From a virus, in the IMG/VR virus record IMGVR_UViG_3300046004_001559, positions 1 to 36,082 of that record: a DNA stretch of 36,082 bases. The stretch is one strand, 5' to 3'. The notes beneath the pieces were generated by a model. The model was not told the origin of the DNA. It searched no databases and worked only from the letters and a program-made list of their open reading frames with translations. Both the position numbers and the translations under genes were made by a program. Positions 1-36,082 of this stretch are shown here, piece by piece (the first letter of the stretch is position 1; each line of letters begins with the position of its first letter).

Positions 1-123
1 GCGATGCGATTTCCGCCTCTGAACGCGGCGCGGCGCTTCCCAGCTTAAGCCCCGGAATGCTTTGAAGCTGTCCAAGAATGTATTGCCCGACCTGAGGGGA
101 TCGCGCCGTCATCCCACCACCGC
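1..123. repeat. Terminal direct repeat, left copy
   Basis: This 123-bp stretch is identical to 35960-36082. A gene reads in frame through the join if one copy is removed, so the molecule is circular or circularly permuted with a unique length of 35,959 bp. The repeat could be an assembly overlap from a circular map or a true short terminal redundancy; sequence alone cannot separate the two. Confidence 0.97.
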
Positions 124-814
124 CCGGCGTGACTTCCGTAGCCGTCTCGCCCGGCGAAGTCGTGACGATTTCCGGCTTGAACGGCGTCTGGATCATGGTC
201 CGGTTCGACTCTGGATCGTAAAGCGTATCGCCCGGCCCAAGTTTTTGCGGCCCTAGCGGAGCCTGTAGGAACTGGTTGCCCTGATAGACCGACGAGCCTT
301 GCGCGACGACGGTTGGCGAGTAGCCCTTGGCGCGCTCTTTCGCCCACGCCTCCGGGTCCGACAGGAACACCATGCGCTCCTGAGGGGGCAGCGTCGAAGC
401 GAACTGAAGCATAGCCGCACGCTGCTGTTCCATCTGGGGCCGCGCCCGTTGTGCGTCCATGCTGTCCCACGGGCTTTTCCCGCCGACGATGGTGTCCCAT
501 GCCGTGCGCCCAAACGACACCGGCGACCGCTGCGGAGCCTCGCCACGCATCGGGGGGGCAAACGACTGTTGCGGCTGCTGGGGGGCCTGCATTTGAAGCT
601 GCTGCCCCAGGTCCTCGCCCGGCCCCATAATGCCGCCCGGCGACATGGTGATGTCCTGCCCCGGCATTTGCGGATTGCCGCCCTGCATGGTCGGAACGCG
701 GCTTTGCGGCTGACCCACGCGAGGCGCGGCGAAGATCGGGTCTAGCATCTGGTCGAACGGCAGGAACCGATCAACGCCGCCGTATGCCCGCGAGAGAAGT
801 TGGCGAATGTCCAC
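1..814 (-). CDS. Ejection/internal virion protein, N-terminal part (gene crosses the window join)
   Basis: An open frame runs leftward from a GTG at 814 to the window edge with no stop and continues in frame at the right end (34911-36082), giving one protein of about 620 residues. GTG directly follows the TAA stop of the upstream gene. The first 234 residues are rich in Gln, Pro, Met and Gly, with no enzyme motif, and look like a flexible virion segment. The peptidase-like motif lies in the other half. Position in the late operon after the tail genes, next to a second large ejection-type protein, fits a protein packaged in the particle and delivered with the DNA. The function is inferred; the joined reading frame is seen directly. 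Confidence 0.8.
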   Translation of the reverse strand, partial: MDIRQLLSRAYGGVDRFLPFDQMLDPIFAAPRVGQPQSRVPTMQGGNPQMPGQDITMSPGGIMGPGEDLGQQLQMQAPQQPQQSFAPPMRGEAPQRSPVSFGRTAWDTIVGGKSPWDSMDAQRARPQMEQQRAAMLQFASTLPPQERMVFLSDPEAWAKERAKGYSPTVVAQGSSVYQGNQFLQAPLGPQKLGPGDTLYDPESNRTMIQTPFKPEIVTTSPGETATEVTPGGGGMTARSPQVGQYILGQLQSIPGLKLGSAAPRSEAEIAS

Positions 815-1138
815 TTAGCCCATCCCCATAAGCATTTTCATGATCGAGCCCGCGTCCATGCCGCCACCACCGCCGCCACCCATCGGGGTCCATGACCGGT
901 TCCGCTGGCCCATATACTGATTGACGAAATCGGAAGCGCCAGTTCCGCCGCCCTGTTGGGGCTGTTGCGGCTGAAATTGTGAGCCCGTCGCATCCGAATG
1001 TCCGGGCATCCCAAGCAAGCCACCCTGCTGCCCGGCGTGGCCCATCTGGGCTTGCATCGGCGGCGACAAAAGCCCCTGCCGCATGGGGTTATCCATGCCG
1101 CCCTGATACATCTTCATGTTGTTCAGGAGGTCATACAT
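815..1138 (-). CDS. Small Gly/Gln/Met-rich late protein, unknown function
   Basis: Encodes 107 residues of low complexity, with Gln-Pro runs and a seven-glycine stretch near the C terminus, and no recognisable domain. ATG directly abuts the TAG stop of the gene before it, and its own stop abuts the GTG of the ejection protein, so it is translated as part of the late block. Composition resembles the neighbouring virion proteins. It may be a small structural or assembly component; this is inference from context only. Confidence 0.7.
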   Translation of the reverse strand: MYDLLNNMKMYQGGMDNPMRQGLLSPPMQAQMGHAGQQGGLLGMPGHSDATGSQFQPQQPQQGGGTGASDFVNQYMGQRNRSWTPMGGGGGGGMDAGSIMKMLMGMG

Positions 1139-2047
1139 CTAGGTTGCACTCCAACCAGCCGACATTGAACTTCCCGACTGTTTGCCGGAGCCCTTGCTAT
1201 CAACGATCTTCGGAATGGCTCCCAGAAGCCCCGCCAGCCCTTGCGAGCGCATGAACGGGTCCTGATACATCCTCAGGAACTCCTGATATTGCGCGTCGTT
1301 GTTCGCTGTTTCGTTGGCGAACTGCTGCTGACCCAGACCAGCCACAAGGCCCGCATCATTCGCGCCCATCTGCTGCTGCTGACCCGCGAACTGACCCAGA
1401 AGCCCAAGCGTCTGTTGATTGAGGTTCGCGCCCTGCAAGCCCGCGCCCTGGTTGGCGAGGTCCGCCTGCATTTGCCGGTTCTGGTCCTGACCCATGAGGC
1501 CCGCCGCCGTGTTCCAGCCCTGCGAGCGAAGCCCCGCCGCCGTGCTACCGATCTGACGCAACGCCGCCTCATTGGTCAGGCTGTCCGCCACACCCTGCCG
1601 ACTTCCACCCCAAGCGCCAGCCCGTGAGAACGCGCCACTATCCGCGTTGATCTGCTGCTGACGACCACGGTTGATGTCGCCAGTGGCCGCATCGATGACG
1701 TCCTGCTGATAGGGGTCAAAATACTTGCTCAACCCCTCGCGCGAGAACTGCCCGGCGTTGACGTTCTGAGGCGTGTAACCAGCCATGCCTTGCGCGCCGC
1801 TGATAGCGCCTTGCAGCGTGCTTTGACCGGCCCCGACATTGCCTTGCGCCAGCGACCGCGCCTGCGTCTGTAGCGGGTTGTCCTGCGCGCCAAGCTGCCC
1901 GCCGTAAGCCGTGGCCGAGCCTCCAAGCAGACCGGACGCCTGATTAAACGCCGGTTCAAAAAGCCCTTTCGTCCAAGCGTCAATCGTGTTGTCCGTCTTG
2001 TTGGACGACTTCGATTTCTCTTTACCGAACCCGAGCGAAAGCCCCAT
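1139..2047 (-). CDS. Putative tail/ejection structural protein, Gln/Ala/Gly-rich
   Basis: 302 residues. The N terminus is a Gly-Lys-Ser-rich segment, followed by a long Ala/Gln/Gly-rich helical-looking region with recurring Asn-Gln and Gly-Gln patterns. There are no transmembrane segments or catalytic motifs. Proteins of this composition sit between tail and ejection genes in many short-tailed phages and are usually annotated as hypothetical virion proteins. The ATG follows the previous stop by one base, indicating coupling. Probable virion component; the exact role is not determined. Confidence 0.7.
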   Translation of the reverse strand: MGLSLGFGKEKSKSSNKTDNTIDAWTKGLFEPAFNQASGLLGGSATAYGGQLGAQDNPLQTQARSLAQGNVGAGQSTLQGAISGAQGMAGYTPQNVNAGQFSREGLSKYFDPYQQDVIDAATGDINRGRQQQINADSGAFSRAGAWGGSRQGVADSLTNEAALRQIGSTAAGLRSQGWNTAAGLMGQDQNRQMQADLANQGAGLQGANLNQQTLGLLGQFAGQQQQMGANDAGLVAGLGQQQFANETANNDAQYQEFLRMYQDPFMRSQGLAGLLGAIPKIVDSKGSGKQSGSSMSAGWSAT

Positions 2048-2048
2048 T

Positions 2049-2363
2049 TCAGATATCCTTAACCATGACGGTTATTTCCCGATAGCCGGGCAAGGCTCGC
2101 GCCCAGCCCCTACGGCCCGTGCAGATAATTCTCTCACAGCCCAATTCGCGGGCCTCGTCTTCGGCTTCCGCCAACATGCTTTTTAGTTCGTCCAGGCGGC
2201 CCGCCGCGAGAGGCAGTTCCATGACCTTGACCACCTGCGTTATTGCCGCCGATCCGTCCGCCAGCCACAGATGCGCGCTGCCATTTTCCAGCGCGTTTTC
2301 GACTTCCACGATACTGGAGCCGTCCGAAATCGCCGTTTCCAGCAAGGCGCGCCAATCAAGCAA
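2049..2363 (-). CDS. GNAT-fold-like protein, T7 gp13-type
   Basis: 104 residues. The C-terminal half has the pattern of an acetyltransferase-like fold: a beta strand ending in a VMELPLAAGRL segment, a long Glu/Ala helix, then CERIICTGRRGW followed by RALPGYRE. Many phages carry such a small GNAT-like protein beside their internal virion genes (T7 gp13 is the classic case), where it assists particle assembly rather than acetylating a known substrate. The gene overlaps the previous one by 8 bp. Assignment is by pattern recognition; enzymatic activity is not implied. Confidence 0.6.
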   Translation of the reverse strand: MLDWRALLETAISDGSSIVEVENALENGSAHLWLADGSAAITQVVKVMELPLAAGRLDELKSMLAEAEDEARELGCERIICTGRRGWARALPGYREITVMVKDI

Positions 2364-2571
2364 TGAGCGTCTCCGTCAGCACGCCCGACACCATCGAAAT
2401 CGAATAGCGTTCGCCCGTGACCGTATCGAGCAGGATCAGCCGCCCCGCCCCAATCTCGCAGTCCTGACCAGCCTCAAGCACCCGCGTCATGCGGTTCTCA
2501 AGCTCGTTACGAACCGCCACTTGGTCGCGCGCGTCGTAAGTTTCGGGAGGGGTCGGAAGGGTAAGTTTCAT
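2356..2571 (-). CDS. Small late protein, unknown function
   Basis: 71 residues from the ATG that overlaps the previous stop as ATGA; an in-frame ATG 42 bp upstream would lie inside the tail-hub gene and is less likely. The N terminus contains a PTPPETYD segment, then a helix with QVAVRNELENRM and a small beta-rich C terminus. Short proteins of this kind commonly sit between tail and internal virion genes in short-tailed phages. No function can be assigned. Confidence 0.65.
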   Translation of the reverse strand: MKLTLPTPPETYDARDQVAVRNELENRMTRVLEAGQDCEIGAGRLILLDTVTGERYSISMVSGVLTETLIA

Positions 2572-4031
2572 CGCTTGCCAATCGGGGTTACGTCCAGCCG
2601 GGGGATGCCCCAACGCGCGTCCCCGTCCAGAAACTCCACCTTCATTTCAACCTGACGAGCCGTAAACATGAAATCCACCGGAGCCGTCGAAATCGTGTAA
2701 GGCCCGAACACCGACTGAGTGAGGTTCGGATATTCTCGATTGTAGAACTTGACCCGCGCCGTTCCTATCGTCTTCTCATCGGGAATGATGCCGCGCACCA
2801 TCACCCGCGAGCCCCCAAATCCGCCCTCAGACGGCCACTCAAACGGCCCTGACTGGGCATAGGGATAGACGCCCCCGTAAGCCTCGCCCGTCTCGTGCGT
2901 GTAGATATAGCCATCCGTCCCGCAAAGCAGCGGGTTGTCGTAAGTCGCGCCAGCAGTCCTCGCCAGAGCCCCGACAGACCACGCATTCAGGCGGTAGTTA
3001 TAGCAGACGTAGCGGTCATTTTCCTCCGACGCCGCCGAAGGATACTGCCACCACACCTCGCCAAACCGGGGGTTATGCCAGCCCGAAACCTTCGAAATCT
3101 GGTCGGTGTTGATGTCGGTAAAAACCTTGTCTTCGACATCGCACGGGATTGACTGCACATAGCCGTTGTAGAGGTAGAACGTGTCCGTCCCCATCCACAC
3201 GCATCGCCCGGTATCAATGACCACGGGCGAGCCCTTGGACACCGGCCCGCAGGCAGAGCCCGCCTTCTGGAAGCCATAGACTACCGGAGGCCCCTGATAG
3301 ACGGCCTCCCAGAGGTCCGACGTGGTAAACAGCAGCGTGCGGCCCCGAACCTTCCGCCCGCACATCAGCAGGCCCTCGCAGTTTAGCGCAAGGTCGCCCG
3401 CCTGATTCAGCGGGGTAGAAATCCAGTCGGTATCATCGCCCTGGTTTGACCATGCCGACGTTCGCCCCGTGAGCGCCATCAGAATGGCGTCCTCAGTCAC
3501 GACGATGCCGCTAACCCCGGTCGGAGCGCCGGGGATCACAACCGCCGGAAACGATGGGTCAAGGTCCCATTGATAAATGTAGCCGTCGCCTTCCATGCAA
3601 GCGACGAGGCGGTCATTCCACAGCGCCAGCGTCCAGACGCTCGCAGGAACGATGTTATCCACGCCAGCACGAGGCGCGCCATAGACGCCCGATCCATAGA
3701 CGCCGGTTCCGTATCCACCGCCCACCACCGCGTCAGCATCGCCCGCCGTAAACCCTGCTGGCGTGATGTCATGCAAAACGCCGGAAGCGGTCATGACGTA
3801 GAGCTTTTGCTCTGTCCCGATAGCCAGCCAGTTGGAATTGTTGTTGTCGGTCCACCCGAGCATTGCCCGGCCCTTGCCAGTCACCGCGCTTGTGGACTTG
3901 ACCACCCAGCCGCCGACCGGCTGCAAGTCGGGGTTCCACCGAACAAGCGACGTATCCCGCCACGCGCCACGCGAGCCGCGTTCGGTCCCCACCGCCTTGA
4001 CGCCCGGAGGGATACCCAGGTCAAGCCACAT
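2568..4031 (-). CDS. Tail hub/nozzle-like structural protein
   Basis: 487 residues with many Trp/Gly-rich beta repeats (for example GRAMLGWTDN, GTDGYIYTHETG), typical of a beta-propeller. The N terminus (IPPGVKAVGTERGSRG...RDTSLVRWNPDLQPVGGW) matches a family found in many short-tailed phages of alphaproteobacteria, beside the adaptor and fibre genes. It likely forms the tail hub or nozzle, a position comparable to P22 gp10 or T7 gp12. It follows the fibre gene by two bases. Family membership is from recognition; the hub role is inferred from gene order and fold pattern. Confidence 0.65.
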   Translation of the reverse strand: MWLDLGIPPGVKAVGTERGSRGAWRDTSLVRWNPDLQPVGGWVVKSTSAVTGKGRAMLGWTDNNNSNWLAIGTEQKLYVMTASGVLHDITPAGFTAGDADAVVGGGYGTGVYGSGVYGAPRAGVDNIVPASVWTLALWNDRLVACMEGDGYIYQWDLDPSFPAVVIPGAPTGVSGIVVTEDAILMALTGRTSAWSNQGDDTDWISTPLNQAGDLALNCEGLLMCGRKVRGRTLLFTTSDLWEAVYQGPPVVYGFQKAGSACGPVSKGSPVVIDTGRCVWMGTDTFYLYNGYVQSIPCDVEDKVFTDINTDQISKVSGWHNPRFGEVWWQYPSAASEENDRYVCYNYRLNAWSVGALARTAGATYDNPLLCGTDGYIYTHETGEAYGGVYPYAQSGPFEWPSEGGFGGSRVMVRGIIPDEKTIGTARVKFYNREYPNLTQSVFGPYTISTAPVDFMFTARQVEMKVEFLDGDARWGIPRLDVTPIGKR

Positions 4032-4033
4032 GG

Positions 4034-5359
4034 CTAGTAACCAAACAGGATGATGTTGACGCCATCAGGATCGGCCAGCGCGTTTCCCGTGTTGCGGAAT
4101 TGATAACCCGCCACCTGCGCGGTCCTGGTCGTGACCGTAGAGGTTTCGTTGACCGTCACGACGTTGGTTGAGTCGTAAATCGGCGTAATGATCGCCGTCC
4201 AGCTTGTTGCATCGGTGAAGGCCGTGGCGACCGTCAGAATCCATTTGCCCGTGGACGACTTCGTGAACGAGGCGATGTTTTGCGCGTCCGTCCCGAACGA
4301 CATAGCCGAGCCCGTGGACGTGCCGTAACCGCCACCCGCACAAGCGAACCCGGTAAACGTCGCAGCGCCCGTCAGGACCTTTTTAGCCGCCCCGGCACTT
4401 GGAGCCGGAACAAGCCCCTTGGTCCCACCCGACCCGCTATCGCCCACCATCGCATCAACGATAACGGCAAGCTGCGTTCCCGTGAGATCGGTTGGCGCAC
4501 CCGTGCCAGCACCGGAAGCCCGGCCCTTGACCGTCGCCGCCGCCATAGTCGTTAGCGCGAAATCCGCCCCCGTGAGCGTGATCCCGCCCGAGCCGGTGTA
4601 AAGCGTCGTGGAATCGTAAAGGATGAACGTGATTGCCGTGGTGTTGAGCGTTCCGCCCGCCGTTGACGTGCAGTAATAGCGCCGCCCGGCGTTGACCGAA
4701 CCCGCCGACACATAGGCCAGCGCGCCCGGAACCTCCGACCAGGCGTCCATGTCAGTGACGCGCGACCATGCCCCCGCACCGGTCGTGTAGATGCCGTTTT
4801 CAGCCGGAGCCGTCTGGTCTTTTACCAGGATGCGGCTTGCCGAAGTGGTCACGCCGTCAATCGTCTGTTCGCCCGAAAGCGTCACGTTGGCAGTCGTGGC
4901 GACACCGCAAGCCGTCTTCGGCTGAAGTCCCGACGTAAAGCTGTCCACATAGCCCTTGGTCGCCGCTTCCAGCGCCGTCGTCGGATTGCCCGCAAGCGTG
5001 AGCGTTGAGGCGCACGAGACAGGCCCCGTGAACGCCGAGCCCTCAAGGGTCGCCAGCGTGACCGTTGACCCGCTCAGACGGTAGAACAGCGCCGAAGCCG
5101 TGGCCCAGACGTCACCCGTGGCAAGGTTGGTCGTCGGAGCCGCGCCCGGCGGAACATTGAACGAGGCGTAACCGCTACCCCCCGCCGCCGAAGTCAGAAA
5201 GGTTTGCTTGCCGGTGAAGGGCCGCGTTCCGTTCTTGAGCGTGGCCGCAAACATCGCCGTATCAATGGCCTGATACAGCGTTGTCTGGATGGTCCCCCAG
5301 GTGTCGGTATCGGCCCCGTTGTCGGGAATTTCCCAGCCGTAATTGGTAGTGTTTCCCAT
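4034..5359 (-). CDS. Tail fibre protein
   Basis: 441 residues. It opens with a short globular segment (WEIPDNGADTDTWGT) common at fibre N termini, then has the ATKGYVDSF motif frequent in phage tail fibres, followed by Ser/Thr/Gly-rich beta repeats and a C-terminal region predicted to be trimeric and receptor-facing. It lies immediately after the large spike gene and before the tail hub. Likely part of the adsorption apparatus. The motif and composition are visible; the receptor is unknown. Confidence 0.75.
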   Translation of the reverse strand: MGNTTNYGWEIPDNGADTDTWGTIQTTLYQAIDTAMFAATLKNGTRPFTGKQTFLTSAAGGSGYASFNVPPGAAPTTNLATGDVWATASALFYRLSGSTVTLATLEGSAFTGPVSCASTLTLAGNPTTALEAATKGYVDSFTSGLQPKTACGVATTANVTLSGEQTIDGVTTSASRILVKDQTAPAENGIYTTGAGAWSRVTDMDAWSEVPGALAYVSAGSVNAGRRYYCTSTAGGTLNTTAITFILYDSTTLYTGSGGITLTGADFALTTMAAATVKGRASGAGTGAPTDLTGTQLAVIVDAMVGDSGSGGTKGLVPAPSAGAAKKVLTGAATFTGFACAGGGYGTSTGSAMSFGTDAQNIASFTKSSTGKWILTVATAFTDATSWTAIITPIYDSTNVVTVNETSTVTTRTAQVAGYQFRNTGNALADPDGVNIILFGY

Positions 5360-5360
5360 A

Positions 5361-8219
5361 TCAGTAAGCCTTTATGAGCATGGCGCGGGCCTCATCCACG
5401 GTCGGCATGGTCGGCCATTGAGCAATAGTCCATTCCGGCCCGGCGCCCAAAGACAAAGCCGCCGCTTTGATCGCAGCCGCGACCTCAGTTTGCGCCCAGC
5501 GATAATCACCGTTAGCAGGATCGACAAACACCGCCTGAGCCCCGCGCGGATCGTCCCGCAGGTCAAAGAATTGCGACGTCGTGTCGTGGCCCGTGAACTC
5601 AGCCAGATAAGCCGCGACAGTGAACTTTGAGCCCGTGCCGCCAGACTTGAAGCTGACGATGTTTCCGGGGACGCAGAAGATATAGATGTTGTCATTCGAC
5701 GCCCACGCCGCCGTCCCGGTTTCCTGCACGATGCTCTGCGAGGTCGCGAGCATGGTTTCGACCAGAAAGATATTCTTGCGAGCGTTGGGCGTGTTCGCCC
5801 CGAGCTGAACGATGTCGTAAATGCTGGTCGAATAGTCCGCCAAGCCAGCCGGATAGCCGGAGACGTCCGTATTTGTGGCGTGAACGAGGCAGTTTTCCAC
5901 GATGTCCGCCTGCGAAAGACGACACATGATGGAGTTGCGATTGTTGACGCTGTTGGGGTCAGACTGATTTTCAATCTGCACGATGCAATTGCGCGTCAGG
6001 GCGTGAGAGAAGAAAATCCCCTGTTCCCGAAACAGGCAGTTTTGCAGCGTTGCGGCGCACGGATCAACGTAGGTTCCCGCCCGTCCATTGCGCTGGCGCC
6101 CTTTGACATAGCACCACTCAATAAGCGCCTCTGACACGCTGTCACAGACGAACCCGTCGCCCATAATCAGCGCGCCGTTCGACTGCCGTTCGCCATCTAC
6201 CCAGATATAGGAGTATTCCCCGGACGTGAACGTCCCTGCGGCGCTGTGGCTATAGAACGGCGAGGGATAGCAATAGTAAGCCATCCCGTTCGTCCATCGC
6301 CAGGAGTAGCCGTTGGCGCTTGGCGAGATGTAGCAGTTGCCCGCGCTGGAGGACGTGAACCCCCGGTTATACATGATGAAGTCGCGGACCTCGCCCGCTT
6401 CCATCTTCAGCGTATGCGTCCCGCCGTGTGAGGCGATGATGCCCGCAAACATGCTGTTGGGGCCGCCAGAGATCGCGCCGTAACCGAAGGCGCTATCATA
6501 GACCTCTATTCCCTGCATTACGGCCATACGCGATTGACCGGCTACCCAGTTGACCACGCAATAACGGTTGGTGGCCTCATAGGTGTAGAGCGTCGAAGAC
6601 GAGGGGATAATGCCGTCGTTCGGGTTGACGTAAACCGTGCGCGTTGTGCTGGTCGTGTCTTCGGTGAAGAAGCTGCCGACCGTGGCAATGCAGTTAGCCT
6701 TGGATGACGCGCGCGTCAGAGCCTGGGTTGATCCAAGCGGTTCCGCTGTTGCGTCAGCTACGGTCGTTTCAATGACCTTGACGTAAGAATATCCGTCGTA
6801 AGACGTCGCCGCCGCATCGCAGGTGTATGTGGTCTTCCAGCAAGTCCCGCTTTCAAGCGTCCACGTGTAGCCGGAGAGCGAAAGACACCCCTTGATGATC
6901 GGGAGGTCCTGACCCACCCGACCGTCTGTGTAGTTTTGCAGCCGGATGCCCTTCGTGGACGATCCCAGGTCGTTATAGGATTCCCGCCACACGCTGTTGT
7001 TTTTGAACCCGACCCGCGCGTCCTGCGACAGCGTAGAGCCCGCATCGAGCGTTTGTTTGGGGGCGTAGCGCGTTCCCGCCGCCGCGTCCGAGCCGTTCAC
7101 ACTGTCGAAGGCGACCGTAATCAGCGCCTCGTCCATGACACGGGTAGAATGATCCGCACCCCATCGGGCGTAAGGGGCAATCAAATCCCAATCAATGACC
7201 CGGCGGTTCTCTTCAACAATCGTCCGATCAGAGCAAAACTGCATTCGGGGGAGGTAAGCCGTATCGCTTGCCGTCACCTCCGGGATACCGCATTGAACCG
7301 ACGTCGCGCCTACGTTGGTCACAGTGATGGTGACGAACGCCAAGGGGGCCGTATTGCTCCACGTCTGGCGATAGACACCCGCAGACGGTTGCGTGGTCGT
7401 GCTGCCCGCCTTGATCGTCGTTCCGGCGTTGTGGATACGGATTTCAAGCGCGCCGGTCGTCTCGCCAGTTACGGCGATGTAGCAATACATGTTCCCCGCC
7501 GCATTGAACGGCGAGAAGCTCAGATTCGGGCTGACCCAGGTAGCGCCAGCAGGAAGCGTGACGATGCCGTCAGCAAGCGCCCCGCCGCCCGTGAACGTCC
7601 ACGCATAGGGCGTTACCGGCAGAAGCGCGGGATAGTCACGAAGGCCGCTCGAAACCTGCCAGTCATAGCGGCTTTGCACCTGACGAAGCGTCTGGGGGTT
7701 AGCGGCGTCCGAGCCCCAGACTTGAGCCGTGAGAACGGCGGTTCCGGCGTTGTCGAGGTAGTAGTTAAGCGCCGCCCCATCCGTGCCGGGCGTGGCGAAA
7801 TACGATCCGCTGGCCGTAGCCGCCAAACCCGCCGCCGTGTTGGCGTATAGATCGCCCGCATTGGCCGCCGCGATAAGCGCAAGCTGGGCCGTGCCCTCAG
7901 CTTCGACCAAGCCGACTTGCGTAACACCTTCGGCAACAACCAGAGCGGTCTGGTCATCCCCGGCGGTTTCGACAAGTCCGACCGACGTAACGCCTTGGGC
8001 CGCTACCAGAGCGGTTGACGTAACCCCTTGCGCCGCGACTGAGGCAACGCCAGCCGCAACGGCGATAAAGAGGGCGCCGCCAGACGATGCCGCAGCCGCG
8101 ACCTCAGCCGCAACGGCGATTACCGCCTGAGCGTTAACCTCTTCAGTGATGTAGGTTGGAACCTCAGCGTTTTCCGCCGGTTCTCCCGTGGCGGTTTGAG
8201 GCGTCCAGGTCGTGACCAT
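5361..8219 (-). CDS. Tail spike with pectate-lyase-like beta-helix
   Basis: 952 residues. Residues 1-130 form an Ala/Val-rich region with imperfect repeats (GVTSVGLVE, GVTQVGLVE), likely a coiled or trimeric attachment stalk. A jelly-roll-like section follows to about 330. From about 370, SVNGSDAAAGTRYAPKQTL is the usual opening of a right-handed parallel beta-helix of polysaccharide-degrading spikes, and turns rich in Asn, Cys and Ser run to about 900. It probably binds and cleaves a host surface polysaccharide. The ATG overlaps the upstream stop by one base (TAATG). The beta-helix call is fairly secure; substrate and catalytic residues are not identified. Confidence 0.8.
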   Translation of the reverse strand: MVTTWTPQTATGEPAENAEVPTYITEEVNAQAVIAVAAEVAAAASSGGALFIAVAAGVASVAAQGVTSTALVAAQGVTSVGLVETAGDDQTALVVAEGVTQVGLVEAEGTAQLALIAAANAGDLYANTAAGLAATASGSYFATPGTDGAALNYYLDNAGTAVLTAQVWGSDAANPQTLRQVQSRYDWQVSSGLRDYPALLPVTPYAWTFTGGGALADGIVTLPAGATWVSPNLSFSPFNAAGNMYCYIAVTGETTGALEIRIHNAGTTIKAGSTTTQPSAGVYRQTWSNTAPLAFVTITVTNVGATSVQCGIPEVTASDTAYLPRMQFCSDRTIVEENRRVIDWDLIAPYARWGADHSTRVMDEALITVAFDSVNGSDAAAGTRYAPKQTLDAGSTLSQDARVGFKNNSVWRESYNDLGSSTKGIRLQNYTDGRVGQDLPIIKGCLSLSGYTWTLESGTCWKTTYTCDAAATSYDGYSYVKVIETTVADATAEPLGSTQALTRASSKANCIATVGSFFTEDTTSTTRTVYVNPNDGIIPSSSTLYTYEATNRYCVVNWVAGQSRMAVMQGIEVYDSAFGYGAISGGPNSMFAGIIASHGGTHTLKMEAGEVRDFIMYNRGFTSSSAGNCYISPSANGYSWRWTNGMAYYCYPSPFYSHSAAGTFTSGEYSYIWVDGERQSNGALIMGDGFVCDSVSEALIEWCYVKGRQRNGRAGTYVDPCAATLQNCLFREQGIFFSHALTRNCIVQIENQSDPNSVNNRNSIMCRLSQADIVENCLVHATNTDVSGYPAGLADYSTSIYDIVQLGANTPNARKNIFLVETMLATSQSIVQETGTAAWASNDNIYIFCVPGNIVSFKSGGTGSKFTVAAYLAEFTGHDTTSQFFDLRDDPRGAQAVFVDPANGDYRWAQTEVAAAIKAAALSLGAGPEWTIAQWPTMPTVDEARAMLIKAY

Positions 8220-8854
8220 TAAGCGTCAGCCCCAAACTGGAGACGCCAGCTAATCGCGGCCCCCGCTCCCGGCGTCAGAGCGCCGCCCGCCATCAGGGCC
8301 ATATAGATTTTGCCCTCCGCGTCGCACTGAACCATCAACGCGTTCTGTGAGGTCCACTGTTGCAGCCATGCGACGGCGTTACCGACCACCGCAGAGCCAC
8401 CGCTAGCCGAGCCGGAAATCCACGAAACCACCTTGGCGTAATCCGCCGAAGCCAGCGATGAAGTAACTTGGTCAGTGAAGGTCGAAGCGGACGGGTTGGC
8501 GTTGAACAGGACCGGCGCCAACGTCTGACTGGTCGGCGCGGCGTTGGCGCGAAGGATCGTGGAAATCTGAAACACGCGAATCCACTCGTTCGCCATCGAG
8601 GAACCTACAGCCGCCCCGATGTCTATCGTAATCAGGCCGCCCATCGCCTGTGCAGCGGCGTAGGCAGTCGTTAGCGGGGTCACGGTTCCGGCGGCCTCGT
8701 AAGGCTTGCCGTAGGGAAGAACAATCGTTCCGTCCATGAACCCGGAAGGCGACGATACCCCCGCGTAGGGAAGGCCCGTCGTCGGGCTAATCGAAACGGT
8801 TTCAGCGACCCAGCGGGCCTGCGTCGTCGCGTCAAGAGCTGGTCTGTCTGACAT
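8219..8854 (-). CDS. Putative virion/tail protein, unknown
   Basis: 211 residues with a beta-rich, Thr/Ser/Ala-rich composition and no signal peptide or enzyme motif. The segment DIGAAVGSSMANEWIRVFQIS and the C-terminal AISWRLQFGADA suggest a compact beta-sandwich. It sits between the adaptor gene and the spike gene, so it may be a spike-attachment or particle-decoration protein. No family was recognised. Confidence 0.65.
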   Translation of the reverse strand: MSDRPALDATTQARWVAETVSISPTTGLPYAGVSSPSGFMDGTIVLPYGKPYEAAGTVTPLTTAYAAAQAMGGLITIDIGAAVGSSMANEWIRVFQISTILRANAAPTSQTLAPVLFNANPSASTFTDQVTSSLASADYAKVVSWISGSASGGSAVVGNAVAWLQQWTSQNALMVQCDAEGKIYMALMAGGALTPGAGAAISWRLQFGADA

Positions 8855-8856
8855 GG

Positions 8857-9525
8857 CTATCGGTTCCAGAAATAGCGGCGACGAAGGGGCACTTCGGTCC
8901 GCAGGGTGATTTTGTTTGTTGGGTTCGGGTAAGCGTCAATGATGGCCTGGATTGCCGTCGTATAGGCGTCCGTCCATGCGCTAAGGCGTTCGTCCTGGGA
9001 GTAGATCGCGAACTGAACCAGAGCCCCGTAAAGGTAGGCGTCTGGATGGCGATACAGCAGCCAGTTTTGGGTATTCACCGAGAGCGGCGGGAGGCGCTGA
9101 TAATAGGTCAATTCGCCCGTGTAAGACGTGTCAGGAGCCGGGAAGAACTGAAACTGAGGCCCGACCACCGTGTAATAAAGCGGGGTTGCAGGAACGATGC
9201 CCGTCAGGCCGATTGATTCCTGTTGGATCAGCGCATCGCCGAATTTCAGTTGATTGAGGTTGCGCGGGTCGATGTAATCGAGCGGAACAACCGGGTCCGT
9301 TGTCGTCAGGATGAAGCTCACCGGCTCAATCATATCCGACGGGAAGTCTTCAAACTCCTCGTTAACGGTCGCATCCGAACGCAGCAGCATCGGGCGAACA
9401 CGCAAACTGCGCTCCATTTGCGCTTCTGCCAGGGTGATAAAATCGCCCCAATTGCTCGTCTGGTCCGTCCGTTGCGAGAACGTCGCCAGCGCGGCCTTGA
9501 GTTCGGTTGTGGTGGAAAGGGCCAT
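8857..9525 (-). CDS. Head-tail adaptor protein
   Basis: 222 residues, mainly helical. The N terminus (TTELKAALATFSQRTD...WGDFITLAEAQMERSLRVR) matches the phage adaptor family that forms the ring between portal and tail (the role of P22 gp4 or T7 gp11). The middle shows the typical beta insertion YYTVVGPQFQFFPAP and the GELTYYQRLPPL motif. The C-terminal helix region has RHPDAYLYGALVQFA. Order relative to portal and coat supports this. Overlap with the previous gene is TGATG. Confidence 0.85.
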   Translation of the reverse strand: MALSTTTELKAALATFSQRTDQTSNWGDFITLAEAQMERSLRVRPMLLRSDATVNEEFEDFPSDMIEPVSFILTTTDPVVPLDYIDPRNLNQLKFGDALIQQESIGLTGIVPATPLYYTVVGPQFQFFPAPDTSYTGELTYYQRLPPLSVNTQNWLLYRHPDAYLYGALVQFAIYSQDERLSAWTDAYTTAIQAIIDAYPNPTNKITLRTEVPLRRRYFWNR

Positions 9526-9710
9526 CAGGTCGCCTTACGTGGCCTGCCGCGAGGCTTGGAGCCGCCGGGCTTGCCGTCGCCGTCATGGTCAAGCGGGGAC
9601 GCAGGAACGCCGGGCGTATCAGACCAGTCGCCGCCGGGGAGGGCTTCGCCTGCCAGGAACAGCCGGGCTTCGTCGCCACGGTAAAGCCATGTGTCGGTTT
9701 TGAAGGTCAT
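9525..9710 (-). CDS. Small head-region protein, unknown function
   Basis: 61 residues from the ATG at 9710; a longer frame to 9821 overlaps the coat gene and is unlikely. The sequence has an N-terminal YRGDEARLFLAGEALPGG stretch and a basic Gly/Lys/Arg tail (SKPRGRPRKAT). Small proteins with this 'RLF..GE.LP' pattern are common after coat genes in short-tailed phages of proteobacteria, with no known function. The basic tail could touch DNA or the inner capsid; this is speculation. Confidence 0.6.
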   Translation of the reverse strand: MTFKTDTWLYRGDEARLFLAGEALPGGDWSDTPGVPASPLDHDGDGKPGGSKPRGRPRKAT

Positions 9711-9718
9711 AAGAGTAA

Positions 9719-9740
9719 GGGGGAGAGTTGCCCCTCCCCC
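9719..9740 (-). terminator. Hairpin after coat gene (weak/partial terminator)
   Basis: A 7-bp G/C stem pairs 9719-9725 with 9734-9740 around an 8-base loop, directly after the coat gene stop at 9749. No U-tract follows in the leftward transcript, so full termination is unlikely. A transcript-stabilising or attenuating hairpin that lets coat be made in excess is a reasonable reading. Confidence 0.45.
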
Positions 9741-9748
9741 TCCCTTGT

Positions 9749-10924
9749 CTAGTTGTTGGCCAGACGGACGGCTTGAGACGCGCGAAGCGTCTTGTAGCCG
9801 TAGAGGACATCGAGACGGCAAGGGAACTTGTCGTTGGTGATGTCGTATTGACGCACGATCCGCATGGACACGCCGTCCATCACTTCACGCGCGGCAAAGT
9901 CCACGCCCTTGGGCATGAACAGGTCGGCGGTCGCGAAGGTAAACGCGTCCTTGTGGTAGGCGAGCGAGATACCCGAAGCCGTCGAGGCCGTGCCAGCGAA
10001 GGTGATCGCGGCATTGTCGGCGGGAGCCCCGGAGACGTTCTGCGTGGCGCCGCTCGTCACGATGGACGGGCTGATAGCGATGCTCGTCGCGCCCGACGTG
10101 AACGTCGAGGTAACAACGAACTGTTGCAGAACGCCGGTCGAGGCCTTGGTTTCCGGGTGAACGCGATAGACGCCAGCGATGGTGAACACATCGCCGACCA
10201 CGCCCGCGCCAGTGCCGGTGTCCACAGTCAGGGTAGCGCCCGTCTGGGAGCCGCCGTTGATGAGGTAGCCGGATTCAGCGCCGCGCGTATGCGTCGGCCA
10301 CAGGGTATTTTCGAAGAAGTCGAAGCCAGCCGTGCGGCCCGTCATGCCTTCCTTATACTGTTTGGAAAGCGTGGCTTGATCGTTGAACAGGCCTTTCAGC
10401 GCGTCCACGAGGTCCACGTTATCCTGAGTATTCAGGTTGCAGGTGCGGTCAGACAGCGGGGCCAGAGCGTCCACGAGGATTTTCCGGCCTTGCAGCACTT
10501 TCGCGAAGGTCGCCGCCGAACCCTGGTTGTTCACCTGCTGGTAAACGTCCTTATACATGTTCATGGCGTCGGCTTCGATGTTGGCCGCAAGGACCGCCAT
10601 AGCCGGTTCAAGGATGCGCGACGAGAAGTCGTCAAGGCTCAGAGTCAGGTCCACGCTGGTGAAGTTCAGGTCAACGCCCTTTTGGGTCGCAACCTGAAGC
10701 GTCACGCTCGATTCTGTGGTGTCCTGCGCCGAAAGGGTAGCGCCAGAACGAACCGTGTATTGGTTCGGCAGGCGGACCTTGAGGCTGTCGCCGATCTTCG
10801 CGCCGGTTTTGGCGAAGCTGTCGTCATATTGACGGTTGATGGTGCCGACGAAGTTCAGCTTCTGGTGCAGAACACGCAGAGCTTCACGGGTGACGGCGGT
10901 TGGGGTGAGGATGGTGTTTGCCAT
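9749..10924 (-). CDS. Major capsid (coat) protein, P22 gp5-like
   Basis: 391 residues. The N terminus (MANTILTPTAVTREALRVLHQ...FVGTINRQYDDSFAKTGAKIGDSL.VRLP) is characteristic of the P22-type coat family, as is the segment DLTLSLDDFSSRILEPAMAVLAA. It forms the icosahedral shell around the scaffold. It lies downstream of portal and scaffold in the usual order, but an antisense endonuclease gene separates it from the scaffold gene. A ribosome site AGGAAAG precedes the ATG. A hairpin follows the stop. Confidence 0.93.
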   Translation of the reverse strand: MANTILTPTAVTREALRVLHQKLNFVGTINRQYDDSFAKTGAKIGDSLKVRLPNQYTVRSGATLSAQDTTESSVTLQVATQKGVDLNFTSVDLTLSLDDFSSRILEPAMAVLAANIEADAMNMYKDVYQQVNNQGSAATFAKVLQGRKILVDALAPLSDRTCNLNTQDNVDLVDALKGLFNDQATLSKQYKEGMTGRTAGFDFFENTLWPTHTRGAESGYLINGGSQTGATLTVDTGTGAGVVGDVFTIAGVYRVHPETKASTGVLQQFVVTSTFTSGATSIAISPSIVTSGATQNVSGAPADNAAITFAGTASTASGISLAYHKDAFTFATADLFMPKGVDFAAREVMDGVSMRIVRQYDITNDKFPCRLDVLYGYKTLRASQAVRLANN

Positions 10925-10992
10925 AGAAGTCCAAACTTTCCTGTTATATAGATAGGCCTACCGATTGAACGGAGCCGGGAAAGGATGCGCGC

Positions 10993-11622
10993 GTGCAAAG
11001 CATTTTGGTTAACGGGATCGAATATCGTTTCTTCGACCACATTTACGCAGCGTCGCGGTGCGGCAAATTCCTGCGATATCTCAAGCCACATAAGCCAACG
11101 AGCCACCCTCTCGGGTATTTGATGCTCGGAAGGCGGCGACTTGCTCACCGCGTCGTTGCGATCTGTTGGCTAGAGACGCGCGGTGGCGCGAAACTGGTCC
11201 ATCACATCAACCACGACAAAACCGACAACCGCGCCGACAACCTGATGTGGGTTACACCCAAAGAACACATGGGCGACCATCACCAGGACATCCCTCGCGG
11301 GCGCAACATGTCCCCGGAGGGCAAGCAGCGGCTTCGCAATCTTCGCCTTGGGTCGAAAACGTCAGAGGCGACCAAACAGAAGCAGCGCGAGGCTTCACTT
11401 CGCATCGGGTCACGTCCGCCGCCACGGCCCGTAGGGACGAAGGTGAGCGACGCGGCCAAGTCCCGCATGAGCGAGAACAGCCACAACGCCCGAGGGTGCG
11501 TGGTTAACGGTGTAGCCTATGCCTCGTTCACCAAGGCCGGGTTGGCGCTTGGGGAAAAAAGACACACGCTACGGAAACGGTGTTTTTCGCAGAACTTTCC
11601 CAACTACCGGCTATCAGAATAG
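10993..11622 (+). CDS. HNH homing-type endonuclease, antisense between coat and scaffold
   Basis: 209 residues. Residues 68-93 carry the HNH core (LVHHINHDKTDNRADNLMWV) with the paired His and the two Asn expected of the HNH_3 type. Residues 50-62 (LAHRVVAICWLE) are the usual strand before it. The C-terminal 45 residues (NGVAYASFTKAGLALG...TLRKRC) resemble the NUMOD/IENR DNA-recognition repeat of homing enzymes. It starts at GTG with AAAGG eight bases upstream. It lies on the strand opposite to all flanking structural genes, the mark of a freestanding homing gene that invaded the late operon. Confidence 0.88.
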   Translation: MQSILVNGIEYRFFDHIYAASRCGKFLRYLKPHKPTSHPLGYLMLGRRRLAHRVVAICWLETRGGAKLVHHINHDKTDNRADNLMWVTPKEHMGDHHQDIPRGRNMSPEGKQRLRNLRLGSKTSEATKQKQREASLRIGSRPPPRPVGTKVSDAAKSRMSENSHNARGCVVNGVAYASFTKAGLALGEKRHTLRKRCFSQNFPNYRLSE

Positions 11623-11638
11623 CCCGTCATTGAGGGGA

Positions 11639-12556
11639 TCAGGCGCGGTTTTGCTTCCGCACCTGTGCATCGCGCCAGCGCCTCCACTCGTCCGCGTTCA
11701 TCTTGTCCGGGTCTTTCAGAGCGGGAGCCGTAACAGCCCCAACCTTCGTGACCGGCTTGATGGATTGTGTCGCGGCGAGCTTTTGCGCGGCTTTGGCCTT
11801 GGTCTCGCCCTGTGCGGCTTTGAACGCCGTATGCAGGACCTTGACCACGCGAGGGTCAGCGATTCCGGCGAGTTCCTGCGGATCGAAGCCGAACGTCTTG
11901 GCCCCAAACTCCACAAGTTTTGTCGCCAGAGCGGGTGACCACTCGGGAATGTCTCGTTTCAGGACGGCTTGGCCTTCGTCGATTAGCCTGGCGTGGGCTT
12001 CACGCTGCCTTTCGACCTCCGCGCGCGTCGTCGTTTCGGCTGTAGTCAGGGCTTCCTGACGAGCCTCTTTCAGTCGCTGATGCGTCCGATAGGCCGCCTG
12101 GAGGGCGAGCGCGTCCTGTTGAGCCTCGTCAGACCTTCCGGCCTGTTGAAGCTGCTGAACGCGCACCTCCCATGCGTCCCAATCATAGCTATCGTATTCC
12201 TCCAGCCGGGCGTCGAGTGCGACCACCACGGCCTTGGCCTGAACGACTGCCTCGGATTGCTGGCCCGCAAGCGCAGCGGCTTGCGTCAGTTCCCGGCGTT
12301 GTTCGGCTAGTTCCTGCGTTTTGCGGGTGTAGTCCGCTTGCATCATCAGGGCGCCCTTGAGCGCCTTCGGGATGCGGTATTTCGCCCCGTCGACGTCGAC
12401 TTCCTCGTCCTCTTCCGGTTCGGCTTCGGCGTCGTCCTGCTCTACAGGATTGCCGTCATCGTCCAGTTCGGGTTCGGTTGCCGCGACTTCGGTGTTTTCG
12501 ACTTCCGTTTCGGGCGCAGTTTCGCCTTCGACGGCCTGGTCGGTTTCGTCAGCCAT
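11639..12556 (-). CDS. Capsid scaffolding protein
   Basis: 305 residues. The first 55 are extremely acidic (repeated Glu/Asp), then a short basic/hydrophobic stretch (DGAKYRIPKALKGALMMQADYTRKT), a long coiled-coil-rich helix (about 80-190), and a basic C terminus (DEWRRWRDAQVRKQNRA) that would bind coat protein, as in P22 gp8-type scaffolds. It lies between portal and coat. Scaffold directs procapsid assembly and leaves before or during packaging. The role is inferred from composition and position. Confidence 0.85.
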   Translation of the reverse strand: MADETDQAVEGETAPETEVENTEVAATEPELDDDGNPVEQDDAEAEPEEDEEVDVDGAKYRIPKALKGALMMQADYTRKTQELAEQRRELTQAAALAGQQSEAVVQAKAVVVALDARLEEYDSYDWDAWEVRVQQLQQAGRSDEAQQDALALQAAYRTHQRLKEARQEALTTAETTTRAEVERQREAHARLIDEGQAVLKRDIPEWSPALATKLVEFGAKTFGFDPQELAGIADPRVVKVLHTAFKAAQGETKAKAAQKLAATQSIKPVTKVGAVTAPALKDPDKMNADEWRRWRDAQVRKQNRA

Positions 12557-12587
12557 GTTGTCCTATGGGGTTTAGTGACCGGATGCT

Positions 12588-14570
12588 CTAGGCTTGTCCG
12601 GACCAGCCTTGCGGCGGGTTCTGCATAGCGGAGACAGCCTGCATACGCTCTGTCTCAGCTTGAAACTGATTTGTCTCAGCGGCCTTCGCCTTGATCTGGA
12701 GATCAGCGATTTTGATTTTCAATTCGGCCTGCTTCATTTCCTGATTAGCCTTGAGAGCGGCGTTCTCAGCCGTAAGCGTCTCAATCTGCTGCTGACCCTG
12801 CATAATCATTTGCTGAAGCTCAGGCGGAACACCGCCCTCTTGCGCTCCAGCCTGGGGAGGCAACAGCGCCTTGAGACGCTCCGCAATGTCATCCGCACCC
12901 GGCCAATCGAGGTTCGCCGCGATGAGGTCCCCGATCACGGGAGCCGCCGCCGGGAACGACTGAATTAGCTGCATCATCTGTTCCGCAGCCTCTTGGCGCT
13001 GCGTCGTGTAGCTTGGGCCAGCCTTGACGGTCAGGTCATACTTGCCGACGCTGAGATCATACATCCCCAACACCGGGTTGCCTTGTTCGTCCAGCTCGGG
13101 GCCTTCCTCGCCCTGCTTTTCAAACGGCTGGTTGATCTGGACCGTTTCCGGCTTCTCTTCCGGCCCCATGACCCGAACCACGCGGGCGGTATTGTAAACC
13201 GCCGGGATCAGGTCAATCAGCACCCGGCCAGCGTGACGGATGGCCCGCGACAGGTTGTCGATGAAGTGGAACGTCGAAACGTCCCCTTCCCTCTGACGCG
13301 CCAGGATAGCCCGCCCGCTCGTCTCGTTCGACCGTGCGCCCAGACTGGCGTCATACAGGCCGATAATCGCCTTCATGTCGTCGGAGGCGTTCAGCGCCTC
13401 TTGCAGCGCCCCGGCGGGAGGTCCAGCAAACGGCTGACGCTGGGGAGCCTCCGGCCCGTCGTATTCCATGTAAGCGTGCGTTGCCGTGTTGGCCGTCGCC
13501 CACTTTTCCGCATCGCTATCAAACGCCCCGACGCGCCCGATAAAGGGAGCCTTGGGGGCCAATGCGACAAGTTCGGTCGAGGCCGTGCGCCAATAGTTGA
13601 ACATGCGCTGGGCGTCTTTGGCGTCACGGATCAGGGAGCGGAAATAGCGCCGACCCTCAACGTTAACCTCGTCGCCATAGACCGGAACGATGGGGATGTA
13701 TTTTCCGGGCCAGTCGTTCGTTTCCAGCACCTCAGCGCCGCTGATAACCCGTTGCGTGACCTTGTAGGAACGGGCAACGCGAGGCTCGCCCTGGATAAAC
13801 ACGCCAGAGGCCTCAAACTCAGCCTGGTGCATCTCCCACGTTTTGGAATCCACCACCTCGCCACTCGTTAGGCCGTAGATGGTTTTTTCAACCTCTTCGC
13901 GGGTCCAGTATTCCGCAATCATCACCTCGTCGGCGATGTCATCGAACCACGGATTGCCCAGGCCAACGTAGCCCATGCCATCCCAATCAACCGGGTCCTT
14001 GTCCTTGAACCGGCGCTCAAACTCAGCCTTCGTGATCTTGTCCACCACGAACGCGACGTTCCAGTCGCTGCTGTCGCAAGCCGTAGAGAACGGATCGGCA
14101 AACACCGCAAACGGGTTGGCGATGCGACAGATTTTCAGGTCCTTCTCGAACGTGTCGTCGGTCGAGTAGTCGTAATCAATCCGGAAGAAGCCGAACCCGC
14201 CCACCACCGCGCTCTCCAGCGCCGTGTCGTAGGCAACGTCCGCGTCACTCGTGACCTCGATATTGCGGATCAGGCCGTTGATGATTTCGGCGGTTTCCGG
14301 ATCGGCGCCACTGTCAGCCGGAAGCACCTTGATGGATGGCGCGTTCTGGCGAGCGTCGTTCACCACCTGGCGAATGAACGCGGGCATCTTGTTGATGGTC
14401 AGGCAAGGGCGGCCTTCCGACATGCGCTGCTGGATGACTTGCGGGTCCCATTGTTCGGACAGGCGCGCAAAACGGATATCATCGAGCGCGTCAATGCGGT
14501 TGACGTTCTCACGTTCCGCCGCAAGCTCGAACAGGCCCCGCGCTTCTGTCAGAATCTCGTCGTCCGTCAT
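12588..14570 (-). CDS. Portal protein, P22-like
   Basis: 660 residues from the ATG that overlaps the terminase stop as ATGA (a GTG nine bases upstream is also possible). The N terminus (RFARLSEQWDPQVIQQRMSEGRPCLTINKMPAFIRQVVND) and the following IKVLPADSGADPETAEIINGL are diagnostic of the P22-type portal family. A Gln/Glu-rich coiled coil ends the protein (about 580-660). It forms the dodecameric ring through which DNA is packaged and ejected. It sits between terminase and scaffold as in P22-like head modules. Confidence 0.93.
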   Translation of the reverse strand: MTDDEILTEARGLFELAAERENVNRIDALDDIRFARLSEQWDPQVIQQRMSEGRPCLTINKMPAFIRQVVNDARQNAPSIKVLPADSGADPETAEIINGLIRNIEVTSDADVAYDTALESAVVGGFGFFRIDYDYSTDDTFEKDLKICRIANPFAVFADPFSTACDSSDWNVAFVVDKITKAEFERRFKDKDPVDWDGMGYVGLGNPWFDDIADEVMIAEYWTREEVEKTIYGLTSGEVVDSKTWEMHQAEFEASGVFIQGEPRVARSYKVTQRVISGAEVLETNDWPGKYIPIVPVYGDEVNVEGRRYFRSLIRDAKDAQRMFNYWRTASTELVALAPKAPFIGRVGAFDSDAEKWATANTATHAYMEYDGPEAPQRQPFAGPPAGALQEALNASDDMKAIIGLYDASLGARSNETSGRAILARQREGDVSTFHFIDNLSRAIRHAGRVLIDLIPAVYNTARVVRVMGPEEKPETVQINQPFEKQGEEGPELDEQGNPVLGMYDLSVGKYDLTVKAGPSYTTQRQEAAEQMMQLIQSFPAAAPVIGDLIAANLDWPGADDIAERLKALLPPQAGAQEGGVPPELQQMIMQGQQQIETLTAENAALKANQEMKQAELKIKIADLQIKAKAAETNQFQAETERMQAVSAMQNPPQGWSGQA

Positions 14571-15313
14571 CCCATCCACCCGCCAGCGCCTTGCGGGCGC
14601 GGTTTTGCTTCCTGAGCTACACGCGGACCAGCGCGAGCCATACGGCGCATCATCATCGCATAGCGGGATGCTGATATCCGGTCGTCCTTGACCTTCACAA
14701 TCAGACCCTTCTCGCGGTGATAAAGCCTAAACTCGCCAATCCAGCCGACGCAGGTTCGAAACACCTTCCAGCGGTCCGTTTCCATCCGCGTAAGCATTTC
14801 CGTGATGCCCGCCTCAACGCCGTTAGAGCCGTCGTCAAACGTGGCCTTCTCGTGCAGCATTTCGAGCCCTTGGGCGCGATACTGTTCAGCCAGTTGCTCG
14901 CCAGAACCCTTGTCGTGTTGCAGGCCGTCATGGGGCCACGCGCACGGTATCCACACCCCCCAGGGCTTGATCGCAGCCGCGTGAATGATCGGCGTCGATT
15001 CCCGCGCCGCATATTCCCGCGTGACGTAGATGCAGTCTGCATCCTTGTCCCAAGCGATGTTGACGCAGGCAAACGGGTGATCCCACCCAAAATCCATGCC
15101 GTTAAGCTGAACCCAGTGCTTTGGGATGGCGAAGGGTTCAACAATGATGCTTTCTTCCGTGACCGGAAACACGCGGCCCGATCCCATAATGGGGACGCCC
15201 TTGGTCCGCGCCTCGCGCTCATGGGCCGGATAGCTCGCGACAATCTCCGCGCGCTGTTGCGGCGTGTAATGCTCCGCGTCGTCAATCGTCATGGTCGTGA
15301 CGTGGCGGCTCAT
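14567..15313 (-). CDS. Terminase large subunit, nuclease half (separate ORF)
   Basis: 248 residues that align with the C-terminal nuclease domain of P22-like large terminases. It has the linker SRHVTTMTIDDAEHY at residues 2-16, the first metal-site motif NGMDFGWDHP with Asp74, a second acidic cluster PHDGLQHD (129-134) and a third KVKDDRISASRYAM (Asp210/211). The ATG overlaps the stop of the ATPase ORF as ATGA. Together the two ORFs give 483 residues, the usual length of one intact protein, with nothing missing at the joint. One additional A at the junction would fuse them. Real split or sequence error is open. Confidence 0.9.
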   Translation of the reverse strand: MSRHVTTMTIDDAEHYTPQQRAEIVASYPAHEREARTKGVPIMGSGRVFPVTEESIIVEPFAIPKHWVQLNGMDFGWDHPFACVNIAWDKDADCIYVTREYAARESTPIIHAAAIKPWGVWIPCAWPHDGLQHDKGSGEQLAEQYRAQGLEMLHEKATFDDGSNGVEAGITEMLTRMETDRWKVFRTCVGWIGEFRLYHREKGLIVKVKDDRISASRYAMMMRRMARAGPRVAQEAKPRPQGAGGWMG

Positions 15314-16017
15314 TGGTCAGCCTCAGCGATCAGGAACATGCTCACCACGTCCGACATGCCCAGCAGCGGCGTGAACGTCAGAAACACCATTCCGCCGGTC
15401 GCGTTCGTCCGCGTCAGGCCTTCCATGTAGATGTCTTGCGGCGGCTCCTCATCGAACCACACGCCGTCCAGCGTCTCGCCCTGCCACTTCTCCCGGCCCT
15501 GGTCGTAGGACTTGAACCCGAGCGTGGACGTTTCGCCGCTCACATGCTTGACCAGCACGCTATCGAGCGCATCGGGCACGCCCTGACGCATCGACCAGTC
15601 CACCAGCAAATCGCCGGGGATAAACCCCTCGCCCCATTTGGCGCGGTCTTTCGGCTCACCGACCAGAAGACGCTGCACACCGTCGCGGGTCACTTCGCCG
15701 GTCTTTGACCCAGCCCACCACCGCGTTGGCTTGTCGAACCGCCGACCAGCCCACCAATCGGGATAAAGCCCGGTCAGGTGAAACGACACTTCAGCAGCGC
15801 CGGAGAATGTCTTGCCGAGCTGATTACCCGCCATCAAAAGCCGCTCGCGATGATCCGCGCCCGCCTCGTGAAACTCTCGCTGCTTAGTGTATGGCCGATA
15901 CGTCTTGAGACGGTTGCGCCTCGCCCGCCTCGCCCGCTCCTCCAGCAGCGACACCAGTTCCGACTTGAAGCCCAATGACACTTGCGAGGGTTCGGATTCG
16001 AGCGTCAAGCTGCTCAT
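15310..16017 (-). CDS. Terminase large subunit, ATPase half (separate ORF)
   Basis: 235 residues forming the packaging motor domain: Walker A AGNQLGKT at 63-70, Walker B VWFDEE at 187-191 with the catalytic Glu, and coupling motif LTFTPLLG at 213-220. The protein stops 15 residues after the coupling motif, where intact homologs continue into the nuclease. The nuclease follows as its own ORF in the other frame. The N-terminal 44 residues overlap the small-subunit gene by 134 bp, and no clear ribosome site precedes the ATG at 16017. An internal GTG at 15954 is an alternative start. Confidence 0.9.
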   Translation of the reverse strand: MSSLTLESEPSQVSLGFKSELVSLLEERARRARRNRLKTYRPYTKQREFHEAGADHRERLLMAGNQLGKTFSGAAEVSFHLTGLYPDWWAGRRFDKPTRWWAGSKTGEVTRDGVQRLLVGEPKDRAKWGEGFIPGDLLVDWSMRQGVPDALDSVLVKHVSGETSTLGFKSYDQGREKWQGETLDGVWFDEEPPQDIYMEGLTRTNATGGMVFLTFTPLLGMSDVVSMFLIAEADQ

Positions 16018-16285
16018 CGGTGAGGTCGCTCGTGGTTTCTATCTTGAACTCTTTCGGAAGCAGGCCAGCGATAACCCGCATATAAGCCGCCGGGTCTTCC
16101 TCGCGGACCTTCGCCAGCGCGCCCACGCCATGCTCTGCAAAGTCGTCATGCAGAGCGGAGACAAACGCCTCTCCGAGCTTGTTCCTGGCGCCTTTCGGCC
16201 TTCCGGGGTTGCCCGCCTCAAACCTCTTGCCCTCAGGCATGGCTCGCGGCGTTTTCTCCCCGTTATTTCGGGGATCGTCGGCCAT
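15884..16285 (-). CDS. Terminase small subunit-like protein (DUF5681-type)
   Basis: 133 residues. The N terminus has the basic motif FEAGNPGRPKGARNKLGEAF typical of DUF5681/small terminase proteins, a helical middle (HDDFAEHGVGALAKVREEDPAAYMRVIAGLLPKE), and a C-terminal LTDEQLDARI motif common to this group. It would recognise the phage DNA and regulate the large subunit. It starts with ATG overlapping the previous stop as TGATG, and its 3' end overlaps the large-subunit frame. Position directly before the large subunit supports the call. Confidence 0.82.
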   Translation of the reverse strand: MADDPRNNGEKTPRAMPEGKRFEAGNPGRPKGARNKLGEAFVSALHDDFAEHGVGALAKVREEDPAAYMRVIAGLLPKEFKIETTSDLTDEQLDARIRTLASVIGLQVGTGVAAGGAGEAGEAQPSQDVSAIH

Positions 16286-16449
16286 CAGCTAACCGGCTCG
16301 TTAAACACGACCTGAAGCTGACCGTCGGCGTTCGGGTCATGGGACCAGCTAACCGTAACGGTCTTCCTGGTCGCAGCGGCATAGTCGAGCATTGCAACGC
16401 GGAGAGCAGTCCTGAACGTGTCTTCCGGCGATGCGGTTTCGGCAGGCAT
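16285..16449 (-). CDS. Small first gene of the late packaging block, unknown
   Basis: A 54-residue ORF beginning PAETASPEDTFRTALRVAML and ending FNEPVS. A GAGG ribosome site lies eight bases before the ATG, and the stop overlaps the small-terminase start (TGATG), so it looks translated and coupled. It follows the 330-bp leader and is thus probably the first late gene. A short family with this shape is often found before terminase genes. No function is known. Confidence 0.65.
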   Translation of the reverse strand: MPAETASPEDTFRTALRVAMLDYAAATRKTVTVSWSHDPNADGQLQVVFNEPVS

Positions 16450-16618
16450 GGTGTCAGACCTCGTTCGGCTTCCTGACTAGGGATACCATCAATCAGCCAT
16501 TGCCGCAGCGCCGAACATGAAGATGGGATGAGGGTCCGCCGCGCGGTCTAGCGGTCATGTATGCGCTTTGCGAGTTGGGACCTGACCGGCGGCGAATTGG
16601 GATAATCGTTTTAGGAGG

Positions 16619-16647
16619 AGCGTAAGCGTTTTAGAGACGCTTGCGCT
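16619..16647 (-). other. Stem-loop in late leader (distal)
   Basis: A 10-bp stem pairs 16619-16628 with 16638-16647, with one mismatch/wobble and a 9-base loop. The leftward transcript has CCTCCTAAAACG after it and no U-tract, so it is not an intrinsic terminator. It pairs up with the neighbouring stem-loop at 16653-16675. Confidence 0.6.
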
Positions 16648-16652
16648 AACGT

Positions 16653-16675
16653 GGTGAACGGGCTTTGCCGTCACC
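16653..16675 (-). other. Stem-loop in late leader (proximal)
   Basis: GGTG, a bulged A, then ACGG pairs with CCGT followed by CACC around a 6-base loop, eight base pairs in total. It lies five bases from the next stem-loop. Two tandem stem-loops in a leader resemble cis-acting antitermination RNAs such as put of HK022, but the sequence is unrelated. Confidence 0.55.
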
Positions 16676-16718
16676 GGGTTCTGGCGTGCGTTGCCGCGTG
16701 GTGCGCCGTTGGCCCCAG

Positions 16719-16740
16719 ATGCGAAGCATCATTACCGCAT
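16719..16740 (-). promoter_or_regulatory. ops-like hairpin candidate for the NusG paralog
   Basis: Leftward strand reads ATGCG, then GTAATGATGCTT, then CGCAT: a perfect 5-bp stem with a 12-base loop. It contains GCGGTA followed four bases later by TGCTT; the E. coli ops element recognised by RfaH has GCGGTA followed three bases later by TGCTT. It starts about 40 bp after the stop of the NusG-like gene. The likeness may be chance; it is recorded as a candidate. Confidence 0.3.
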
Positions 16741-16778
16741 CTTGTGGATCAATTCGCTGGAAACCGCAAGGGGTGGCG

Positions 16779-17285
16779 TTAAGCCGCCCTCTCCAAATCC
16801 CCAACAGCAATCTTCGCAGGGCCTCCCGTAAGCCTCCCGAGCGCCTTGATGAACACCGCAACCCGCTTTGCGCCCGGCTTGGCTTCCATGATCGTGGCGA
16901 GCATCCCGGCGAAGGGGCCTCCGATGATCTTCACCGCCTCGCCGTTGGCGTAGGTTATGCCCTTGCCTTGGGTGTAGTCAAAATGCCCTGCCCGCTCACG
17001 TTCGCGGATTTCGTGGACCCACTCAAACGGGATAGCCTGGGGATGGCCCGCGCCGATGAAGCCATCAATGCCGTCTGTCTGTTTGACCGTGTAGAAGCTC
17101 TGGCCTTCGTTCAGGCGGAAGAACAGGTAACGCGGCAGGATCGGGCGTTCTACCGTGTCTTTGATGCGGGCGTGCGAGCGCAGATGCTTTTCGCATGGGA
17201 CGTAAGCCTCTATCCCGCGTTCAGCGAGGGAGGCGGCGGCGCGGCGCTCTTGGCGAAGGCCGGTGTAGGCGACGAACCAGGACAT
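16779..17285 (-). CDS. NusG/RfaH-like transcription antitermination protein
   Basis: 168 residues. The N-terminal NGN domain is clear: WFVAYTGLRQERRAAASLAERGIEAYVP (3-30), then RPILPRYLFFRL (47-58) and TDGIDGFIG (70-78). A KOW domain occupies 115-150 (NGEAVKIIGGPFAGMLATI). This is the two-domain layout of NusG/RfaH, proteins that ride on RNA polymerase and change pausing and termination. ATG 17285 overlaps the previous stop (TGATG); a longer frame to 17573 is out of context. The gene is the last before the late leader, the place lambda-like phages keep Q, so a role in late antitermination is likely by inference. Confidence 0.92.
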   Translation of the reverse strand: MSWFVAYTGLRQERRAAASLAERGIEAYVPCEKHLRSHARIKDTVERPILPRYLFFRLNEGQSFYTVKQTDGIDGFIGAGHPQAIPFEWVHEIRERERAGHFDYTQGKGITYANGEAVKIIGGPFAGMLATIMEAKPGAKRVAVFIKALGRLTGGPAKIAVGDLERAA

Positions 17286-17461
17286 CAGTTCAACACCCCC
17301 CGCTCGGGCCGCGTCCAGCCGTTTTCGAGTAGCCAAGCCGTCATCAGCATGGCGTTGATCCCCGCTTGATCCCAACTTCGGCGACCGTTGGCAATGGCGT
17401 GCATAATCTCGTCCATTGTCGGCATGTATTCGTCGTCGTTTGATGGTTCTGGGATGGTCAT
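17285..17461 (-). CDS. Small acidic protein, unknown
   Basis: 58 residues from ATG 17461, which overlaps the previous stop as ATGA; an in-frame ATG 30 bp upstream is less likely. N-terminal acidic segment EPSNDDEYMPTMDEIMHAI, then WDQAGINAMLMTAWLLENGW. It is coupled to the NusG-like gene by TGATG. No family recognised. Confidence 0.65.
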   Translation of the reverse strand: MTIPEPSNDDEYMPTMDEIMHAIANGRRSWDQAGINAMLMTAWLLENGWTRPERGVLN

Positions 17462-17640
17462 GCCTTCTCCCCAATCTGAGAGCGAAGCCACCGGGCAGGG
17501 TGTAAGAACCCTTCGTTGGCAAGCTGGGTCGCCAGTTCCTCGATTGCAGCGATAGCCAGACGTTCAGCGTCAACGTTGGCGATGGGCTTGCCCTGGTGGA
17601 TTAGCTCTGCGTCTAGGGCTTCGGAGATGCGGGGGATCAT
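17458..17640 (-). CDS. Small helical protein, unknown
   Basis: 60 residues, predicted almost wholly helical (DAERLAIAAIEELATQLANEGF), ending with PARWLRSQIGEKA. The ATG overlaps the upstream stop (ATGA), and its own stop overlaps the next start. It belongs to a run of small coupled genes between the replication genes and NusG-like gene. Function unknown. Confidence 0.65.
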   Translation of the reverse strand: MIPRISEALDAELIHQGKPIANVDAERLAIAAIEELATQLANEGFLHPARWLRSQIGEKA

Positions 17641-18002
17641 TTAGGGTTCATCCCGGGAACTGCATTGGAGGCCGGTTTTGCACTGGAAAGGGCGGCCTTG
17701 ATGCGCGCGCGCATTTCGGCGGCGATGGCTTCCGGGTCATCACCCCGGGCCACGGCTTCGGCGATCACCTCCGCATCGGTCAGGGCCATGATGCGGTCAA
17801 CCTCGCGCTCCGCGATTATGGCCTCGTGGAACCGCACCGTCTCGCTGGCGAACCACTGGATTACATCGGACCCCAAAGGGCAGTTCGTGGCCCGCGCGAA
17901 AATGTGCAGGCCGTTCATCGCCTCACGCCAGACCGGGGCGGCCTCTTTGAAATGGGTGTCCAGTGCAGAACCGGCTGTCAGGGCGTGGTCCCGGGATGCC
18001 AT
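17637..18002 (-). CDS. Hypothetical helical protein
   Basis: 121 residues from ATG 18002, chosen because AAGGAAG lies five bases upstream; a GTG at 18023 overlapping the previous stop (GTGA) is an alternative. The middle contains FASETVRFHEAIIAEREVDRI followed by Ala/Glu helices (DAEVIAEAVARGDDPEAIAAEMRARI). No known domain. It may be a small regulatory or replication-linked protein, from context only. Confidence 0.65.
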   Translation of the reverse strand: MASRDHALTAGSALDTHFKEAAPVWREAMNGLHIFARATNCPLGSDVIQWFASETVRFHEAIIAEREVDRIMALTDAEVIAEAVARGDDPEAIAAEMRARIKAALSSAKPASNAVPGMNPK

Positions 18003-18019
18003 CAAATCTTCCTTTCCGA

Positions 18020-18157
18020 TCACTCGACCACCTCCCGAACGTCAACGCCCTCTTTCCGCAGATATGCGAGAAGGTCCTCGACCTGGGCAGGCGTAAACCA
18101 TGATCCCGTCTTCAGCTTCAGGGCTTGTCTCAGCGTGTAGATGAGGCGGTCGGTCAT
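18020..18157 (-). CDS. Small hypothetical protein, 45 residues
   Basis: A short ORF starting TDRLIYTLRQALKLKTGSWF and ending LRKEGVDVREVVE. Its ATG overlaps the stop of the putative helicase-loader-like gene as ATGA, and a GTG start candidate overlaps its own stop, so it fits the coupled chain. The second half (FTPAQVEDLLAYLRKEG) looks like one helix-turn-helix-sized helical pair. Function unknown. Confidence 0.55.
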   Translation of the reverse strand: MTDRLIYTLRQALKLKTGSWFTPAQVEDLLAYLRKEGVDVREVVE

Positions 18158-18720
18158 TGGCTGTTAAACCTCACCATTGCGCTCTCGATACCCGTCAGCA
18201 TGGCTTGGCGAGGGGATGCGTAGCGGTCGCACTCAGCAACAATCTCCCCCAGCGTCGGGAACCAGCTACAGCGCACGGCAAGTTCCTCGCACGCCTTCAG
18301 GGCCACGTCGGCGGGGTATCGCTTCAGGGCGCCAGCGTAAAGCGCCAGCGTCAGCATCGCCGCCTCCTGCGACTTGCGCCCGCCTGCTGTCGCCACCTGG
18401 AGCATCGCCAGCCAGTTTTCGGCCTGCTCCGTGGTCGGCGGCGCCATCGCCGCTTCAACCTTGCGATAGGCCGCCGGGAGGTTCGCGCCAACACCGCCGA
18501 CCTGACAGCCCTTCGCCACGCGATAAGCGGGCTTGTCGGGGGGGTAGCGCCATTCAAACACCGGCTCGACCTCGACGCTCAGCGATGATTGAAGCGAAGT
18601 CCGAAGGGCCTTGTCCGTAGCCACCGGGTCTCGCCCCACCAGCCACGCGCGGGCCTGCTCTTCGGTTGCGACACCAGTTCCGCCATGTTGCGGGCCAGTC
18701 GGACTTGCGGCCTCCTGCAC
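18154..18720 (-). CDS. Putative replication accessory (helicase-loader-like) protein
   Basis: About 188 residues from GTG 18720; TTG 18762 and GTG 18639 are other possible starts. The C-terminal half has LYAGALKRYPADVALKACEEL and then SWFPTLGEIVAECD, with a final R.AML. This 'YP.DV...W.PTL.E' arrangement is familiar from phage replication accessory proteins paired with DUF1376 genes, of lambda P-like size and position. The 5' part overlaps the DUF1376 gene by up to 167 bp in another frame. The role in replication is inferred, not shown. Confidence 0.55.
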   Translation of the reverse strand: MQEAASPTGPQHGGTGVATEEQARAWLVGRDPVATDKALRTSLQSSLSVEVEPVFEWRYPPDKPAYRVAKGCQVGGVGANLPAAYRKVEAAMAPPTTEQAENWLAMLQVATAGGRKSQEAAMLTLALYAGALKRYPADVALKACEELAVRCSWFPTLGEIVAECDRYASPRQAMLTGIESAMVRFNSQ

Positions 18721-19315
18721 CCGGCTTAGCGCACCAGAAATCGCGGAACTTATCGGCTTCAAGGGTGATCTCCTCGTCTGTCATACCCTGAGCGGTGGCG
18801 AAGGCATAGCCTCCGGGATCGGGCGTCCAGTCGTCAGGAAGACGGGAGCCCTTGGCCTTCGGTTCGATTGTCTTTGCAGAGGCGGTAGCCTCTGTTTCTT
18901 TCTTACTTTCTGGTTCTAACTCTGGTTCTGAAGAATGCTCTGGCAAAACTGTAGCAATTGCCACAGGCTGCGCGTTATTTTTCAATGACTTAGCCACACC
19001 GCCGCGAGTTCCAGCTTCGGCACGTTTGATCGACTTTTCTTGCGCTTTTTCGAGCTCAAGCATGAGCCGTCGGCTAACCAAATTGCTTCCGTCATTGTCA
19101 AAAAACGCCACCACGGCGGCCCCAATTTTCGACCAGCGCGACTGAGTGCAGCCCGCCAGCCGCGCCAGCGTTTTAGCGTCGTTCGGGAGGCTTCCACCGA
19201 CACGCCACATGGTCATCAACAGCAGCAAATACGCGCCATGCTGCTCCGTCGTTAAATGGCGCGTGTCGCCCAGATAATCGGCGACATAAAGCTGCATGAA
19301 CGGCGGCGCGCTCAT
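18554..19315 (-). CDS. DUF1376-like replication initiation protein
   Basis: 253 residues from the ATG that overlaps the zinc-protein stop as ATGA. Residues 5-60 (PPFMQLYVADYLGDTRHLTTEQHGAYLLLL.. and SLPNDAKTLARLAG) are the DUF1376 signature, a winged-helix-like domain found in phage replication initiators. A charged linker rich in Glu/Lys follows, then DEEITLEADKFRDFW and DWPATWRNWCRNR, typical of the C terminus of these proteins. It likely binds the phage origin, which may lie inside the gene. A Gly/Arg-rich tail overlaps the next gene. Confidence 0.8.
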   Translation of the reverse strand: MSAPPFMQLYVADYLGDTRHLTTEQHGAYLLLLMTMWRVGGSLPNDAKTLARLAGCTQSRWSKIGAAVVAFFDNDGSNLVSRRLMLELEKAQEKSIKRAEAGTRGGVAKSLKNNAQPVAIATVLPEHSSEPELEPESKKETEATASAKTIEPKAKGSRLPDDWTPDPGGYAFATAQGMTDEEITLEADKFRDFWCAKPGAGGRKSDWPATWRNWCRNRRAGPRVAGGARPGGYGQGPSDFASIIAERRGRAGV

Positions 19316-19692
19316 CCCACGGACCACGCCCGAATGAGTTTGCGGGCTTGATCGGCTGACAGATACCGGAAAGACAGCGGCTTCTTCAGGATGGCAGAGC
19401 CCATGTTATAGGCCCGGCTCCTCGCCTTGTATGGCGGGCCGCCCATAAACCGGTGAATGTCTTCCACCAGGGCGTTAAACAGCCCCATCGCCTCCACGCG
19501 AAGGTCATGGGTTTCGCGGTGAGCTGGACGCCCGTTGACTTCCATTGTCGGGGTAGCGGCGGCAAAGGCCCCGCACTCACACTTCCAGCCCGGCCCGTCG
19601 TCTCCGACCTGAAAAAATGGCCGCTTGCCGCATTCGCAGCATCGCTTCGGCTTGTAGTTCGGAGGCGGGGAAAGTATGTTCTCGGCGTTCAT
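19312..19692 (-). CDS. Zinc-finger protein, DUF3268-like
   Basis: 126 residues. An N-terminal zinc ribbon has Cys18/19, Cys21, Cys38 and Cys40 around a Trp (CCECGKRPFF..WKCECGAFAAATPTMEVNGRPA), followed by helices with LRVEAMGLFNALVEDI and SRAYNMG. This matches the DUF3268 zinc-finger pattern of phages. ATG has AAAGGAAC upstream, so it is translated independently after the hairpin at 19722-19755. Probably a DNA-metabolism accessory protein; the activity is not known. Confidence 0.7.
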   Translation of the reverse strand: MNAENILSPPPNYKPKRCCECGKRPFFQVGDDGPGWKCECGAFAAATPTMEVNGRPAHRETHDLRVEAMGLFNALVEDIHRFMGGPPYKARSRAYNMGSAILKKPLSFRYLSADQARKLIRAWSVG

Positions 19693-19721
19693 CGGCGTTT
19701 GTTCCTTTAGCCGGTGGTCAG

Positions 19722-19755
19722 CGGGCAGGTTGAGCGGTTGGACGCTCCCTGCCCG
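19722..19755 (-). terminator. Strong hairpin between DnaA-like and zinc-protein genes
   Basis: An 8-bp stem (19722-19729 with 19748-19755), a two-base bulge and a further 5-bp stem (19732-19736 with 19743-19747) around a 6-base loop. It follows the DnaA-like gene stop at 19762 in the leftward transcript. No U-tract follows, so it may only slow polymerase, stabilise RNA, or be a regulated attenuator. Confidence 0.5.
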
Positions 19756-19761
19756 ACGTGT

Positions 19762-20052
19762 CTAACTCATTTCAATGTTCTGTCCAATGCGTCGCTCATG
19801 CGCCCGTATCCCATGAATGACGGTCGAGTGGTCGCGGTTTAGAAAACGCCCGATCTGAGGGAGTGTCCACCGGCCTTCCTGACGCATTAGCCACATGGCT
19901 TCCTGGCGAGCGCGGGCCAGCCAAGCGTCCCGCCTCGATCCTTTTAACTCAGCGACTGAGACGCGCCGATCCGCCGCAACCCGTGCCGCAATCTTGGCCA
20001 TCGTCGGGGCGGTGCTGATCCAGCCTTTCCAAAGGCTCAGAACCGCCGCCAT
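19762..20052 (-). CDS. Stand-alone DnaA domain IV-like DNA-binding protein
   Basis: 96 residues. Residues 30-90 reproduce the DnaA C-terminal domain: RVSVAELKGSRRDAWLARARQEAMWL, then LPQIGRFLNRDHSTVIHGI with the DHSTV signature that reads the DnaA box. There is no AAA+ ATPase domain, and the protein is complete, so it is a natural domain-only protein rather than a fragment. Start ATG overlaps the upstream stop (TAATG). It may bind DnaA boxes to start phage replication or compete with host DnaA. Domain call is strong; the role is inference. Confidence 0.85.
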   Translation of the reverse strand: MAAVLSLWKGWISTAPTMAKIAARVAADRRVSVAELKGSRRDAWLARARQEAMWLMRQEGRWTLPQIGRFLNRDHSTVIHGIRAHERRIGQNIEMS

Positions 20053-20327
20053 TAGACGCGACCGTAGCCGATCATACGCAGATGGGCCCTGCAAGCATTC
20101 ACCGTTCGTCCCAACTCATCGGCCATCCGCTTATAGGACCAGCCAAGCCGATACATTTCGACGAGCCGGTCCTCCTGGTAGGCCCACGGCTTCTGATACA
20201 TGATCGGGCCAATCGTCTGAGGCGTGACCGTCACGGGCTGAACGTGCAGCCGGTCCATCATCTCAGAGAACCCCGCAAACGTCGCCAGAACGTCGGGGGC
20301 GTCAACACGGCGGAAGTTGTCAGGCAT
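20052..20327 (-). CDS. SANT/GcrA-N-like small HTH protein
   Basis: 91 residues from ATG 20327 (AGGAG lies 11 bases upstream; the ATG overlaps the GcrA-like stop by 8 bp). Longer in-frame starts would lie deep in the previous gene. The C-terminal 45 residues (AYQEDRLVEMYRLGWSYKRMADELGRTVNACRAHLR) have the three-helix pattern seen in the N-terminal domain of GcrA and Myb/SANT proteins: acidic-aromatic helix, 'L...G.S...MA..LGRT', recognition helix. It likely binds DNA, perhaps with the neighbouring GcrA-like protein. Confidence 0.65.
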   Translation of the reverse strand: MPDNFRRVDAPDVLATFAGFSEMMDRLHVQPVTVTPQTIGPIMYQKPWAYQEDRLVEMYRLGWSYKRMADELGRTVNACRAHLRMIGYGRV

Positions 20328-20967
20328 AGCGGCGAACGCTCCTGTAAAGCTGCTTTCCGGTCGTGGCGGGGGCGTTATAGGCTCGCGCCTCATGTTCTCC
20401 GCAGTAGGTCGCATCCCCCGACCGTTGACCGCACATGACCAAATCAGCACCCGAGCCCGTCAGCGGCCATCTACAGGCCCCACGGGCGGGGATTGTCAGG
20501 ACAGTGCAGCCCTTGATGTTGGGATCGGCAGCCTCGCAGACGATACGGGCGGGGGCCTTGCTCTGACCCAGCTCGCGCTTGCGCCTTGCGGAATCGGTAC
20601 CATTGCGACCGGCTCCGGTGAACGGAGCCAGGACAAACGAACGGGCGTCGATGATGGAGATTTTCAGCGTGCGCGTGCGGGACAGGACTTGATTATAGGT
20701 GAACCCCAGCACGTCGGCCATGTCCTGACGGCTGGCCTTGTTTTTCGCCATCTCCCGCAGCTTGTCGTCCAGTTCGGGGGACCATTTGGCGCTGTCTCTC
20801 ATGGAGATGGACGGCCCGGCGCGGCTTCCACTCAGCCCCATCCGATGCACAACCCCGATGATTGAATTGCGACTGACGCCGTATTGCCGCCCGATGATCG
20901 TTGCGGAAAAGCCCTGCTGCCAGAGCTTGGCGACTTCGGCCCGTTTCTCGTCGGTCCAGATGGTCAT
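20320..20967 (-). CDS. GcrA-like cell-cycle regulator with an extra HTH segment
   Basis: 215 residues. Residues 1-48 (IWTDEKRAEVAKLWQQGFSA, then GVSRNSIIGVVHRMGLSG) are the diagnostic GcrA DNA-binding domain. The C-terminal part keeps the GcrA-type sigma70-contact zinc-like motif: ACRWPL (164-169), CG at 179-180, then YCGEHEARAY (188-197). Between them, residues 61-102 form a second SANT/HTH-like unit (KWSPELDDKLREMA...QDMADVLGFTYNQVL), absent from ordinary GcrA of about 170 residues. GcrA activates sigma70 promoters at methylated GANTC sites in Caulobacter. A phage version could redirect host transcription. Coupled by ATGA at both sides or by overlap. Confidence 0.88.
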   Translation of the reverse strand: MTIWTDEKRAEVAKLWQQGFSATIIGRQYGVSRNSIIGVVHRMGLSGSRAGPSISMRDSAKWSPELDDKLREMAKNKASRQDMADVLGFTYNQVLSRTRTLKISIIDARSFVLAPFTGAGRNGTDSARRKRELGQSKAPARIVCEAADPNIKGCTVLTIPARGACRWPLTGSGADLVMCGQRSGDATYCGEHEARAYNAPATTGKQLYRSVRRYA

Positions 20968-21143
20968 GGCCGCACCGTCACAATCCGCCCATCGGGAAGC
21001 CGAGCGTTGTAGATAAAGCCCCCAAGGGCCAGCACCTTGCGGACGTAAACAGCGTCACCCGGCCCCAGGTCCAAAGGCTTCTGGGTAATGTCTATGCCGC
21101 GTTGTGACCAGTGCAGATTGGTCTTTCCAGACGTTCTCGTCAT
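20964..21143 (-). CDS. Small basic hypothetical protein
   Basis: 59 residues starting TRTSGKTNLHWSQRGIDITQ and ending FIYNARLPDGRIVTVRP. ATG overlaps the HNH gene stop and its stop overlaps the GcrA-like start, both as ATGA. The C-terminal half looks like a small SH3/OB-like beta unit (GDAVYVRKVLALGGFIY). No family recognised. Confidence 0.6.
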   Translation of the reverse strand: MTRTSGKTNLHWSQRGIDITQKPLDLGPGDAVYVRKVLALGGFIYNARLPDGRIVTVRP

Positions 21144-21493
21144 TGTCCGAACTTCCTTGATGGTATGGGCCTGCTCCCCTTGGAGAACGGGCGGGATTTC
21201 ATGCGGGATGGCTTGCGGGTGTCTGGGTCAGACTTGGCGATGATGCGCTTGACCTTGGCCCTGACAGTGGCGTCCTTCGCGGTCTTCGGCTTGTCGCAGG
21301 CGGGGCAGAAAAACCGCAGGTTGGCATCATCATCCGCGCCACCCATCCAAAGCGGGATGCGGTGATCTATGACCGTTCCTTCCATCGGGACCTTGGCCCC
21401 GCATTCGCAGCGACCGTTGCAGGCAAGAAACAACCGAAGCCGTCTTGCCTTCGTCATCGCCTTGCGCGGGGTTGGGCCGACAGGCTCACGCAC
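21140..21493 (-). CDS. HNH endonuclease (operon-resident type)
   Basis: 117 residues. Core motif: ACNGRCECGAKV (paired Cys), VIDHRIPLWMGGADDDANLRFFCPACDKPKT in which Asp43-His44, Asn58 and Cys63/Cys66 supply the HNH and zinc ligands. The basic tail ends with KPSRMKSRPFSKGSRPIP, common in phage HNH proteins of proteobacteria. Start GTG 21493 overlaps the previous TAG by one base, and the pre-core PTPRKA segment is conserved in this group. Unlike the two antisense HNH genes, it is collinear and coupled with neighbours, so it is likely a phage function (packaging or recombination nuclease) rather than a mobile gene. Confidence 0.82.
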   Translation of the reverse strand: MREPVGPTPRKAMTKARRLRLFLACNGRCECGAKVPMEGTVIDHRIPLWMGGADDDANLRFFCPACDKPKTAKDATVRAKVKRIIAKSDPDTRKPSRMKSRPFSKGSRPIPSRKFGQ

Positions 21494-21666
21494 TAGCGGC
21501 GAATCTCCGCCCGCAGAATGTCATTCGTCGCAGCCATGAGAGCCGCCCGCGTGTGATGGATTTCCCGAGTGTCGCCACGGGCCATTGCGGCGCGATGGGC
21601 GATAAACGCGCGTGATCTGGCGCGGGCCAGCTTTGCGAGCCGGAGCTTTTTGAACAGCTTGAACAT
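21493..21666 (-). CDS. Small basic helical protein, unknown
   Basis: 57 residues, very basic N terminus (FKLFKKLRLAKLARARSRAF), then an Ala-rich helix ending TNDILRAEIRR. A strong GGGGAG ribosome site precedes the ATG. It is the first gene after the hairpin at 21693-21723. A larger overlapping frame (to 21866) runs through the hairpin and is unlikely. Function unknown; DNA- or RNA-binding is possible from charge. Confidence 0.6.
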   Translation of the reverse strand: MFKLFKKLRLAKLARARSRAFIAHRAAMARGDTREIHHTRAALMAATNDILRAEIRR

Positions 21667-21692
21667 GGTGTCTCCCCTTTGCTCCCCCTGTT

Positions 21693-21723
21693 GGGGCCGG
21701 TCAGTTGCGCGCTGACCGGCCCC
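21693..21723 (-). terminator. Perfect 12-bp hairpin after the HTH gene
   Basis: Positions 21693-21704 pair perfectly with 21712-21723 around a 7-base loop. It lies after the HTH gene stop (21766) and before the next leftward ribosome site. The stem is nearly all G/C but has no U-tract in either direction. It would strongly pause RNA polymerase and is a candidate regulated terminator between immediate-early and later leftward genes. Confidence 0.6.
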
Positions 21724-21765
21724 TTCGCAGCGCCTCCGGGGGAGGAACGGGCGCCGCGAATGGTG

Positions 21766-21963
21766 TTAGGATCGGCTGGCGATCTCGTCTTCCAACGCCC
21801 TCTGCACCACGCGAACCGTGGACAGTTTCGGATCAGCTCCACGCATCCAGTCCGACCAGGTGGCAACGCGAACGCAGCCCCTTTTCATCACGGCGCTAAT
21901 GGGGACGCGGGCCTGATAGGCGCGGTCTTTGATCTCGATAATCAGGGGGTCAAGCTGGATCAT
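21766..21963 (-). CDS. Small Xre/Cro-like HTH regulator
   Basis: 65 residues from ATG 21963; a TTG 42 bp upstream is possible. The pattern is a lambda-repressor-like HTH: LDPLIIEIKDRAYQARVPIS, then VRVATWSDWMRGADPKLSTVRVVQRAL, with the 'W..W.RG..P...T' signature of small phage DNA-binding proteins. It is the first leftward gene, opposite the rightward early operon, where Cro/CI-type regulators sit. No ribosome site is visible and a promoter-like sequence ends six bases before the ATG, so the message may be leaderless. Confidence 0.75.
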   Translation of the reverse strand: MIQLDPLIIEIKDRAYQARVPISAVMKRGCVRVATWSDWMRGADPKLSTVRVVQRALEDEIASRS

Positions 21964-21969
21964 GGCGCT

Positions 21970-21998
21970 ACGGTAAGCCGCAAACTTTTTTCGGTCAA
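21970..21998 (-). promoter_or_regulatory. Leftward promoter candidate for HTH gene
   Basis: TTGACC at 21998-21993, a 17-base spacer, then TACCGT at 21975-21970. Transcription would begin at or within a base or two of the ATG at 21963, giving a leaderless message as known for lambda cI and many Caulobacter genes. The -10 match is modest. Confidence 0.4.
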
Positions 21999-22013
21999 GC
22001 GCCAATTTAGGTG

Positions 22014-22042
22014 TTGACGGGCGTTACGGCGGGGCGTCTTAT
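22014..22042 (+). promoter_or_regulatory. Rightward early promoter candidate
   Basis: TTGACG at 22014-22019, a 17-base spacer and TCTTAT at 22037-22042. The start would lie near 22049, leaving a short leader with the AGGGAG ribosome site before ATG 22069. GGGCGT occurs twice (22019-22024 and 22032-22037), 13 bp apart inside the spacer, which could be operator half-sites. It lies back to back with the leftward candidate. Confidence 0.5.
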
Positions 22043-22068
22043 GGTGACACCAACAGGGAGCCATCCAC

Positions 22069-22293
22069 ATGACCTACGAACAAAGCATGATGAACGCGGG
22101 CCAACGCTACTTCGCCGAGCCGGTCGTGTTCGCCGTCCGCAAGAGCCTCGGCCTGATCTGGGTCACCGAGTTTGGCGAGCCCGACGATTGCCGCGAGCGG
22201 GAAGAAACCGACCACGGCCCGTTCATGGACGCCGCGGACGCCTTCGAACAGTGCGGTAAGCCGTCCGTCTGGGTCGTCGAGTTCTCGGCCTAA
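22069..22293 (+). CDS. First rightward early gene, hypothetical
   Basis: 74 residues with a small beta-rich fold (VVFAVRKSLGLIWVTEFGEP, DHGPFMDAADAFEQC). AGGGAG lies eight bases before the ATG. It is the first product of the early operon and therefore a candidate for host takeover, but no family is recognised. Confidence 0.7.
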   Translation: MTYEQSMMNAGQRYFAEPVVFAVRKSLGLIWVTEFGEPDDCREREETDHGPFMDAADAFEQCGKPSVWVVEFSA

Positions 22294-22324
22294 CCCACTT
22301 ACCACCTACTCGGATAACCCGCCC

Positions 22325-22353
22325 AAGCCCGGAGCCGAAAGGTGGCCGGGCTT
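22325..22353 (+). other. Hairpin between first and second early genes
   Basis: An 8-bp perfect stem (22325-22332 with 22346-22353) with a 13-base loop, in the 87-bp gap after the first early gene. No U-tract follows, so at most partial termination or RNA stabilisation of the first message. Confidence 0.45.
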
Positions 22354-22380
22354 CTGGCGTGTAAGACAACGAGGCACGCA

Positions 22381-22614
22381 ATGCAGATTGATCCATATTC
22401 CGCAGAAGGCCTCGCCTTCCTCGCAGACTATCTGGCGGACGGCTCGCCCATCGAAGACGCCATCCATGACGAGCTGATTACCTGCGGCATCTGTGATGGT
22501 CACTTCACCGATCCCCGCCGCGATGGCGACGCCGAAGCTCTCGACTGCTGGGCTTGCAAGTCCTGCATTGGCGAGGAGCGTTACAGCACCATCACGCGGA
22601 GTTGGTCGGTATGA
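22381..22614 (+). CDS. Small zinc-ribbon protein, unknown
   Basis: 77 residues from the ATG preceded by GAGG. Five cysteines form a ribbon-like arrangement: Cys35 and Cys38 (CGICDGHF), then Cys56, Cys59 and Cys62 (CWACKSC). The N-terminal half is helical (SAEGLAFLADYLADG). Probably a metal-binding accessory protein; function unknown. Confidence 0.65.
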   Translation: MQIDPYSAEGLAFLADYLADGSPIEDAIHDELITCGICDGHFTDPRRDGDAEALDCWACKSCIGEERYSTITRSWSV

Positions 22615-22985
22615 GCGCCCCCCAAACATTCACCCCTCGCGTTGCCGTTATTCCGGGCGGTCCCGCGTTGGATGAAACGGTCCCCGGCTCGATAGCCCCC
22701 GCGCCGGGGACCACCCGCCTTCGCTTTAACCGTGGCTTCCGCGTGTTTTGGCAAGCGGGCGGTGACCCCGTGTTCCGCGACCACACCGGCAAGGTTCACC
22801 CGATCAGCCTGACCACCATCCGCGACATTCGCCGGACGCTCTGGACGATGGCGCGGGATGCTACCGGGCGGGAACGGGACCGGCTTTGCGTCCTCTGGGC
22901 CGAAGCTGACGAGGCTTTTACGGACACCGTGCGCTGGCGTCAGGTTGCGTGCGGCATCTATCTCATTCAGGAGCAAAGCGCATGA
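22611..22985 (+). CDS. Hypothetical early protein
   Basis: 124 residues from the ATG overlapping the upstream stop (ATGA). N-terminal Pro-rich strand region, then TTIRDIRRTLWTMARDATGRERDRL, a basic helix. It ends with a hydrophobic strand (ACGIYLIQEQ). No family recognised. Confidence 0.65.
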   Translation: MSAPQTFTPRVAVIPGGPALDETVPGSIAPAPGTTRLRFNRGFRVFWQAGGDPVFRDHTGKVHPISLTTIRDIRRTLWTMARDATGRERDRLCVLWAEADEAFTDTVRWRQVACGIYLIQEQSA

Positions 22986-23074
22986 CCCCCCTCGCCCTCG
23001 CCCGCTACGCGCTCGCAGCCCTGCTGTGGTGCGTCGCTCTCCCTCTAGCCCTGATCTTCGTCACAGGAGGCTGA
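22982..23074 (+). CDS. Membrane microprotein, 30 residues
   Basis: [20 protein letters not shown] begins a single hydrophobic helix spanning almost the whole protein. ATG overlaps the previous stop (ATGA), and its last codons contain the AGGAGG ribosome site of the next gene. It is one of four such microproteins in this operon. Role unknown; membrane location is inferred. Confidence 0.55.
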
Positions 23075-23075
23075 C

Positions 23076-23765
23076 TTGAGAACCGAACAATTCACCATCG
23101 CCCGGCGCTGGTTTTCCAGCCTCCCGCCGATCACCGTTGAAATTGCCTGCGCTGCCGATACTCCAGCGGGGATTCGGCTGGGCTTGGCGGTGAAAGTTGC
23201 CATCGGGCAGAAGGCCAACCTGACGGGGGCCAACCTGTCGCGGGCCGACCTGACGGGGGCCAACCTGTCGCGGGCCGACCTGTCGGGGGCCTACCTGTCG
23301 GGGGCCAACCTGTCGGGGGCCAACCTGACGGGGGCCAACCTGACGGCGGCCAACCTGTCGCGGGCCGACCTGACGGGGGCCAACCTGACGGGGGCCGACC
23401 TGTCGGGGGCCTACCTGTCGGGGGCCAACCTGTCGGGGGCCAACCTGACGGGGGCCAACCTGACGGGGGCCAAAATCAACGGCGAGCCCGTCACCCGCTG
23501 CTTCGCCAGGATCATGCGCGACGACGGCTATGGCTTCCTTGCGTTCACCCTCGAAGCGGGCGGTGTCAAGATCATGGCCGGTTGTCGCTGGTTCACGGTT
23601 GCTGATTTCCGCGCGCACGGCGCTGCCAGGTATCCCGACACGAACAAGGCGACTGAGACGCTATGGATTTTGGACGCCATCGAGCGCCGGGCCGTTGATC
23701 TGGGTATCGCCCTGACGCCGGAGCCGGTCGCCAAGCCCAAGCGTGCCCGGAAGGCGGCGGCATGA
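23076..23765 (+). CDS. Pentapeptide-repeat protein
   Basis: 229 residues from TTG 23076, five bases after a perfect AGGAGG. Residues 1-46 form a beta-rich N terminus. Residues 47-131 are 17 perfect A(N/D/Y)LxX pentapeptides, enough for about four coils of a right-handed square helix. The C-terminal domain ([31 protein letters not shown], then [15 protein letters not shown]) is the usual end domain of phage proteins of this kind. Some pentapeptide proteins mimic DNA and protect gyrase; whether this one does is unknown. The repeat block is nearly identical at DNA level. Confidence 0.88.
23214..23468 (+). repeat. 15-bp tandem coding repeats with a 120-bp duplication
   Basis: Seventeen 15-base units encode the pentapeptides. 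Positions 23221-23340 and 23341-23460 match at 117 of 120 bases; the second 60 bases of each are identical. This points to recent unit-number change by recombination or slippage. Confidence 0.93.
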
Positions 23766-24088
23766 CCAACCGCCACCCCATCCCCGCAGAAGACAAGCTC
23801 CTCGGCTTCAACATCAACACCGAGAGCGGTCGCGTTCTGCTCGCCACGTCTGGCGACACCGCCACGCTTGCGGCCATCGAGCAGGGCCTCCGCGCGTCTA
23901 TCCGGTTGCGCCGGTTGGCCGCCACGATGGAAACCGCTCTGCGCCGTCAGAAGGCCGCTGCGGTTCAAGCCGAACGCCAGTCCCTCCGAGACGCCGAACG
24001 GGCCGAACGGCGGAACGACGCCATCCGCCGCGCTAGGGGGCTGCCGACCGGTTCGGCTGACCTGGGTATTCCGGCGGTGGCGTCGTGA
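23762..24088 (+). CDS. Hypothetical coiled-coil protein
   Basis: 108 residues; a beta-rich first half ([21 protein letters not shown]) and a long Arg/Glu/Ala helix ([20 protein letters not shown]). ATG overlaps the pentapeptide gene stop (ATGA). Basic helix suggests nucleic-acid contact; no family recognised. Confidence 0.65.
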
Positions 24089-24426
24089 GCGCGCCAGCTT
24101 GGACGCCGGGGCCTTGGTTCTGCGAGGAGACAACCCGCAACACCACCAACGTCGTTGCAGAGCTTGCTGACGACAATATCGCGTGGAGCATCACTGCCCT
24201 CGTCCCGGCGAGTTTTGAAAACGCCAAGCCGGACGCCTGCCTGATAGCCGCCGCTCCTGATCTGGCGGAGACTGGCGCCGCCTATTGGGCCGCGGTCGAC
24301 GCCAAGCGAGAGTTTGAGCGCGAGCATCCGAACAACTCAACTAAGGCATGGGATAACCTGCTCTACGCCGTCGGCGACGCTGAGACGGCTCACCGCGCCG
24401 CTCTTGCCAAGGCGCACGGCCAATGA
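24085..24426 (+). CDS. Phage 'WTPGPW' family protein, copy 1
   Basis: 113 residues starting at GTG (GTGA overlap). It has the N-terminal AWTPGPWFCEE motif and KPDACLIAAAPDLAE, then an Ala-rich helix ending AHRAALAKAHGQ. This is a common small phage protein of unknown function. A paralog with the same two motifs lies at 26984-27310, on the other side of the recombination genes. Confidence 0.72.
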   Translation: MSAPAWTPGPWFCEETTRNTTNVVAELADDNIAWSITALVPASFENAKPDACLIAAAPDLAETGAAYWAAVDAKREFEREHPNNSTKAWDNLLYAVGDAETAHRAALAKAHGQ

Positions 24427-24539
24427 TCGCCGCCATCCTCGCCTTTGTCCTGGTGGACTTGGGTCTGATCGCGGTCATCGCGTTCATGGCTGGGGCTGCG
24501 GCTGTTCTGCATGACGATATTTACGGAGACGAACTGTGA
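24423..24539 (+). CDS. Membrane microprotein, 38 residues
   Basis: IAAILAFVLVDLGLIAVIAF forms one hydrophobic helix, with a short acidic C-terminal tail (HDDIYGDEL). ATGA overlap upstream and GTGA overlap with the Rad52-like gene. Function unknown. Confidence 0.55.
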   Translation: MIAAILAFVLVDLGLIAVIAFMAGAAAVLHDDIYGDEL

Positions 24540-25318
24540 GCACGCCGGAAACCCGCGAGAAGACCAAACCAGCACCCGTGACCGGCCTTGCCTTGCTGCG
24601 TGAGCCGTTCCCGGCCCACCAGATCAGCAAGCTGCCGAAGCCGACGAAGGCGCAAACCGAAGCCGTTAAAGCGGACTTCAAGAAGGGCATCCGCTGCACG
24701 CTCTGCGGTGCGTGGCATCATCCCGATGTGGTCCACCTGGATTATGTCGGCCACGCCGCTTTGACCGACCGGCTGCTGGACGCTGACCCGCTCTGGTCAT
24801 GGGAGCCGATGGCCTTCCGTGACGGGCTTCCCGCGTTCGACCAGACCGGCGGGCTGTGGATCAAGCTCACCGTCTGCGGAGTGTCGCGGAACGGCTACGG
24901 CCACGCCGCCGCCAAGCCCGGCATTGATCCCGGCGCCCGTGAAAAGGAAGTGATCGGGGACGCCCTGCGGAACGCCGCCATGCGTTTCGGGGCTGCTCTG
25001 GACCTCTGGCACAAGGGCGACCTTCACGCCGATGAGCCGGGCGAGGATGAGCCGAAGACACCCGCGAAGGCCCCGCCCCGTGAACCGCAGGAGAGCGGCG
25101 CTGTTCTCGCCGCTGGCGTGGCAATAGACCTCTGCAAGACGGAGGCGGCGCTGTCGAAGTGGAGCGCCTCGAACGCCGAAATGATCGCCAATCTGGACAA
25201 GGACGAAAAGCTGGAAGTGCGGCGTCTCTACGGCGTCCGGCTTGAAAAGCTCCGCAAGGCCGCCAGTGAAAACGATGTGGCGGACAACGCGTCTGACCCG
25301 TTCTCGGAGGCCGCGTGA
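24536..25318 (+). CDS. Rad52-like single-strand annealing protein
   Basis: 260 residues. Core at about 68-165: HLDYVGHAALTDRLLDADPLWSWEP, then GGLWIKLTVCGVSRNGYGHA, then KEVIGDALRNAAMRFGAALDLW. This matches the Rad52 family: a TDRL helix, central beta strands and the final 'DALRNA..RFG' helix that lines the DNA groove. A Cys pair with His (IRCTLCGAWHH) precedes the core. The tail (170-260) is acidic and could bind SSB. It anneals single strands in phage recombination, next to NinB. Start GTG with GGAG upstream. Confidence 0.78.
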   Translation: MSTPETREKTKPAPVTGLALLREPFPAHQISKLPKPTKAQTEAVKADFKKGIRCTLCGAWHHPDVVHLDYVGHAALTDRLLDADPLWSWEPMAFRDGLPAFDQTGGLWIKLTVCGVSRNGYGHAAAKPGIDPGAREKEVIGDALRNAAMRFGAALDLWHKGDLHADEPGEDEPKTPAKAPPREPQESGAVLAAGVAIDLCKTEAALSKWSASNAEMIANLDKDEKLEVRRLYGVRLEKLRKAASENDVADNASDPFSEAA

Positions 25319-26055
25319 TGGACGGCTCAACCCTCCCCGCCAGCCACCAGATCGGCGGAAACAATCCGCCCGACCCCTTCGGCGCAATCGACGCCCACAT
25401 TCGCGACCTCTACGCCGAGGCCAAGAACTTTTTGGACAGCGACCCGATCACGTCTGAGGCGATGGCAACCGCTGTCACCAACTTGCTGGATAAAATCCGC
25501 CAAGCCGAGAAGGCCGCTGACGAGGCCCGCAAGGAAGAGAACCGACCCTTCGATGAAGGTAAGGCGGCTGTTCAGGCGAAGTTCGCACCGCTGATTTCTG
25601 ATACCAAAGCCGTTCGCGGCCTGACTGTTCTCGCCGCCGAAGCCTGCAAGGCCGCTCTAACCCCTTGGCGGCAGGCACAGGAGGCCATCGCCCTCGCCGC
25701 CGCACGCAAGGCCCGCGAGGAAGCGGAAGCCGCTGCGAAGGCCGCAGCGGAGGCGATGCGCGCGACCCAGGTTGATGACCTCGCCGCCCGTGAGGACGCA
25801 GAGCGGCTGATCAGGGAAGCCGATCACGCCGCCAAGTTGGCGAACCGGGCCGACAAGAGCGCCACCACGGGAACCGGCCTTCGCCCCTACTGGTCGCCGA
25901 AGCTGACAGACGGAACCGCCGCCGCTCGCCACTACTGGACGACCGACCGGCAGGCTTGCGAGGAGTTCTTTTTGTCGCTGGCGAACCGCGACACGCGCAA
26001 CGGCGTCCGCACGATCCCCGGCTTTGAGATCGTCGAAGAGAGGCGCGCGGTATGA
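25318..26055 (+). CDS. Coiled-coil protein beside recombination genes
   Basis: 245 residues. N terminus (LPASHQIGGNNPPDPFGAIDAHI), then a very long Ala/Glu/Lys/Arg coiled coil (about 60-185), and a C-terminal domain with GLRPYWSPKLTDGTAAARHYW and RTIPGFEIVEER. This layout recurs next to annealing proteins in phages and may act as their partner. No enzymatic motif is visible. ATG 25318 overlaps the previous stop as TGATG; a GTG three bases earlier is equally possible. Confidence 0.68.
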   Translation: MDGSTLPASHQIGGNNPPDPFGAIDAHIRDLYAEAKNFLDSDPITSEAMATAVTNLLDKIRQAEKAADEARKEENRPFDEGKAAVQAKFAPLISDTKAVRGLTVLAAEACKAALTPWRQAQEAIALAAARKAREEAEAAAKAAAEAMRATQVDDLAAREDAERLIREADHAAKLANRADKSATTGTGLRPYWSPKLTDGTAAARHYWTTDRQACEEFFLSLANRDTRNGVRTIPGFEIVEERRAV

Positions 26056-26237
26056 GCTACTGCCCAGATTGCGGAGTGATGCTCGGTGGACCAACCGTGG
26101 CTATCGAAGCCCTCGCCGCATGGATGATCGCCAACAGCTACGCGACAGGCCACGGGGATACCGTAGAGGACCTGATCGCCGAACTGGATTGGCAGCACAG
26201 AGAGCGGTTTGCGATAGCCGAACAGGCGAACCGATGA
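26052..26237 (+). CDS. Small Cys-rich hypothetical protein
   Basis: 61 residues; an N-terminal YCPDCGVMLGG (Cys4, Cys7) half zinc site followed by a helix (AIEALAAWMIANSYATG). Coupled by ATGA on both sides between the coiled-coil protein and NinB. No family recognised. Confidence 0.62.
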   Translation: MSYCPDCGVMLGGPTVAIEALAAWMIANSYATGHGDTVEDLIAELDWQHRERFAIAEQANR

Positions 26238-26629
26238 GCCGCCCCCTGATCATCCTGAACACGCAGGACAACCGCGAAGCCGCCGCCAAGTGGTGCAGAA
26301 ACGCGCCTGACGGGACCCAGGTAGAGTTCCGCGAGAAGCGCCGCACGGACGACCAGAACCGCCTCATGTGGGCGGAACTGACGGCGCTCGCCCGGCTTCG
26401 CCCGTTCCACAACGGTGTCAAGATGAACCCCGACACATACAAGTGTATGTTGATGCAGGCGCTAGGCCACGAAACGCGGTTTATCCCGACGATGGACGGC
26501 GACGGCGTGTTCCCGCTGGGGATGCGCTCATCACGGCTGACGATCCCGGAAATGTCGGACCTTATCGAACTGCTCCACGCCTTCGCAGCCCGTGAGGGTG
26601 TCAGCCTTGAGCGGGAGGACGCAGCGTGA
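26234..26629 (+). CDS. NinB recombination protein
   Basis: 131 residues from the ATG overlapping the previous stop. Motifs typical of lambda NinB (Orf): LIILNTQDNREAAAKWC, then VEFREKRRTDDQNRLMWAEL and the C-terminal SSRLTIPEMSDLIELLHAFA with a helix-rich end. Lambda NinB supports RecBCD-independent recombination by acting with SSB and annealing proteins, which fits the adjacent Rad52-like gene. Confidence 0.86.
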   Translation: MSRPLIILNTQDNREAAAKWCRNAPDGTQVEFREKRRTDDQNRLMWAELTALARLRPFHNGVKMNPDTYKCMLMQALGHETRFIPTMDGDGVFPLGMRSSRLTIPEMSDLIELLHAFAAREGVSLEREDAA

Positions 26630-26793
26630 GCCGCCAGCCTGACCTTCTGTCGGCGATCTATCCGCCCTGCGGAACATGCCGCCACATGACCGGCCCCGCC
26701 CTCGCGTCAGGCGTCCGCTATTGCGCCCGCTGGGCCACATGGCAGGCCGGGTCCGACCGGATCGACTGCAACACACACGAGGACGCAGCGTGA
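26626..26793 (+). CDS. Small four-cysteine protein, NinF-like position
   Basis: 55 residues from GTG (GTGA). Cys15, Cys18 (PPCGTCRHM), Cys33 (YCARW) and Cys48 could bind one zinc. It directly follows NinB, where lambda-like phages carry small zinc proteins. Function unknown. Confidence 0.6.
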   Translation: MSRQPDLLSAIYPPCGTCRHMTGPALASGVRYCARWATWQAGSDRIDCNTHEDAA

Positions 26794-26987
26794 AGCCCCT
26801 CACCGCCTCCAGCTACCGGTTCGCAGCCGCTGCTCATCGTCACGCTGCCGGGGTGTTTGAACGCTCCCCATCGCCAGCGCAGAGAGCCTTTGCGCCGGTC
26901 CTGCATACCTGGGCCGCCAACGCTGACGCCAGAGCCGACCACGCTGAACGGTTGGCGCAACCTGATCTGTTTGGAGAGAGAGAATGA
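26790..26987 (+). CDS. Small helical hypothetical protein
   Basis: 65 residues from GTG overlapping the previous stop. Ala/His-rich helices (TASSYRFAAAAHRHAAGVF) and a C-terminal LAQPDLFGERE that looks like a clamp-binding or peptide motif but is not conclusive. No family recognised. Confidence 0.6.
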   Translation: MKPLTASSYRFAAAAHRHAAGVFERSPSPAQRAFAPVLHTWAANADARADHAERLAQPDLFGERE

Positions 26988-27310
26988 CCAAGAACGCTTG
27001 GACGCCGGGGCCTTGGGAATATGACGGCGGCAGAGATAGCGCCCCGTGGCTTCACACCTACGTCAGCAGCGACGGCAAGCACGTCTTTCACGGAAGCCGG
27101 AGCGAGGACGAACAGGAAGCCAACGCCCGCTTGATTGCCGCGTGTCCTGACTTCGCCGACCACGCCGCAAGCCTGATTGAAGCGTGGGACGCGCGGACAA
27201 CCGGCGCTCAACAAATCATCACCGGTAAGTCCGACCGCGACCTTCAGAAGCAGGCGATGGCAGCCATCGACGGGCTGCGCGCCGCGCTCGCCAAGGCCCG
27301 AGGCGCATGA
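26984..27310 (+). CDS. Phage 'WTPGPW' family protein, copy 2
   Basis: 108 residues with AWTPGPWEYDGG at the N terminus, EQEANARLIAACPDFA in the middle and an Ala/Lys/Arg helix ending ALAKARGA. Same motif order as 24085-24426, so the two are paralogs that have diverged strongly. ATGA coupling. Function unknown. Confidence 0.72.
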   Translation: MTKNAWTPGPWEYDGGRDSAPWLHTYVSSDGKHVFHGSRSEDEQEANARLIAACPDFADHAASLIEAWDARTTGAQQIITGKSDRDLQKQAMAAIDGLRAALAKARGA

Positions 27311-27390
27311 CCCCTCGCCAGACCCTATCCCTAGCCATCTGCATCGCTGCGCTGGGCGCGGCTGTTTACCTCGTTATTTGGAGCAAGTGA
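27307..27390 (+). CDS. Membrane microprotein, 27 residues
   Basis: TPRQTLSLAICIAALGAAVY is followed by a short LVIWSK end: one hydrophobic helix with a basic N-terminal side. ATGA overlap with the WTPGPW copy 2. Shortest of the four microproteins. Function unknown. Confidence 0.5.
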   Translation: MTPRQTLSLAICIAALGAAVYLVIWSK

Positions 27391-27391
27391 G

Positions 27392-27799
27392 ATGACCGAC
27401 CTGAACAAGCTGGCGGATGAGTTGGAAGGGCTGGTTTCGTCGATCAAGGACGGCGACTGGCTGAACGGCTACGAGCTTTTCATCGCCAAGCACGGCTCTG
27501 GCGTTGCCGACGCCCTCCGTTCAGCAGGGAAGATGCGGGAGGCGCTGGAGGAGGCTGAGGCATCACTGAAAGTCTGTCGCCAGACTATCGACGAGCAGGC
27601 ATCCGCGCGTCTCGATCCGACCATGCCGCTCATCACGCCGGACCTTGTTGAACAACTCCGCAGCGAGGCAGAGGCGCAATGGGCCTGTGCCGACAGTGGC
27701 GACGAGGGGAGGAACGACCGTCGAGCCGCGCACGCGCTTTCGATGCTTTGCGACTGGCAGGACCGCGCCCGCGCCGCTCTCAAGACGGAGGGGGAGTGA
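27392..27799 (+). CDS. Hypothetical coiled-coil protein
   Basis: 135 residues, mostly helical: LNKLADELEGLVSSIKDGDW, then MREALEEAEASLKVCRQTID and a C-terminal Arg/Ala helix. GGAG eight bases before the ATG; one base separates it from the previous stop. This 'ALEEAEASL' type is common in small phage early proteins. Function unknown. Confidence 0.66.
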   Translation: MTDLNKLADELEGLVSSIKDGDWLNGYELFIAKHGSGVADALRSAGKMREALEEAEASLKVCRQTIDEQASARLDPTMPLITPDLVEQLRSEAEAQWACADSGDEGRNDRRAAHALSMLCDWQDRARAALKTEGE

Positions 27800-27975
27800 T
27801 GGCCACGCCGAGGCTGACGACGCGGCTCCTTGAGGCGCTAAGCGATGCTCTGTCGTCCCGATTGGCCGGGGAGCGCGGCAACGACGATGACCCCAGCGCG
27901 CCAAAAACGCTCGACTATGAGGACGCTGAACGCTGGGTCGCCCATCAAATCTGGAAGAGGACACAAGGCCAATGA
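27799..27975 (+). CDS. Small hypothetical protein, 58 residues
   Basis: Starts ATPRLTTRLLEALSDALSSR and ends WVAHQIWKRTQGQ, helical with an acidic middle (GNDDDPSAPKTLDYED). TGATG overlap with the previous gene and ATGA with the next. A longer frame from 27679 overlaps the previous gene and is not preferred. Confidence 0.6.
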   Translation: MATPRLTTRLLEALSDALSSRLAGERGNDDDPSAPKTLDYEDAERWVAHQIWKRTQGQ

Positions 27976-28388
27976 CCGACCTCAAAGCCTACACCGAAGC
28001 GCGAGAGCGTGTGGAGGCCGTTCTAGCTTACTGGTCGGAAGCCGCGCCAGAAGTGGTGCGAGACGACAAGCCGATCAGCGCAACGCATTTTGGCGAGCCC
28101 TACAACCACAGCCCCCCTCTGACATGGGCCGACCTCCGCCTCATCCTCGCAGGGCCTCCGGTTAGCCGGGAGGATGTGGCGAGGGTGATTGATCCGTCCT
28201 CATGGGGACGCTGGGACGAAGTGCGATTCATTAACTATGGGGGGCATTGCCTCAACGATGAGCCGTTGGGCCGTGTAGATGACCCAACATGCAAAAGGTG
28301 GGCGCACGCCTCCTATAACGACCGGCTTCCACAGTCGCTCGCCAAAGCAAACCTCATCCAAGCCCTCTACCAAGGAGCGCCCAAGTGA
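27972..28388 (+). CDS. Hypothetical early protein
   Basis: 138 residues; N-terminal helix (DLKAYTEARERVEAVLAYW), a middle LTWADLRLILAGPPVSREDVARVIDPSSW and a C-terminal LAKANLIQALYQG helix. The 'VARVIDPSSW...R..SLAKA..IL' pattern is common to small phage proteins from proteobacteria. No function known. Confidence 0.64.
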   Translation: MTDLKAYTEARERVEAVLAYWSEAAPEVVRDDKPISATHFGEPYNHSPPLTWADLRLILAGPPVSREDVARVIDPSSWGRWDEVRFINYGGHCLNDEPLGRVDDPTCKRWAHASYNDRLPQSLAKANLIQALYQGAPK

Positions 28389-28891
28389 CGGGTTCAGACA
28401 TCATCGCCCGGCTGGAAGCTGCGACGGGGGCGGATCGGGAGATTGACGTTCTGGTCTGGGCGGTCGCCGAGGGCCACAAACTCGAATGGCAGGGCTCAAC
28501 GCTTGTCGCCGGGGAGGAGGGCGTGATCGGCTGGAAAGAACCCGGCATCCGCTGCATGAATTTCTACACCAACCGTAGGGAGACCGGGCCGGGGTCAATC
28601 CCAGCCTACACCGCCTCCCTAGACGCCGCTCTCGCCCTTGTAGGGGAGAAGCTGCCGGGGTGCCGCGTGATGGTCGAGCAAGCGTTCGACGGCTCTGGGT
28701 GGGCTATGGTCATGCCCGGTGAGCTTTCCACGAGGCATGTGACCGAAGCCCCCACCCCAGCCCTCGCCGTTCTCCTCGCCCTGTTCCGGGCTCTGCCCGA
28801 TGGCGCGGGCCACAGCACCGCGTCCAACGCAGACGCCAGCCGCGCTCCTGGGATGAACAAAAACCCTCCCACCACCGAGGAGACGAAATGA
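28385..28891 (+). CDS. Phage ABA-sandwich family protein
   Basis: 168 residues from GTG (GTGA). N terminus IIARLEAATGADREIDVLVW and the central IPAYTASLDAALALVGEKL are the signature of a small phage alpha-beta-alpha sandwich family, followed by two strands and a C-terminal helix (ALAVLLALFRAL). The family is widespread in phage early regions, with no established function. Confidence 0.72.
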   Translation: MTGSDIIARLEAATGADREIDVLVWAVAEGHKLEWQGSTLVAGEEGVIGWKEPGIRCMNFYTNRRETGPGSIPAYTASLDAALALVGEKLPGCRVMVEQAFDGSGWAMVMPGELSTRHVTEAPTPALAVLLALFRALPDGAGHSTASNADASRAPGMNKNPPTTEETK

Positions 28892-28983
28892 GCGAGGTTT
28901 TCTTATACGGCGCAACCTTCTGGGCTGGCGTGCTTGTCGGCTGTTGGTTTGCAGTGGGCTACTTCCAAAGGAAAGACCAATGA
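28888..28983 (+). CDS. Membrane microprotein, 31 residues
   Basis: SEVFLYGATFWAGVLVGCWF begins a single hydrophobic helix followed by VGYFQRKDQ, giving a positive C-terminal end. ATGA overlaps at both ends. Function unknown. Confidence 0.55.
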   Translation: MSEVFLYGATFWAGVLVGCWFAVGYFQRKDQ

Positions 28984-29306
28984 CCGAATACGAAGCAGCA
29001 AAAGCGCGGGTGAAGCGGTTTAGGGAAGGCGAGTCAGGATGGAAGATTTACTGCGTCCATCCTGACACCAGCGATTCATCCACCCGGCTCCGCGCCGACC
29101 TCAACCTGATCGCCGAACATGAGGGGCAGGCGTCTGAATGCGTGCTGCTCGACTTCACCCCCACCCAGCCCGCCATCACCCCTCGCGTTTACATGGTGGG
29201 GCAGGCGCTCGCGGGACTGCTGGCGAACGGTAGCGAAACGTCTGAGGCGACGGCGAAGGAAGCTGTTTGGGCCGCGCAAGCCGCTCTGAAGGAGATGGGA
29301 GAATGA
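28980..29306 (+). CDS. Hypothetical early protein
   Basis: 108 residues from the ATG overlapping the previous stop (an ATG 36 bp earlier lies in the microprotein). N-terminal YEAAKARVKRFREGESGW helix, a beta segment around YCVHPD, and a C-terminal Ala-rich helix. No family recognised. Confidence 0.64.
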   Translation: MTEYEAAKARVKRFREGESGWKIYCVHPDTSDSSTRLRADLNLIAEHEGQASECVLLDFTPTQPAITPRVYMVGQALAGLLANGSETSEATAKEAVWAAQAALKEMGE

Positions 29307-29683
29307 GCGCGGGGGATCAGGAGATGTTCCAGCAAGAGTCCGTCGATCTGCCGAGCGCCCTTCGTGAAGCGGCAGCGACAATCAGCGCGTGGTTTCTAGA
29401 CGATACGGTCAGCGCCCTGACGCTGGACGCTGCGCTGCCCGCCTATCTCAACGCCGCCGCAGCCGCCCTCGCCGACCGTCTCGAACAGCGCGCCGGGTGG
29501 GTGATGGTGCCGAGAGAGCCGACAGAGGCGATGCACAAGGCGCTTTCTGATCTGGGTAGCGCGATGGTTCCAGATCAGCATGAGCGGGACCAATGGACGT
29601 GGTTCGCGGTCAAGGCATACCGCGCCATGCTCGCCGCCCTCCCCGCCCCGCCGCTCGCCAGCCAGCCCGACGAGGAGACGTAG
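29303..29683 (+). CDS. Last early-operon gene, hypothetical
   Basis: 126 residues; helical N-terminal half, then WVMVPREPTEAMHKALSDLG and an AYRAMLAALP motif. 'PREPTEAM...AYRAML' is a frequent module in phage proteins of unknown function. It ends just before the convergent terminator. Confidence 0.7.
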   Translation: MSAGDQEMFQQESVDLPSALREAAATISAWFLDDTVSALTLDAALPAYLNAAAAALADRLEQRAGWVMVPREPTEAMHKALSDLGSAMVPDQHERDQWTWFAVKAYRAMLAALPAPPLASQPDEET

Positions 29684-29699
29684 CCGTGACCAGGAACGC

Positions 29700-29730
29700 A
29701 AAAAGCCCGCCCCGGTTAAGGGAGCGGGCC
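29700..29730 (-). terminator. Late-operon intrinsic terminator at convergence point
   Basis: Positions 29705-29710 pair with 29724-29729, and 29711-29713 with 29720-29722 past one bulged base. In the leftward direction the stem is followed by five Ts (29704-29700), a proper Rho-independent terminator for the late transcript ending with Rz1. In the rightward direction there is no U-tract, so it would only slow early transcription. Confidence 0.85.
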
Positions 29731-29754
29731 AACGTGTAACGATTGCTTACAGGT

Positions 29755-30066
29755 TCAGTCGGCCCAGAAGCGCCACCAGGGCCGCTCCGTCACCGTCTGG
29801 GTGTGCGCGTCAACGATAGCGGCTATTGCCGCCCTACGGGCGTCACACACGGCGACGGCGGCCTCTTGGCGGACGATGGTGGCCCCAAGGTCGCCAACCG
29901 TCCCCACGGCGATCTCTGCACGCTCGCAGGGTTCACGGAGGAGGGGCGGCAGGTTGATCGTCACAGGCTTGGGCGCCGTCGCGCAGGCTGGCAACAGCAG
30001 CGCAGAGCCTATCGCGGAACTCAGGATCAAGAGGCGTGTCAGCCCCCGGTGCGGACTGGACAACAT
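29755..30066 (-). CDS. Outer-membrane spanin lipoprotein (Rz1-like)
   Basis: 103 residues. Signal sequence with a lipobox (ALLLPAC, Cys28), then a Pro-rich start (APKPVTINLPPLLREP) as in Rz1. The remaining 55 residues are helical, longer than lambda Rz1. It overlaps the Rz gene by 134 bp in another frame, the embedded arrangement typical of Rz/Rz1 pairs. It links to the inner-membrane spanin to fuse the two membranes at lysis. Last gene of the late operon. Confidence 0.82.
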   Translation of the reverse strand: MLSSPHRGLTRLLILSSAIGSALLLPACATAPKPVTINLPPLLREPCERAEIAVGTVGDLGATIVRQEAAVAVCDARRAAIAAIVDAHTQTVTERPWWRFWAD

Positions 30067-30286
30067 CGACTGACCTTTCAGCCTGGGTGCGGATGGTGAT
30101 TTCGGTTCGCGTGACGCGCTCGGTTATGGCCCCGGTCTCATGGGCCAATTCCGCCCCCTGCTCAGCGACGACAACGCGGGCCTTAAGCGCAGCGGTGCGC
30201 TTGGCGTTCCACCATAAGCCGCCGCCGACAATGACAACCGCTAGGATGATCAATCCGACGATGATCAAGCGGGCCTGCGCGAACAT
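29933..30286 (-). CDS. Inner-membrane spanin (Rz-like)
   Basis: 117 residues from ATG 30286; an upstream extension lacks support. One N-terminal membrane helix (FAQARLIIVGLIILAVVIVG), then a periplasmic coiled coil (AALKARVVVAEQGAELAHET and ITERVTRTEITIRTQAE), ending with LDPEFRDRLCAAVASLR, a motif common at Rz C termini. It partners with Rz1. A diverged, truncated relative of its N terminus lies beyond the HNH gene at 30830-31009. Confidence 0.82.
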   Translation of the reverse strand: MFAQARLIIVGLIILAVVIVGGGLWWNAKRTAALKARVVVAEQGAELAHETGAITERVTRTEITIRTQAERSVDVVQSAPGADTPLDPEFRDRLCAAVASLRDGAQACDDQPAAPPP

Positions 30287-30287
30287 T

Positions 30288-30316
30288 TTGAACCCCGCCT
30301 CGCTATTTGTGCTAAT
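30288..30316 (+). promoter_or_regulatory. Promoter candidate for the antisense HNH gene
   Basis: TTGAAC at 30288-30293, a 17-base spacer and GCTAAT at 30311-30316, upstream of the HNH gene with a GGAAGG ribosome site. It lies just upstream of, and antisense to, the Rz start. An own promoter would suit a freestanding homing gene. Confidence 0.45.
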
Positions 30317-30387
30317 GTTTGCGGGTGCAGCGGCGTTGAAGCGCCCGTCCCGCACCCTAACCAATCGCGATCTCGGAAGGATCGAAA

Positions 30388-30876
30388 ATGGCTACCGACA
30401 AACTACCCGCGACGGGCTTCTTTGAAAAGCACCGCGATAAGATCGCGTTTGGCATTTCAACTGGCTGCTGGCTATGGGCGGCAGCGAAGACCAGCACTGG
30501 TTATGGCAATGTTAGGATGGGCGGTGGGCCGAGAAAGGCTCACAGGGAAGCCTACGAGGCCGAACACGGCGCGGGCTCCGCTGACGGGCTTGTCGTTCGG
30601 CACAAGTGCGACACGCGCCTCTGTGTTAATCCCGACCATCTGGAGTTAGGCACGCAAGCCGACAACGTGCGCGACCGTGACGAGCGCGAGCGGCAGGCCA
30701 AGGGCGAAACCAACGGCAGGGCCAAGCTCACCGATGACGACGTTAGGGCGATCCGCGCCACCTACGTTCTCCGCAGTCGCACGCACGGCCAAGCTGCTCT
30801 CGCACGGCAGTTCGGAGTTTCCGGGCCACTCATCGGCCAGATAACGCGCCGTGAACTCTGGCGGCACGTTTTGTGA
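30388..30876 (+). CDS. HNH homing-type endonuclease, antisense in lysis cassette
   Basis: 162 residues. Core: VVRHKCDTRLCVNPDHLELGT (69-89) with His72, Cys74, Cys79, Asn81 and His84, preceded by CWLWAAAKTSTGYG. After it, the linker KGETNGRAKLTDDDVRAIRA and a C-terminal HTH (HGQAALARQFGVSGPLIGQI) typical of this HNH-3/NUMOD-like group. GGAAGG seven bases before ATG. It is opposite to the lysis genes and flanked by two Rz-type N termini, which points to mobile origin. Confidence 0.88.
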   Translation: MATDKLPATGFFEKHRDKIAFGISTGCWLWAAAKTSTGYGNVRMGGGPRKAHREAYEAEHGAGSADGLVVRHKCDTRLCVNPDHLELGTQADNVRDRDERERQAKGETNGRAKLTDDDVRAIRATYVLRSRTHGQAALARQFGVSGPLIGQITRRELWRHVL

Positions 30877-31009
30877 TTGATTGCTCTGCGGCAGTTACGC
30901 GGGCGTTGGCTTCTCGCAGGGCTTTGCGAGTGAAATAGACATAGCCGACCAGCGCGAGAATTGCGGCTAGGGTCACGCCGGCCACGATCAGGCGGGCTTG
31001 GGTTATCAT
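30830..31009 (-). pseudogene. Truncated Rz-like (inner-membrane spanin) N terminus
   Basis: 59 residues from ATG 31009 (ATGA overlap). The first 45 (ITQARLIVAGVTLAAILALV, then RKALREANARVTAAEQ) parallel the N terminus of the intact Rz (QARLI..G, a membrane helix, then 'AL.ARV..AEQ'). The last residues read antisense through the 3' end of the HNH gene, so the normal coiled coil is lost. It is either a remnant of an Rz gene cut by the HNH insertion or a short membrane protein now used in its own right. Confidence 0.6.
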
Positions 31010-31143
31010 CCGCCCACCACCACCCGAGCCACCCACAGCGCCCCGGTGATAGCCAACAGAGCGACGATTCCAGCGACGACCAGAACGACACCGATAAAGC
31101 AGAGGTCTAGAGACGTGAATCGGTGAGGGGTGCGCCAGTTCAT
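31006..31143 (-). CDS. Small membrane protein in lysis cassette
   Basis: 45 residues starting NWRTPHRFTSLDLC, then one strongly hydrophobic helix (FIGVVLVVAGIVALLAITGA) and a short tail. ATG overlaps the endolysin stop and its stop overlaps the Rz-like remnant. It could be a second holin, pinholin or antiholin; this is from size and place only. Confidence 0.58.
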   Translation of the reverse strand: MNWRTPHRFTSLDLCFIGVVLVVAGIVALLAITGALWVARVVVGG

Positions 31144-31526
31144 TTCGGATACTGCGCCCACGGGAGCTGATGGTGAGGTCCGTCAGGGAACGACTTCCAC
31201 CGGGCTCCGGCCTCTAGCGGGATGCCCAGCTCTTTCGCCGCCGCTTCCATAGCCGTGACGATGGGCCAGAAGTGATCCCAATCCCATGAGATCGTCCCGT
31301 TGACGACGGGGGCCAGGTCAACCGCGTGGCCGGTGATGTGCCGACTGTTCATGGTTTTCGACTTGCCGGTCTGGACGAGGTATTTCTGCCGAACCTTCGT
31401 TCGCAGCCCTTCGGTGACGGTGAAATCCTGCGTGGTCTTCGTGATCGCCAGCTTCACCACCTTGACTAGATCGGGGTGAACGCCGGTCAAGCGGGATAGG
31501 CTGGTAGCGCCGAGGGCGTAGGTCAT
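31140..31526 (-). CDS. Endolysin, M15 (VanY-like) peptidase
   Basis: 128 residues. Metal-site motif SRHITGHAVDLAP supplies His63 and Asp70, with the second site DGPHHQLPW (His118/His119) near the C terminus. This is the L-alanyl-D-glutamate/D-Ala-D-Ala peptidase fold of short phage endolysins. It cuts peptidoglycan cross-links at lysis. No signal peptide, so it depends on the adjacent holin. Coupled (ATGA) to holin and to the small membrane protein. Confidence 0.9.
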   Translation of the reverse strand: MTYALGATSLSRLTGVHPDLVKVVKLAITKTTQDFTVTEGLRTKVRQKYLVQTGKSKTMNSRHITGHAVDLAPVVNGTISWDWDHFWPIVTAMEAAAKELGIPLEAGARWKSFPDGPHHQLPWAQYPK

Positions 31527-31849
31527 GGGGCGTTCTCCGGTTTCATGTCGGGAGCGGATTGGGTTGTGGTGACAGTGACGCTTGCCGTATCCACCACCGG
31601 GACAGGCCCCGCCGCCTTGGCAATCTCGACGTTCGCCGCGTGCTTGGCCGTCTGGCTGTTCTCTGCCGCCTTGGCGCCATACAGAGCCGCAACACCGCCC
31701 ATCGCCGCCCCGATAAACAGCGCAGCGCCTTCAAACCCGTCAACCTTGTGAGCGACAATCACCACCGCCGCAGATGACGCCGTGGACAGGGAGATGATCG
31801 AATAAGGCCGGGCGATGTCGGCAATGAAGGCCTTGACCCTTTCCAGCAT
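31523..31849 (-). CDS. Holin-like protein
   Basis: 108 residues from ATG 31849, which overlaps the XhlA-like stop (TGATG). Two hydrophobic segments (YSIISLSTASSAAVVIVAHK and GAALFIGAAMGGVAALYGA) and a hydrophilic Ala/Lys, Thr/Gln-rich tail. It directly precedes the endolysin. It would form membrane lesions to release the endolysin. Topology and position support the call; no specific holin family is recognised. Confidence 0.7.
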   Translation of the reverse strand: MLERVKAFIADIARPYSIISLSTASSAAVVIVAHKVDGFEGAALFIGAAMGGVAALYGAKAAENSQTAKHAANVEIAKAAGPVPVVDTASVTVTTTQSAPDMKPENAP

Positions 31850-32028
31850 CACGACACCAGCTTCTTCCACAGCCCGCTCAACAGCGAACCCGCCAACGCG
31901 CTAACCCCCACAGCAGCCCCAACAGCCCACCAGATCGCCCGCTCAATGAAGCCGATCCGGTTCCCGTGTTCGTCAATCCTCTTTTCGAGATGATCGAGGC
32001 GAACCTCTGTCCCGGTCTTTTCGTTCAT
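31849..32028 (-). CDS. XhlA-like lysis accessory protein
   Basis: 59 residues. N-terminal amphipathic helix (EVRLDHLEKRIDEHGNRIGF) followed by one membrane helix (AIWWAVGAAVGVSALAGSLL) and a basic end (WKKLVS). This is the layout of the XhlA family, small proteins that act with a holin. ATGA overlap upstream and TGATG overlap with the holin. Confidence 0.7.
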   Translation of the reverse strand: MNEKTGTEVRLDHLEKRIDEHGNRIGFIERAIWWAVGAAVGVSALAGSLLSGLWKKLVS

Positions 32029-32540
32029 CTTCCCCTCGCAGCGCCATGAAGAGCGAACGAACCAAAAGCGCCAGACACCCGCAGGCGATCAAGAGCATGG
32101 CTAGCAACGTGTCGTCCTCCCGCTAGGGTGAGGATCAGCAGCTCAACCGCAAACACGGAATTGATAGCCCAGATATACCCCACAGTATCCGCGCGGGATG
32201 CCGCGCCGCTTGAAACAATGCCGCTCCAGTAAAAGGTATGGGCCACGCATTGAACGCTGAACGCTACCGCCAAGGCGAACTTCCACGCCTCCCGATGTTT
32301 GACGAACAAGCTAACCGCGAGGAGCCCGCAGATAAGGTCTTGAACGGGCCACGGAACCGCAGACAGCGGCATTTCGGTATTGGCCGACCACATGCGCGAG
32401 ACCATCGTAAACACGAACACCACAGCCCCGGCGGCGAACACCTCCAGGGCTTCTCGCCGAAGATAAGAGGCCAACGCGCAAACCCCGACCATGACGCCCG
32501 TTGCGACCATGAAGCCGGTCGTTATATCGTGTCCGCTCAC
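32025..32540 (-). CDS. Multi-pass membrane protein, unknown
   Basis: 171 residues with about five hydrophobic segments (around 8-26, 32-50, 66-82, 86-107 and 122-143). Ends with a short basic tail. It precedes the XhlA/holin/endolysin genes and is coupled to them by ATGA. A role in lysis control or superinfection exclusion is possible; nothing in the sequence decides this. Confidence 0.65.
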   Translation of the reverse strand: MSGHDITTGFMVATGVMVGVCALASYLRREALEVFAAGAVVFVFTMVSRMWSANTEMPLSAVPWPVQDLICGLLAVSLFVKHREAWKFALAVAFSVQCVAHTFYWSGIVSSGAASRADTVGYIWAINSVFAVELLILTLAGGRHVASHALDRLRVSGAFGSFALHGAARGR

Positions 32541-32818
32541 GGTTGGCCGTCACCAGGAGGCGGGTCCTTGTCGTCAGCATCCCCGCCGGAGCGGCTTTCG
32601 TCCGGTGAGCCGACCGAAGCCGCCAGTTGCGTGCGGAGCGCCTCTAACGCCCGGTGAGCCTTACGGACCTTCACCTGAGCAACGTCGATGAGGTCCAGCG
32701 TAGTCGCCAGCGCTTCGCCCGTGGCTTCCTCCCGCGCGCCTGCCAACTCCCGCTCGATTTGCCGAATGCAGAACTCGACAACGGCAGCACCGCCTATCGC
32801 TCTGTCTCTAAGGTTCAT
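32537..32818 (-). CDS. Small helical hypothetical protein
   Basis: 93 residues, helix 3-70 (AAVVEFCIRQIERELAGARE and LIDVAQVKVRKAHRALEAL), then an acidic/Pro tail (GGDADDKDPPPGDG). AAGG precedes the ATG. Coupled (ATGA) to the membrane protein gene. No family recognised. Confidence 0.62.
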   Translation of the reverse strand: MNLRDRAIGGAAVVEFCIRQIERELAGAREEATGEALATTLDLIDVAQVKVRKAHRALEALRTQLAASVGSPDESRSGGDADDKDPPPGDGQP

Positions 32819-32846
32819 TTTGCCCGCCTTGTGCTATGGTCCGGAG

Positions 32847-33134
32847 ATGATGGATAGACTTCTGAGCCGGACACCAGTTTTACCGCTTGCAATAGCTGCC
32901 GTCCTCTTGACCGTAGCTTTTGGAAAAGAGGGCTGGGTTCTTACGGCATCGTGGATATTGGTTGGCCTGCTGGCGTGGATTGCCGACCGAAAGGCGTCCC
33001 AGGCAACAGGCCCAACTCTTGCCCAATCCGATCAACGACAGACCCTAGAGCCGGATTCCGCGCCGCCTCCGCCTGAAGCTGTCCAAATGCTGCCCGCGCC
33101 GCGCCCGGAGTTGACGCGCGATAAATTGCATTGA
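32847..33134 (+). CDS. Possible antisense two-helix membrane protein
   Basis: 95 residues on the rightward strand. It has two hydrophobic segments (LPLAIAAVLLTVAF and WVLTASWILVGLLAWIAD) followed by a hydrophilic, Pro-rich tail. The first 94 bp fill the gap between two leftward genes, and the rest overlaps antisense the 3' end of the ejection protein gene. GGAG is present but very close to the ATG. Real protein or chance frame is undecided. Confidence 0.35.
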   Translation: MMDRLLSRTPVLPLAIAAVLLTVAFGKEGWVLTASWILVGLLAWIADRKASQATGPTLAQSDQRQTLEPDSAPPPPEAVQMLPAPRPELTRDKLH

Positions 33135-34911
33135 TCGCGTCCTGCACTGGCCTTGAGTAAACGGCTGACCCAGCTAGAACGCCGCCAACGCCTGCGCCCA
33201 CAGCAAGCGGGTTTGCGCCCACAGCCATCGCGCCGCCCCCAAGCCCACCGACCGAAAGCAGCGAGCGAAGGGGCGTCCCGCTATCGGGAACGGTTGGCGG
33301 TAAAACCGTCATAGCTGCATCAGTCAGGTCTTGCATGAGGGCGCCACCTTCTGAATACGCCCGATTGCCCGCAGACGTATCCGCGGCTTGAACGGCGCTG
33401 TTAAGCTGTGGCGCCGTAAACCGGCCATCGGTGCGGGCCGTGCCGGTCATTTGCGATGCTTTGCGGATGCGAACCAGATTGGCCGTGGCCTCATCAGCAG
33501 CCCTAACGCCCGCGAACGCCGCCGGATCGGTGCGTTGCATAAGACCGCCGACCTCTGATCTAAGGTCAGTGAGGGCATTTCGCAGGAACCGTTGGGCTGG
33601 CGCATTGGCCGATCCCGCATCGGCAGCGCGGATAGCCGCGCCAAGATCGGCGTCTATAGCCTTCCATGCCTGACCGTCGATTGGGCCAGCCAAGCGAGTG
33701 GTTACATCATCCACAAATGCCATCAGGTCGCCGCGCAAAGCGGGCGGAACCCGTGGGGATGCGGCGACCGATTGAAGGCCCGCCGCAAACTGCTGATCCG
33801 GAACGACCGTCACGCCGTTTAGTGCGCGATTATAGGCGTTACTAATTGCCGCAGTTACGTCGCGCACACCCTCGCGGCCTACAGTTTGCGCCTGCCCCCC
33901 CTGAATGGGCGCCAGCCCCCGGCTAAGGGCTGCCTCGTTAAATGTGTCTATCCCCCGGATTTGAGCCGCGCGAATGGCGTCACCCAGAATAGGGACTGAC
34001 GTTAAGCCATCCTCAAACCGTTGAGCGGCTCCGCCCATCATTTGCCCCGGCGTTAGCGAAATGCCCTCGTCAGACAAACGGCGCGCGTTACTTCTGGGGG
34101 CAGCGCGTGCGGTCGCGGCGCTACGCGCCAACGCGTTCCCACCCGCCGCCAGCGTTGATCCGAGCCCAAACGCAAAAGCAGTTTCACGCGCCGCGCCGGG
34201 GATACGTTCCGGCAGCGAGCCCTCCTGACGCCCAAGAGCAAAAGGCGCATTTTGCGCCGCTGCCGTAGCACCGACCGCGAGAGGATTAGTAAACCCCGCC
34301 CCGCTTGGCCGACCAGCCAAAGCTATACCGACGCCCGTAGCCAAGGCGTTGGCTACGGGCTTACGGCGAGCGTATGATTCCTGTTGCTCTCGCTCGAAAT
34401 CCATTCGGGCTTGACCCGCGACACGGGCCGGAACCTCAACCGGCTTGCCCATTGCGCGCCGGACGATGTTCCCCGCGCCCTGCAAAGCAAAGTCTGCGCC
34501 GTAGCCCATTTCATCGAACACGCCGGTAGAGCGCGCCACCTGGGTAAAAAAGTCGTCTGACGGCGCTTTGCCTTTAAGGCCGAACGGCAACGGCGCTGGC
34601 GTGTCCAGTTTGGTAAGACGCTCTCGCGCCTTGCCGTAGGCGGCCCGATCACCCGCCGGAATAACGATTGGATTTCCTTGTGGGCTGCCGTTGGGCCGCA
34701 ACAGGCCGTTTTCATTCTGACGAATATTACCCCGCGCATCCCTGTAAAAAGATTTACGCGGAATGCTAACACCCGCATACCCTCCCGACAAATCAAAGGG
34801 GGACGCTCGCGTTCCCGCACCCTTAAGCGCCGGAACACCTTTAGCGGCAGGCGCATCCGAAAACGCGGCGTATGGGTCAGCGTCTTGAAACGCAGCGTAT
34901 GGGTCAGCCAT
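32941..34911 (-). CDS. Large ejection/internal virion protein
   Basis: 656 residues. N terminus with a repeated DPYAAF motif (MADPYAAFQDADPYAAF), common in phage ejection proteins. Central helices with Ala/Gly-rich, mildly hydrophobic stretches (about 200-265 and 560-600) that could cross a membrane during DNA delivery. No enzyme motif. ATG overlaps the stop of the peptidase-type ejection protein (TAATG). Together the two would form the internal ejection apparatus, comparable to P22 gp16/gp20 or T7 gp15/16 in role, not in sequence. Confidence 0.72.
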   Translation of the reverse strand: MADPYAAFQDADPYAAFSDAPAAKGVPALKGAGTRASPFDLSGGYAGVSIPRKSFYRDARGNIRQNENGLLRPNGSPQGNPIVIPAGDRAAYGKARERLTKLDTPAPLPFGLKGKAPSDDFFTQVARSTGVFDEMGYGADFALQGAGNIVRRAMGKPVEVPARVAGQARMDFEREQQESYARRKPVANALATGVGIALAGRPSGAGFTNPLAVGATAAAQNAPFALGRQEGSLPERIPGAARETAFAFGLGSTLAAGGNALARSAATARAAPRSNARRLSDEGISLTPGQMMGGAAQRFEDGLTSVPILGDAIRAAQIRGIDTFNEAALSRGLAPIQGGQAQTVGREGVRDVTAAISNAYNRALNGVTVVPDQQFAAGLQSVAASPRVPPALRGDLMAFVDDVTTRLAGPIDGQAWKAIDADLGAAIRAADAGSANAPAQRFLRNALTDLRSEVGGLMQRTDPAAFAGVRAADEATANLVRIRKASQMTGTARTDGRFTAPQLNSAVQAADTSAGNRAYSEGGALMQDLTDAAMTVLPPTVPDSGTPLRSLLSVGGLGGGAMAVGANPLAVGAGVGGVLAGSAVYSRPVQDAINAIYRASTPGAARAAFGQLQAEAARNPALGSVVDRIGQELGLLPGTPFGRQSTPAGQPISTMP

Positions 34912-36082
34912 TATCGAACCTTGATACGACCATCAGGGGTGACAAATCGGGTTCCAGGGGGAAGCGCAGCGGCCTCCGCCGGACTGTTAACGCGAACAGG
35001 GGGCTTTGAATCCGATGGAGCACCAGATGCCCTTTTGGGCGGCGTCCCGATACCTTTTTGCGCGGCATACGGAACCCACCATTGCTCAAACGCGGCATCG
35101 GCTTGACTTGCCGGGCGCCCGCTTTTCTTCCAGCTTTCCAAAAACGCTTGCCGCGCCCGTCCTTTGGCATCGGTCGGGGAAACAACCGGAGCGCGCCCCG
35201 CAATCGTTTCTGGGGGCAGGCCAGACCCGGTTGCATATCCCTGATATTGTCCGACAAGCGCATCATATCGAGATTTGCGCGATTCGTAGATTGTGCGGGC
35301 GGTGTCTGCAAACTCCAGCCGCTGACGTGGATTAAGCCGCTGGCCCTTGAGCAGTTTGTTATACTGGTTAAGGACCTGCTCCGGAACGCCCGCCGCCTGC
35401 TGCGCTGTGGCAAACTCGCCCTCTCTCACAACTGAACCTGGGTCCAGCATTTTCATGTATGAGAAAATCAACGAGATATCGCCCGCAGCAGTCGGGGGCG
35501 CTGAGACTAGGCGGCTAATCTGGTCATAGCTGGCCGCTACATCGGAATAGGCTTTAACGTCGGGGTTTTGGTCAAACTCTTTTCGGAGCTGGACTTGAGC
35601 GGAAGAAACCTGACGGGGGGTCATTTCGCCGCCCGGCCCAACCGCATCAATGCGCCCGTCCGGAGAGCGTTGGTATGATCCCGGAGGCAACCTCGCCGCC
35701 TCCACCTCTTGCGGGGTGAGCATTGTGTATGAGGGCTTTGAACCACCCTGCGCCACCACCCGCGAGCCGCCGCCCGGAGACTGCCAGTTAGGCCCCGGCT
35801 CCACGTGATATGAGTTGTTCTCAGGGTGGTAAATCACGTCATAGCCCGGCCCCATGCGGGCGCGAACGGTAGCAATCACTTCCGGCGGATTGCCGCCTGG
35901 CGCGGTGAAGTCCAGAGCCGCGCCCTCGCGGTGGAAAGTGTCGCGGGCCGACAGCGGAAGCGATGCGATTTCCGCCTCTGAACGCGGCGCGGCGCTTCCC
36001 AGCTTAAGCCCCGGAATGCTTTGAAGCTGTCCAAGAATGTATTGCCCGACCTGAGGGGATCGCGCCGTCATCCCACCACCGC
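34911..36082 (-). CDS. Ejection protein with M15-like motif, C-terminal part (gene crosses the join)
   Basis: Continuation of the gene that begins at GTG 814. Counting the whole protein (620 residues), this part contains a peptidase-like unit: HREGAALD (His281, Asp288) followed by YHVEPGP (His323), the HxxGxAxD and distal His pattern of the M15 (D-Ala-D-Ala peptidase) fold. The rest is helical (VAASYDQISRLVSA, LNQYNKLLKGQRL). A peptidoglycan-cutting activity carried in the particle would open the wall during DNA entry. Motif seen; activity inferred. Confidence 0.75.
   Translation of the reverse strand, partial: GGGMTARSPQVGQYILGQLQSIPGLKLGSAAPRSEAEIASLPLSARDTFHREGAALDFTAPGGNPPEVIATVRARMGPGYDVIYHPENNSYHVEPGPNWQSPGGGSRVVAQGGSKPSYTMLTPQEVEAARLPPGSYQRSPDGRIDAVGPGGEMTPRQVSSAQVQLRKEFDQNPDVKAYSDVAASYDQISRLVSAPPTAAGDISLIFSYMKMLDPGSVVREGEFATAQQAAGVPEQVLNQYNKLLKGQRLNPRQRLEFADTARTIYESRKSRYDALVGQYQGYATGSGLPPETIAGRAPVVSPTDAKGRARQAFLESWKKSGRPASQADAAFEQWWVPYAAQKGIGTPPKRASGAPSDSKPPVRVNSPAEAAALPPGTRFVTPDGRIKVR
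35960..36082. repeat. Terminal direct repeat, right copy
   Basis: Exact second copy of positions 1-123. It lies inside the coding region of the ejection/peptidase protein, which argues against a physical end with its own regulatory function and favours an arbitrary opening point of a circular assembly. Confidence 0.97.

Follow-up and report, generated by a model that had tools for sequence, protein, structure and literature searches.

A translationally coupled phage operon encoding a tandem-HTH GcrA-like protein, a small HTH protein and a stand-alone DnaA domain IV

The window analysed here, which at 36,082 bases spans an entire IMG/VR virus record, carries three small genes that encode a GcrA-like protein, a small helix-turn-helix (HTH) protein and a stand-alone DnaA domain IV, in that order, and these genes are translationally coupled, under purifying selection and contained in a DNA block shared between two phages. 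They are part of a minus-strand run that descends from ~22.0 kb, beginning upstream in the operon with an HNH endonuclease gene (21140–21493; Pfam HNH, 2.1e-6) and a gene for a 59-aa protein taken from the ORF listing (20964–21143), which overlaps the GcrA-like gene on its upstream side. The GcrA-like gene (20320–20967; 215 aa), the small HTH gene (20052–20327) and the DnaA domain IV gene (19762–20052; 96 aa) follow, and after them come genes for a Zn-ribbon-like protein (19312–19692) and a DUF1376/primosomal protein (18554–19327; Pfam DUF1376, 3.7e-18; PHROG primosomal protein, 5.9e-44). Further genes lead to a NusG-like transcription antiterminator (16779–17300, minus strand; PHROG 6386, 4.3e-20; NusG-like by sequence reading), and then to the terminase and portal genes. 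Starts and stops overlap at every junction from HNH through DnaA domain IV, and these overlaps, together with the purifying selection described below, bear out the original prediction of three coupled genes lying side by side.

The GcrA-like protein matches the Pfam GcrA profile (PF07750) above its gathering cut-off, at E=4.6e-23 and 82.7 bits (cut-off 26.9). Both of its GcrA domains, the DNA-binding domain (DBD, residues 3–46) and the zinc-type sigma70-interacting domain (SID, residues 152–215), align with the Caulobacter GcrA PDB chains 7ye1, 5yiu and 5yix, confirming the earlier claim that the protein keeps the GcrA DNA-binding domain as well as the C-terminal motif, which reads CRWP...CG...YC..H. 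The zinc-type ligands C165, C179, C189 and H192 are among the invariant positions in 16 phage GcrA-like proteins, as are R33 and R42. GcrA of Caulobacter crescentus (PF07750, NF050816) likewise has an N-terminal DBD and a C-terminal sigma70-interacting zinc domain with an aligned CxWP...C...YC..H motif. Against the equivalog NF050816, however, the phage protein reaches 88.3 bits where the cut-off is 280, and we therefore treat it as a member of the family and do not call it a cell-cycle orthologue. The two-domain architecture originally described is also incomplete, since a second HTH (residues 57–102), which Caulobacter GcrA lacks, lies between the DBD and the SID and is followed by a disordered linker. 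A second GcrA-type HTH before or beside the SID part is seen as well in the viral contigs L026 and L004, and weakly in L101.

The AF2 model of the GcrA-like protein (mean pLDDT 70) reveals the same organization, with two successive three-helix HTHs at 6–43 and 64–100 (block pLDDT ~84–93), a disordered linker and a C-terminal domain. Foldseek aligns the C-terminal domain with chain 5yix_B, in which the GcrA SID was solved in complex with sigma70 domain 2 (TMt 0.72 and rmsd 1.8 over 42 columns; E 0.16); for the tandem HTH it gives an alignment with 2lvs, a protein that binds CRISPR repeats (E 3.3e-3). With E-values this modest, the assignment is carried by the sequence matches. Taken with the fold, they suggest that the GcrA-like protein may bind sigma70 domain 2.

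The small HTH gene most likely occupies 20052–20327 and encodes 91 aa. The listed ORF (20052–20450) begins too early; an ATG at 20327 overlaps the stop of the GcrA-like gene, and this overlap supports the shorter call together with a homologue in the related contig L005, which is 81% identical and has the same start. The Myb/SANT-like HTH spans residues 48–86, with AF2 helices at 48–60, 65–72 and 76–86 in a low-confidence model for which Foldseek returns no significant match. The Pfam scores are sub-threshold for both Myb (14.9 bits; cut-off 24.4) and Sigma70_r4_2 (19.9 bits; cut-off 25.7), which weakens the SANT/HTH part of the finding. As judged from the alignments, the HTH of the small protein is clearly most like the second HTH of the adjacent GcrA-like protein (37% over 35 aa; BLASTP 8e-4; 0 of 2000 shuffles), and the natural reading is that the gene would have arisen by duplication within the operon. 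Its resemblance to GcrA-N is weak (hhalign E 3.5e-4, probability 37%; pairwise p=0.2). Therefore, of the earlier description as GcrA-N/SANT-like, the SANT-like HTH stands at a sub-threshold level, and the closest relative is the second HTH rather than GcrA-N. Single-protein searches of phages and viral contigs with the small HTH protein found no homologues.

The DnaA-like protein matches Pfam Bac_DnaA_C at E=6.2e-18 and 65 bits (cut-off 31.5) and aligns with PDB 1J1V. Only the C-terminal profile stretch is matched (96–110 aa), without AAA+ domain III and without the N-terminal domains, in agreement with the prediction of a box-binding domain alone. With significant matches to both the GcrA and the Bac_DnaA_C profiles, the prediction does not fall for want of an HMM match to either family. 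The best named match of the protein is DnaA itself (1.3e-16). In E. coli numbering, the window protein keeps R399, R407, Q408, D433, H434 and T436 and has S in place of T435; the roles of these residues in box reading are taken in part from PMC9638019. Among 45 distinct phage DnaA domain IV proteins, a set gathered in part by an RQEAM pattern and the profile and hence biased above all at R407-Q408, R407 is found in 45, D433 in 43, H434 in 44, T or S at position 435 in 44, T436 in 42 and R399 in 38. The near invariance of the box-reading residues suggests that reading of DnaA boxes is constrained.

PRK06030/NF004688 is probably the family to which GafY/HdaB belongs, and against this model the window protein scores 16–17 bits, far under the cut-off of 136; orthology with GafY/HdaB is not supported by that score. 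There is nonetheless a likeness, since GafY/HdaB (CCNA_01111) and GafA are also stand-alone (or N-terminal) DnaA-domain-IV-like regulators tied to a phage-like element; a point of difference is that the window protein retains the box-reading residues. GafY, which belongs to the gene transfer agent of Caulobacter, binds RpoD domains 3–4 and activates the phage-like cluster with IHF, and GafZ acts as the antiterminator (PMC11150451). The authors of PMC9632790 proposed that GafY does not regulate oriC-based replication, contrary to the earlier HdaB proposal, and relatives of GafA are present in roseophages (PMC6363796). These precedents lend themselves to a reading in which the operon acts on the phage's own promoters, with a GafY-like DnaA domain IV and a GcrA-like sigma70 cofactor switching on middle or late genes in concert with host IHF and the NusG-like antiterminator. 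The set and the NusG-like gene do share a strand and are located upstream of packaging, and a TGATCCACA box is found at 16743–16751, in non-coding DNA that follows the nusG-like gene. We nevertheless consider this reading unlikely: the box is not kept in the related contig G001, the window protein is closer to DnaA than to PRK06030, and a Pfam scan of the neighbours found no GafZ/DUF6456 partner, the antiterminator there being NusG-like instead. A search for repeated operators and conserved dispersed motifs gave none that was convincing.

The arrangement is not confined to the window. The order HNH, GcrA-like, HTH, DnaA domain IV, Zn-ribbon is the same in a related virus contig (L005/L010, G001), and the longest DNA block common to the window and G001, 19306–20967 at 86% identity, covers the three genes. 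In comparison, blastn of the structural-gene region of the window (1–16485) against G001 gave no match, and a portal was not found in G001/L005 by a search that had no positive control. The proteins are 80–82% identical to those of G001, with dN/dS values of 0.23 for the GcrA-like protein, 0.26 for the HTH protein and 0.13 for DnaA domain IV, values that indicate purifying selection on each of the three. The HNH gene adjoins the set in L005 too, and elsewhere HNH genes lie near those for DnaA domain IV. In L083, a highly diverged contig, the GcrA-like gene is followed directly by DnaA domain IV, then by an HTH gene reading as SANT-like and then by DUF1376. Looser pairs, 0.2–4 kb apart, occur in L012, L025, L026 and L028 and in phages Ssp-JY42 and Yong-M4-211. 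The neighbours are thus conserved in related phages, kept in order in L005/G001 and reordered in L083, and the prediction survives the synteny search.

How general the combination is was surveyed in 50 viral contig records picked by their DUF1376 protein, a sample of mutually related fragments; a portal-based control set, consisting mostly of short contigs, was left out. GcrA-like genes are present in 16 of these contigs and DnaA domain IV genes in 21, all on the DUF1376 strand and most within a few kb, but both are present in only 3, against 6.7 expected. The depletion (Fisher, one-sided p=0.022, two-sided p=0.03) is suggestive at most, since the contigs are fragmentary and related. A strong positive linkage between the two genes is argued against by these counts, and conservation of the whole set across DUF1376 phages was not found. 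The triad thus brings together two early genes that are each common, in a combination that recurs but is itself uncommon. The counts tell against the set as the unit, and it is not a generally conserved cassette.

These frequencies raise the possibility that common early-region regulators of alphaproteobacterial phages, mostly located near the same primosomal gene, became neighbours by chance and have no joint function. Such a mosaic accident is possible, though on the unlikely side, given that the genes are translationally coupled, that the 86% block is common to phages with different structural genes, and that the triad is met again in L083. The proximity to DUF1376 also bears on a separate reading, in which DnaA domain IV belongs to the replication module, marking the phage origin and loading helicase with the DUF1376 protein, and the GcrA-like and HTH proteins are separate regulators. 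Indeed, in many phages the DnaA domain IV gene overlaps or closely precedes DUF1376 on the same strand, or directly follows it, and in Rhizobium phage RHph_N28_2 an annotated DnaA-domain protein adjoins DUF1376 and HNH genes as it does here; unlike the window, the annotated neighbours shown for that phage include no GcrA-like gene. In G001, however, it is another replication-type protein that adjoins this DnaA domain IV block, and the region examined there gave no match to DUF1376; the window, moreover, holds no cluster of DnaA boxes. We find this replication reading improbable.

The candidate target sites in the window were counted as well. The exact DnaA box TTWTNCACA is absent from the 36,082 bases, which is weak evidence because few exact boxes are expected in 36 kb, and sites with one mismatch are at chance level (24 observed, 22.4 expected), so that DnaA boxes show no enrichment. 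TNATCCACA is present at 3 places where 0.47 would be expected, one of them in the non-coding DNA after the nusG-like gene and not kept in G001, which has a single occurrence; this excess makes a few phage sites possible. GANTC, the CcrM methylation site, is ~5-fold depleted (30 observed, 147 expected) and is missing altogether between 16000 and 20590. DNA binding by GcrA is methylation-dependent (PMC3667746). Most of the related phage contigs tested have GANTC ratios of 0.1–0.5 (full range 0.09–0.78), and CcrM-bearing hosts avoid the site too (PMC3973325). We therefore rejected GANTC avoidance as GcrA-specific evidence; being so general, it says little about GcrA and supports an alphaproteobacterial host. 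The phage probably infects an alphaproteobacterium. Searches of bacterial genome contigs with the GcrA-like protein and the DnaA domain IV profile found no relatives.

The reading we favour, tentatively, is an early takeover module whose targets would be the sigma70 promoters and DnaA boxes of the host. It is suggested by the GcrA and GafY precedents and by a domain IV that keeps box-reading residues and has no motor. The operon of three DNA-binding proteins, whose gene position suggests early expression, would redirect host sigma70 transcription and the sites of DnaA boxes. The zinc domain of the GcrA-like protein would bind sigma70 domain 2 and bring RNA polymerase holoenzyme to promoters picked by the two HTHs, and the small HTH protein may serve as a partner in promoter selectivity. 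DnaA domain IV, lacking both the AAA+ motor and the helicase-recruiting domain, would occupy DnaA boxes without initiating replication and so may compete with host DnaA at oriC and at DnaA-controlled promoters; alternatively, it could act on a few phage sites in the manner of GafY. The expected outcome is a state of host replication and transcription that serves the phage. With few GANTC sites the phage offers few GcrA-type sites, making host DNA the richer target, and together with the absence of an exact DnaA box this weakly favours host targets. Counting against the takeover module is the lack of enrichment for co-occurrence (3 of 50).

Because GcrA and GafY both contact sigma70, we rate takeover of sigma70 transcription, on promoters of either host or phage, no less likely than cell-cycle mimicry, which we regard as only one possible reading of the set. 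A location beside primosomal and NusG-like genes would likewise agree with a role in controlling the phage's own expression or replication. A more specific version of the takeover, a mobile early override in which the GcrA-like protein, as a tandem-HTH cofactor of sigma70, and DnaA domain IV, as a decoy lacking the motor, jointly uncouple initiation of host transcription and replication from the host cell cycle, seems rather unlikely to us. The favoured reading has three serious competitors, namely control of phage promoters, a part in replication and chance neighbourhood. The readings weighed here are not exclusive, and our confidences in them sum to more than one.

Phage GcrA is itself known, both from several annotated records and from the Caulobacter phage homologues published in 2012 (PMC3556154), which confirm the expectation that some Caulobacter phages carry GcrA relatives; phage DnaA domain IV genes are on record as well. 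In the phiCbK-like phages, gp222 is a phage-borne GcrA proposed to alter the host replicative state (PMC3556154), described there as a lone gene in ~215-kb genomes, whereas the window couples its GcrA-like gene to an HTH protein and DnaA domain IV within a 36-kb record. No description of a coupled phage GcrA and DnaA domain IV set was found in the part of the literature covered by our search. As far as can be told, what is new here is the gene coupling, the tandem-HTH GcrA architecture and the shared block. The original emphasis on the set and its arrangement as the new point thus holds for the coupled set and not for a generally conserved cassette. The effect of phage GcrA on the host replicative state has been proposed since 2012, and our literature search found no proof of it; with a compact operon that pairs a GcrA-like protein and a bare DnaA domain IV, the question could be put to the test on three small genes. 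The set could reveal whether stand-alone phage DnaA domains are replication decoys or GafY-style transcription activators, and could let a phage take over host sites of both transcription and replication.

Several further observations were made on the window and its relatives. The Zn-ribbon-like protein is the most conserved of the genes compared, with 96% identity to G001 and a dN/dS of 0.15; with this identity and its place inside the 86% identical block, the gene is co-transferred with the set. Two non-coding-looking stretches upstream of the packaging genes, 16486–16598 and 16671–16776, are conserved with G001 (89% and 75%) despite the lack of blastn similarity in the structural genes that follow, and may contain a late promoter, regulatory RNA or packaging site. 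The terminase large subunit appears as two adjoining minus-strand ORFs (15310–16017 and 14567–15313) that overlap by 4 bases and match separate parts of PHROG 2, indicating a split terminase or a frameshift. At 23153–23527 a 15-bp unit is repeated in tandem, in ~18 copies or more, which would give a 5-residue repeat on translation. Synechococcus phage Ssp-JY42 (L003), a cyanobacterial record, carries GcrA-like and DnaA domain IV genes and has a GANTC ratio of 0.29, so that the phage may in fact infect an alphaproteobacterium that was present in the culture. Finally, a gene resembling those of DNA methyltransferases and carrying an SPPF motif, with no counterpart recognised in the window, recurs 5' of HNH or DnaA domain IV genes in related phages (L005:4588–5658, L014:1354–2271, L016:2142–3086 and L018:5073–6068).
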